Translations under genes and position numbers: made by a program | Notes under the pieces: model-generated | Told to the model about the DNA's origin: nothing | The model's database searches: none | Seen by the model: only the letters and a program-made list of their open reading frames with translations | From: Antedon mediterranea | Taxonomy: Eukaryota > Echinodermata > Crinoidea > Comatulida > Antedonidae | Assembly (NCBI RefSeq): GCF_964355755.1 | Contig: NC_092671.1 | Coordinates: 38,643,304-38,707,303 of the forward strand | Reading direction: 5' to 3' | Length of the DNA stretch: 64,000 bases | Part shown: one piece after another, positions 1 to 64,000 of the stretch | How the letters are laid out: the number at the start of each line of letters is the position of its first letter | Numbering within the stretch: position 1 is the first letter of the stretch

Positions 1-1290
1 TATTCATTTCAACCTCGTTACATTTGCAAACTTTTTATCTAAAGAACGGAAATAAATTTGATATGTGACATATGTGTCATACAAGTCAAATTATAAGGTG
101 AAATACAAAATATGAATGAATAAATGTATAGCTGTATATTAAATAAAAACACAGTTAAGCAGAGAATTATGATAGTTGGTAATAAAAATGTAATCAGAAG
201 GAACAAAAACAAACATATATATCGGTCAATACTGTTTTGTCTTTAAAGTTTTTAAATTGTATTCTAAGATCTGTTTGCCAATGCGTTAATGTTGACCTAT
301 AAATTAACTTCCATTAAGTTACCATGGTAATTAACGACGTACCCTCTTGTAATAGGATAGTACAAGTTGCAGAGTAGAACTCGGGTTAAATATTATAATG
401 TACACCGCATCGGCCGTGTACTTTTTAAATGTTAACATTCAAATTTGTAATCGTTTGTGTTTAATGAGTGTATGACAATGACTATGTTTTGTTTTATAAT
501 TTTATTTATTTTGAATACACAATTTAATGAAAAAGTGAGATCAACATTTCTGAATTATCTTACGGAATTATCAATGGAACTATTTTCAAGATGAAAAATA
601 CACTGTTCTAAGAACCAACGTTTGTTAAAGGAAATGAGCTACACTGATGACTAATTATGTAATTGTATTCATCCTAATTTAGATAAAATTAATAATATTT
701 ATACCTACTATACTACTAATTAATTCAACAGAATAATTCTGCAAACATTTAAACATATTATTATTAAGTAATATTTCATGTTGATGACATTGTAAGCCCT
801 ATTCAGCATTATTGCGCTTAAGTTTAAATACTATGACTAGACTATCCTACCATCTTTGTTACTTTAGTATATTTTATATGTGAAACTTTAGTTTCTGAAG
901 ATACAATAGTTTTTAAAATAACCGGCTCAGCTACAGTGATTAGGTTCACTTAGGTTGACCCTGGTCTCCCAAATTTGTATATGTATATACTGAAATAGAC
1001 CGAATAAATCGTCGTCGACACCACGAAGTGACACTAACCGCGTAATTGATAAAAACAGCGTTTCGAGAAAAACGCGATTGAAGAAACGAGCTTCACAAAA
1101 CACACGATTTCGTCCTCAAAAAAATGTCACTAAGATTTTTAATTTACATACATACAAAGTTAGACAATCCAGCTACCCGTTACTTTAATTTAATTTTAAT
1201 CATATTAATTAATTACCAAGTAAATTAAAGTTAAACTTTAGTGTCACTTCGTGAAACCGAAAAATTCATTTCCCTACGTAGTTTACGCTT

Positions 1291-1325
1291 ACGAAGTGAC
1301 ACTAACGCAGTTAGTGTCACTTCGT
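1291..1325. repeat. 16 bp-arm palindrome inside the transposon
   Basis: ACGAAGTGACACTAAC is followed by a 3 base spacer and its exact reverse complement. The arms match the inner part of the terminal inverted repeat, so this may be an internal transposase-binding pair or an old nested end. Confidence 0.85.
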
Positions 1326-1807
1326 GAAACCGCAAATTCGATTTCACCGCGTATTTCTAGTGCGTTGGAAGTGACACTACTGTGTAATTCATAGCTTTCC
1401 AATGCAATGATCCTACATCATAACAATTAAGTATGGTCCTTGATAAGTGAACACTATTATATATACATTACAAACATGCATGTCTCCTTTAAGCCCTGCC
1501 TGCACTATCCGACTTGCTTCATCTTCCATTTCCATCAAATTTTTGCTCAAGAACCATCTCTTCCTTATTTATTACATGGCCATCTCCTCGGAGATGGCCA
1601 TTTAATGTATTGTTTTCATTGATTTCCCTTTTGATTCTATTCATTTTTCCATTATTTTAGTTTGTTAGTTTTCATAAATTCTATTTATTTTTATTAAATT
1701 TTTGTATGTTATTGTCTTATCAAATTGCATTTTTGTGAGGTTCTCTCTATCTAATGATCACCTTCGACTGGAAGGACCACCCTAGTAAAATATTGTTGAA
1801 ATAAATA

Positions 1808-1933
1808 AAATCAAACTTAATGTGACCAACATTAATTTGATGTGCTTATATGGACACAATGGCATAATATCACTCCATATTTGGGCACATCAAACTTTTT
1901 TTGTCAAACTAGTTTGATAGTGCAGAAAGGGTT
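1808..1933. mobile_element. Divergent copy of the palindromic MITE (family 1), nested
   Basis: It shows the family-1 core (TTTGGGCACATCA, then TCAAACTAGTTTGATAGTG) with a decayed left end. It sits inside the 2.26 kb transposon, so it inserted after or was carried by that element. Family 1 is described at 22,148. Confidence 0.7.
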
Positions 1934-2575
1934 AGGTTATTTATAAATGAAACAACCACATCAAATAAATCTAAAAACATAGTTTGACCTACTTTAACAC
2001 TTTTAATAAAAACATCAAATTACATAGACATATAAATAGGCCTATCTGGAATGTACAGTAAGCATAATGTACATATTCATATTTTTTTTCCATATTATTA
2101 AATATTATTTATTTTTTCAACATTGAACGATTAATAATTCAGTAATACAATTGGTATTTCAGCCAGTATTAATTTATATCAAAAATTATTCTCTATTGTT
2201 ATAAATCATTAAATACTTAATCAATGTCGTTACATTATTTTTTTTCTATTACCAGTATGCTTTTTAATTTATTCAATCCATTGTTCTGTGATGTACACAT
2301 CATCTAAAATGCTCATATACATAAACACTTGCTACAGGCTGCCTACATACACCTCCCCCATTTTTAAACCTTGAACTTGATACCTTCTCCCTTAAATTGA
2401 TGTAGATAGATTGCTTGTTGATCGAATTTCGGTTGTTCCCCCTTATCTTATTTTCTTGAAACTGTTCTGAAAAAAAAAACACATTTTAAAAATAACAGTG
2501 ATTTAATTCTTATTGTTAAAAATCAAGCAGAGTAGTTTAGCCTAGCTATTATATTAAAGAGTCTACTCTAGCCAA

Positions 2576-2601
2576 GTAGTAGTACTACTACTACTACTAC
2601 T
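2576..2601. repeat. AGT/ACT trinucleotide microsatellite
   Basis: AGTAGTAGT runs directly into ACTACTACTAC, forming an inverted trinucleotide repeat. The surrounding 2,540-2,830 stretch is rich in CTAGGCCTAG-type words, a low-complexity texture that recurs at 7,560-7,800, 8,200 and 63,180. Confidence 0.8.
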
Positions 2602-5600
2602 ATTCCCTGGGCATACGCATACTCTAGTTTGTTAGGCCTAGGCTAGGCTTAGAGGACCTAACTAACTAGGCCTACTAACCGAATAATGTACGCCAGGCCA
2701 GATGCTAACCTAGGTAGATCTGGGCAAGCTAGCTTTGCCTAAACGTCACAGTAAAGTATAGGTCTAGGCTAGGCCTACCTACTATGCCTAGCTAGTAGTA
2801 GGCTAAAGTGTGTCAAATTACTGTTTTATATTAATTATAAAATAAATATATAATAGGCCTCGACATGAGGAATACATGAGCAGACTAAAATTCTTTAAAT
2901 AAACTAATTAACTTACCGTCTTTCTTAATGAAATGCAATGTTGTGGAGTGTGCGTCCAGATCCTCCTAGCTAGGCTGTAGGCTAGGCCCAAACAGTAAAC
3001 AAACGCGCAAAATTCATTACCAGTGTGGCGCTCGCAAGCAGCACATACGGGTATTTAATAAATAGTGTCACTTCGTAAAAACGCAAATTCCATATGATGG
3101 TGTTTTTTGATATTGTCTAATTAATGTAATTAGTTAATTAATGATATTTGAATGTGTAAATTTTGTGAAAACATAGAGTTCGATATACATAATCAAAATA
3201 TGGAAGAAAAATTTTTTTCAAAAATTCCAGATTTTTAGGTTAGTGTCACTTCGTGATGCCGACGACGAAATAATGAAACTGTATAATATAAACTGTAATA
3301 ATTAACTATCATAACTGGACGTACGATTCTGTTTCTTTATATAATGAATTGATGGAGTTGACCTATACATTTAAGACCAGTTACCATGGAAATTAACGAA
3401 TACCTTCTTGTAATATGATCGGTACAAGTTGGGAGTCTAGCAAGCCGCACCATTATGTTCAATAAGAACGTATTCTTCAGAATTTAGAAATAAATTAAGC
3501 ATAATTACACCATACAAATTAATTCGGAGGATTTAATTTAAGGGACATTTCATGCTTTCAATTTACCAATAGGCCCACTCATTTGCTTAAAATACATTGA
3601 CAACTTATTCGTTGTCAGCTTTCCTGTCTTCCTTTTTTTCAATTTGCATTCTCAAACTCAGGATTTGGAAAGTGAAGTGAGTTTTATTTTAAAATATGGG
3701 TCTCTCAGCCAGCTATTTTGTAGTCAAACGGCCATAAAAACTGTAATTCTTATGCCTTTCCCGTCTTTATACTAATAAATATGGTCCCGTGAATCGTTAT
3801 TGATGAAGTAATAGCAGGGGGTAGTTTAATTACACATTAATTACATTATACAAAACACAACAAAATAAGAACACAGGATTACATTTTGAAATTAAAGATT
3901 GTATCTAAAGGGCGGAAATAAATGTGATAACATATTAGGTGAAATACAAAATATGAATGAATAAATGTAGCTATATAATAATATAAAAACACAGTTAAGC
4001 AGAAAAGTATGATAGTTGGTAATAAAATTGTAATCAGAAAGAACAAAAACAAACATAATATCGGTCAATACTGTTTTGTCTTTAAATGGTTTTAAATTTA
4101 AGATCTGTTTGCCAAGCGGTTAATGTTGACCTATACTTTAAATTCCATTCTAGGAGGTTGATTTATATAAGTTACCATGGTAATTAACGACATACCCTCT
4201 TGTAATAGGATATCTGCACAAGTTACAGTGTAGAACTCGGATTAAATATTATGTACATCGGCCGTGTATTATACTTTTTAAATGTTAACTTTCAAATTTT
4301 TAAATACAATACAATCGTTTGTGTTTAATAACGCTCTTTAATGAGTGTATACTTATTTTGAATACACAATTTAATGAAAAAGTGAAAAATACACTGTTCT
4401 AAGAACCAACGTTTGTTAAAGGAAATGAGCTACACTGATGACTACTTATGTAATTGTATTCATCCTAATTTAGATAAATAATGTTGCTTTATAGAATTCG
4501 ATTGTTTGTTGAGAGTAGATTTAAATACTTTGATCAATATTATTTCCTTCATGGTTAACCGATTCCCTGAGATCATTGGTTATATTATTCATAAAAGTCA
4601 CAAATAAGTACTAGATTCACCTAATTAATAATATACCTACTAGTACTATACTAATAATTAATTCAACAGAATAATTCTGCAAACGTTTAAACATATTATT
4701 ATTAAGTAATATTTCATGTTGATTACATTGTAAGCCCTATTCAGCATTATTGCGCTTAAAAAGTTTAAATACTATGACTAGACTATCCTACCATTTGTTA
4801 GTATATTTTATATGTGAAACTTTAGTTTCTAAAGATACAATAGTTTTTAAAATAACCGGCTCAGCTACAGTGATTAGGTTCACTTAGGTTGACTGGTCTC
4901 CCAAATTTGTATATGTATATACTGAAATAGACCGAATAAATAATGAAACTGTATAATATAAACTGTAATCATTAACTATCATAACTGGACGTACGATTCT
5001 GTTTCTTTATATTAATGAATTGATGGAGTTGACCTTATTCTATACATTTAAGACCAGTTACCATGGAAATTAATGACTACCTTCTTGTAATATGATCGGT
5101 ACAAGTTGGGAGTCTAGCAAGCTGCACCATATTATGTTCAATAAGAACGTATTCTTCAGAATTTAGAAATAAACTAAGCATAATTACGCCATACAAATTA
5201 ATTCGGAGGATTTAATTTAAGGAACATTTCATGCTTTCAATTTACCAATAGGCCCCCTCAATAGGCCTAATCTTCCTTTTTTTCAATTTGCATTCTCAAA
5301 CTCAGGATTTGGAAAGTGAAGTGAGTTTTATTTAGAAATATGGGTCTCTCAGCCGTCTATTTTGTAGTCAAACGGCCATAAAAAACTGTAATTCTTGTGC
5401 CTTTCCCGTCTTTATACTAATAATTAATATGGTCCCGTGCAATCGTTATTGATGAAGTAATAGCAGGGGATAGTTTAATTACACATTAATTACATTATAC
5501 AAAACACAACAAAATAAGAACACAGGATTATATTTTGAAATTAAAGATTGTATCTAAAGGGCGGAAATAAATGTGATAACATATTAGGTGAAATACAAAA

Positions 5601-6185
5601 TATGAATGAATAAATGTAGCTATATAATAATATAAAAACACAGTTAAGCAGAAAAGTATGATAGTTGGTAATAAAATTGTAATCAGAAAGAACAAAAACA
5701 AACATATATATCGGTCAATACTGTTTTGTCTTTAAATGGTTTTTAATTTAAGATCTGTTTGCCAACGGTTAATGTTGACCTATACTTTAAATTCCATTCT
5801 AGAAGGTTGATTTATATAAGTTACCATGGTAATTAACGACATACCCTCTTGTAATAGGATATCTGCACAAGTTACAGTGTAGAACTCGGATTAAATATTA
5901 TGTACATCGGCCGTGTATTATACTTTTTAAATGTTAACTTTCAAATTTTTAAATACAATACAATCGTTTGTGTTTAATAACGCTCTTTAATGAGTGTATA
6001 CTTATTTTGAATACACAATTTAATGAAAAAGTGAAAAATACACTGTTCTAAGAACCAACGTTTGTTATTAAAGGAAATGAGCTACACTGATGACTACTTA
6101 TGTAATTGTATTCATCCTAATTTAGATAAACAATTTTGCTTTATAGAATTCGATTGTTTGTTGAGTGTAGTTAAATACTTTGATC

Positions 6186-8560
6186 AATATTATTTCCTTT
6201 ATTAGACATTTAGATAAGATTTTAAAGTAAATATGCAATGATATGTTGTTTCCTGTTGTTGTATTCATTAATGCGAATTGCCAAATGCATGGGGGACTTA
6301 CAATTAATTCCTTTAATCTTTGCATTATCTCCTGATATAGTGTAGTTAGTTTATACCTCCATGGTTTAAACTACACACATGATGTTAGCTATTCCAAATC
6401 CACTATAAAATACTATTTATAATGCGATGTAAATGACGAATGTAATAATATGAAATTATGGAAATTTTAATTCACGACTGCTTTGATCTCACTCTCCACT
6501 AATATACCAAAATGAACAATAATTGATCTTTTGATTAAGAAAATTTAACTAGCAGCCAACGTTTCACCAATGAAAATTACTGTCAAACCCAAGAAAATAT
6601 CATAGGTGCGCCTACTTTTTTTTATTTGTATTATTTATATGTACTACACAAATGTTATAATGTAAAAGAAAAATACTAGTGTCAAGTTTTTTTAAAAATT
6701 AACTTAGGCGCACTTTTAGTAAAAAAATGTTGTAAATGTATTTTAGAACCATAGGCATCATATTTTGAAAAAATAAAAATGTCCAAATCATCTAAAATTC
6801 TAGTAAAGTGCCCAATTTTTATACTAAAGATAAATAAATACATATAAAATCATTGTACCAAATTTGAACAAAATTGAAATTGGTTAAGTATTTTTCCGCG
6901 ATGGTTTTTTAATTATGTTTTTACAGTTTTATTTTATCCAAATAATACTAAATATCTATTACTAATAAATATCTAACTTTCCGATATATTGTATTAACAT
7001 TTTGGAATTAAATACTCTTTTATGAGTGGAACACACTTATGCTATTAAATATTAAATGTAATGTAATTATTAGTCATTAATTAGATATTATTTGACTTTT
7101 TTTCCCGTTAATTGAAACCTACGCGAAATAATATGAGAGGACGCTGTTTTACTGGTAATAGATATGGTTATTGTGTGTTCTATTCTTCCGCTCGAGTATT
7201 CTTTAACCCCACAGGCTACATCGTTTAGATAGCGAGATCATAAATATTTTTGTATTCTTATACTATAGGAAAGGTAATTCCATTTTGCTAAAGGAACCTT
7301 TAGAAATACAATAGCTTTTATTTATTTGTAGTTTATTCAACAAGAAACGAAAACTAAATATCTAAATAAATAAAGTATAGACATAATTAATTAAATTAAT
7401 AAGTACTTTTAGTACAATAAAATATATTACCAATGGGCAAAATGTGTAGCATTGATGCCATAAAAAATAAATTGACGAGTCTCGGTAAATATGTAGGCTT
7501 AGCTCGTGGTTCAGTGTAGCGGAGGAAATTCACTTTAGCTGCGTATCCTTATCACCACTCCGCGATAGAAATTGGCCTAACGGGTAGGCCTAGGACTTGT
7601 AGTGTGGGGGGCCTAGCAAGTCAAGTAGAGAGTGCCTCGGCCAACCTACGTTCCCTAGTAGGTAGAAGGTTAAGTTAGACCATGCCATTTAGGCCTACTA
7701 TAGCGGAAAAAATTTCTGGTGGTTCTACTTTTTTATTTGTATTAAATGATTTATCAAAGCCTAGGCCTATACCTACTTATACTACCTAGTAATGAACTAA
7801 GAATTACTTCGACGGGAAAATATTTATCGACGGAGCAAAAAATATCTCCATTCTTAAACAATAAGTTGACGAGTCTCAAAAAGTGTAGGCCTCTTTTGCG
7901 TGGGGAAATTTGATTGATGTTGTATTGTAGAAATTGTACTGTATAGAATAGCTAGTAGTAGGAGCTAGTTTTTTTGGAATGTGGAAGGATGTTTTCGTAT
8001 CAAATTAGATTTGGATACAAATTGTTTTTTTTCTAAAGACGTGGTTGCAATACAATCATGTAATTTTGATAATAAGAGGCCTACTAGGGTAGGCATGACA
8101 GATCTGTTTTATTCTTCTTTCTTTTATGGGAACGGGATTTTTAGGGTGTGGGGGGGGGGGGGGGGGAGGGGCTGGGGCCTAACAGGCTAGTAGTATTAGT
8201 AGGCCTAGGCCTATATTTAAATAAATTTTTGTTCGGAAATAAAATACATAGTTTATAAACACAAATTATTCTATAAAAATATAAATAGGCCTAAATATAG
8301 TAAAAAAACCTAATTTAATGTAAGTTTGTTTTTTGTAAGACGCGCGCACAGATTGAAGGAGACATTTATAAAAATAGTCATTTGTTTGCGCTTTTAATAG
8401 CGTATAATTTAAGTAATTGTTATTAAGATTGTTGTTCAAAATAACTCTTAAATTGAGGGCGCGATCGACAAACCCGTTAAATTATCCAGAGAGGGCGTAC
8501 TCCAGACTAAAAAGTGATTCCAACAGGAGGGGGAACCAACAAGATGCCGGCCGTAAATGT
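6186..8560. other. Gene-free AT-rich stretch
   Basis: I see no exon with recognisable protein similarity on either strand. The sequence is AT-rich, with an AGGCCT-rich patch near 7,560-7,800 and a poly-G run near 8,150. A phrase GACGAGTCTC occurs at about 7,476 and 7,868 in similar context, perhaps two fragments of one repeat. The missing 5' exons of the MSMO1-like gene could lie here or upstream but I could not identify them. Confidence 0.5.
8150..8166 (+). repeat. Poly-G tract of 17, potential G-quadruplex
   Basis: An uninterrupted run of 17 G is followed by AGGGGCTGGGG, giving enough G-tracts for an intramolecular quadruplex. The exact length is liable to sequencing error. Confidence 0.8.
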
Positions 8561-8599
8561 GTTCAAAAACATTATTTAATATAAAAAATACTAATCTAA

Positions 8600-9824
8600 A
8601 TAATAATCAAAACACAATATGTTACGTTAATAAATAACATAAAAACTACGTTATTATAATACGTTTTTATAACATTATTATTACATCTTAAAATAACGTT
8701 ATTTTATAGTTTGTACTTTACGTTTTTACAACGTGTTTGCCGAACGTTTGCTTTGAACGTTGTATAAATGTTATATTTGGAGTTAATCAAGACTTTAACA
8801 TGTTATGTTAATAAGTAACATAAAATATACGTTATTATAATACGTTTTTATAACATTATTATTACATCTTAAATTAACGTTATGTTATAGTTTGCATTTT
8901 ACATTTGTACAACGTATTTCACAAAGTTTGTCTTAAACGTTGTATAAGTGTTATACGTTACGTTAATAAATAACATTAAAACTAAGTTATTAAAAAACGT
9001 TTTTATAACATTATTGTTACATCTTAAATTAACGTTAGTTTATAGTTTGTTTTTTACGTTCGTATAACGTATTTCTGAACGTTTGTCTTGAACGTTGTAT
9101 AAATGTTATATTGATACGTTATCAAGTCGTAAACATGTTACGTTAATGAATAACATATAAACTACGTTATTATAATACGTTTTTATAACATTATTATTAC
9201 ATCTTAAGTTAACGTTAGTTTATAGTTTGTATTTTACGTTCGTATAACGTATTTCTGAATGTTTGTCTTGAACGTTGTATAAATATTATGTTGGTACGTT
9301 ATCAAGACGTAAAAATGTTACGTTAATGAATAACATATAAACTACGTTATTATAATACGTTTTTATAACATTATTATTACATCTTAAATTAACGTTAGTT
9401 TATAGTTTGTATTTTACGTTCGTATAACGTATTTCTGAACGTTTGTCTAGAACGTTGTATAAATGTTATATTGATACGTTATCAAAACGAAAAAATGTTA
9501 CGTTAATGAATAACATATAAACTACGTTATTATAATACGTTTTTATAACATTATTATTACATCTTAAATTAACGTTAGTTTATAGTTTGTATTTTACGTT
9601 CGTATAACGTATTTCTGAACGTTTGTCTTGAACGTTGTATAAATGTTATATTGGTACGTTATCAAGACGTAAACATGTTACGTTAATGAATAACATATAA
9701 ACTACGTTATTATAATACGTTTTTATAACATTATTATTACATCTTAAACTAACGTTAGTTTATAGTTTGTATTTTACGTTCGTATAACGTATTTCTGAAC
9801 GTTTGTCTTGAACGTTGTATAAAT
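8600..9824. repeat. 180 bp satellite array, left part
   Basis: Monomers repeat at exactly 180 bp from about 8,957 on (start words TGTTACGTTAATGAATAAC near 9,137, 9,317, 9,497 and 9,677). Two more diverged monomers lie at 8,616 and 8,800. Each monomer is dense in AACGTT and ACGTTA words, many palindromic. The array continues after the LINE at 14,603. Confidence 0.93.
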
Positions 9825-10327
9825 TCAGATTCAGATTCAGATAATATTTATTTAGATAATAATGAATGAATATATACAAAATAGAAAAAAGATATTAAAG
9901 TGAACATAGATAAAGCAGTAATTGGTAGTCATTATTATCATGGATCCCTTCTAGAAGTTAAAAACTTGTCTCGTAGGGACCCATAACAAAACACATTACT
10001 AAAAAAATAAAAATAACCTAGAATATATAATTATATAATTTAGGATAAAAAATTACAGTATAATAACATAACTAACATCTTCTTTATAAAAATTATTTAA
10101 ATTATATTTCAATAGTTTCATGATAATTATAAATGAAATAACTACCGATATTGGTAAATGAAAAAAAAATATGTATACATAAATTATAATTCCAGTATAT
10201 ATATAGTATATACTATATATACATTATATATAGTATAGATTAAAGATTGCAATAATAAACAACAACTAATATTTTGTGTAAGACATAAATAGTATATGAG
10301 TATAAATAATGATAATAAGCATATTAA

Positions 10328-13300
10328 CTAAGCAGTATAATATTTAGATATATAATGATTCTTTAACTTTTTTCGGAAAGTAAATAATGATATTGACGTT
10401 TTGATATTTGGTGGGATATGATTCCACAAATTAGGACCTGATATAGTTATAAAAAATTTAGTTTTTGTAAGTCTAGCAAAAGGAATGTTTAAATGAGAAG
10501 TTCTTAAATTGTAATTGTGAAATTTGGTACGTTTACAGAGCATATCAATCATAGAAATAGGAAGTTGGTTTTTAAAATAATTAAACATAAAACTGGCAAC
10601 TTGAACATTGTGGATATCCGTTAATTTTAATATACCAAGACGTTTAAAAAGGGGTTCAGATGAGGTTCTATATGGTGAAAAAGTAATAATTCTAGCTGCA
10701 CGTTTTTGTAATTTAGTTAATCTAGCAATATTAGAAGAGTAATCTGCAGCCCAAATAATGTTACAATACTGGAAATAAGGAAGTACAAGTGTGTTATAAA
10801 GAGAAATTAAAATATTTAGAGGGAAGAAGTGCTTAAGTCTGTTAATAATACTAATAGATCTTGATATTTTTTTCGAAACGTAATTTTGATGACTGGTCCA
10901 TTTGAGGTTTTCATGAATATATACACCTAAAAAAAGTGTTTCAGTTTTGCGTTCAATTTGAATTCCGCCAAGAAGTATATTTAGGTCATCAACTTTTAGT
11001 TTACGTTGAGAATTGTGAAAAATTAAATAATTTGTTTTAAGAGTATTAATAAGTAATTTGTTTGAAATAAACCAGTCACAAAATTTTGTTAATTCATCAT
11101 TGAATGTAGTAAATAATAAATCAATATTGGAATTAGAGTAAAATAAGGTGGTGTCGTCGGCGAAGGATATTACTTGCAATTTGTTACTGACATTAGCCAG
11201 ATCATTAACATAAATAAGGAAGAGCAATGGCCCAAGCACAGATCCCTGTGGCACTCCGCAAGTAATATCCATCGTCGACGATGTACAAGATCCTAATGCA
11301 ACATATTGTTTTCTATCTTTCAAATAACTATTAAACCAATTCAATGAAATACCTCTAATTCCATAGCACTCAAGTTTTTTAATTAAATTATCGTGATTAA
11401 TAACATCGAAGGCCTTTGAAAGATCAATAAATAAACTTAATAAATTTTCTTTTGATTCAAATGAATTTGTAATATTATTAATAAGATCTAAAACGGCATG
11501 GGATGTAGAGTGATTTTTTCGAAAACCATATTGGCGTTTATTAAGTATATCAAATTTTGTGAGATAATCAGAAAGTTTAGAATACATGAGTTTTTCAATA
11601 ATTTTGGAAAACACTGAAAGTAGTGATATTGGCCGGTAATTAGATAATTGACTTCGTTCACCTTTCTTGAAAATGGGCACAACTTTAGCTAGTTTTAAGT
11701 GTGTTGGAAAAGTGCCAGATAAAAAAGATGAATTTATACAATGGGTAAGTTGGTGGATGATTAAGGGAGATATAGATTTTAAGACACGAGCAGTAATACC
11801 GTCAGATCCAGACCCTTTATTAGAATTTAGATTGTATATAGTTAGGTTAACATCATCAATTGAAACTGGGCTAATATAAAATGAGTTGGCAAACGCAGAA
11901 TGAAGATAAGATAATGGATCAGTTATATTAGTTGGCATACTATTAATAAGATTAGGACCAATTGTAGAAAAATAGTTGTTAAACGATTCACATATCTCTT
12001 TTTGAGTTTTGTAAATATTATCACCGTCTTTAATTAGATTCGGGTGCTTGTTATTATTATTACCTTTATTTAAAACAGAATTTATTACAAGCCATGTGTT
12101 CTTCAGATTACCTTTATATCTATCAAACTGGGAAGTATAATAATTCTTTTTAGCAGTGCGACAAAGATTAGTGAAAATATTATTATATTTTGTATAGTTT
12201 AATTTGTCATTATTACTACGTGTGTGCATATATTTGTTATAAAGTTTATGTTTCCGAGAACTACATTTTAAGAGAGCAGATGACATCCATGGTTGTTTAA
12301 ACGTTTTATTTGATTTTATACTACTTTTAACCAAGTGTCTGGAGTGGATATTTGTAAATTTTTCAATAAATATATCAAAACTCAATCTTGGGTCACAATC
12401 AAATATCATAGACCAGTCTTCACCTTCTAAATCAATCGATAAGGCATTTAGGTCGTTTATACGAAATGAATAGTTGGCGCTATTATCATCAAGGTTTTGA
12501 TCATTAATTTCTTGATCAATGAACTGAAATATAGGAAGGTGGTCGGAGATATCATTAAGTAAAACACCAGCAACTATTTTATAGTTAGATTGTTTGGAAT
12601 AAAAATGATCAATCAAGGTGGCCGAAGTTGAGGTAATCCTAGTTGGTTTTGAAATAGTTGGAAAAAAAGAATGGGAAATTAAGGTATTTAGGTAGGTGTT
12701 TGTTAATTTATGGTTATGGAATTTTAATAAATCAATATTGAAGTCTCCCATGAGATGACAATTTTTGTTTTCATTGTTAATTTGGGTTAATACATTATCG
12801 ACGGATTTAGTAAAAGAATCTAGCCCTCCACAGGGGGCTCTGTAAATAATGCCTATAATATCATTTTTTGTCTTTGAATTTTCAATCTCAACAAAAAGTG
12901 ATTCGGAAAAGTCGTCTGGTAATTTTAAGTCATTTCGAATTGTAATGCTAATATCATTACGTATAAAAAATGCAACTCCTCCGCCAATTTGATTATTGCT
13001 TCTATTGCTTGCAAAGAAGGAGTAGTTATTAATGAAAGGAATAGGGGAGTTTTCATTAAGCCATGTTTCACTGATACCGATTATGGAAAATTTGTTATTA
13101 ATTGAATTCAAAAGGCATTCGAGATCATTAACTTTATGCGTAATACTTCTAATATTAAGATGCAGGAGAGATAGTTTAGTATTAAAGGATGTATTAAACT
13201 TAGAATTAAATTGTGAATAATCATAAAAGCTGCATTCATCTAGGGTAACTGACTGTGAATTGAGATTATTAATTAGTTGATCAAAAGATTCATCATATTT

Positions 13301-13426
13301 GTCATTTTCATTGTAATTAACTGGATTAAAGGTTATGTTAGAAATATCATTGTTGTTAGTAAGTTCAGAGTTCACATTAAAGTCATAAAAAGGAAGTAAG
13401 TGAAGATAATTAACATTCATTAACAA
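10328..13426 (-). CDS. LINE ORF2: endonuclease plus reverse transcriptase
   Basis: This 1,032-residue ORF encodes the enzyme for target-primed reverse transcription. An exonuclease-endonuclease-phosphatase domain begins near residue 87 (HLNIRS), with ISETWL near 117, GDFNIDL near 225 and SDHLPIF near 292 carrying the usual metal-binding and catalytic D, N and H residues. The reverse transcriptase follows, with YRPISLL, FIDLSKAFD (motif A, near 666), GVPQGSVLGPL (near 723) and FADD (catalytic motif C, residues 755-758). The arrangement matches CR1/Jockey-group LINEs. No RNase H domain is seen. The frame is unbroken and the catalytic motifs are intact. The start ATG is the first in the frame; initiation could be by reinitiation after ORF1, whose stop lies about 185 bases upstream. 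Confidence 0.95.
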   Translation of the reverse strand: MLMNVNYLHLLPFYDFNVNSELTNNNDISNITFNPVNYNENDKYDESFDQLINNLNSQSVTLDECSFYDYSQFNSKFNTSFNTKLSLLHLNIRSITHKVNDLECLLNSINNKFSIIGISETWLNENSPIPFINNYSFFASNRSNNQIGGGVAFFIRNDISITIRNDLKLPDDFSESLFVEIENSKTKNDIIGIIYRAPCGGLDSFTKSVDNVLTQINNENKNCHLMGDFNIDLLKFHNHKLTNTYLNTLISHSFFPTISKPTRITSTSATLIDHFYSKQSNYKIVAGVLLNDISDHLPIFQFIDQEINDQNLDDNSANYSFRINDLNALSIDLEGEDWSMIFDCDPRLSFDIFIEKFTNIHSRHLVKSSIKSNKTFKQPWMSSALLKCSSRKHKLYNKYMHTRSNNDKLNYTKYNNIFTNLCRTAKKNYYTSQFDRYKGNLKNTWLVINSVLNKGNNNNKHPNLIKDGDNIYKTQKEICESFNNYFSTIGPNLINSMPTNITDPLSYLHSAFANSFYISPVSIDDVNLTIYNLNSNKGSGSDGITARVLKSISPLIIHQLTHCINSSFLSGTFPTHLKLAKVVPIFKKGERSQLSNYRPISLLSVFSKIIEKLMYSKLSDYLTKFDILNKRQYGFRKNHSTSHAVLDLINNITNSFESKENLLSLFIDLSKAFDVINHDNLIKKLECYGIRGISLNWFNSYLKDRKQYVALGSCTSSTMDITCGVPQGSVLGPLLFLIYVNDLANVSNKLQVISFADDTTLFYSNSNIDLLFTTFNDELTKFCDWFISNKLLINTLKTNYLIFHNSQRKLKVDDLNILLGGIQIERKTETLFLGVYIHENLKWTSHQNYVSKKISRSISIINRLKHFFPLNILISLYNTLVLPYFQYCNIIWAADYSSNIARLTKLQKRAARIITFSPYRTSSEPLFKRLGILKLTDIHNVQVASFMFNYFKNQLPISMIDMLCKRTKFHNYNLRTSHLNIPFARLTKTKFFITISGPNLWNHIPPNIKTSISLFTFRKKLKNHYISKYYTA

Positions 13427-13610
13427 TAGCTGCGTATAGCGTTATCTAAAAAAGAAATACAGCAATAAGCATGCATGAGACTGTATACATTAATACATAA
13501 TTAATGAGAAGCAAAATAAACAATTCTTGAAATAAAAATATATTATAGGTAATATTTCGGTTGACGGTAAGTAGAGTCAAAGTAAAGTTAAATTATTGCG
13601 ACGACTAGAA

Positions 13611-14459
13611 TTACTCAGTAGCTACGGGGGCATGTGCTTCCTTGAGGTTCGGGTAGTATTTGGCAAGATGATCCATGTCGATGAATGTGCGAACATAACC
13701 ATTTGCATCTATGTAACGCAATTTGTCAAGGTGGAGCCAGGCCTTTACTTTGTTGGAATGCAGGTATTTCATCGATGAGTATAATGCCTTTCTTCTACTT
13801 ATCACTCTGCTGGTAAAATCATTATTTACGTAGATGTTATTATCTTTAAATTTAGGTCTCACTTTTGGAGCTGCCTTGCGTACTCTTTCTTTGGTGGAAT
13901 ATCTGAGAAAGTATGCAACAAGTGGTCTCGGTTTATCCCTGGTGGTATTACGTGGTCCAACTCGATGGGCTCGTTGTATATCATCATTAGCGATTTTGAT
14001 GCCGGTGGTATTGGAAATAAATGAGGAAAGGAAATTAACAGTACCTTCACTATCCTCCGCTTGTTCGGGTATGCCAGTAAACCTCAGATTGTTACGGCGT
14101 TGACGTCCTTCTAGGTTGTCGATTTTGTCGCGTATCTCTTCTATGCATTCCGTAGTGGATTGCTGCGTATCCTCGGCAATATCCTTCAGCTTAACATCCA
14201 TGAAATCAGAATTTTCCTGCATATCGGCGTGCAAATTCCTCAGTTCTTTTTGTAAACCGGTGATTTCAAGATTGAGGATGGTAATGTCTTTTTCCAAGGA
14301 GACAATCTTGGTGACTGCGTCGCATAATGTAGATTTAATATCAGCAATGGTTTTGCAGCCCATGATTGACTTGATGAGAGTCGACAGCCAGGTGTTCGGT
14401 TCAGCGGCGCTAATATTTAAATTAGAAATATTTGGCTCTTTGTTTTCCACGTTGGCCAT
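13611..14459 (-). CDS. LINE ORF1: coiled-coil RNA-binding protein
   Basis: This 282-residue ORF lies upstream of ORF2 in the same element. Residues about 45-118 have heptad-like leucine and isoleucine spacing, as in a trimerising coiled coil. A segment starting RRNNLRFTGIPE (residues 121-132) opens an RNA-recognition-like domain like that of L1 ORF1p (Transposase_22 family), and the basic C-terminal part (KAAPKVRPKFKDNN and on) fits the single-strand nucleic-acid-binding C-terminal domain. By analogy it coats the LINE RNA as a nucleic-acid chaperone. It is slightly shorter than mammalian L1 ORF1p. L1-type ORF1 paired with a CR1-type ORF2 is known in several invertebrate lineages. Confidence 0.88.
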   Translation of the reverse strand: MANVENKEPNISNLNISAAEPNTWLSTLIKSIMGCKTIADIKSTLCDAVTKIVSLEKDITILNLEITGLQKELRNLHADMQENSDFMDVKLKDIAEDTQQSTTECIEEIRDKIDNLEGRQRRNNLRFTGIPEQAEDSEGTVNFLSSFISNTTGIKIANDDIQRAHRVGPRNTTRDKPRPLVAYFLRYSTKERVRKAAPKVRPKFKDNNIYVNNDFTSRVISRRKALYSSMKYLHSNKVKAWLHLDKLRYIDANGYVRTFIDMDHLAKYYPNLKEAHAPVATE

Positions 14460-14602
14460 TGTAGATGTTTAGTTAGAATAAATAACAAAAGTGTACCTAT
14501 ATTTAATGCAACCGATACGTTCACTATCCAGGTAGGTATACAGGTCTCATGCAGTTAGTAGCTTATCCTTGCAACATGCTATCACAGGTAAGCGAGTACT
14601 GT

Positions 14603-15375
14603 GTTATATTGGTACGTTATCAAGACGTAAAAATGTTACGTTAATGAATAACATATAAACTACGTTATTATAATACGTTTTTATAACTTTATTATTACAT
14701 CTTAAATTAACGTTAGTTTATAGTTTGTATTTTACGTTCGTATAACGTATTTCTGAACGTTTGTCTAGAACGTTGTATAAATGTTATATTGATACGTTAT
14801 CAAGACGTAAAAATGTTACGTTAATGAATAACATATAAACTACGTTATTATAATACGTTTTTATAACATTATTATTACATCTTAAATTAACGTTAGTTTA
14901 TAGTTTGTATTTTACGTTCGTATAACGTATTTCTGAACGTTTCTCTTGAACGTTGTTTAAATGTTATATTGGTACGTTATCAAGACGTAAAAATGTTACG
15001 TTAATGAATAACATAAAAACTACGTTATTATAATACGTTTTTATAACATTATTATTACATCTTAAGTTAACGTTATTTTATAGTTTGTATTTTACGTTTT
15101 TATAACGTATTTTTCAAACGTTAGGTCTGAACGTAATATAATTGTCACATGTAAACGTTATTAAAACGTGAATATGTTACGTTACTATACAACAATAATC
15201 AAACGTTTCTCAATTACGTAAATAAAACGTTGTGAAAACGTTTTTGTAATAACGTAATTTTATTCACATTATGTAACGTTTTAATGACGTTGTGACAATG
15301 TACTTTTGTAACGTTATTATCGAAAACCAAACTATAACGTTCGCGAATGTTGTCATAACGTTATGTGTTTGCTGG
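14603..15375. repeat. 180 bp satellite array, right part
   Basis: Three regular monomers (word TGTTACGTTAATGAATAAC near 14,631, 14,811 and 14,991) continue the array interrupted by the LINE. From about 15,110 the monomers decay into AACGTT-rich non-periodic sequence that stops at GTTTGCTGGGT near 15,375. That abrupt end may be the terminus of a larger repeat or transposon that carries the array. Confidence 0.9.
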
Positions 15376-15377
15376 GT

Positions 15378-15700
15378 GATTGGTTCAATGTTTAACATGT
15401 TTATTATGATGTCGGTGATTGCGCTGCAAGGTGGTAATTATAATGTGTCTGGTTCTTACAAAAGGCGCGATCCTCGTACAAAACCTAGCTCTGTCTACAC
15501 TTTTGACAATAAAAGTTAGTGTGATGTGCCCAATTATGGTAGTGATATGCCCCAATATGGTACTGATTGGTTCAATGTTTAACATGTTTATTATGATGTT
15601 GGTGACTGCGCTGCAAGCTAGGTGGTAATTATAATGTCTCTGGTTTTTACGAAAGGCGCGACCCTGCGTACAAAACCTTCTAGCTCTGTCTACGCTATCC
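15378..15700. repeat. 187 bp direct duplication carrying MITE halves
   Basis: The sequence starting GATTGGTTCAATG at 15,378 repeats at 15,565 with few differences. Each copy runs into the left half of a family-1 MITE (CTAGCTCTGTCTAC near 15,485 and 15,680). Confidence 0.88.
15485..15565. mobile_element. Family-1 MITE, left part only
   Basis: It starts at CTAGCTCTGTCTACAC and includes GTGATGTGCCC and GGTAGTGATATG, then ends at the border of the 187 bp duplication. Its right half is missing. Confidence 0.75.
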
Positions 15701-15832
15701 AAACTTAATTATTTGAAAACAAAAGTGTGATATGTGCCCATGGTAGTGATATGCCTAAATATAGTAGTGATCATGTCCATTAATGGGCACATTTTTTTGT
15801 CACACAAAGTTTGATTGTGTAGAGGGGTTTGC
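15680..15832. mobile_element. Family-1 MITE copy
   Basis: Both ends are present: AGCTCTGTCTACGCTATC at the left and AAAGTTTGATTGTGTAGA at the right, with the GTGCCCATGGTAGTGATATG core between. It lies about 90 bases before the first visible MSMO1 exon. Confidence 0.82.
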
Positions 15833-15921
15833 TCATCAAATCGGATAAAGTCAAAAGTATCATTTACTACTATTGTCATTTTCATGTTTGATTTGCATAT
15901 TTTCTATTTCTTTCTACCCAG

Positions 15922-17708
15922 AGACCAGAAGGGTTTGATTCACAATGGAGGTGTTTCAAACTTCTAATGTTCAACCATTTTGTCATTCAAGCACCCCTCA
16001 TTTTTGCTATTCATATATACACCATGGTGTTTGACATCGGATACGATTACCAGTCAATGCCAACATGGTATAGTTATTATATAATTTTTCTATTTTTTAT
16101 TTTTATTTTTTCCAATCAGCATATAAAATAGTTAAATACTTTATTATGCCGCATGTGCATGTAAAATAAACAATTAAATAAAGAGTTATGATCCTTCAAA
16201 ACTGCTTTAAAAGATATATGTCCCACAATAAAATCAAAATCATTTCACTTATATAAAGACAAAAGGAACGGTTAAAAAAACGTTCTCTGACAGATAATTT
16301 AAATATTTTTTGTCTTAAATTACATTTTATTCAGGCATTTATTTTTTTTTCTCTAGTTTTTGGTCAAAGTGAATAACTATTAGGTGACATTAAAATGGCA
16401 TATTAAAAAAAAATTGTAAAAAAAAAAATTTTTAGGGGGACAATATATCTTTAAGTGTTATTGTTTTTAAATAATTTCTCTCAAACGTCAGAATAACTTT
16501 CGTGGAACTTTTGCCTCAAGCATTCTTATGTATAGTTTAACAATCAATAGACGAAAGTTCTTTTATTATGCTTTATGAGGGACGGAACAAAATTATTTCA
16601 ACTTCCGTTCGGCCTATAATTAATTCTCTTTTTAGGTACTCTCTGCTTCTCCAGTTGTATGCATGTCTGATCCTGGAAGATACTTGGCATTACTTCTTAC
16701 ATCGTGCGCTCCATCACAAATCCGTTTACAAACACGTACACAAAGTTCATCACAATTTCCAGGTAAGTTTTATGATTCAAAGACTAATTTCAACAAAAGA
16801 AAGAGGCTATCATTGGGCTAACGCAGTAGGTCTACAGTTGATACGTGACTGAAAACTTTGTCCGTAACACAATGAAGATATACCATTACACCAATTAATG
16901 TTTTCTGTAATTGTTTATTTTGTAGGCTCCGTTTGGAATGGTTGCTGAATATGCCCATCCTGTTGAGACTGTAGGTAGGTATTGAAATCAGAGCAGCGTG
17001 AGGGAAAGACATTTAAGTCATGTCTTTTTTATTCTCAGCATCATGTATTATGGGGATTTGTTTGATATTTATATTATTATTATGTATAGTTTTTTATTTG
17101 TTTTATAAATTTTAACTTGTACTCTATACAAACAATTAATGTGTTTCTCTCTGTAAATTTTAAGCTGGGACTCCTGGCTTGTGAGGCCTAGAGCTTCATT
17201 GTCTTTGTAGTAGACCCAGACGTTTTTTGTCGAAATAAAAGAGAGAGAAAGAGGTATGTGTCCCCGTTGTGCCTTGTGAATGAATTGATATAAGAAATTT
17301 GATATTTTTTCCCTTTAAAGTTCTTGGATTTGGCTTTTTCATCGGACCGCTACTGTTCTGTACTCATCTCATCTTACTCTGGACGTGGGTCGGAGTTCGT
17401 CTATTGGAAACCATCGACGTTCACAGTGGCTATAACTTTAAATGGAACCCTCTTCATTTGTTGCCATTTTATGGAGGTACTTCAAAATATAAAAAAAATG
17501 TTCATTTTTTTTCAGCCAACGAATTGTTATCTACTGTATTTAACCATGATTTGTTTGTTGTCCAATAGGAGCCGAGTATCATGATTTCCATCACATGAAT
17601 TTCCATGGTAACTACGCACCGACGTTTACCTGGTGGGACAGGATTTGTGGTACGCATGTGCCGTACCAGGAGCACAAGAAGAACAAATTAGCCAATAAAC
17701 AGAATTAG
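15922..17708 (+). CDS. Methylsterol monooxygenase 1-like (C4-methyl sterol oxidase), 3' exons
   Basis: Five exons join in frame: 15,922-16,067, 16,636-16,762, 16,926-16,974, 17,321-17,476 and 17,569-17,708 (stop TAG), each with AG/GT borders. They encode 205 residues that align with roughly residue 87 to the end of human MSMO1. The family is an ER-membrane diiron enzyme that oxidises the 4-alpha-methyl group of sterols with O2, NAD(P)H and cytochrome b5. The histidine boxes are intact: HYFLH in exon 2, HKVHH in exon 2 and HDFHH in exon 5. Hydrophobic stretches lie in exons 1 and 4. The ~85 N-terminal residues are not visible. Upstream lie MITEs, satellite and the LINE, so the first exons are either far upstream or lost. 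The ATG at 15,944 is out of frame. A likely poly(A) signal is at 17,760. Confidence 0.93.
16340..16456. mobile_element. Family-2 MITE, partial, in MSMO1 intron 1
   Basis: It contains GGTCAAAGTGAATAACTA, then TAAAATGGCATATT and a terminal GGGGGACAATATATCTTTAA. The same words occur in reverse at 57,801 and, in part, at 19,166, 36,663 and 60,990. Confidence 0.75.
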
Positions 17709-17759
17709 TGCATTTTATAATTTAGTGCAATTTAAACTACAGGTTATGTTATGCAAGCC

Positions 17760-17765
17760 AATAAA
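17760..17765 (+). terminator. Candidate poly(A) signal of the MSMO1-like gene
   Basis: AATAAA lies 52 bases after the stop codon. Other AATAAA words follow further downstream (about 17,963), so the used site is uncertain. Confidence 0.5.
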
Positions 17766-18328
17766 CCACTGCTAAGTGTTATGTATAACAGTTTGGGATC
17801 ACTTTAATAATCAATTTCAAAACCAGTGCAATGTTATTAGTAATTGATTTAAGATCCAATCAGTGCAAAGTACTTAGTAATCGATTTAAGGGCCAATCAG
17901 TGCAAAGTACGTTTGTTGAAATAAGTTCACTGAACTGAACTGAAACTATGTTAATAATTAACAATAAATAGGAGAGAACTTGCACGTTTAACGTTTACTA
18001 GAGACAATTAAATTAAGTCAATCAAGATAATTTATGCTGGGATACCATTATTATCGGTGATATTATGCTTTAACAAGTTGTATTGTATTTTATAATGAAA
18101 CAAGATTGAATATGTTGATTAAATGTGAGAAATGCAGTAGCGATTTTGACGATCCTTTTTCTATAAACAATATATGGACTCGTGGAACAATCACATAACA
18201 TATAAACATTATTATACATCATTTTGGAGTATATTTATTTCTAAATATCCAATAGGTTCAGTAAAAATACATTTTAGGATGATAACCTAATATTTGGTGT
18301 ACAAGGTTCCAAAGCTTCTAATATTCTA

Positions 18329-18452
18329 AAAACTCCGTCTACATTATTAAATAAAAAAAGTGTGATGTGCCCAAATATGGTAGTGATATGACATCATGAT
18401 GTCCATATATGGGCATATTACATAAAGTTTGATAGTGTAGACAGAGCTTTAT
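18329..18452. mobile_element. Family-1 MITE copy
   Basis: A decayed left end (CTCCGTCTACATTATTAAAT) precedes a well-kept core and right end (TTTGATAGTGTAGACAGAGC). Confidence 0.82.
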
Positions 18453-18770
18453 AGCATTCCATAAGCCCTATATAATGGGCATATAGTTTAACAATTTATT
18501 ACACATAAATATGTAATATTAATACTACTTCTTACTACTAACATAATTTGCACCAGCCATCCAAACAAACAGTATTTTGTTACCAACAAATAAAAACAGA
18601 CGTCATCTTCAATAAATTCATTGAAACGGTGTTTCAAAAAAATAATTTTCCCCATAATAATAGTTACCCATGATAACATAAATATTCAATTTCTTAATAA
18701 TTTTAATAAACAATTACAGTATAACAATATAAATATATATTATATTAACCTTCTATCACATTTGTACCCT

Positions 18771-18923
18771 TAAGCTCTGTCTACACTATCAAACTTTAAG
18801 TAATGTGCCCATATATGGACATCATGATGTCCTATCACTTCCGTGTTTGGGCATATAACTACCATATTTGGGCACATCACACTTTTTTGTCAAACTAGTT
18901 TGATAGTGTAGACAGAGCTTTAA
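18771..18923. mobile_element. Family-1 MITE copy
   Basis: A full copy, with TAAGCTCTGTCTACACTATC at the left and its complement at the right. Reading left to right it is in the opposite orientation to the copy at 18,329. It lies 3' of the V-ATPase F gene, possibly in its 3' UTR. Confidence 0.88.
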
Positions 18924-19041
18924 AGAACACAATAATTAACACCACTAAGTAGGCCTATACATTCTCATAATCGAACATATTGGGTGATAGGTGTCACATC
19001 CACTGTTGATTGTTGATACAGCAACCTTACATTCTGTAAGA

Positions 19042-20431
19042 TTACCTGAAATCATCGCTACTAAACATACCCTACAAAAAAAAAACAATTTAAAGGTTAT
19101 GAATATTGTTTTGAAACTTATCTTTTGTATGGATTATTAAGGGCAAAAAGTGGCAAAACAAAACGCAAGATTTAAAGATGTATTGTCCCCCTGAAAAAAT
19201 AATTCTTCAAATTCTTTTTGGATGAATATGCCATTTCAATATCACATAATAGTTAAAAAGTGGATAGAAAAAAAAAAAAACTGTATTTACCTGCAAAAAT
19301 GTAAATTAAAGCAAAAAATAGTCAAATTGGCTGCCAGCCAATTGTTTTTTGGTTGAATGAAACCATTTATTTTGTCATTTTATAACAGAAAACAGTTCAT
19401 TTTTTTTTTTAACGGATGTGATTAACTTGATTTAAACTACAAAATAACCTATTCAAAGCCTGATTTAATTAATCTTTATTTTTCATGTTTTTTGGGAGAT
19501 AATACATTACTTTAAAATATAATTTACCTTAGCCCTTCTTAAAATGGAGTCTTTACTTGGATCATATGGACTATCTTTAGAAGGTATCTCAAGTACTGCT
19601 GGAATTGGTTCTGTGTGGTTGTCAATTGCATGTCGTATTAGCTCAGCAAAATTCTGATTTATTAAGATAATTGCTATGTCCTGACGGGCAAGAAACGTCT
19701 TGAAACAGTCTTCAATTTCACTTACACTTGTATCTGAAAGTAATTGAAATTTATTATTATTATTATAATTATTATTCAACTTCAAACAAACAATCAATAA
19801 TAAAAAAAGACATTCACGTACCCTTTTCAATGACTTTGAAATTTGGTTGTCTGCTTTTGTTCATTTCACCAATTCCACCAAGTAGAAAACCAGTGCAGGT
19901 GTCCTGAAAGTAAATATTTATTTTGATAAATTTAATTAAATATCAAATTAACTAAATACATTTGAAAAAAATAGTACATCATCAAATTATTGAAAAAGAA
20001 ACTAACTTACTAAGTTCCCAGTATTAAATATTTAGTAATATTTAATAATATTTTAAAATATAAAAAAATTATCTAAATAATATTAATAATATCATTAAAA
20101 ACATATTTTAGCCTTTATTTCAACGTTTATAATTAATATTTAATATACATTTAGTTTTTTATTTAAAAAAACAAAACTGCATGTTAGTCTAGGCCTAGCG
20201 AACAAACTGCAGGGCCCAGGTACGAGAGACCTGCTGGCACCCTCTCCTTTCTGCTGGCGTGGAGAAAAGTTACGGGTACGTCGTCGTCGTGGGCCTAGGT
20301 TTCTAGTCAATAATAAAAATCCAAAGCATCTAGTACTGATATAACATTAGGAAATATGTGGTACAATATATAACGCTTACTTCATCTCCAATTACGGCAA
20401 GTAAACGTCCTTTTTGTGATGAATGCGCCAT
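19042..20431 (-). CDS. ATP6V1F: V-type proton ATPase subunit F
   Basis: Four exons on the minus strand: 20,381-20,431 (ATG at 20,429-20,431), 19,822-19,903, 19,528-19,733 and 19,042-19,071. Together they encode 122 residues (human 119). Exon 1 gives [10 protein letters not shown], exon 2 [10 protein letters not shown], exon 3 DIAIILINQ and [15 protein letters not shown], and the 10-codon last exon GMFSSDDFR plus stop, all hallmarks of the V1 subunit F family. Subunit F lies in the central stalk with subunit D and couples ATP hydrolysis in V1 to proton pumping through Vo in endosomes, lysosomes and other acidic organelles. Reading through the exon 3 donor would give a false C-terminus, so the tiny last exon matters. 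The gene is head to head with the TMUB-like gene. Confidence 0.96.
19166..19517. mobile_element. Family-2 element filling V-ATPase F intron 3
   Basis: The left end TTTAAAGATGTATTGTCCCC has a loose inverted counterpart at the right (GGGAGATAATACATTACTTTAAA, one gap). Internal sequence is shared with 36,663-36,903 (TTTACCTG..AAAATGTAA and CTACAAAATAACCTATTCAAAG). It makes up most of the 456 bp intron and ends only 10 bases before the exon 3 donor. Confidence 0.78.
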
Positions 20432-20833
20432 TATTTGTGTTTTTAGGAGGCCTAGGCTAGTGCAAATGTATTTTTTTTCGTCACCACCCCACCAACGATC
20501 ACAATATATCACGTGAATATAATTATAATATGAATTAAAACACACATTAATAAAAATAACTAAACAATTTAATTATTCTACAATAAAAATGTTTAATTTA
20601 ATTGAAATGCTAAAATATTATTTAAATTGCCAAAATTGAGTGCTATGTTCTCTATTCGCTGTTATAATAAACCTAAATCGAAGAATACAATTTATGTTTT
20701 TTACACTTCCGGGTCGTCTGCTAACATAACTTTTTAGAAATCAAATGAATCAGGTTATTTCAGCTTACCTTCCAACAAATGTACTGGTAAAAGATAATTA
20801 AAATACATTATTTTTCTATGAAATCCTGCCTTG
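20432..20833. promoter_or_regulatory. Shared promoter region of ATP6V1F (-) and TMUB-like (+)
   Basis: The two genes diverge from this interval. A palindromic E-box TCACGTGA lies at 20,509-20,516, about 78 bases upstream of the V-ATPase ATG. CACTTCCGGGT, an ETS-type site, lies at 20,704-20,714. A candidate non-coding first exon of the TMUB-like gene ends at 20,833 with a strong donor (GTAAGTAT), which would pair with the acceptor just before 21,394. These assignments are inferred from motif and layout. Confidence 0.6.
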
Positions 20834-21402
20834 GGTAAGTATTTATTTTCGAAAATAATGAATAAAATTGATGCAATTGTTTTAACTCTCCATTCATTCT
20901 CTCATTTTCCTCCTCCAGAAACATTTTTCAATATTGGCCAGCGTTAACTTCTCCACAACACAAAATGGTCTACCCACTCTCTCGTACCACCAGCTGTCAA
21001 CATCCCGCATCCTCTACAGATTCTTCTCTAAGCAGTTTAGCCTGTCAACTGGACTGACTAGCTTGGAGACTTAGTGAATATACTGTATATTGCTGGTCCT
21101 TTTCACTTCTAAATCTAATTATAATATTAATTATTATTAATAACATTAATAAATGTGATTAGTTAATAACTGTTAAATTAGGATGTTTTCCCCCAGCCAT
21201 TTTTTTGAACAAATTTATTAAATATTTTTGGCATACAAACTCTGAACATGCAGGCATGAAATTTAATGAAAGTGGCCAATAATTAAACCCAATGACAATG
21301 TACATTACATACAGACGTGTAAGTAAGTCTACTTCATAACGCGCCATATCATTATATTAAACGCAACGTTACTGTTTGTTTTCCATTACACAGGAATTAA
21401 AG

Positions 21403-22691
21403 ATGCCTCTCATAGAAGGAATTGGCGACGAGGTGACAATAGTCATGTCCATCCTCCTTCTGGTCATCACGATGACCATAGCATGGATCTCAACATTGGT
21501 ATCGGAACGTCCTACAACCTCGTTGACCTTCACACGAAATGAGTATCTTGATCAAGACCTCATTCAAGAGGATGAACTGCCAGAAGAAGTTTATAATGAA
21601 ATTGACAACAATGCAACAGACAATGCTACAGACAATGCTACAGACATCGACCATGAGGTTGAAAATATTGCCCCTAGTGAAGAGGTCACAGAATCTGATG
21701 TCTTAAATGACCCTGATATGACATCATTGCCTGATATTCCGCAGGACACAAACCGTATTAATAATCAAAACTCTGAAGAAACATTAGAAAGTAATGACAA
21801 TGACGAGGTACTGCCAAGTATGGACAGCAGTTGTGAAAAAGACACAAACGATTCAAATAAAACTGAAGAATGTAACAAGGCTGATTCAGCTAGTAATCAA
21901 TCTGAAATTAAACAGGAGAAGGATATACCATCTGAACACATAGATTTAACTTTATCAGAACCTAATAATATATCAATTGATAATGACGTCGTTGAAGAGA
22001 TTCGTATTAGATTGAAATTTTTAAATGAAAGTGAACGAACTGTTAATGTTAATCCGAATGTCACACTATCACAATTCAAAAGGTAAAAACTTTCTTTCTA
22101 TTTAGTATTACTTGCAGCTTTTGTTGAGTGCTTCACTGATTTTGCTCTAAAGCTCTGTCCACACTATCAAACTAGTTTGACAAAAAAAAGTGTGATGGGC
22201 CCAAATATGGTAGTGATATGCTCAAATATTGTAGTGATATGACATAATCATGTCCATATATGGGTACATCACATTTTTTTGTCACACATAAAGTTTGATA
22301 GTGTAGACAGAGCTTTAAATGATAATTTTCTTTTCTTTACAGAGATGCATTTGTTGAAGAGATTAGTCAAGGATTAACATTACGTCTGATATTAAATGGC
22401 CACATATTACAGGAAGACCAAAGGACTCTCTCTCAACTTAACATCAACAATAACTGTGTTATACACTGCCAAATTCTAGAGGCGCGTACAACGACAAATG
22501 CTGCACCCATTGTCAATAACTCCGAACTAGATATAGGTCAAATTATGATTCCAATGTTTGCGGTCCTCTTAGGTTTAGTATGGTATGTCAGGTTAGAATA
22601 TAGACACCTCTTTACTGCTACTTCCACCCTGTCTCTGCTTGGTGTTAGTGTCTTGTTCTTCTTGGCTGTCTTAGCTTCTTGGAGATCTTAA
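21403..22691 (+). CDS. Transmembrane and ubiquitin-like domain protein (TMUB1/TMUB2-like)
   Basis: Two coding exons, 21,403-22,082 and 22,343-22,691, encode 342 residues (human TMUB1 246, TMUB2 321). The start is the ATG in AAAGATGCCTCTC, nine bases after a splice acceptor (TTACACAG); the N-terminus LIEGIGDEV is a family hallmark. Residues about 11-30 form a first membrane segment. A long acidic, low-complexity linker follows, with an ATDN-type repeat near residues 67-80. A ubiquitin-like domain starts at RIRLKFLNESE near residue 205 and continues through exon 2 (LRLILNGHILQEDQ, then CVIHCQI). Two C-terminal hydrophobic segments follow. The ancestral single gene would precede the vertebrate TMUB1/TMUB2 split. 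Vertebrate members act in ER-associated degradation and receptor recycling. Function here is by homology only. Confidence 0.93.
22148..22318. mobile_element. Family-1 MITE, reference-quality copy in TMUB intron
   Basis: Family description: a 120-170 bp palindrome with inverted ends AAGCTCTGTCTACACTATC, flanked in most copies by TA. Inside are words GTGTGATGTGCCCAAATATG, one or two GTAGTGATATG modules, CATCATGTCCATATATGG and the complement of the outer parts. This copy has the doubled GTAGTGATATG module. It occupies most of the 260 bp intron of the TMUB-like gene. No coding capacity. Confidence 0.93.
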
Positions 22692-22706
22692 TTTAAGAAC
22701 ATTATA

Positions 22707-22852
22707 TAATGCTCTGTCTACACTCTCAAACTTTATGTGATGAAAAATGTGATGTGCTCATATATGGATACAATGACATCATATCACTAACATATTTGGG
22801 CACATCACACTTTTTTTGTGAAACTAGTTTGATAGTGTGGACAGAGCTTTAT
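22707..22852. mobile_element. Family-1 MITE copy after TMUB stop
   Basis: A full copy starting 16 bases after the TMUB-like stop codon (GCTCTGTCTACACTCTC at left, GTGTGGACAGAGCTTTA at right), so it probably forms part of the 3' UTR. Confidence 0.9.
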
Positions 22853-22991
22853 ATTCCTCTCTCAAAACCATCGTATACTGTACCATTGCATAGCCTGTGG
22901 TTTGCATAGTGTGTACCCCAGTGTGTGTAAAGTCCCAATTTTTGATAAGCTATGTGAAAGGGTACAGTAAAGCAACTTGACTTGTTATCCT

Positions 22992-23190
22992 TAAAGCCAA
23001 TTTACACAGTCGAGTGGTAACAGTAAGCAGAAAACCTTTTAGCTTGTCCCAAGTAGAATCTGTAAGTAGAATCTGTATCCTGAGAGGAATCCGCCCGTCC
23101 GCTCCACGTTGTGTGTAAATGGTCATAACAAATAACATAGATTCAATACTTCTATTACTGTTACCGCTCATCTGTGTAAATCGGCCTTTA
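22992..23190. mobile_element. Family-4 MITE copy
   Basis: Inverted ends TTAAAGCCAATTTACACAG and CTGTGTAAATCGGCCTTTA, with GGTAACAG next to the left end and its complement at the right. A second copy is at 36,003. Confidence 0.88.
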
Positions 23191-23365
23191 CACACCAAGC
23201 CCTAAAGAAATCATGATAAAATTGTGAGTTTTTAAAAATGCTAATTTTTTTGGTAAATTTATACCCGATAAAATAATGTTGCCAAAGACGTAAAAAAAAA
23301 TAGTCCTTTTAGTATGAGTTTACAAATACTGATCATACATATATTTAAAGGATGGTCATCCTTTT

Positions 23366-23721
23366 ACCCCGATTTTTCCACTAGGCGTATTTGTTCGCGC
23401 AAATCCATAAAAATCCCCTATTCTCTTTCCACTACAATAGCTGCATGGTTCATGTTCCTCGCGTGGCTGCTGAGCTTTTCGATTCGCATGAGTGCTCATG
23501 ATGAAAGTGTCGTAGCTCATTTCCTGAGCTCTGATTGGTTGTGCAATATTTCGGTTAGCACAAGGGAGAAACAATTCAAACTAGTAAATTTCGCTGCAGC
23601 GAAAAATCAGAGGAACTAGAATTCATCGCAGAAGGAAGTATACCAGACGGAAACTCGCATGCGCATAGCATGACGCTTTCGATTCGCGCGAACAAATTCG
23701 CCTAGTGGAAAATCGGCTTTA
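23366..23721. mobile_element. Family-3 inverted-repeat element
   Basis: The left end (CGATTTTTCCACTAGGCGTA, then TTTGTTCGCGC) and right end (GCGCGAACAAATTCGCCTAG, then TGGAAAATCGG) form a ~32 bp terminal inverted repeat around ~290 bp of non-coding DNA. Confidence 0.88.
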
Positions 23722-23917
23722 CTTAAGTATGTACGGTATATATGAATTATTGCAACTATGTGTTTTTAAATATTCATTGTGTATTATATCCATAGATACC
23801 GAAGTGCATTTTATATACAGTTTATATTTATTTTCAAACATTTTAACTCGCGAAAAGACAAAAACAGTTACAGCAAATGGATGTGATTTAATGCAATAAC
23901 TTTACATTATTTGATTT

Positions 23918-24034
23918 AAGCTTCGTTTCCACTTGGATTAAACTTCCCAAGTAATTTGACCAATCATGACACAATGGAACATTTGAACTGTCAATCGTGA
24001 TTGGTCAATTCACTGGAATGTCCAAGCTTTATGC
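23918..24034. mobile_element. Family-6 hairpin MITE, decayed
   Basis: Ends AAGCTTCGTTTCCACTTGGA and TGGAATGTCCAAGCTT flank TTTGACCAATCATGA and its complement-like TGATTGGTCAATTCA. The same plan is sharper at 49,716. Confidence 0.7.
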
Positions 24035-25951
24035 ATGATTTTTTTACTTTTTTGAATGTATCTGTAACATTCAATAAAACTGCACAAAACCCAGACTTTT
24101 TGTGCAATTGACTAAATATGTTGTATATTTCTTTTATATGTGTATTGGTATATACATTCATCTAGACTTGCCCCAAGTCTGTATTTTTAAAATTTATTTG
24201 TTTTCATTTTGACCGCGATTTTTGTCTGAAAAAAATCCAAAATCAAGTAGTATACGTATGAAACGCCATATGTGCCAAAATATTTATCTTTTTACTAATA
24301 TTAGGACAAAACTCTGTCTGGAACCCAGACTAACATTCATCATAAAAATCATGATTTTATTAGTCAACAGTTAAGGAAATTCAGCTCATGCTCTTTACAG
24401 ACATACAGTACTGTATGATAGCGACAAGTTCTACCATGATCATCACACCGGGAGATGATCCTCTACTCTCTTTAAATAGTGTACATGCGCATTGTATTTA
24501 CATGAGAATAACAGCTTTACATCCCATCTGAAGGACCATCTTTGTACATCTAAATTAAATATGACACTTTAACAATTTCTTGACCAATTCAACTTTAATA
24601 GAATATCAATGTGCTACATAATTAAATTTAAAGCTTGTTGGAATGAAACTAACACAATCATTTTACAGGAATAATATAAATGACATTAAAAGCAAAGGTC
24701 AATCAATACCCTTTGACCTTGAGAGGTCACCAGCTATTTGGGTCAACAAAGTCAAAATGTTGTAAACAAACTCATATGGAAAGGGCACATATTTTAACTA
24801 TAGAGGGTGCACTTTACCTAAAAAATGTTTTAATGTACATTTTAAAATTATTATTTCATACCTAACATGCAATATTACTTTTGTAAACGAATCCAAATAT
24901 TTGAATATTATTAAAGAGTGAATTGCTTCTTTTATTAATAAATTCTTACCAAATTCACAAAAATAGTACCGTAATTATGCAATTTACAAGTATTGGAATA
25001 CTTTTGAAGTTTGTTTCAAAAATATAATGTATGGTTTTAGCCGCCAGGGAAGATCACCCTCTTCCCTAGTTTTAGCACACAGTAAATAACAAGCCTCTCC
25101 TATTGGCCAGTTCATTGCGTTACATGGCATTACAATATGAGTGTGACCAGAGTTTTCTAACACAAGAGGGTGACCCAGAATTTCTATTAGAAGATGGGTG
25201 GTTTTATTTGTTTCTATGCGAACACAGGAATAGCCCCTTGCAATATGGAGTTAATGTTACATCATCATTTATCAGCTTTTAAGATATTTCTGCATAAATT
25301 ACTTTACAGCACCAATTACATAAGAATGTAAAATATGTTTATTTTATTAATACTAATATATATATATAGGCTATCTTAAGGACGGTTTTTGATTTTGAAA
25401 ACTTTAATTTTTTTTTTCAGGAAATATTTTTGTAATGTTATTTTTACCTATTGGAATTTAATTTTTCAATTTGTATGAACTTAAAATTAGTTACAGAGGT
25501 TCCGATTTGATACTATGGTAGTTTGTGTCTATTAAATATAGTAATAATGCAGGGACCACGGGGTACTTACAACTCTGTACTAAGAGTGTGGTGCGTTGTA
25601 ACTCATAAATAGAGGGCGCTTCACAAAAAATAAATGGCTTAAAAAAAAAAAATTTGCAAGGATTACTACCTGTACATACTTTTAGTAAATATGTTAATAG
25701 CACACAATTCTCGGGTACCTGAATTTGGAAATATTTAAAATTAAATAATGTAATTTGCATAGAAAACATTTTGACAAAATTTATAGGCAATTTTGTTTGC
25801 AAATATCACTACAATATTATATAATAGAAAACCAATTTAAGAAATTGGTTAAAAATAATACTTTCATGCGTTAAATTTAAGTTACATTTGAGTGACTCGG
25901 TAATTCAACTAACCCACGCAGTCTGCCACGCACTTGTTTAATTAGCGAACG
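24035..25951. other. Gene-free intergenic DNA
   Basis: Between the TMUB-like 3' end and the LASP1 3' end I see no exon. The interval is AT-rich with short homopolymers. AGATCACCCTCTT at about 25,051 and AAGAGGGTGACCC near 25,165 are roughly inverted and may be ends of a small decayed element. Confidence 0.5.
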
Positions 25952-26205
25952 ACCTCAATTTTGAACCCTAGTATCCCTATGTATATTTATCAACAGGGTT
26001 TGGTGGGGTTTGGCGGGGGGAGGGGGAGGGAGTGTTTAGACAGTGGTCTCAATTTTGAACCCTAGTATCCCTATGTATATTTATCAACAGGGTTTGGTGG
26101 GGTTTGGCGGGGGGAGGGGGAGGGAGTGTTTAGACAGTGGTCTCAATTTTGAACCCTAGTATCCCATGTATATTTATCAACAGGGTTTAGAGGGGTGGGG
26201 GTTAA
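25952..26205 (+). repeat. 94 bp tandem repeat, 2.7 copies, G-rich
   Basis: GAACCCTAG starts at 25,963, 26,057 and 26,151, giving a period of exactly 94. The first two copies are almost identical and each holds GGGGTTTGGCGGGGGGAGGG followed by further GGG runs, a strong G-quadruplex pattern. The third copy is truncated. Confidence 0.93.
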
Positions 26206-26780
26206 ATGGGTGAGCTGGGAAAGTTAAATACCAAATGAAATATTTCACACTAAAGAATCAGTTTTCCACATTAATCAAGGACAGGTGTTTTATATCAAAG
26301 ATATATATCAATGTCCATATATTATAATTATTTACTATATTAATATTTCAGAATAAACTTTTTATAATTAGGCACACTTGTTTAGTAAGGGTACTACAAA
26401 CGTCTTTACATTACAGGAATAACCTGTATACAAGTCATTAAAAAAAATATTTTAATTTAAAGGAAAATATAAAATCCAAAGCAATGACAATTTGTCATGC
26501 CTTTGATACTTTTTAAATCAATTCTTTAACTATTTTGTTTTTAAGAAAACTTAGCAATTTCTGGACGTCTCTGATTGTTTTAATAAAGATACCTTTATAT
26601 TTAAAATGAAAATACAATTCAATGTTAGCTATATGGTTGCTATGTAGATCATGCTGCCTTAATTTGTTTTGGATTCATTGGCAATTACTAAATGAGTTGC
26701 TTTCAATTTTAGGCAAGTTTTCACTTAATACAAAAACAATAAAATAAGTTATGCAATATGGCCGCCACAGATCAGGACAA

Positions 26781-27289
26781 TAGGGAGGTTTTGCAACCTT
26801 ACGAATACGATAACGAAAACGGATACGTCATACATTTGTGAAACTTTTGAGGTGATCCCCATTTCATATTCGTAAAGCGTTTTTGTGTTGACGAATATCA
26901 CCAGTCATATTCGTAACTACAAAACGAGTATAGTTTTTGATCTATTTTGCACATTTTGCATTTGAATCATGAATGATTCATGATTATAATATAATTATAG
27001 ATTTATTGAAAGTAATTTACTAAAGTAATTTACTAAAATGCAAGTCAATTTTGATAAATAGCAGTTTTTAAAGTCCTCACTCGCTTTGATGTTACGCTAG
27101 GCCTAGGCAGCCAAGCACCAAGCAACACGTACCCGCGCTTCGCTCAAATTTACCGCAGTCATATTTTCGACGCGCCTCAATATTTTGTTGCCATGCGAAA
27201 CAGATTTTTTTATGGCTTACGAAAACGAATACGTGTGCGTGACGTATCCGTTTTCGTTATCGTATTCGTAAGATTGCGAAACCTCTCTA
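26781..27289. mobile_element. Family-5 inverted-repeat element, 509 bp
   Basis: A ~48 bp terminal inverted repeat begins TAGGGAGGTTTTGCAACCTT and continues as ACGAATACGATAACGAAAAC; the right end is the near-exact complement, with differences mostly in the first 20 bases. The interior is non-coding. Confidence 0.92.
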
Positions 27290-27651
27290 CTATTATCCAG
27301 TTAACTACAAAGTTTAGTATGTTGAATAGCTAGCTACAAGACTTGGAAGCTAACACATTCTAAACATCATATGAGCTAAATATACTAAACAATTACAGTA
27401 ATATCAAAATGCAATGTATATAAACATCATAATTTAAACAAAAAACTATGAAGTATGTATTATTTTATAATTTGATAAAATCAAAGAGAAAAGGAATTAA
27501 AATTTTATGTTATTTACAATTTGAGTATAGATAGTACCTCAGAGTAACATGATGTTTTAGTTTTAATTCTTTTCCCGTAACACAGACCTATTTTTAAAAA
27601 AATCATCTAAATTTACGCTCTGCACAAAAATCGCTGGATTACTAAGGCTAT

Positions 27652-30600
27652 CTAAACTTTCTCAACATAGTTTGAGGGCAGCATTCCTGTTCGACCTGTA
27701 CTCTCGACCGTTCCCGTCATCCATCCATCGTCTATGATCTCGGGGTTGATGATGAAATCGCCCTCGGAAAATGATACTTCATCATGGTCTGCAGCAGCGT
27801 AGTCGTAAAGCGCAACGTACCTCGTACTTCCCTGCAAAAATAACAAAATGTGGAGAAAAAAGTTGTAGCCTATAAATAGTGTTGTAAATGGTTGATGAGA
27901 TTGCAAATGGTTAATACGGCTTTACCACGTTGAAACACCGGTTCTCGTCAGATCACCAAAGTTAAGCAACGTTGAGCCTGGTTAGAGCTTGGATGGGAGA
28001 CCATCTGGGAATACCGGGTGCTGTATATGGAGCTGGGGTTCCATTAGGCATTTGAAATCAGCACTGCTGACTCTTATAGCAGCCCCTGGATCTAGTATCT
28101 GCCTCAGACGTATTGGCTTATGCCTTTCCTCTGGTCAAGGTGGGCTCTTGATCAATGTTAGGACCAATCAAGGTGCTTTAAATAGTCCTGGCTTTGTTTG
28201 TATCAAACCTGTTAGTGGCGGTAATTATCGCTGTTGGTTTCGATTGAATAAAATAAAAAAAAAAAAAATTTCACAAAAAGTTTTTCTCACTTTACAAACA
28301 TGGTTTATTATCTGTATAAAATTGAGTTATACCCATGAGGTTTGTTCACGCTCAATTATTTATTTATAGTGAGTGGCCGAGCGGTTAAGAAAGTGGAACC
28401 ATAATTACGTAGATAAAATTGACAAGGGTTCAAGTCTCACTCGCTCCTAGTTCTGGTGGTAGAACGAGTCTTCTCGGATAGGGACTAAAAACCGTAGGTC
28501 CAGTGTACACATCTGGCTTATGTGCACTTTAAAGAACCTAGTACATCTTTTGAGATTAGTAGGGGGTTACGCCGGTGTACTATTACATCACAGCCACTGA
28601 TCATAATTGGGCCCTCTGGGAGACCAGTCTTTGACTGAAGAGGTTACCCAGTATAAATAAATAATTAACTAACTCTACCCCTAGGATTTGGCTTCGCTGG
28701 TGGGTAGGTCACCTACAGGCCCATTGAGGGATGCCCATTGAGGGAGGGAAATGTTGGCAGATTGTATTCTTACCTGTACAGGAGCATGACCTCCAGCCTG
28801 TGGATATACTACTGCAGGTTGGTGTGCTATAAACAGAATATATAACAATCCTTTTAAAAAAAATACAAATTCAATTCGATCTAAAAATTGGATTAACAAA
28901 AGAATTACACAAAATAAATTTGTTAAAATGTGATTTTCTATCTTTAATATGTGTTAGTTAATTAAATTAGACTTAAAATTAATTGAACAAATATTTTGTT
29001 ATTTTAATTAAATCAAAATACTGTGTTCAATAAAAAAAATTAAATATATTTTAGTTAATACATCAGACAAACGAAACTATTAATAGGACGACAACAAAAT
29101 GGGACATGCTTTTTAAAAAAAAATCAAATCATTCCACATTAAAGAATATCTTGGAACACTCCATAAAGTCAACCATTCGAGAAGCTAACCATTCCAACAT
29201 TATCAATACAGCCTGTATTGGCAGAGTCTAGAGAGCAACCATTCCACATTCTCAATACAGCCTGTATTGGCAGAGTCTAGACAGCAACCATTCCACATTC
29301 TCAATACAGCCTGTATTGCCAGAGTCTAGACAGCAACCATTCCACATTCTCAATACAGCCTGTATTGGCAGAGTCTAGACAGCAACCATTCCACATTCTC
29401 AATACAGCCTGTATCAGCAGAGTCTATAGACCAACCATATCATTTTTTCAACAAATCTAATTTTGGACATAGTTATTGCAATTCAAAACACATACCGGTA
29501 CACAAAAAAAACTAAATTGATATTCACCCATGCTTTTATTTAAAAAATTAGTTGAAATATCAAATTTGATAATAAAGTAAATATTATTTACAAAAGATAC
29601 CACTGGGATAAAACATAATAGAACAATGAATTATTTTAATGAAAAAAAATAAAACAGAAATTAATAATGTATCTACAGAAAAAATAATATGTATTATGTA
29701 AACATCAAAAGAAAACCAATAAAATTATTAAACTATTTCTTATTATTATAATACCTACGGATGGTGTATACATTCAACTAACATAATAAACAGATTTAAT
29801 AGAACAAGTATGTCAACAAACAAGTATGTAAACAAACAAGTATGTCAACAAACAAGTATGTCAACAAACAAGTATGTCAACAAACAAGTATGTTAACAAA
29901 CAAGTATGTCAACAAAGAAATAAACATGTATGTAAACAAACAAACATGTATGTAAACAAACAAGTATGTAAACAAACAAACAAACAAACATGTTTGTAAA
30001 CAAACAAACATGCATGCAAACAAACAAGTATGTAAACAAACAAACAAACATGTATGTAAACAAACAATTATGTAAACAAAGAAACAAACATGTATGTAAA
30101 CAAACAAGTATGTAAACAAACAAACAAACATGTATGTAAACAAACAAACAAACATGTTTGTAAACAAACAAACAAACATGTATGTCAACAAACAAGTATG
30201 TAAACAAACAAACATGTATGTAAACAAACAAGCATGTTAACAAACAAACATGTTTGTAAACAAACAAACACGTATGTAAACAAACAAGTATGTTAACAAA
30301 CAAACAAACATGTATGTAAACAAACATGTATGTAAACAAACAGGTATGTTAACAAACAAACAAACATGTATGTAAACAAACAAACATGTATGTATGTAAA
30401 CAAACAAACAAACATGTATGTAAACAAACATGTATGTAAACAAACAAACAAACAAACATGTATGTCAACAAACAAGTATGTAAACAAACAAACATGTATG
30501 TAAAGAAACAAACATGTATGTTAACAAACAAACATGTATGTAAACAAACAAGTATGTTAACAAAGAAACAAACATGTTTGTAAACAAACAAACACGTATG

Positions 30601-33600
30601 TAAACAAACATGTATGTTAACAAACAAACAAACAAACATGTTTGTAAACAAACAAACAAACATGTTTGTAAACAAACAAACATGTTTGTAAACAAACAAA
30701 CATGTTTGTAAACAAACAAACATGTTTGTAAACAAACAAACAAAACAAACAAACATGTTTGTAAACAAACATGTTTGTAAACAAACAAACATGTATGTAA
30801 ACAAACATGTATGTTAACATACAAACAAACAAACATGTATGTAAACATACAAACAAACATGTATGTAAACAAACAAGTATGTTAACATACAAACAAACAT
30901 GTATGTAAACAAACAAACATGTATGTAAACATACAAACAAACATGTATGTAAACAAACAAACATGTATGTTAACATAAAAACATGTTTTTAATGATATGA
31001 TTTCTATAATGAATGTAATGTAATGTTATTAAACAATATTTCTCATAAATTTCTCAAACAATAACACTACAGTACTAAGACAATGTTATACACTACAGTA
31101 CTAAGACAATGTTATACACTACAGTACTAAGACAATGTTATACATTCTTTTTTCTGTCAACCACTTTAAATATTTTCCCCCAAAAAATTAAAAAATAAGC
31201 AACAATTCATTCACACCTAGCCCCACTTTGACTGTCAAAAATCAATCTATTCAGAATTGTTATGGGGGTTAAATGAAGGAGTTTAAAGGTTGTAGTATCA
31301 TAATTCATAAATATTACTTGTGTGAGTGAGATATAGAGGTTGCCAAATCTGGGTCAATAGGGCAAATACTGACCAAGATATAAATACATAAACACTTAAA
31401 AATAAGCTACCTTAAATAGCTAACTATAATCTAAATGACCTATATTAGTTTTAAGGACAAATAATTTACAAACTCTCAAACATAACAATACTCAATTTTA
31501 AATTCCACACTCTATTATACAATTATATTTACAGTATGTTATTTAGTATTTATTACAACAACATGAAATTAATTTGATTAAAACATTATTTATCAAGTTA
31601 ATATAAACATACTGTACTAGTAGTCTGGTAGCGTATTAAAAGAAAGTTTAAAACCAATATTAATATTGTTTCGACGACTTACATACTAAAACACGCTTAT
31701 AATTAAATTCTGACAAAGTCCACTACATAGCTGTTGGAGATAGTAGTCTTAGGGAAGAGTGGTTGCCATTCATTTCAATATCAATTCATGCAATTGTCAT
31801 GAAAATGATCACTCCATGCCGACATTGCAATCTATATCTTTATCACCGATACAAACACATAGCTTTTGATATAGGAAATTTAAAATTTGATATCTTAATC
31901 TCCATTAAATACTTTATTTTTGGTCAATAATATTAGCAATGATAATATCATAAGCTTTTATCATCTGGCGAGTGGTACCCAGCTTGCTTCTGGTGGTGCA
32001 CATAGCATACACTAAGTATTGAACTGGTTTCACTAAAATAGACACATGCATATCATTTTTTAAATAGGGCAACTGAAAGGTTTCTTTAAAATTTAAAACT
32101 CCAAATGCATTTGAATACCCACAAACCCTTTCTGTGTTTATTTTTATCATGTGATCAAAAGCCATGTGATGCTGAAATGGATGTTTTGGCTAAAATCTAT
32201 TCTAAATAGGTTATGAATATTCATCAGGTCATTCTAGCAACTGGCTCTTCAATCCTTTACACTTACCCCATTCATTGCCAATTGCTAGGTGCCAAGAAAA
32301 CAATCAAGATTAAAAAAAAAAACCAAAGAAAACATAAATGCTTTAATGCTACCCAAAATAAACTTGTTGACAATATTGAAACAAATTTTGAATAAAATAA
32401 GAGTTATACTTCATATCCCATTTCATTTTAATATTTAAAAAACTGTAATAAAATTATATAAAAATACACAAAATATTAATTGTTAAAAAAAATTAAACAA
32501 TAATGTAAATGAATGATTTGTACGGTAAATGATATATATATTTTAGAATTTGAATTTTTAAAAAAGGAATTCAAAATTAAAATGTTTTCTGACTAACCTT
32601 CTTGGAGGTCTCGCATTGGATTATACTCAGCTGGTTCAGCAGGATTTGTATCAGTGCGAGATTCAACAGAAATAACAGGTGTCGGTTCATCAGAAATCAC
32701 AGGTGTTGGTTCATCAGAAATCACAGTTGTTGGTTCATCAGAAATCACAGTTGTTGGTTCATCAGAAATCACAGGTGTTGGTTCATCAGAAATCACAGTT
32801 GTTGATTCATCAGAAATCACAGGTGTTGGTTCATCAGAAATCACAGTTGTTGGTTCATCAGAAATCACAGTTGTTGGTTCATCAGAAATCACAGTTGTTG
32901 GTTCATCAGAGATCACAGGTGTTGGTTCATCAGAAATCACAGGTGTTGGTTCATCAGAAATCACAGGTGTTTGTTCGACAGAAATCACAGGTGTTGGTTC
33001 ATCAGAAATCACAGGTGTTGGTTCATCAGAAATCACAGGTGTTGGTTCATCAGAAATCACAGGCGTGGGTGTAATAGTAGAGGAATCAGGTTGTTCGAGA
33101 GGTAGAGTTTTAAGATGAACTGTTATGAAAGATAAAACAATGAATAAATAATACACAACATATTTCCAACAGCCATCTCAATAATGAAATAGTAGTAGGG
33201 AGATTAATACAAAATTTAAAAGATATAATATTGGGAGAAAATGAGCCGGTCTACTAATACTAATCTCTTCACTAGAATTTCCCATTGTTATTCTGGTAAA
33301 ATAAACATGAATTTGGACATTGAGCAAATTCTTAGTAGAGTATTTGATATCTACAATTTGGCCAGTATCACAACACTCACCTATGATGCTGGTACACAGG
33401 AAGAAATATGATGAAACTGTTAGTGTTCATGCACTATGCACACAAATCAGTTTTTAGGAAGGTTATCATTGAAAAATCAGACACAGTGTATCAGAAGTGT
33501 TACAGAGGCCAGATTAGGTTTCTAATAAAAAATGTACAATTTGTGACATTATGAAAGTCATAAATGTCAAATGAAGGAACCTCCAGCAAAGATGCACAAA

Positions 33601-36600
33601 CAGCCATAAAATAAATTTTGAAATTCTTTAAATATAAACACATAACCTAGATTTAGTATAGATAAATACAGTATTAACATATTTGGTAGTTTTCCTGGTG
33701 AGAGGGATTAATGTAGACGTTTTAATAAAACAAGTAAATTGCACTATTGTAAAGTTACTATACAAAACAAACCACTACACAAATGAATATACCATATTTA
33801 AATAACGTAACTGAACTTTGACCTAGTAATGGATAAAACCTTAAAGAAAGTTGTGTATTAAGACTGCATGCAGAGTAGCTATAACTACAGAATAAACGCA
33901 CAAAATGATTAAAATACACAATTTACACAGAATACTAGATAGTCATGCATAATAAATGGAGCAATCGGTTAAAATCAACCCTTGGCATTGCAAATCACAT
34001 GTATCATGCAAATACAGAAATAGCTGCCAATATATGACACTCTCATTTCTTGTTTTTTAATCAAAGACTAGAGCATTGTCTACACTATCAAATTTTATGT
34101 GATACAAAAATGTGATGTGCACTATGGACATGATGATGTAATATCACTACCATATTTGGGCACATCACACATTTTTTTGTCAAACTAGTTTGATAGTGTA
34201 GACAGAGCTTTAGACATTTATCATTCAACATATTTATTTTGTTCTGAAGGATAATGGGAAATGATGAATTAAAAAAATTAATAAAATTAAGACCAATAAA
34301 GCAATAAATTAGTGTCATTTTGGTGATATCATTTTCATACTGCTAGTATGCATAGTACAAAGACTTGACCAAGTCTCTGGTTATTGTCTTATGTTGTAAT
34401 AATGTATTCCTTTAATGTTTGTTCCTCAGTAGATGCCAACTGCTAAGTATACGTATGACATGCCTTGTGTGCCAAAATTTAAGTTTATCTGTTTACTGAA
34501 TCATTATTTAGAACCTAGACTAGTGTAGTGCAAATCAGTAGAATACCAGCTACTCAAGTATATGTATGACATGCCATGTGTGCCAAAATGTAAATCTTTT
34601 TACCAAAATCGTTAATTAAAACCTAGACTAGATAGTGCAAATCAGTAGAATGCCAGCTACTCAAGTATATGTATGACATGCCATGTGTGCCAAAATGTAT
34701 ATCTTTTTACCAGAATCGTTATTTAGAACCTAGACTAGTATAGTGCAAATCAGTAGAATGCCAGCTACTCAAGTATATGTATGACATGCCATGTGTGCCA
34801 AAATGTATATCTTTTTACCAGAATCGTTATTTAGAACCTAGACTAGTACAGTACATTGAACTACAGCAATTCAAAAGGAAAAGTAAAATATCTAAAAAAA
34901 TAGGAAAATATTTGGTCCTTAAAATTAAACAAAAATCTTAATAAAAGTCAAATAATTATCGGGGAGGTCACCACTTTTTCGCAGCACACTTTTGATCCCT
35001 TCCCCAATATTCCAAAGGGCTTTCATTATATACAGTTATCACGATATTTGTTTTCAGAGGAAAAGCAAAAGATAACAAGTTGCAAAAACTTTCTACACAT
35101 CAGGAAATGGATATCATTGTGAAATTGGGTAGGAAATAATAAAGTTATATTTAACATCATAATCTGCAAGTGGAAAACCAATTGTGTTCTATGCTGACTT
35201 TAGTAACAATAACAACATATTGCACAGCTGAGGCCAAACTGTATACCAATACATTCTTTATAAGAAATATTTCTTACAAAAAACAGTTTTAATTATTGTT
35301 CTTTGTTCATTAAGTGATGCTTTTTTTATTAATGGTATAAAAACAACATTTCTAATTCCTCAGAACCTTCGCCGTACAGGGAAGCTTCTCTAATACACAC
35401 CATTCGCCAAAACTATTTAGCATAGAGGAAGGATTTGACCATTATTCAATGATAAATGCCTACGTTGACAGCCAGATTACTGTCTCATAGATTCTGTTCT
35501 CCCAGACGTGCTTTAGAGTTTGAGCATGCCCAGTCCGAGTTTCTAAATACCCCAAAAACAGGACACTACTGAAACAAACAAGGGACATTATAAGTTTTGG
35601 AAAAAACAAATAACAAAAAAATGATAGAAACCATAGAAGCTATGGACCGAGCGTAGACGGCATGAATCGCAAATCAATCGAAATGACTCATAAGTGGAAG
35701 TACTGGTGTTTAGACAACTGTAATTATGATTGTTGTGAGCTACTAACGTCTAGAAATTGATGATACATCATGCGTTAAATGAGATGTAAGTAAACTGAAA
35801 TCAGTCAACACCTCCGCCTTTTCACCATCTATTGCCGATTAGTAGTGCTAACATTAAAAGGTCTCCATTTTGATACAAATTTCAGGCTGATATCTTTAAA
35901 ATTCAAAACTAAAAATAAAAAGGAGATACCGGTATAGACCAAGTATAGTACTTCGAAAATGTGCACAATTACAAAAAATGTTTCAATTTATTGAAGCAAG
36001 TTTTAAGGCCAATTTACACAGAAGAGCGGTAACGGTACGCGGAAAACTGCGTAGATTGTCCAACATAGAATCTGTATCTATCCTGTGCGGAAACCGCCTT
36101 TCCGCTCGGCATTGTGTGTAAATGGTCATAATGAATAACATAGATTCTATATTTTTATTACCATCACCGCTCATCTGTGTAAATTTGTCTTTAGTTTTAC
36201 AGCCAAATGTGACAAAGAGTGAGTTCTGTGAGTGAAAATCAAAACCTCTAGGACCCATTTTCGATATCTGAACCCATGAGCTTACATACTGCACCTCCCC
36301 ACCCAGCAGTGTCATATTACAATCACCCCCTCTGACAGCCTTCCAATCTTGGCACAGCTGAGTTATCATACTAGGATAAGTAGCTATTTAAACATATGAT
36401 GATACAACATGAATATGTAATGTGCTTGGCAGTTACTTGGTTGATCTTTACAACTTTAATGTTATAGCATTTCCTGTCGACAGCCAGCTATTTTTATTGA
36501 TGCTATTTCCAGCTGTATGGACAAAGACTTTGGAAGAATAGCCTGAAAACTAAACTCTCTTTCTGGAAACCAAAAATAACTTTTTGTAAACATAATATAT

Positions 36601-39600
36601 TTTAATTCTATTATTTATCCAACACCACCTAGTGTTGTTATAATATATTGTGTTCAAACTCACAGTAAAAATGTATTTACCTGAGAAAAATGTAATTTAA
36701 AGAAAAAAATGGTCAAATTGTCTGGAAGACAATGAGTTTTTGGGTAATTTAACTGTTAATTTGTCTTTTTAGAGGTGAAATAATTTTTTTCCCACGTTTT
36801 TTTTTCTTATGAAGGTGAACAACTTCATTAAAACTGCAAAATGGCCTATTCAAAGTCCGATTTTAAAAATCCCCAATGATTTTGGGGGACAATACATCTT
36901 TAATATATAAATTTAGTATATAATCAGTGATATAATGTTAGTACAATATTATATAATAGTATAGCAAAATCCACACAAGTTTGCAACTAGTACAGAAACC
37001 ATTAGTAATAGTTGGAGAAACAAAGAGGAAGGGAGGGAAGGAGAGTCAGAGTCAAAGGTGAAACATGCTATACTCCACAAACATAGGATTTAATACACTC
37101 ATGCTCAGATTAATAATTATATATAAACAAGTACATTTATTCATCAATTATTTTTAACAAATTTCTTACCATAATTTGAAACCGGAACAGATGGACAAAG
37201 AAATAAAATGAAAATAATGAATAATATTGTTAGAACAGCACATATAAATTTAAATTATGTTCAAACAAAATGACAACAAAAATTAATTAATATTTTCTTT
37301 ATTATTTTTTTATATTTAAATGCAGGTGTCCCTACAATTTAGGATATAACAAATTACAACAGATTGTTATATAAATTGATTAATACAGATGACTAAATTT
37401 TACAAAAAAAAAAAATTACTATTTCATCATTATACTAAATAAAGATAAATATCTCTTTTAAAAGATGGCATACTAAAAAGTGAAAATAATAATTTAAATT
37501 TGTAGGTAATAAATGATATAATAAATCTAAATTAGCTTTCTTTTCTCTCACTAAAGATCATCTTGCAATTTCAAAGCGTTTTATTGAATTTCATTACAGC
37601 CTAATAATGTCATTCATCACTTACTTGGAGGTCAACTACCTTATATGGCAATGATACTGGCAAACACAGTACTGAGCTGTGATTGGCTGAGCTGCAAGGG
37701 GTGTGTTTTCCATCATAACTTGGATTTAGAGATGACAAGTATTGACACTACTGTGATACACTTAATAATCTATCCACTAATACTTAATTAAATACGTTAT
37801 TGCCTCTAGCATAATATCATACTGTATCAAGTTCAATATAAATTATTGTTTAACCTATATTATTATTAACAAATAATACACAGGAGCTATTCATTACCTT
37901 TGTTAATTTTAATAACGTCTAATAGTTAAACATAAAATTTAAAAAAAAATATATTAAAATTTAATTGTTTACAAAAAAAGAATAATAGTAATAACAATGC
38001 TATACTGTACTTATAATAAAAATGATTAATTTTAATAACTTAATTTGGTGTCTTAATTGACGCCAGGTTAGGATCTGTCCCATCAATGGATCAGGCATTG
38101 ATTATCTAAAACAATTTAGTAACATCCACTTTATTCAAATACAAATTAATTTCTTTTCTTTTTTTCTTCTTATATAAAATAAATTATAAAAAATAACAAT
38201 ACTTACAATATTGTAATATTAATAATAATTATAGGGAAGTTTTTTTCCTTGTTTAAATAGCATTGAATGAACAAAAAAAATTAAAAGGTATAAATTTAGA
38301 GTAATAAATAATTTTGTTAACTATCAAGAACATTTGAGCTTAATAATTTATAGGACTATAATAAATAACAAAAAATGTATGTTTACCTTTTTGTTGGTTT
38401 TTCGGCTTCTCTTGAGGCCTGTGAGCATTTTCAATCTCCCTCGTTTCAGCATGACCATGGTAAACCAAGTTACTCTGTATCTTTGTATTTTTCATAGCTT
38501 TGTCTGTTAATGGGTCACTTTCCACTGATATCTTTTTACCCTTTTGTTCCTCCAAATCTTTGTGATATTGAACCTGTTAATAATCAAAATGATTACCTCA
38601 GTTACTGTAATAAATGTAGTTCAATTATTGGGAATTATATGTTTGTGTATTGTGAATTAGTAACACAAATATAATCAAATCAAATCAAATTAATTTTTCA
38701 AGTAAATGAATTCATTGTTCAAGTAATTCTAATTAAGAACCAACGATACAGTTTTTTTTTTATAATTTAATTTTTAATCATAGTTTAAAGATAAATGTCT
38801 TTAGAGAGGGGTGGACTTACAAGATCAAACCTCTAAAACATAGAATTGAGAATTGGGTAGTTTTTTATTGGAGGGGAGAAGTTGTTATTGATTTTTACCG
38901 AATGGCAAGAACATTTTCTCACCTCTCATTCTATAGTTCTTTTTAAAATAAAAGTTTAAAGCTCTGTCCACACTATCAAACTTTACGTGACAAAAAAATG
39001 TGATGTGCCCAAATATGGTAGTGATTTGACGTCATAGAGTTGAAATATGGGCACATCACATTCTGTCATGAAGTTTGATAGTGTAGACAGAGCTAAAGGA
39101 TAAATTTCTTATTATAGGCTGATTGAATTCATTGAATGGTTTCACTTACAACTTTATAAATCAGAGATGATCTTTAATTGTAAATAAAGACAATTAAACT
39201 CACATTACTGATTGTTTTAGTATTTGCTTTCACTCTTCTGTTTTCTGGAGTATCAGCTACTTGAGTGAACTTAGTGGTTGGATAATGACTGTGAAATAAA
39301 ACAATTGATTGGCAATAGGACAAAGTTCAATCTTTGAACTGATGTGTTTAAATTAAGTGTATTTTACTTTATTCTACAAAATAGAAATTTCATAATCAAA
39401 TAGTCTTAAGCTCTGTCTGCACTATCAAACTAGTTTGACAAAAAAGGTGTTGGCACAAATATGGTAGTGATGTGCCCAAATATGGTAGAGTGATATGACA
39501 TCATCATGTCCATGGGCACATCACATTTGTTGTCACATAAAGTTTGATAGTGTAGACTGAGCTTTACAATTAAGTTTCAAGAAATTGATACATTAAAATT

Positions 39601-42600
39601 AGTATTAGTATTTTTTATATTAACAAAAGCATTCTTATATATTTATTTAATACTGTAAATACAAGTATCATCAACGGATGCTATCAAACATATGCGAAGG
39701 ATTACAATTAGTGATAGGTGCATACATCAACGTCACTAGCTGTCAAATTAATCCATTGAATAACAGTCAACTAGAATTAGAAATGTAGATATATGCATTT
39801 CAAAAACTACTGTGTAATCATTTAAATCTCAAACTTTGCGTATAGTTAGTTAGCACCGTTTATACAGGATTCAAATAATCTTTATTGTAATAAGTAAACA
39901 GAGATTGAATTTTACATGGTATAAAATGAACAGACAAGTTATAAAATTGTATGACAAGGATACATAACATCTCAATACATAATTTATGGGATAAAAACAA
40001 TATAAATTTAAAGCTAAAGGTAGAAAGGGAACCGGTACAAATTTAAGAATAGGTTAAAATTCAAATAAATCAGTATTTTTTACAGCGGATCACAGATACA
40101 TTGGATCTTACACCCAACATACATAGAATTCAAACGGGTAATTTGATCATAATAATTAACGCTATACGAATCCTGATGGATATTAATAGGGCATATCAAA
40201 TACATTTTAATATGCACGTACTTGCCTGAACTTAGTCAAGTGTTAAAAATAAATGGTCCAATTTATTAGTTATTACTGAATGTTTTTTAAAAGAATCAAT
40301 TAAAACTATCTATAATTATATCAAACTTTATGTGACAAAAAAAAATGTGATGTGCCTATATATGGACATGATGATGTCATATCACTACCATATTTTAGCA
40401 TATCACTATCAAATTTGGGCACATAACACTTTTTTGTTGAAATAGTTTTATAGTGTAGACAGAGATTTAGTTTACACTATCAAACTAGTGTGACTATGTC
40501 CTAATATGGTGGTAGTGATATGACATCATCATGTCCATATATGGGCACATCACATTTGTATGTCACATAAAGTTTGATAGTGTAGACAGAGCTGAAATGT
40601 AATAACATACATTAAATGACCTATCCTAGGTCAAGTATACAATCTTTGAATATCTACAACATATAATGATACCTGAATACAGTGAATGAATACATAAAAA
40701 GACTTACGCGTTGCAATATGGCTTTTTGCTATATCCTTTATAATTTTTCATTGTCAGTTTTGTGTTACAAATTTCACAGCTAAAACATCCCTTGTGCCAG
40801 ATCTGAAGAAAGAGAATCACAAAAATGCATTTTATTTTATCTTGTCTCATTTAAATACCGACCAGAGAAACAGATTTTCTGTTTATTTTTTTTGCAATTT
40901 GTTACGCAATTTTAAAAAGAACTTTAAATTGCAAGAAAAGTCTACTGTCAGTGTTTGAGTTTACTGTTATTTTAAAGGCAGAATCCCCGTCGTAAATTCA
41001 CTCTGCACTCCACTGGCTGATAAAAAGTAGACTTCAATTTTTGGAAGTAAAAGTATAGGCCTAGGCCAATAGCGCGCAAGTAGTTGGAGTTAAGAAATCC
41101 TTGCACAATTTATCACAGAGATGCCGAAAACATAAAAAAATAAAGAAAATGGGTCCAACATTCATTTTTAACAATATTATTATTAATTAGGATGAATGAT
41201 TAATTAATTAGGGCCAGTTTTAGTTTATATTTTATAAACTCTGTAGTGTTTTGTGTTCGACTGGTGATTCAAATGAACAATTAATAATTAACTAATCATA
41301 CATAATTGTTTAATAGTCTTATGAAAATATATCATGTATCATCCCCTATATTCATATCATAGCCTTGGTTAATCTTTCCTCATCATCTATCCAGAACAGC
41401 CGCCGCAATTCCTTCATCTACACCGCCCACCTACCTACCAATACCACATCCAACAATCGAGAGGAGGCCTGAATTGAGGAATCCGAGAGATGTCGATCAC
41501 GCTTACGTACCTGATCCAGGCATTTGAGCTGTTCCATCGAGTAAACAATACGAGTGCATCTTGCACATGGTTTACCACTCATAATGATTTTATTTGTATT
41601 GATGAACTTTGAATGTAAAACTCAACAGATAAATAACTAGCGTTATCTTATGAAATTTAGTCCAAACTTGTTTTAATTTTCACACACAACTCGCAACCTC
41701 CGACGGAGATTGACACACGTACACACAACGCATAAAAGATGCAAACAAAAATACCAACTAACTTCACTGAGAGGGCGACAAACTGAACGTAAAATTCACC
41801 AGAAATCTGTTATTAAAATATCAATGCATAGAGATATTATCACTATAATATCTCTATGATCAATGTAAAATTTATATATATATATATTTAAATTAAGGTA
41901 CCGGTACTGTAGTATAATTATATAATAATATAAAGTAGGTTATGTCCTGTTCTGTAAAAATAAAAGACGGCCTGAAAAAAATCTTCTAGGAAAAGACATA
42001 TCGCTATAACTGTTGAAATTATTGTCCATAACAGATAATATGATTAAACACGGGTTTTTTATCGAAAGAAAAAAAAAAAATAAGTTGAGTACATACAGTG
42101 TTGTCGGCAGGCCCTACTAAATAGACGAACTTTAAAATATTCGTCATTAAAGTCTCCCTTAATATACATATTCACGTAGGCCTACAGAGTATGAAAAATA
42201 AAGTGTAAAACAAACCGTAAAATCATGAATTGTGTTTGGAGGCTAATTTTGCATCAATGAAAAAAAAATAGACCTTAATATATGTTCCTACCTATTCTAT
42301 ATATGTTTATTTCTTGTAATTTAGTATTTTTAGGTGTCAGTGGGTTTCCTGCTGCTGTAGTGTTAATTATCAATGGTATTGTAGTTACTGTAGTTGAATT
42401 GTTTTGACATGTTGACCTACGTCGACTTTTTATTGTAATTGTTTTTTTCTATATCATGTTTTTTTTTGGCGTATATTTCTTTTGGATGCACCTTCCATTT
42501 GGTCGAGTGCCACTGTTGTAAAAGTGTAATCTCCAAATAAATTATTATTATTATACAATAAGCATTTGTTTAGCCAGTGGACTAAAACCTAGCATCAAAA

Positions 42601-42859
42601 CCTACACTCACTTTAACGATCGACTCCATACACTCAAATTAAAGAGTTAAGTTAAGAACTAGCAAAGACACGAATATGATTTGCTCAAACGTAATCTTTC
42701 TTCTTTTAACTGTCAGTTGTGAAGATTTCCCAAAAATGTTTCTTTTTTTTTTGGTCAACTTCATAGCACCAAGGCTGACCCACTCACCTTGTCCAAAGCT
42801 CCTAATTTCTCAACAGGATATACCAGCTTCTTACACCGTGCGCAGGGTACGCAACTCAT
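27652..42859 (-). CDS. LASP1: LIM and SH3 domain protein (LASP1/LASP-like)
   Basis: Minus-strand exons: alternative first exons 42,788-42,859 or 41,511-41,582, then 40,708-40,802, 39,204-39,288, 38,387-38,573, optional 32,598-33,119, 28,774-28,826 and 27,652-27,831 (stop TAG). Phases join exactly and give 223 residues without and 397 with the optional exon (human LASP1 261). The N-terminal LIM domain has C-x2-C-x17-H-x2-C split by the first intron and the second finger in [13 protein letters not shown] and KPYCNAH. Two nebulin repeats follow ([29 protein letters not shown]). A linker leads to a C-terminal SH3 ([35 protein letters not shown]). LASP proteins bind F-actin through the nebulin repeats and partners such as zyxin or palladin through SH3, at adhesions and cell edges. 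Additional small linker exons in the long introns cannot be excluded. Confidence 0.95.
27914..28268 (+). mobile_element. 5S rRNA-derived SINE (SINE3-type)
   Basis: The first ~112 bases follow 5S rRNA closely: CACCGGTTCTCGTCAGATCA, AAGTTAAGC, GCCTGGTTAGAGCTTGGATG, then GAATACCGGGTGCTGTA. These include the internal pol III control regions. The 5' end is short by several bases. A ~240 bp unrelated body follows and ends in GAATAAAATAAAAAAAA. This 5S head plus body plus A-rich tail is the SINE3 plan. It lies in the last LASP1 intron, antisense to that gene, 83 bases from the SH3 exon. Confidence 0.88.
28369..28664 (+). mobile_element. tRNA-derived SINE copy 1
   Basis: The head resembles a tRNA of the Ser/Leu type: box A GTGGCCGAGCGGTTAAG and box B GGGTTCAAGTCTC. 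The body contains TAGGTCCAGTGTACA, TGTGCACTTTAAAGAACC and ACATCACAGCCAC, and the tail GTATAAATAAATAA. The copy at 50,045 shares all of these. Confidence 0.9.
29183..29433. repeat. 49 bp minisatellite, five copies
   Basis: CAGAGTCTA recurs every 49 bases (29,222, 29,271, 29,320 and on). Each unit holds AATACAGCCTGTATT, a near-perfect 15 base palindrome. It lies in a LASP1 intron. Confidence 0.92.
29803..30985. repeat. 1.2 kb ACAAACATGTATGTAAACA array
   Basis: Irregular tandem units of about 12-24 bases, built from ACAAACATGTATGTAA, ACAAACATGTTTGTAA and ACAAACAAGTATG words. The ACAAACATGTTTGT form is palindromic. GTAAACAAACA, a forkhead-type site, occurs dozens of times. All three minus-strand frames stay open for long stretches only because the units lack stop words. 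It lies in the LASP1 intron after the optional repeat exon. Confidence 0.95.
31065..31142. repeat. 26 bp tandem repeat, three copies
   Basis: CACTACAGTACTAAGACAAT starts at 31,065, 31,091 and 31,117. Confidence 0.93.
32598..33119 (-). CDS. LASP1: LASP1 cassette exon encoding an 8-residue repeat
   Basis: A 522 bp open stretch has an acceptor (TTTCATAACAG) and donor (GAAG, then GTTAGTC) and is in phase 1 at both ends, matching the exon before (38,387-38,573) and after (28,774-28,826). It can therefore be included or skipped without a frameshift. It encodes about 17 tandem copies of PTPVISDE, with T for the second P or V for D in some copies, flanked by non-repetitive [13 protein letters not shown] and [16 protein letters not shown]. 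The position is the LASP linker between the nebulin repeats and SH3. I know no such repeat in vertebrate LASP1. The segment is acidic, disordered and rich in possible phosphosites. RNA evidence is needed for use of the exon, but splice sites and phase are both right. Confidence 0.78.
32668..33070. repeat. 24 bp coding minisatellite
   Basis: Units of GGTTCATCAGAAATCACAGG plus TGTT repeat at 24 base spacing with very few changes, mostly G to T in the GGTGTT/GTTGTT part. Such homogeneity points to recent expansion and probable length variation. Confidence 0.95.
34068..34213. mobile_element. Family-1 MITE copy (LASP1 intron)
   Basis: Left end AGAGCATTGTCTACACTATC, right end TTGATAGTGTAGACAGAGC, core intact. 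Confidence 0.88.
34427..34855. repeat. ~108 bp tandem repeat, four copies
   Basis: CCAGCTACTCAAGTATATG starts at 34,546, 34,653 and 34,761, with a more diverged first copy at 34,436 (CCAACTGCTAAG). Each unit holds TATGACATGCCATGTGTGCC. Lies in the LASP1 intron. Confidence 0.92.
36003..36194. mobile_element. Family-4 MITE copy
   Basis: Ends TTAAGGCCAATTTACACAG and CTGTGTAAATTTGTCTTTA, internal GAGCGGTAACGG and its complement-like CCATCACCGCTC. Same family as 22,992. Confidence 0.88.
36663..36903. mobile_element. Family-2 element, right two thirds
   Basis: It shares ATGTATTTACCTGAGAAAAA, TGGCCTATTCAAAG and the terminal GGGGGACAATACATCTTTAA with the 19,166 copy; the left end is missing. Confidence 0.75.
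38957..39096. mobile_element. Family-1 MITE copy (LASP1 intron)
   Basis: AAAGCTCTGTCCACACTATC at the left and AGTGTAGACAGAGCTAAAG at the right; single internal module. Confidence 0.9.
39406..39567. mobile_element. Family-1 MITE copy with two internal modules
   Basis: TTAAGCTCTGTCTGCACTATC at the left, GTGTAGACTGAGCTTTA at the right, with GGTAGTGATGTG and GGTAGAGTGATATG as two internal modules. Confidence 0.9.
40318..40470. mobile_element. Family-1 MITE copy, first of a tandem pair
   Basis: The outer left end is eroded, starting at ATCAAACTTTATGTGAC; the right end is TATAGTGTAGACAGAGA. Another copy begins directly after it. Confidence 0.82.
40471..40593. mobile_element. Family-1 MITE copy, second of a tandem pair
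   Basis: Starts at TTTACACTATCAAACTAGTG and ends GATAGTGTAGACAGAGCT. The pair abuts with no spacer, suggesting insertion of one copy at the end of the other. Confidence 0.82.
41511..41582 (-). CDS. LASP1: LASP1 alternative first coding exon (proximal)
   Basis: 72 bases from ATG to a GTACGTAAGC donor, encoding [15 protein letters not shown] and on to CLDQ. It supplies the first two cysteines of the LIM finger and joins phase 0 to the exon at 40,802. It is more diverged from the vertebrate LASP consensus than the distal version: Q in place of the K before the splice, and an extra C. Confidence 0.85.
42300..42556 (+). mobile_element. Possible retroelement 3' tail ending in (ATT)n
   Basis: A T-rich stretch ends GTAATCTCCAAATAAATTAT followed by TATTATTAT, like the 3' end of a non-LTR element. 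There is no coding part and no second copy in the window, so the assignment is weak. Confidence 0.3.
42788..42859 (-). CDS. LASP1: LASP1 alternative first coding exon (distal)
   Basis: Also exactly 72 bases, from ATG to a GTGAGTGGG donor, encoding [20 protein letters not shown] to LDK, phase 0. CARC..VYP.EK..LDK is the classic start of LASP/nebulette LIM domains, so this is the conserved version. The open frame extends upstream of the ATG but that part shows no similarity and is taken as 5' UTR. Confidence 0.88.
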
Positions 42860-43274
42860 GTTTACAGTGCGTGCGTTCCTCCAGAGATCAGACAAATACG
42901 CAAAGTGTGCTAATGTCACCGTTAGTCTGAACAGGACTGTACCATCGCCGTAAAACACAGTATCCAAGCAGATAATGTTATTTGCTTTAGCTTTCGGTGT
43001 TTATTTTGTATTATTTCACTAACAACATCACGTAGTTTATAATGTACTTTAAACTCTACAAATGACTCAAAACTAACGCTATATATTTTCATAAAATTCA
43101 ATTTCGGTATCGCTTGCATAAGGCCAACATATTTCGTTTCGTTGAAATGATTATCAGAGATAGATAATATTGAAATGGACCGGAACAGTCACCAAATACT
43201 TGTTAATTAATATTTAAAACTAGTTTTCCCAGAATAAAGCAAATATGCATATTTATTAATAATTAAGCTGCTGT

Positions 43275-43389
43275 ATAAAGCTTTGTCTACACTTTATCAA
43301 ACTTTATGTGACGTAACAAATGTGATGTGTCCCATACGTACATGGACATGATGAAGTCATATTTAAGCATGTCAGGCACATCACACTAA
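43275..43389. mobile_element. Family-1 MITE, right end lost
   Basis: AAAGCTTTGTCTACACTTTA and ATGTGACGTAACAAATGTGA at the left, ending in GGCACATCACACTAAC; the outer right inverted repeat is absent. Confidence 0.75.
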
Positions 43390-44432
43390 CTCGATTTTTA
43401 CCCGTAACACGCGAGCGGTATCACGTCTAGCGAAAAGATCATGCAGTATGAATCGCATCTTCTAACAGAAACCTTTTATTTCATAGGATACTATATCAAG
43501 ATATTCTAGAGGGTTAGTTATTATTTAAGAGGTAAATGCTGTTACGGCATGTTTCCTGTCAGCCGACACGATACTGTACAATCTTTAACAACGTCGCTTT
43601 CGTGATACCGCACGTACGAGAATCGGTTGCGGATTTTATCGTCATAATCTCCATTTATTTTTGAGTGGAGTTTTCTATTATAAACTACTCGATAGAGCAG
43701 GAACAGTCGAGAAGGAAAGGGAGTATAAACATAGAACTAATCTGAGAGAAAGGGATCCAGGGAGAAAAGAAAAAATGTCCCTGAAAAACCAGTGAAACTG
43801 AAACCAAATAGATTGCCTTGCAGAAACTCTGCAGAAACCACACGAATACTCAATTGAATATTAGCCGGAGGCGCGGTCTTTTAATTTTACTGCCCAGAGA
43901 ATTATTTCCATAATATTATAATATTATTATTGAATTTATTTAACTAAAGGCAATACTGTACAAGAATGAAACAATTCACAAAAAACATGTGACAAACATG
44001 TGACAAGAACCAACTTTATTACTTTATCTTTCTAGAATGTTTAATTCAATTTAGGCTCTGTACAAATCGGACAACACATGTGGCTCTACATTTAGTCTCC
44101 CACCACACATACTATATTAAACTTGTGCTCACTTGTTTTATTGAGAGTTTAAAAATTGAGGGGAAAAAAACTCAATATTAGGCCTACATTAATATTTATT
44201 CAGGTTGAGAAGAAGCTTGGCAGTAAAATATTAAAAAACATGAAAATGTTTTTAGAACCTGAAATTCCATCCAATCTTTTAGAATAGCACGAGTAAATCA
44301 TTACTTGTTCCCTTGGCAAAATGTTCTACCTTAAAATACAGGATTAAAAACACTTCAGTGGGATTGGAATAAGAATCTTTAAACTAGTGGGTAAAGAACA
44401 CTACCCTGAGAAACAGCCCTGGATAATACACA
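43390..44432. other. Intergenic DNA upstream of LASP1
   Basis: No exon seen. This holds the putative upstream part of the distal LASP1 promoter. CpG words are commoner near 43,400-43,650 than elsewhere in the neighbourhood. Confidence 0.45.
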
Positions 44433-44577
44433 CTTAAGCTCTGTCTACATAATCAAACTTTATGCGACAAAAAAAAAGTGATGTGGCCATATGGAGACGA
44501 TGATGTCATATCACTACCATATTAGGCACATCGTACTTTTTTTTTCAAAGTAGTTTGATAGTGTAAACAGAGCTTTA
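44433..44577. mobile_element. Family-1 MITE copy
   Basis: TTAAGCTCTGTCTACATAATC at the left, TTTGATAGTGTAAACAGAGC at the right. A family-7 element starts immediately after it. Confidence 0.87.
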
Positions 44578-44669
44578 TACCCCTTTCACACATTGCCTAG
44601 AAAAGGTGTACACGCAGTCAACACAATTTGTTTGTAATGTTGTTCCCCTAAGCAATGTGAAAGGGGTAC
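44578..44669. mobile_element. Family-7 mini-MITE, 92 bp
   Basis: Inverted ends TACCCCTTTCACACATTGC and GCAATGTGAAAGGGGTA around ~55 bases. It abuts the preceding MITE. A longer relative lies at 45,223. Confidence 0.85.
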
Positions 44670-44981
44670 AAATTACAAATGTGCATTACTAATACCCTGG
44701 GGAGCTTTTAATATTCATAACATGTTTTATTGCCAAGGAAATTTCGAAATGTTTAACATAGCTTTGTGTGCAATTTCGGAGAGCCAACAAGCTACACTGT
44801 TCTTAAATAGAATATTGTTGTCTAATAATAAGCAGTCACTCCTTCTCACTAACACACCGTCATTCAGCACACAAGGACAACACAATATAAAAAATGCACA
44901 CCTTCAGTATAGAGAGGAGGGTCTCATTTCAAGAATGTAATATAGTTAAAAAAATCAACATTTTATCATTGTCATCCAACA

Positions 44982-45114
44982 TAAAGCTCTGTCTACACGA
45001 TCAAACTACTTTGACAAAAAAAGCCCAAATATGGTAGTGATATGACATCATTATGTCCATATATGGGCACATCACATTTGTTGTCACATGTTTGATAGTG
45101 TAGACAGAGCTTAA
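44982..45114. mobile_element. Family-1 MITE copy
   Basis: TAAAGCTCTGTCTACACGATC at the left, TTTGATAGTGTAGACAGAGC at the right; slightly shortened core. Confidence 0.88.
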
Positions 45115-45222
45115 GACAACAAAACATTATCAACAATATAATCTACACGGCTCATCAACATTTATCAAGTACCAAGTAACACAATTTTCATCAACAATAT
45201 CATTATCATCTCAGAAGACAGA

Positions 45223-45332
45223 TACCCCTTTCACAACACCTAACTCCAGATATCACACATAGAGGGCACACACCCCACCAACGCAGTTGAGTGTAAACAT
45301 CAGTGATTTACTCAGCGATGCAAAAGGGGTAT
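45223..45332. mobile_element. Family-7 MITE, decayed copy
   Basis: Ends TACCCCTTTCACAACACC and GCGATGCAAAAGGGGTA resemble the 44,578 element, with a different interior. Confidence 0.7.
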
Positions 45333-45571
45333 ACTAATCATTGTTGTTCATATACATCCCCAATCAATATAATTAAATCGTATTAAACATTTTTTTATTT
45401 GAAAAACCCTCACATTCTCTCAAATTCTGTATATATACATGCATCAATAGCCTAAATAATTTGTGTAAAAACTGAAGAAAAATCAACAAAAACTGAAGAA
45501 AAATCCACAGAATTGAAACAGCTTTGTAGCGATAAGCAACAGAAAGTAAAAACCATAAACAGTATGTGGTT

Positions 45572-45577
45572 TTTATT
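45572..45577 (-). terminator. Candidate poly(A) signal of PSMD3
   Basis: AATAAA on the minus strand about 240 bases after the PSMD3 stop. If it is used, the family-1 MITE at 45,628 lies wholly in the 3' UTR. Confidence 0.5.
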
Positions 45578-45627
45578 TTATGTTATTATTATTATTAAAC
45601 TAGTAATTTCACTATATGAATTGATAG

Positions 45628-45796
45628 TATAAAGCTCTGTCTACTCTATCAAACTAGTTTGATAAAAAAAAGTGTGATGTGCCCAAATATGGTAGTGATA
45701 TGCCCAAATATGGTAGTGATATGACATCATCATATCCATATATGGGCACATCACATTTTTTTTGTCATATAAAGTTTGATAGTGTAGACAGAGCTT
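45628..45796. mobile_element. Family-1 MITE in the PSMD3 3' UTR
   Basis: A full copy with two GTAGTGATATG modules. Its edge is 19 bases from the PSMD3 stop codon. Confidence 0.92.
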
Positions 45797-45815
45797 GACG
45801 TTTGGTGCAATATTT

Positions 45816-48800
45816 TCATGGAAAGTCTTCATCATCTTCTGCCATTTCTTTGGCCAGTTCCAAGTCTTGTTGTTCACGCTCCTTTCTTTCCTGTCAGGGA
45901 AAGATAAATAATTTTGTTTGTAGTTGTAATTTAATAATACAAAAATTTATTTTTGTATTTTCACATGATAAAGTGAAACAATAATTTATGTTACATAATT
46001 AATTCTAATGTTAAAAGTAATTAAAAAACATATGTTAATTTAAATGATTGCTTTCATCTATTTTAAAAAAAACGAATAATACTACACTACTTACCTCAGC
46101 AGATTCCAAATCCTTGTTGTAAGATTTTGGTGGGAACCGCATTGCCTATGAAGAAACATTATGGAGATTATTTCCAACTAAAAATTACACCCCTAATCAG
46201 TGACACTTTGTTGGATCCGTAAGGTGTACCCTTAATAGGTGTTTTACTGTACATTTTTAATATTCATTTAAAAGGTTAGATGATGTATTTTACAATTTAT
46301 TCAATTAAATATTAAATTTCTACCGGACAGTAACACATGCTCTAACGGCGCACTAAACCAATTTGCATGGATGTCCTAGTCAGCAGACACGCATATCAAA
46401 TACAGAAATGGATTGGTAAAACAAATTTGTATAATGCTCACTTCAACATCATTAATATATAACATTATACGAATGTTCAATAGTACTACTATTGCATGCC
46501 ATGTGACCCACAATCGTCCAATCCAACGACAGGAATTTATTTTTGTGTTATATAAAACATATGAGCGTTCAATAGTGCGTACTATTGCATGCCATGTGAC
46601 CTACAATCGTCCAATCAAATGACAGGAATTTATTTAGATGTTATAAAGAAAATATTTGACCGTTCAATAGTGCATACTATTGCCACCATTTGACCCACAA
46701 TCGTCCAATCAAACGACAGGAATTTATTTAGGTGTTATATAATTCTACATATGTTACCTTGATAGATTGATTATGAATGTCTAAACAGAATGTGATACGT
46801 TGATGGAAGGCTGCTGTAGGCTCCCTGGTAGAGTAGACATCAACCTTTTCCTTGGACTTTACATAGCCTTTCTCATGGTCTATACTTGCTTCTATAACAC
46901 CATCTCGGATAGCCTGAAAATAAATAAAGTCAAAGCCACTTAATTATTAATAATCATTTTAAGATGCAACAGAATCAGTGATTGATAGGTCTAAAACTAA
47001 AGCACTGTCTACACTATAAAACTAGTTTGACAACAAAAGTGTCATGTGCCCATATATGGACATGATGTCATATTACTACCATATTTGGGCATATTACTAC
47101 CATATTTGGGCATATCACACTTTTTTTTGGTCAAAATAGTTTGATGGTGCAGACAGAGCTTATACGGTTTTGCCAAGTGCCTGCAACACCTTTTTGACAT
47201 TGGATTGCATTGTATATTACATTACAATAAAATTCTGATAGTATGATCAACTTAAAAACAATTCCAAATAAATACTCAACATGGTTGTCATGGATCTATA
47301 GAGGGTCTAATCATCAAAATGTTGATGAATATTATAAAAATGTGATGTGCCCAAATATGGTAGTGATATGACATCATCATGTCCATATATTGGCACATCA
47401 CATTTTTTTTTGTCACATAAAGTTTGATAGTATAGACAGAGCTTAAATGTGACCAATCACTATTAGCATCAAGAACTGAATGATTACCTTAGCGACAATA
47501 AACTCGGCATCTTCTGGACTGTCCAATTCCAACTTCTTTGCCACGTCTACTAACGATATACGTGAATACGATAAGCTGATCATACGCACTCCCGTCTTGA
47601 TCACATTGTGATGTAACCGGATGATCAACGTGTACGTTCCCTCCGATTGGAATTTACTACTGAACGTCTCTAGTGTCTGGTTGAACAGAGACAGGTTACC
47701 CGTCCTAACAGCTTTTACAAAATAAACATACAAATTAATTTTCAGAATTTATAGTATAAAAATATATATTTACATAGTTCATTCTTATATAGCGCATATA
47801 AGCAAGCTCTCAATGCGTTGCACATTATTACCCCAGTCATTTTATGGATCAAACACTGGAAACGTACTCCCATAATAATGCAGCTAGCAATCAGCGCAAA
47901 CCGGGTACCCATTTCATACACCTGGGTGTAAGTGAAGTGTCTTGCCTAAGGATACAAGCAATGCGGCGAGAGTTGGATACAAACCACGATCTCAAGATCA
48001 ATAATCAAAGAGGTTTGCATTACGTCACACGCCATACAAATACAAGCTAAATGAGTTGAACAAAATCAATGGCATGTATATACTCAGGTGTGTTACATTA
48101 GCCAGCCTAGAAGCAAAAATGTGTCCTTACCTTGAGTTAATTGGAGGTAGGGAAAGAGTGCTTTTCTGTATGGTTTCTGTCTAAACAATGCTCTATCGGG
48201 TAATTCCCCAATAAGTAACTGCACCGTGATGGCTAATTTATGTACCTGAAGAAAATATAAACAATTATTAATATAAATAGATTTAACCTGAAGGAGGACT
48301 AGCTTGGCTAGAAAGGCAGCAATACCATTACGAAACTATTAAAGTCATCACACTGAATCTTCGAGGTGGAAGTACAAAATAGGAGGCGCTGTTGTTTTTC
48401 AAAAGCAATAGTATAAAAAAATATCTTCCAAACGCGAAAAGTTTTTTTTCTCGTACACAAAAAAAAAGTACTATTGAACAACCGTTCAATGGTGCATACT
48501 ATTGCATGCCATGCATTACACATTGTATTCATTAGTATATATATATAAAACAGGTAAAGTGACTATAATACATACTGCTTGTTTGAATCCTACTGCAGAG
48601 TGCTGTGGCGCTTTTCTTACAGCTTGTAGTAGATTTTTATTTGATTCTGAATACTCCAATTGTATAGCTTTTATTCTTCCTAAAAAAACACAAAAATATT
48701 GCAATGAATATAAATCAAAAAACAAACAAATTAAATGAGGCTGGACAATAATTCTCAGAAAAGTATGTATTGAATAAAGCAATTTTCTCCATATATAAAC

Positions 48801-51681
48801 ATGTGTAGTGTAGTTAAAGTAGAATAGAAGACAATAAATTAAAATGTATTCTTTTTTTTAAATACCCATTTTTAATGATTAATTTTTTAAACCAAATTAA
48901 TACTGTACTGTCCAGCCAAGTAATATCCTAATATCCAGCAATTTATGGTACAAATGTTTTATCCACCGAAAAATCTAGCCATAATGTAATAAAACCATAG
49001 CACAAATCACTTTATTCATAATAATGCAATAAATCTAAAAATAACATCGTTGCCTAATATGTTCTAGGATTTTTTTTTAAAACTTTCATATCTAAGCCCT
49101 CACTCTGTAGAGAATAGGCTATTGTCAGTTCATCCAGGTAAGCTAGGCACAAAATAGACAAGTATTATTTAGTAACAGAAAAATAAACATGATGGTCAAT
49201 GAAACTACATCACAGCATGGCAATCTTTGCACACTTAGATTATTACTTAAGCAAGCACCCTGTACATACAGCAGTTTTAATTGCGCATTTACTAACCCAT
49301 GTAGTAGAGAAATCTAGCCCATTCATTGTTGGAGGCAGACTCCGGAAAAGATGACTTGGCCACGAGTTTATCAGCTTGATCATACAGGTTATGCAAGAGG
49401 TAGTTCCTCAGTAGAAGGTTTAGAATTGTAGCTTGACCTTCGTCGTTGTGTCGTAAGGTTGCTGTGCGTAATTTGGCATGCAAAAAACTAGAAAACAGAA
49501 TTCATAAATCTGTCTACACTATCAAACTAGTTTGACAAAAAAGTTTGATGTGCCCAGATATGGTAGTGATATGACATCATGTCCATATATGGGCACATCA
49601 CATTTTTTTACCCCATAAAGTTTAATAGTGTAGACAGGGCTTTAAATTAGTTGATTTCATTTACATAAAGGGATGTAAATTCTACAAATTATGTTGTCAC
49701 ATAAACGTTTGTCTACTAAAGCTTGGTTCCCACTAGGATGCAAAGTGATTTGACCAATCAAAAGCGATATATTATTCGTGTGATTGGTCAACTCACTTGT
49801 GTTGCGTCCCTAGTGGGAACCAAGCTTCAAAATAGGTTTCATCATTTACCTTCTAATACTGACTTCCTGGCCAGTAAGTTCATAAGCTCTACCATGAAAA
49901 TAGTAAGCTTTTGCCGATAACTGATCTAAAGTTCTACGATTAAAGGTATCTAGTTTTAACATCATCTGGTCCGAGCACTTAACAGCCTAAACGACAAACA
50001 AATATTATTGTCAAAATATCTATGACTGTTTTCTCTTTCAAATGAGTGTGGCTGAGCGGTTAAGACAGTGGAACCGTAATCTAGCCATAACATCGGTAAG
50101 AATTCAAGGCTCAGTCGCTCCATTGTTCTGGTGGTAGAACAAGTCTTCTTGGATAAGGACTATAAACCGTACAGTAGGTCCAGTGTACATATCTACTATA
50201 TCACTTTAAAGAACCTAGTACATCTTTTGTGGGGTTACCCTGGTGTACTAGTACATCACAGCCACGGATCATAACTGGGCCTTGACTGAAGAGGTCGCCT
50301 AGTATAAATAAAATACAATTAAGTGAAATACATCAAAACATTTAAAAAAAGGTAAACAATCTTACGTCAGTATTCCTTTTGGTATCAAGAAGGTGGATAA
50401 GGACTAACAGGTGTATATAAACATCAATCTCTGGCGTTGCAGGCCCATTCGCAGTTTTTGCCGAGCGTAGTTTGAATACTGAGCTTGTGTCTGGTTCCAT
50501 TGGCTAAGAAAACAAACAACAAAACATTAAGTAGATATTTTCATGAAAATGATATCCTTAGAAAAGGAATGAGGTAAACATAACCAGGACTTGGAATTAG
50601 CTTGGATTTTTCATAACTTCTAGTTGAAAATTATAATCTTTTTTTAATTGCTAGTTGAATTGCACATTTTGTTAGTTAGATTTTGTTGGCTAGTTTTCTA
50701 GCTCTGACAATACATAAACAATGGACAGAATACATACACCAATACATGCAGATAGTGTAGATTGCCACTGGTATAGGTGATGTTTAAAATATAAGAATTT
50801 AACTCATAATAATTTCTTTCATTTTAGTGGAAATCATTGTGGTCATTTAAAAAAAATTCTTATCATATTGACGCACCTCATCTAAATATTCTAGTAACAA
50901 ATCTTTTGTGGGGGAAACAGCTGGGAAAAAGGCGACGATAAACTTGCGTAGAACACGGTGATTTAGTTTTCTTCGCGTTGAGGTCAAAGCTCGTAAAACA
51001 CGAGTAAGATAGTTTTTCTCTTTTGTTGAAACAGCCTTTTCAATTTGCTTAACATGTTCTTTGAAATCTGTAAAAAAAAAATTCATTCAAATGTATATAT
51101 TTCATTTCCTTTTTCAAATTTAAATTTTAAAATTTATTCTTAATGACAAACAACTTTATAAATTAGATGGAAATGAGTACGTAGGGCCTAGCTAGAGTAG
51201 TAGGAAGGGGACTAATCCACATCTTTATGTAATTATTATCATACTGTTTGATGCTGTTTCTAGGGAGAGGGTGTGAAAATTAAAACAATAGAATAGTATA
51301 GTATAATAGTAATACAGCCAACAAAAAGTCATAAGGTAAAAAAAAAAGGATAACTTTCTTCTTAACTCGGATCTTTTCAACAGTACACAGCAGTACAATC
51401 TAGGCCTAGCTAGGGTGCTAGGCGTGGTTACTTTACTTTTGCCGTAAATATTTTGATGTATATAAATGTACGTTTATATGATAATATGAAATAGATTTCT
51501 AATACTGCAGTGTACCTTCTAAAGTTACAGCATCTTTCTCAAGTGCCTGTTTCTGCTTCTTTTCTTTCTCTGATTCTTCACTGTCTTTCTTCGGGTCGTC
51601 GGGAACAACATCGCCGTTTGATGTGTCCATCATCTCCTCTTCTTTTACAATTTTAGACGCCATATCTTCAGTAAAAGTCAT
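45816..51681 (-). CDS. PSMD3: 26S proteasome non-ATPase regulatory subunit 3 (Rpn3)
   Basis: Eleven minus-strand exons: 51,516-51,681, 50,877-51,067, 50,366-50,503, 49,850-49,986, 49,297-49,487, 48,576-48,679, 48,131-48,245, 47,488-47,711, 46,758-46,913, 46,095-46,145 and 45,816-45,890. They sum to 1,548 bases, 515 residues (human 534). The start used is the upstream ATG; a second in-frame ATG at 51,661-51,663 (MASKIV) is an alternative. An acidic, lysine-rich N-terminus leads to helical repeats ([13 protein letters not shown]). The middle carries [20 protein letters not shown]. The C-terminal PCI domain includes [20 protein letters not shown] and [13 protein letters not shown], and the acidic tail ends [10 protein letters not shown]. 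Rpn3 is a lid scaffold subunit next to Sem1 and Rpn7. Every junction has GT/AG. Confidence 0.97.
46460..46745. repeat. 92-95 bp tandem repeat, three copies, palindromic core
   Basis: GTTCAATAG recurs at 46,475, 46,567 and 46,663. Each unit has CAATAGTGCATACTATTG, a stem with a short loop, then CACAATCGTCCAATCAAACG and ACAGGAATTTATTTA. It lies in a PSMD3 intron. A fragment of the same unit is at 48,484. Confidence 0.9.
46998..47163. mobile_element. Family-1 MITE copy in PSMD3 intron
   Basis: AAAGCACTGTCTACACTATA at the left, GATGGTGCAGACAGAGCTTA at the right; two internal CCATATTTGGGCATAT modules. Confidence 0.87.
47335..47445. mobile_element. Family-1 MITE, left end lost, in PSMD3 intron
   Basis: Begins inside the core at AAATGTGATGTGCCCAAATA and ends AGTATAGACAGAGCTTA. 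Confidence 0.82.
48479..48530. repeat. Single unit fragment of the 92-95 bp repeat
   Basis: CCGTTCAATGGTGCATACTA then TTGCATGCCATG matches the units at 46,475. It sits 46 bases past the PSMD3 exon 6 donor. Confidence 0.75.
49507..49643. mobile_element. Family-1 MITE copy in PSMD3 intron
   Basis: ATCTGTCTACACTATCAAAC at the left and TTAATAGTGTAGACAGGGC at the right, 19 bases upstream of PSMD3 exon 5's acceptor edge. Confidence 0.87.
49716..49828. mobile_element. Family-6 hairpin MITE, 113 bp
   Basis: AAAGCTTGGTTCCCACTAGG at the left and CCTAGTGGGAACCAAGCTT at the right. TTTGACCAATCA and TGATTGGTCAA continue the pairing inwards, so almost the whole element folds on itself. It lies in a PSMD3 intron. 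Confidence 0.93.
50045..50315 (+). mobile_element. tRNA-derived SINE copy 2
   Basis: Box A GTGTGGCTGAGCGGTTAAG, then a decayed box B (AATTCAAGGCTC) and the same body words as the 28,369 copy (AAAGAACCTAGTACATC, ACATCACAGCCAC). Ends TATAAATAAAATA. Antisense in a PSMD3 intron. Confidence 0.88.
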
Positions 51682-52593
51682 GAAATATATTGTTGTTAAT
51701 GATTTTGAGAAGCAAAAAAATAATTCTCTTTACAAATTAGCCTCAGTGTAATTTAATCAACTAAAATTTACTGATTGAAAATCACCGGTAGTACGGTGAC
51801 TGTGCGCAACATGCACATGAATTTACAAAATGGAAGGGTAAAAAATAGACATGCGCAGTGACATTGATACCTTTGCCCTTCATGACCTTTTTGTGACGCA
51901 TCATTGCGCAACAAAACATCAACAAAAGTAAACAGCAAGAGGGGAGGTACTGGATGGTGTCACTCAATCTCCATTAAATTCTAAGATTCGGAAGAAGAGG
52001 CCTTTTAATTAAGTATTACAGAACATTGTTGTTTTTTATTATTACTGTAGTAATGTTGACATCTCTGAAGTGAAAGTGAAACTGCAGTTCAGTGAGTGAG
52101 TGTCACTGTTGTAACTGGAAAACCAGCATCATCATTCATCTTCATATATTAATATTATTCATAACATTCAATCATTTTGCATGGTGGATAGGCTAGTACA
52201 GTAACTAGTAGTAGTAGTAGTAGTAGTAACTAGTAGAGGTGATTGCTATTGGATGAATGAAAGAAAGGATGCATGTTTTAATGTTTTTATATTTTAAATG
52301 TATTACATTTTTGTAAACCGGTTTCAGTTGAGCTGCATTATTTTTTAACATAAATGATATACCAGAATACTAAAATAATAATTATGAATTATACATACAC
52401 TGTACCAGCATTTTATTATTGATTATTACAAATTTGCAAATGAAAGGCCACATAGAGATCCATCTGTTTAACAACATGATTTTGTACATAAATTATAATA
52501 AAGTTGAAAAATTATGCAAAAGAATATATACATTTTTTTAAATATTGTGTTTTTTTTACTTTGACAAATTGTTTTTTTTTTTAAAGCATAATA
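51682..52593. promoter_or_regulatory. Divergent promoter region of PSMD3 (-) and AGMO (+)
   Basis: The two ATGs are 912 bases apart, head to head. The interval holds CATGCGCAGTGAC (NRF1-like half-site) near 51,850 and ATTGCGCAAC, a C/EBP-like palindrome, near 51,903 next to TGACGCATCA. An acceptor-like TTTTTTTTTAAAG ends 7 bases before the AGMO ATG, so AGMO probably has an upstream non-coding exon here. An AGT trinucleotide repeat is at about 52,208-52,230. Confidence 0.5.
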
Positions 52594-55500
52594 ATGAAGG
52601 AAGTTTTCCAGGTTGACCCAGTGACTCAGTTGCGGAGATTTGCTTATCTAATATCTCCGAATGAGTCATCTTTTGAAACAGCTGAAGAGGTTCCTGACTA
52701 TCTAGTAGAGGTACTACTTGTTGTCACTATATGTGATTCCAAAAATCTCACAAATTGCAATTATTATGAACTTAACATCATTTTATTTGGTTTTTTAAAG
52801 TTTTAAAATATCATATCATAATATAATATAGTGCACTTTCTATTCTAAGGCCCCATAACAAAATTATTATTATCACCCTATCACCAGCTCAAAACTGATG
52901 AGGGAGGGAGGTGTTTGCTGGTAAGCCTCGGCAATTTAAAACAATAGAAATAGACTTAGTAGTAGTAGCCCCTTTACAAAAACTTTTCTTTTGTCCTGTA
53001 CTTTATCCTTTATGATGATTCTCTCTATTTTGTTGTTATTGTATATTTAAATTTGTTGACCTCTAGGCAGTGCCCTACTTTGTCATTACAATTTTGTTGG
53101 AGGCGATTATTATTGGAATTCGAGACAAAAAATGGCTCCGTATAAACGACGCAATCAGCTCAACTTCAGCAGGACTTCTCATGACAATGATTAAGTAATT
53201 AGTTGTTTATTTTTTTACTTAATAATAATTATGAAAATCTTATGTCATATTTTTTTCTTCTATTTACTTACCTCTGTAGAGGGCCTCTTCTGAAACTGAG
53301 AGCGATGATGATATTTTAAATATATTTAATCAATTATCAATCAATCAATTATTAATAGAGAACTTAATACTATCAAGTAATGAAAAAAGAACTTTTTTAA
53401 ATTTATTTATTTTATTCAATTATCAGGCACAAACAACAACATTTAATACATGACATGCAGAACCCTGGGGATTGCCATGAGTGCTAAGCACTATCTCTCA
53501 CTAGCTCCATACTGCACTTCAAACATATACAAGTAAAACAATAAATATACATAAGATATAACAAATTGAAAAATTGTGTAGTGTCAAAGTTGAAAAATCA
53601 TTAACAAATATATATATGTGTACTAATACTTAAATGACATTTTATTTTGTATGTTTTAGGGGTCTTTTCAGAGGGTTAGAAGTGTTTGCTTACAGTTGGG
53701 TTTATGAGAATTGCCGGATTGTAGAACTACCTTGGAACAGCGCTTGGACCTGGTTTCTTTGTATGGTAACGTTTGATTGTGGCTATTACTGGTTTCATCG
53801 TGCTGCTCATGGTAAGTCGCATTTTTGGATTGTGCAATCTATCATCTCTCTTTGTTGGAGAGACACGCCCTTGTTGGAGAAACACACCCTTGTTGGAGAG
53901 ACATGCCCTTGTTGGAGAGACACGCCTTTTTGGTGATAGTTGTCATTGACAGCTCTTGTCTCTCCTCAGTGCTCTCTTTTTATGTTTCACTGAAAGGAAC
54001 AAATAAAAAAATTTATAGAAATATTTTTTTGCCTGACTTTCCTAACCATGGAGGTATATAATATACATCCGTGGTCCTAATCAATAACTCTTTCAGGTAG
54101 ATAATATGTTGTCCATGTAAGAAATAGTTTATAATATCTGCTGAAATCATTTAATGACAATCAATTACAACTTGTATTTGTTTTCTGATAGAGGTAAATA
54201 TCTTATGGTCAGCTCATCAAGTGCACCATAGCTCAGAAGAGTACAACCTATCTACCGCCCTCAGGCAGTCCATATATCAACACTATACGTCATGGGTAAG
54301 ATTGGATGTTTTTGTACTTCTCAACTCTTTTGCTTTCTTGAATTTATGTCAACACTATCAAACATTATGTGACAAAAAAAATGTGATGTGCCCATATATG
54401 GACATGATGATGTCATATCACTACCATATTTTGGCATATCACTACCATATTTGGGCACATCACACTTTTTGTAGTTTGATAGAGACAGAGCTTTACACAG
54501 TCAAGTTCACTTTTAATTGACTTATATGCCTAAATTAAATTGAATGCAGCATTGAATCCTGTAAATCAGAATAATTACCTTATTAAAGAAATTTTCCTTT
54601 GCTTTTTCGATAATTTACCTTTTAAGTACGATATGGAAATTGTTATTTCCAGGTTTTCTACCTCCCCATGGCACTTGCGATTCCTTTACCTGTTATGCTT
54701 GTACACGGCCAGTTCAATCTACTTTACCAATTCTGGATTCACACTGAGGTATGTTTTCTTCATTAATGTCTTTTTTACCTTAGGCCATGTAAAGTATCAT
54801 TAACTTCGAGACCCAACAGTGTCTCCACTAACCAAAACAAATGTTAATACAGTAGGTTCGAGTGTCAAAAAGCCAATGAAATATACCAAAATGAATAATG
54901 AAATTGAACAATATCAACTTTGATTGGTGTACACTGACTGGATGGAGTAACAGTTGCAAATCAACATGAAAACTTACATTTTTTAAAATTTTTTTATTTT
55001 TTGTGCTTTATTTATTTTAATTTCATTTTTATTGTTACATGTTTATGTCTCGTCATATTGTATTTTTGTGGGGCTCCCCTTTGTTGAAAATAAAAAATAA
55101 TAAATAAAAACACAGAAAACAAAAAAGTATATTTTGATTATTACTAAAATAACCATAAATGGAATATAATTATTTTGATTCTTTTTTGTGATTTGTAGAT
55201 AGTGACATCTCTTGGACCTCTTGAGTACATTCTTAACACACCAAGTCATCACAGAGTACATCATGGTAAGTTAAGTCAAGTTTAAATGTTTATTCTTAAA
55301 CATATTGCTGATACAACAGCATATTTTAATCTATAAATTCTTCATCTTGTGTTTTTTTCCTTTCCCCTCTGGTTATACACGTTAATAGTGTTGTCTCTTG
55401 AATAGAGCATATTTTGTTCTCAATCATTTCACAGAAAAGTTTTCCCTTAATAAAGTGGAGTTGTGGCTTGGTGGTTATGATAGTTGGCTACCAATCCAAG

Positions 55501-58114
55501 GGTCCTGGGTTCAAGTCCTGTCAAATGTCAGGATTTTTTCTAATGACAAATCACAACTCCACTCTCAAAGACTTGTAATAAGACTTTGTTTATGTAGTAT
55601 ATGTTTGTCTTGTCAACAGGATTGCCACCTTTAAGAAGGATAGTGAATGAATTCGCTTATGGTATCCTTAATATAAATTTTAAAAAGGGATGATCCAAGG
55701 ATGGGTTCTATTTCTTTTACCTAATGAATAAATGCACTTAATAATTTGTAATAGAGTTTTATAAAAACAAATCTTGTAGGTCGTAATCCTTATTGCATTG
55801 ACAAGAACTATGCTGGTACATTCATTATCTGGGACAGAATGTTTGGTAAGTATACAAGGTTATTACTCTTTTTACAATTATTAAAAACTGCTCATAAACA
55901 CATTCTCATCCCAACAACTTATTTCACAATGTTCATTCTACTTGATTGATGTCTGGTTAAAAAACTACTATAAATAGTGGAACTGTAGCTTGGTGGTTAA
56001 TGTGCTTGCCTTCCAATCCCAAGGTCCAGGGTTCAATCCTAGTGCCAGGGTTGTAACTCACAACTCTTTCAACTCCTAAGCCTCAAATTAGATTTTATAA
56101 GCAGGATAAATTATAAATAGTTTCTCCAGCCTGTAATTGGCGAGTTACTCGCTGTTGGATGCGTACAAAATAATTTTTATAAAAAGAAATTCACCTTAAC
56201 AATTATTTCTGGTCAAAAATAGAATTTGGTGATACAAATTCGTAAAAATGTAAGAAAAAAGATTTTTTTTTTTTTCTTTTTGATTAGGAACATTCCAGGC
56301 TGAAGAGGAGAAGGTGGTTTATGGACTAACACATCCAATAAATTCTTGGAACCCTGTTTGGATTCAGGTAAAAATATTATTGAAAGCCACCAAAATGATT
56401 GACTTTTTAAAAGAAAAAGGACCTGGAAATAAGCTTTTTAAAAGCTATATATTTCCAACCGTGACCAATGTACTAATCTCCAATTTTTACCCTTGTATTC
56501 AAGTGCTCTCTTCTCGGACCTCTTTTCAATCATGTAAACGATTTGTATTTGCATCCAACAGACAACTGATGTTCTTAACATTGGAATACATTATATAACT
56601 TTTAATGGTTTTAATACTCATAGGTTTGTCATTTACACCACATTATGAAGACTGTTTGGACTACTTCTGGATTTAAAAACAAGTTATCTGTAATCTTTAA
56701 TGGACCTGGTTGGATGCCTGGCACTCCTCGACTGGGCAACCCAGAAGATATTCCAAAGGTAGGAGAACCAGGCTCACATTCATTCATTTTTGTGAAGGAT
56801 TAAAGAAGAAGACAAATAATTTATTTGTAAAGATTTTATTAAATAGATTTTTCAAAACAATTCTTCCTTTTTCAATCGATCAATCAATGTAACATTTATT
56901 TCTCTAATTTCATAGTAGATAAAATTAACAGTAAATATGATTAAAATAAGAGGGGCAACATTCCAAAAAAGCGAAGCTTGTATAAGGCAGCCCATTTCCA
57001 CTTTGTACTGTGCTTTGTGCGCATGGCAGGTAGCATATGCTTTTATTACTGTATGTTTTATTCAGGTGAGTGCGCCAGTGGATGTGTACAACCCATCAAT
57101 GTCGATTCCTACTCAGTTGTACGTGCTGTTACACTACTTGGTCAATCATGTTTTGTTCCAACTATTCATGGACAACCATCAGGTAACTAAAATAAACAAT
57201 TTGACTATAAATGGTGAAAGCTTACAAGATGGTTGTTAATACCACAAATAGTTTTAATGTACTTTGTGGTATAAGCATGTCAGAGTGATTTATTTGGTTT
57301 TTTTTTGGTGTAAACATGATCATAGATAAAATCACAACATGAAAGTAGGGCAAGGGATAGCTCCATGGGCAAGGTAAACAAATAAGTTATCAAAGAGCTG
57401 GGTTAGAAACTACATAATGGGGTACCTCAATTTCCAGGCACCTGACTCTAAATTTAGCTTAACAAATAAAAAAACATTTTGTTTTAATGCTATTTGTACA
57501 TTTGTAGAAAATAAAATTAAAAAGATTTTCTCTATTATTTAGCAAATGGATTACCTAACCAGCCTTGTCTGCATTATTTACATCATCTATGCATTTACTT
57601 GCATTGGTAGCATTTGTGACAACAAGTAAGTGAAAGTATTACCGTCAAAAAGAAAAATTTATTATTTAATAATGAAGAATTAGGTCACAGGTCACGATAA
57701 TATAAAAGTCAAATTCTTACTGTCTTATTTCTTAAGTCTAAGGTTAGGTTAAAAACATAATGTTATTATTATTATTAAAATCCATAAATGAAAGTACCAT
57801 CTTAAAGACATATGGTCCCCCTAAAAAATTAATTTTTGTAAATTTTGTTGTTGAATATGCCATTTTAATGTCACATAAGAGTTATTCACTTTGACCTGAA
57901 TAAATGACTGTTTTTTTGCAGATGGTTTGTTCCATTGATAGAGATTCCAAGATGTCTTCTGTTGCTGTGGCTAGATATGGTCTTCCTTACGGAGGGTAGT
58001 GATCATGAATTGGCATCCATCTCCCCTTCCATACGGAATGGGGTTCATGCTGGCTCCATTGTTTACTGGCTTCTGTCAATGACGTTCAGCAAGAAGAAAC
58101 TAAAAGAGGCTTAA
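52594..58114 (+). CDS. AGMO: Alkylglycerol monooxygenase
   Basis: Twelve exons: 52,594-52,710, 53,067-53,194, 53,660-53,811, 54,192-54,295, 54,653-54,748, 55,199-55,265, 55,780-55,845, 56,288-56,367, 56,624-56,758, 57,066-57,182, 57,543-57,625 and 57,922-58,114. They sum to 1,338 bases, 445 residues, the same length as human AGMO. The protein is an ER-membrane, tetrahydrobiopterin-dependent diiron enzyme that cleaves the ether bond of alkylglycerols to a fatty aldehyde and a glycerol derivative. The fatty-acid-hydroxylase histidine boxes are intact: HRAAH (exon 3), HQVHH (exon 4) and HRVHH (exon 6), plus the family signature [15 protein letters not shown]. Hydrophobic segments lie in exons 2, 3, 5 and 10-12. 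MKEVFQVDP is the N-terminus; a poly(A) signal follows at 58,190. Confidence 0.97.
53853..53935. repeat. 19 bp tandem repeat, four copies
   Basis: TTGGAGAGACACGCCCTTG recurs at 53,855, 53,874, 53,893 and 53,912 just after AGMO exon 3. Confidence 0.92.
54346..54494. mobile_element. Family-1 MITE copy in AGMO intron 4
   Basis: TGTCAACACTATCAAACATT at the left; the right end is shortened (TTTGATAGAGACAGAGC, missing GTGT). Confidence 0.87.
55453..55600 (+). mobile_element. tRNA-derived SINE-like copy in AGMO intron 6
   Basis: Box A-like GTGGCTTGGTGGTTATGA and box B GGGTTCAAGTCCTG, about 35 bases apart, followed by a short body with ACAAATCACAACTCCACTC. It differs from the family at 28,369 in head and body. 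Confidence 0.7.
55975..56190 (+). mobile_element. tRNA-derived SINE copy in AGMO intron 7
   Basis: Head AGCTTGGTGGTTAATGTGCT (box A) and GGGTTCAATCCTAG (box B), body TCACAACTCTTTCAACTCC and CTGTAATTGGCGAGTTACTC, tail AAAATAATTTTTATAAAAAG. Head and ACAACTC words relate it to 55,453. Confidence 0.82.
57801..57908. mobile_element. Family-2 MITE, partial, in AGMO intron 11
   Basis: CTTAAAGACATATGGTCCCC then TGCCATTTTAATGTCACATA and TTATTCACTTTGACC; reverse orientation to the 16,340 copy. Its edge lies 14 bases before the last AGMO exon, next to the polypyrimidine tract. Confidence 0.8.
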
Positions 58115-60076
58115 GATGATAGTCTGTTTTTAAAAACGTATTTTAATCAGAATGTTATAAATGCAGGCGTTTCCGTGATTTCATTTTATAATAAAGCACA
58201 TATAATGCAAATTTGTTAATGTATAAAAAAAAGAAAATGATGTAATAAATCATTTTTTAATAAATTTGTCCATGAAATAATTAATCAAATGATGATTAGC
58301 ACATTTTATTTCTTTAGTTTGAATGTCTGACAACATAATGTAATGTTTTAATGCATTAATGTATACTATATTGATGAATAAAAATTGAAATAAACAGAAG
58401 ATATTTAATTAAATGTTTATGTTTTCAAATTTAGCTATAATCATTTAACCCTATGTTATAAATATATGTGTTTTTATCAAGCTAAACTCATTCCCTCCCC
58501 ACACACTGCCAAGACAGACACGTATGCCTCTATACTTTTAATCTGGGTAGAGCTACCCTTTTGTCCACAAGTTATAAAAGGTAAATAAACCATTATACCT
58601 TTTGTTAAAAACTTTTATGCGGTACAAATGTGTCTTAATAATTAGGGCAAAAAAGTATTGCCTAATTAATATTAGAAAAAATGAAAGTATTCTTGTTTTG
58701 TCTCTTTTTACTTTATTCAATTAAAAATGCCAGTATTTGCTGCATTTTATAGTTACACTGCAAACATAATGAATATGCATGGAATAGGCTTTGTGTTTTA
58801 TTGTCATTGATAATTAATTGGTATTTAATTCTCCGGTTTATGACAATTTAATTAATTCCGTTAAGAAGGCAAGAAGCTAATGCCTTGATTCCACAAAGTT
58901 TGATTGTTTAAACATTGGTGGCGTACTTCATGTCTGGGTCGACAGACAGTCTATTACAGGAACCGTATTACAACGTGGATGAATTTTGTATACAAATAAA
59001 TTGATATAAATATAACACGATTATAAATATTACAGAATTAATAGTTATAATATATTTCATAAATTATTTACTTTGCTATTTGGTATTTTAGTGTGGTGAT
59101 AAAATCGATATTTATTGTGAATATGTGTTAATAATTAAAAGAGATCCGCGCAAGCAAACGGTAGTGTGTGGCTGTCTGGCACCTTTAATTTCAGTATGCT
59201 CGTCTGGCCTAGCTCAACTATTGAGTACGTACTCAGTGAGTTTTGTTAATGGTATATTTTGATTTTTATTCGAATAGTGGCTGGCAAATTAATGTACGGG
59301 ATACATTGAATATAATAGGTTTATATAATGAGGTGAGTTGTAATAGCATCTATGATATAAACAAATAATTATGAAGGTATTCTGTATTGTATTTTTGTGT
59401 GGTGCCTCCACCACTGAGTCTGAGGCCTAGATATGTTTTTGTTAGAAGATCTAAGACTGAATAGAGCGAGTGACTTAGGTTTGCTGCTGTGAGCCTAGCA
59501 AATTGGTCACTTACGGGCCGAGGGCTAACGTAAATAGTATTAATATTAGAACATGTCATATTGATGGGATTCAATTAATTTGATTTAGTTTAAGTATGAG
59601 CTTATCTGACAATACAAATGTTTGTAAATCCATTTTTTCGGCAAAAAAATACAAACACTTCACTGACAGGAGGATGGGTATGAGGGCGTTTTTTAAAAAT
59701 AATTTTTTTTCAAAGTACTTTATTTTAACATGGTCATTGCCATTTTATGCTACCATTTTGAATTTAACTAATTGTTCATGGGATGCATGCTTGCGATGAT
59801 CAAATGTTGAAATTGTATCATAATTTTATAGTTTTTTGTTCGAAAATGATTACATTTTAAGTGTGCATGACAGTGATAATTAGAAAGATGTCTGGAACCA
59901 GTGAATAAAGATGAGTCTATTTCGTGCCTGCTTACGGTACCTGGATAAACTGCCCTTTCCTCACGAATTGAATATATTTAACTTGTTGGCTGTTTACTAA
60001 TAATTATATAATGTCATTTTGTACTTTGTACCATTCTTCACTATCTCTAATTATGCCAATTGTTATTACTTTTAGA
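58115..60076. other. AGMO 3' UTR and intergenic DNA
   Basis: AATAAA at 58,190-58,195, 76 bases after the stop, is the likely AGMO poly(A) signal. After that I see no coding exon. ATGAGGTGAGTTG near 59,329 and other GT words could be donors of a non-coding first exon of the receptor gene. A segment near 59,378-59,440 (TTGTATTTTTGTGTGGTGCC) resembles other LINE-tail-like pieces in the window. Confidence 0.5.
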
Positions 60077-60128
60077 AATCTGAGAAAGAAGCGATAACTT
60101 GAAAGACAATCAGTGGGATTTATACAAC

Positions 60129-63100
60129 ATGGCAGGTCAAATAAAATTGCATCTTCTGATGTGGATTCTATTGCCAATTATTATGGGTAAAGACCACCTT
60201 AAAAACATACTAAATGCACATACTCAGAATGTACAAAAAAACACGCCAATATATCAGTGTCTATCAATGTGTGAAGAGGAAAAGATTCTTTCAATATTTC
60301 ATTTGTAACCAGAAAGGAAAGCTTTTTTCAAAATGATACAAAATTTGATTTATAGAGTAAAAATTCTGTAAAATTAACTACAAAGAAATAATAAATCCAC
60401 ACACAGTCCTTATCATAATTCCTTCTTGTAAAACTACAATAGGATAAACTTTATAAACAAACTTTATACTGTAAAGAGTTTTCCTGATTTTTTTCTCATT
60501 GTTATCAATGTTTTATTGTTTTTGTTGAATTTCTATAATAAATAATATCGAAACTTAGTATATAGTTACGTAATAAAATCTAAATTTCTAAAATAAATAT
60601 TATTTCATCAACAAACTTCATAGTTTAGAAAGTTATCTTTTTTTATTGATGTTGTCTGATTGTTACCAGATATTTTTATGAGAATTTCTATAATAAATGG
60701 AAACTTACAACATAAAATTAAATTCTAGATTTCTAAAATAAACAATATTTCATTAACAGCAAATATAGAAACATCAGCAGCAGAGAAATATTGCACATTT
60801 TACAAGAATCACGCCGATTATATTGAGATAGACGATATGGATACTGGGCTGATACAAGCTGACAATAAGACAGTGATATGCACCAATGAAGAGGAGACTT
60901 GCGCTGCGGTGTGGCATAATGAAACTATAGATGGCGTTGTGCAAATTGAAATGATGTTTCAAGGTAATAAGAACATGCTACTTTTTTCTTAAAAGATATA
61001 TTGTCCACAAAAAAATGTTTTTTTTTCAATTTTTTTTGTAGAATATGCCATTTTAATGTCATGTAATAAATATATTAAAACTGCAAAATGACCTATTTAA
61101 AGTTTGATTTTATTAATCTTAATTTTCAAGTTTTTGGTGGACAATGCATCTTTAAAACATTTTAATAAAATAATTAAATGTCCAATTTAATGTCGTGCAG
61201 AATGCCTCTAAGTGCTGAACAATCAACAGCCAAAAAAAGAAAATATTAATGTTACCATTTAGTCAGGTTTTCTGCGTCCACTCATGAAACATGATTTCTA
61301 TGGTATATGCACTCATAACTGTGGTTATACTATAGTGAAAAAAAATGCTACTCATAATCAATTTATTAAACATAATGTCCTAAATGTTTAATTGAACTTT
61401 GCTCTCCAACTTAACCTTTATTTTAAGAATATTATTTAACATTTAAAAAAGAAAATGGTAATTTATTCATCCAGTTATTTCCTCACAGTACAAACAAGAA
61501 ATTGACCGATGACCCCACCCACTTTCAAAGAAGATAGTCAATCAACACAACCTATCAATCAGTAATATTAGTTTAATAGAAAGTTCATTGAAACTAGAAC
61601 TAAAACATGGAGAGATTGACTAGTTTCAAAATTAACGTACAACATAATGTAAAGCATCATGATATGATGTTTTAATTAGTTTTATTTTGTTTTTATTTTT
61701 AGCAGATCGTTAGTAAATTCACTAGCCATGCTAAAGCGCCATCATTTTTATTGTTTTTTTATTAATCTATTAATTTCGGCAAACACATAAATGTCATTTG
61801 TACAAACATGCATACAAGAAAGAATTACACCAAGGAGTGGCAAATGAAGCCAACAGCTTATGTTGCCAATTAGGCGTGCCACTAAAAAAAAACGGACTTC
61901 GGCAGGGGATAACCAGGCTTTAGCTCCCTCTCACCCCTAAAATTTAACAGCCATGTCGTTTTAAAATAAAATAATTACTATTTTTAGTTTTCTGCAACCC
62001 AACGGATCGTTTTTATAATTTATGAAATATTTATAATGCTGGATCTGCCCCTGAAAACAAAAAAATGAAAATAGATTCACATTTTTATATATACAGTCAA
62101 CTCTCCCAATACCGGACTCTCCCAAAACCGGAATTCACGAAAAACCGGACTTTTTTGGAGGGCCCAATTTGTCCCTATTCTAAATGTACTGTAATTTATT
62201 ATGAACACCGGAATACCCAATTCCGGAATCCGGACAATTTATGAAGTACAAAACACGAAAATTAGCGTCTGAAAACCGGACTGACGGTTAAAAAACTCCA
62301 AATATTTACGAAAACAACGCAACATCGTCGTCGCTGACTCGGATTCACTACATTCACAATGTACAAAAGCTTTTTAACCATACCCTCACCATGCATGAAG
62401 TGCGCGACGTTTCGCGGTACGATCAAATAATGTTGCCATGGAGCACTACACTGTGATTGACAGGTCAGTTCATTGTTAACCCACCACGAGGCGGCAATTG
62501 CTTTGTTGCGTATCGAACTGCGGTGGGTTTTCACATCGAAGCGCTATGTCTCTATTGTATTTAGCAGGGAGTTGTTAACAACTCCCTGTTTTTTAGCATA
62601 TGAATTGTTTTTTAATAAAGTTAAATTTACATTCCTGTGTCTTTGTTTTGTTTAAATTATTGTTAAATTCACAATTGCAATAGGACTTTAAATGTTTCAC
62701 TAAAAACGGGACTAAAAATGTGCATCATTATAAATTTGGAAATCATTATGGCAAAACGTAAACGGAATGAACTTGACTTAACTAGTGTTAATAAACTTTG
62801 AAATGTTACCAATTAATTATTGTGTCATTATTGCTTGGCTCGTTTACCTAATCAATTTTCATCATTGCTATCAAATTACGTCAAAATAAAGGAGCTTAAA
62901 AAACATGTGGTCTAGGTGTGGGCGTTTTTATTTTATTATGACACCTCTGCACATGCGCATCAATCAAAGCCCTTCACCCATGCTGCTGCTGCTAGCTAGC
63001 TCACGAAAAACAATAAACAGACCGAAATTATGTTCACCGTACGTACGTACGTAGGCCTTTTTGCCGTTAAAAACACATTGAGAAACAATAATTTACTATT

Positions 63101-64000
63101 GTAACATGTTTTATTGGTACAGTAAATAATGTAACTTTTAAAAAAGGTAAATTGAATTACTGTAGCTTAATATTAATAAAGTAGGCCTAGGCCTATCAGT
63201 ATTTATTTAATTAAAACTAGATTGACACAATCATAGCCTAGCCTAGGCCTTCCCTACGCTAGGAGACCGTACCGGGCAGCATTCGGTGACAACGTGATGA
63301 CTTTAAAAATATGTTTTCAGGAAACCGGACTTTCGAAAAACCGGAAAATATATGCCCGCCCAAGGGTGTCCGGTATTGGGAGAGTTGACTGTACAACAAT
63401 TACTGTAAGTCACTTTCATAGAGAAAGTATTTTGTTTGTTTCCACAGTCATTATACTGTTTAATACATGTATGTAACATGTACAAGCAGGCTACTTGAAG
63501 TCTTTTTATTCAATATTCCATTGTTGAATGCTAAGTGTTATAGGCTGACTATAAACCTTAAGTTAGTATTTTTATGTAAATTGTGAAAGCCCTATAGTAC
63601 TGTACATATTAAACATGACCCCTATAGTACTGCTGATCAGAGTTTATTGGAACCACATTGTATGAGGCACCAGCTGCTGGGAATTGAATTGAATGATGAT
63701 GTCTACAAAGAGAATTTATGATAATCATTATTGTGTAAACATGATGCGAATATAGCTATATAAATGTTATTGACATAAAATTATATAAATGTAAATTCAT
63801 ACTATCATTCTTATGTTTAGTATTTATTTATTTATTAATTTTATTTATTTTAAACAAATATAGAAATTAAAATAAACACCTGGATAAAAACATCAAACAA
63901 AAAGTTTTTCCAACACCAAATAAATAACGATCCAAAGGATTCAAATTTTTGTTGGTTTAATAAAGTCAACCCTCTTATAAATTTAAAAACAATATAATCA
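60129..64000 (+). CDS. Type II TGF-beta-superfamily receptor, 5' exons only
   Basis: Two coding exons are clear: 60,129-60,186 (the exon starts after an acceptor near 60,076) and 60,760-60,963. Exon 1 encodes a signal peptide (MAGQIKLHLLMWILLPIIM). Exon 2 encodes the first part of a three-finger ectodomain: KYCTFYKNH, then VICTNEEETCAAVWHNE and VVQIEMMFQ, ending in phase 1. The C-x5/6-C-x-A/G-x-W pattern followed by a short strand matches type II receptors (TGFBR2, BMPR2, ACVR2). CxxxxETCAAVW is closest to TGFBR2, and the first cysteine context to BMPR2. N-glycosylation motifs NKT and NET are present. The rest of the ectodomain, the transmembrane segment and the kinase are not found before the window ends, so the next intron exceeds 3 kb. 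Type I receptor or activin decoys are less likely. Confidence 0.75.
60990..61158. mobile_element. Family-2 MITE copy in receptor intron
   Basis: TAAAAGATATATTGTCCACA at the left and GGTGGACAATGCATCTTTAA at the right form inverted ends; TGCCATTTTAATGTCATGTA and AAACTGCAAAATGACCTATT mark the family. This is the most complete short version (~169 bp). Confidence 0.82.
61159..62093. other. Receptor intron DNA
   Basis: No exon with cysteine-rich ectodomain features was seen on the plus strand. AT-rich; GGACTTCGGCAGGGGATAAC near 61,903 is unlike its surroundings but has no second copy here. Confidence 0.45.
62094..63391. mobile_element. Pogo/Tigger-like DNA transposon, 1,298 bp, non-autonomous
   Basis: A perfect 24 bp terminal inverted repeat starts CAGTCAACTCTCCCAATACC and ends CGGAC; the right end at 63,391 is its exact complement. 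TA flanks both sides. AAACCGGA(C/A) words repeat inside both ends (62,137 and 62,150; 63,323 and 63,339). CAGT...CCGGA ends with TA target sites are typical of pogo/Tigger elements of the Tc1/mariner superfamily. No transposase ORF remains. Confidence 0.9.
63392..64000. other. Receptor intron to window end
   Basis: AT-rich sequence with a short duplicated phrase CCCTATAGTACTG near 63,590 and 63,620. No exon recognised. Confidence 0.45.

Follow-up and report, generated by a model that had tools for sequence, protein, structure and literature searches.

Can a tandem repeat that lies between the coding exons of a conserved cytoskeletal gene be part of the protein itself? Coding minisatellites are common in animals, and the crinoid Antedon mediterranea raises the question in a particularly direct form. 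On the minus strand of a 64,000-nucleotide stretch of its genome (NC_092671.1, positions 38,643,304 to 38,707,303; hereafter the window), a gene of the LASP family has a 24-bp minisatellite in open frame between its nebulin-repeat and SH3 exons, which a sequence-only reading had proposed to be a cassette exon. Here, we combine splice-site and frame analysis, tandem-repeat statistics, domain and genome searches, and comparison with a second LASP gene of the same genome. Taken together, the sequence features suggest that 33119-32598 is probably a genuine coding exon of this gene, located in the linker that joins the nebulin repeats to the SH3 domain. We refer to it as exon 5.

A LASP-family gene and its predicted linker exon

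The host gene is a member of the LASP family, of which this genome has two genes or more. Human LASP1, used as a tblastn query, recovers every conserved exon, all on the minus strand (Table 1), and as LIM, Nebulin and SH3 models all score, the gene is of LASP type by every domain tested. LIM (PF00412) is above the Pfam cut-off with either of two first exons, Nebulin (PF00880) reaches 42.9 bits against a cut-off of 20.1, with one repeat above the cut-off and a second, in exon 4, degenerate, and SH3 is likewise above its cut-off, with LASP1 (3i35), then nebulette (4f14) and nebulin (1ark), as the nearest solved structures. The order of LIM, nebulin repeat and SH3 is that of vertebrate LASP-1 and LASP-2 and of invertebrate LASP. 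Compared with human LASP1, the SH3 domain is 68% identical over 59 residues and the whole protein without exon 5 is 53% identical. In contrast to the single nebulin repeat above the Pfam cut-off in the window gene, LASP-1 has two and LASP-2 three (PMC2359764, PMC3305314). The window gene may be LASP1 itself or a co-orthologue of vertebrate LASP1 and LASP2.

Table 1. Predicted exons of the window LASP gene and the parts of exon 5
Feature	Coordinates	Strand	Properties and basis
Exon 1a, alternative first coding exon, first half of LIM	42788..42859	minus	tblastn with LASP1; donor AAG/gtgagt; Pfam LIM when joined to exon 2
Exon 1b, alternative first coding exon, first half of LIM	41511..41582	minus	tblastn; donor CAG/gtacgt; Pfam LIM
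Exon 2, second half of LIM	40708..40802	minus	tblastn, 56% to LASP1; splice sites
Exon 3, start of nebulin repeat, 28 residues	39204..39288	minus	tblastn, sequence; Pfam Nebulin match extends over exons 3-4
Exon 4, remainder of nebulin repeat 1 and a second, degenerate repeat; phase 1 at its end	38387..38573	minus	tblastn, sequence, Pfam Nebulin
Predicted linker exon 5	32598..33119	minus	174 codons (522 nt), phase 1/1; splice signals, open frame and phase as seen in the sequence itself
Unique 5' part of exon 5	33071..33119	minus	16 residues + (T), first codon split with exon 4; open in the exon frame, G+C 37%
Coding minisatellite of exon 5, 17 units of 24 bp in register with the codons, P-T-(P/T)-V-I-S-D-E	32662..33069	minus	TRF and unit alignment
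Unique 3' part of exon 5	32598..32661	minus	21 residues, then G/gttagt; open, G+C 47%
Exon 6, short linker exon, 17 residues, phase 1 to 0	28774..28826	minus	sequence, splice sites
Exon 7, SH3 domain and stop	27652..27831	minus	tblastn, 68% to LASP1; Pfam SH3; best solved relative LASP1 SH3 (3i35)

The two first exons (MSCVPCARC... for 1a and MSGKPCARC... for 1b) each encode the first zinc-binding half of the LIM domain, have good donors and join exon 2 in phase 0; this arrangement suggests two promoters that would give different LIM halves. Exon 1a is the nearer of the two to the first exon of the second LASP gene.

Read on the minus strand, exon 5 begins directly after ttatctttcataacag, with ...tttcataacag/TTCATC as its 5' border and CAAGAAG/gttagt as its 3' border. 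The length is a multiple of three, and one frame runs from end to end without a stop. Exon 4 closes with AAA G/gtaaac at 38387 and exon 6 opens with tag/CACACC at 28826, so that with phase 1 on both sides the frame is kept by inclusion and by skipping of exon 5 alike. The joined exons encode 397 residues with exon 5 and 223 without it (398 and 224 codons when the stop is included). The sequence-only reading had claimed an exact fit of splice sites and phase 1/1 to the flanking exons, and this is borne out by the AG/GT borders, the uninterrupted 522 nt and the phase 1 of both neighbouring introns. Its further claim that inclusion adds 174 residues, mostly some 17 copies of PTPVISDE, agrees equally well with the codon count, the 17.0 copies given by TRF and units that mostly read PTPVISDE or PTTVISDE.

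Could exon 5 instead end the transcript? An in-frame stop follows immediately on the split codon at its end (GGT TAG), and if the donor were left unused the product would be a LASP protein with a repeat tail and without SH3. We regard such an alternative terminal exon as very improbable: the donor AAG/gttagt is good, the nearest same-strand AATAAA lies about 450 nt downstream (32142), and the density of this hexamer is no higher there than in the upstream intron.

The array against its genomic background

By TRF, the array (32662-33070) comprises 17.0 copies of the 24-bp unit, with 94% matches and 0% indels, so the units are near-identical and, in the one haplotype available, present a VNTR-like tandem structure. 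The consensus unit encodes PTPVISDE; five units read PTTVISDE (CCT to ACT), two end in ISVE, and QTPVISDE and STTVISDE occur once each. Pairwise divergence among the units of this haplotype averages 6.8%. Identical neighbouring units are no commoner than in shuffles (p 0.33; 17 units, one haplotype), which gives no signature of local expansion. Roughly ten independent changes can be counted among the units, about five synonymous and about five replacement, compared with an expected synonymous share of 27-30% (p about 0.10-0.15), and protein-level selection within the array is possible on these counts.

The open frame of the array is itself cheap evidence, since copying a 24-bp unit that has no in-frame stop adds no stop, whatever the copy number. 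This bears on the principal objection to a coding role, namely that the array is a noncoding intronic minisatellite which is open by accident, with nearby splice-like sites completing the illusion. Several observations speak for it. Minisatellites are frequent in this genome (134 TRF rows in 229.5 kb), both unique flanks of exon 5 would be open by chance in about 10% of draws from these introns, which is only mildly improbable, the synonymous excess among the units does not reach significance, and one antisense frame is also open over the full array and bounded by splice-like sites. However, there are no indels over 17 units, and a period of 3n together with an open frame is found in just one further array of at least 200 bp across the window and 165.5 kb sampled outside it. 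Phase, strand, position in the linker and G+C are all concordant as well, with 41% G+C in exon 5 vs 27% and 30% in the flanking introns (33% for the genome, from a 165-kb sample). On balance, we consider the noncoding reading unlikely.

The antisense frame raises a related alternative, in which the array belongs to an opposite-strand gene nested in the LASP intron. On the plus strand, 32643-33101 is an AG..GT-bounded, in-phase open interval of 459 nt, with 4.0 bits for the acceptor and 1.3 bits for the donor. Nonetheless, a reading of the list of open frames yields no plus-strand gene around the array, and minus-strand LASP exons stand on both sides of it; we find a nested gene barely credible.

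How well does exon 5 stand out within its own introns? Among 188 phase-1/1 open AG..GT intervals on the gene strand of the 9.6 kb of flanking intron, it has the top splice score (3.5, with 3.4 for the runner-up), scores that are approximate for this echinoderm gene, as the weight matrix is an informal one of vertebrate type. Only exon 5 and one variant of it exceed 366 nt in this set, and the only other intervals to reach 300 nt are a few weak ones at 36.0-36.4 kb. In score, the acceptor of exon 5 about equals the exon 6 acceptor, and its donor exceeds the exon 4 donor.

In searches of the 354-Mb genome, the array and its two flanks each have a single occurrence; the assembly consists of 11 large contigs (C1-C11, 41.4 to 22.3 Mb) and small ones (C12-C14, 0.57-0.08 Mb). 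Being single-copy, exon 5 is not a dispersed repeat or transposon, and an origin from a transposon or a dispersed satellite is thereby ruled out. A paralogous copy of exon 5 elsewhere in the genome is ruled out too, the other protein matches being weak and confined to the repeat part. The non-trivial part of the case for a coding exon is the agreement of several sequence features, namely phase, strand, G+C, linker position, splice score and single copy.

A second LASP gene and the use of exon 5

The genome contains a paralogous LASP gene at C6:1058640-1068782 (G000), which allows the linker to be compared within one species. The two genes share their domains, a phase-1 intron at the corresponding position before the linker (the nebulin exon of the paralogue ends TCA A/gtaagc) and a tandem coding repeat within the linker. 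In the paralogue, the repeat encodes NPPPMNAGYQS (33 bp x 2.3 copies, 97%). The genes differ in that the repeat sequences are unrelated, the paralogue has only two to three copies, its linker is one exon rather than two, and it has one short nebulin exon. As NPPPMNAGYQS and PTPVISDE are unrelated, tandem growth in a LASP linker would, on this reading, have happened twice in this genome, and linkers enlarged by repeats seem characteristic of the LASP family here. The tail of exon 5 (AEPAEYNP) weakly resembles a stretch of the paralogue linker (AEPAPYQP; shuffle p 0.03 for that stretch alone), a likeness without significance once eight comparisons are allowed for.

The introns of the paralogue bear on the noncoding reading in both directions. 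They are crowded with noncoding-looking minisatellites with units of 15, 22 and 65 bp, several of them in the intron equivalent to the one that holds exon 5, which indicates that introns of this kind harbour arrays in any case. The large ones mostly contain indels (1-7% by TRF) and lack a frame that is open over the full length, whereas the window array is indel-free and open. Large 15-bp GGACAACTACCCCCC and 22-bp arrays occur on both strands in and around the paralogue introns (L018 2995-5308, L019 1871-4156), where they apparently form an inverted duplication several kilobases long.

If exon 5 is real, is it always used? The paralogue suggests that it could be an ordinary, constitutive part of the LASP linker in this species, a reading that overlaps with the main explanation. 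The paralogue linker is a single exon that follows a phase-1 intron, with phase 1 at its 5' end and phase 0 at the junction with SH3, and exons 5 and 6 together hold the equivalent place with the same phases; the splice sites of exon 5 are also about as good as those of exons 4 and 6. Against constitutive use, the symmetric 1/1 phase makes skipping harmless, the acceptor of exon 5 is the lowest-scoring of the gene, though by a bare margin, and other LASP genes have isoforms, such as l-lasp in Drosophila (PMC2761545). A real and constitutive exon is a serious possibility to which we give somewhat less than even weight; on the condition that the exon is real, we give constitutive use and skipping about equal odds. 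Cassette use, as far as the sequence goes, is permitted by the symmetric phase.

The predicted spacer among known LASP linkers

What would a coding exon 5 add to the protein? The predicted segment has 39 D/E residues vs 3 K/R and 18% proline, and its composition falls in the disordered range of a charge-hydropathy plot. It contains 12 TP dipeptides, one S/T-x-x-D/E motif and one PxxP, the latter in the tail. With a single S/T-x-x-D/E in the whole exon, CK2-type phosphorylation at each unit is ruled out on motif. A structure search found no solved structure that resembles the repeat, and its similarity to a phage T4 gp5 trimerisation model lies below the cut-off and is taken as a repeat artefact. 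With exon 5 the linker would lengthen from about 42 to about 216 residues, and its mean end-to-end distance, by polymer scaling, from about 5 to about 14 nm.

A plausible history starts with a short linker exon that gained, or already had, a PTPVISDE-like stretch, which may then have multiplied by slippage or unequal exchange. Such growth would be tolerated in a disordered linker, as changes by whole 24-bp units leave the frame intact. The result would be an acidic, proline-rich disordered spacer between the nebulin region and SH3, long enough to let SH3 contact partners farther from the actin-bound LIM/nebulin part. In known LASP proteins, linker and SH3 determine focal-adhesion targeting and LIM and nebulin repeats bind actin (PMC2761545), so that a longer tether is expected to alter the reach of SH3 and not its specificity. 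Length alleles, a tunable spacer and phosphorylation of the exon 5 product are predictions from the sequence. In its most far-reaching form, the proposal would have regulated inclusion of a length-polymorphic exon 5 vary SH3 reach by tissue and individual, with up to 12 TP sites acting as a phospho-switch and the second LASP gene behaving likewise with another repeat, such that minisatellite growth in the linker would be a recurrent means of tuning the family; this larger scheme we hold to be decidedly doubtful.

Divergence within the LASP family lies in the linker (PMC2359764), which is also phospho-regulated and involved in targeting (PMC2359764, PMC2761545). Panaviene and Moncman (2007), as cited in PMC2761545, are credited with showing that the linker affects targeting of LASP-1 and LASP-2, and Fernandes and Schock (2014), as cited in PMC4381576, with showing that Lasp sets filament spacing in fly muscle. 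Compared by description, the LASP of insects (silkworm, Drosophila) resembles the window gene in its long stretch from LIM to SH3, reported to exceed that of vertebrates (PMC4381576), and in Drosophila in having more than one isoform, including l-lasp (PMC2761545). Vertebrate LASPs differ from the window gene in that the latter has a 174-residue repeat segment in its linker.

Coding copy-number polymorphism has been estimated for about 1 in 20 human proteins (PMC1273636). The window array resembles coding minisatellites and VNTRs in disordered regions in its period divisible by three, its lack of indels and its disordered product, and differs from them in making up most of one symmetric-phase exon and in being known here from one haplotype. 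A limited literature search found no report of a repeat-built LASP linker exon. The novelty asserted by the sequence-only reading is nevertheless weaker than was stated: the long linkers of insects, the divergence of LASP linkers in general and the paralogue's own repeat-built linker all detract from it. We regard a repeat-built LASP linker exon as a new form of kinds already on record, namely long or divergent LASP linkers and coding tandem repeats. If exon 5 is expressed, 174 of 397 residues, nearly half of one isoform of a conserved actin and focal-adhesion adaptor, would be a minisatellite product, and the gene would offer a clean natural experiment on whether the protein is sensitive to the length of the linker from its actin-binding part to SH3.

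Finally, the window holds several features apart from the LASP exons. In the last LASP intron, 27912-28029 on the plus strand is 5S rRNA-like (Rfam, 78 bits) and continues for roughly another 220 bp up to an A-rich end; from its sequence this element looks like a 5S-derived SINE, and a genome search for 5S gave 7375 first-look candidates. On the minus strand, 10328-14468 is by eye a non-LTR retroelement with an open reverse-transcriptase frame of 1037 residues and an upstream frame of 285 residues, bracketed by arrays at 8957-9824 and 14602-15184 that share one unit of about 180 bp. Frames that by eye resemble alkylglycerol monooxygenase, a histidine-box membrane enzyme, flank the LASP gene on the plus strand (16541-17568 and 53634-55949). 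Short tandem GTGATATGCCCAAATATGGTA copies occur on either strand at many places, among them 15521, 22192, 45674, 47069 and 54414, as part of a dispersed element with a terminal 'GTCTACACTATCAAACT' motif that is probably a MITE.
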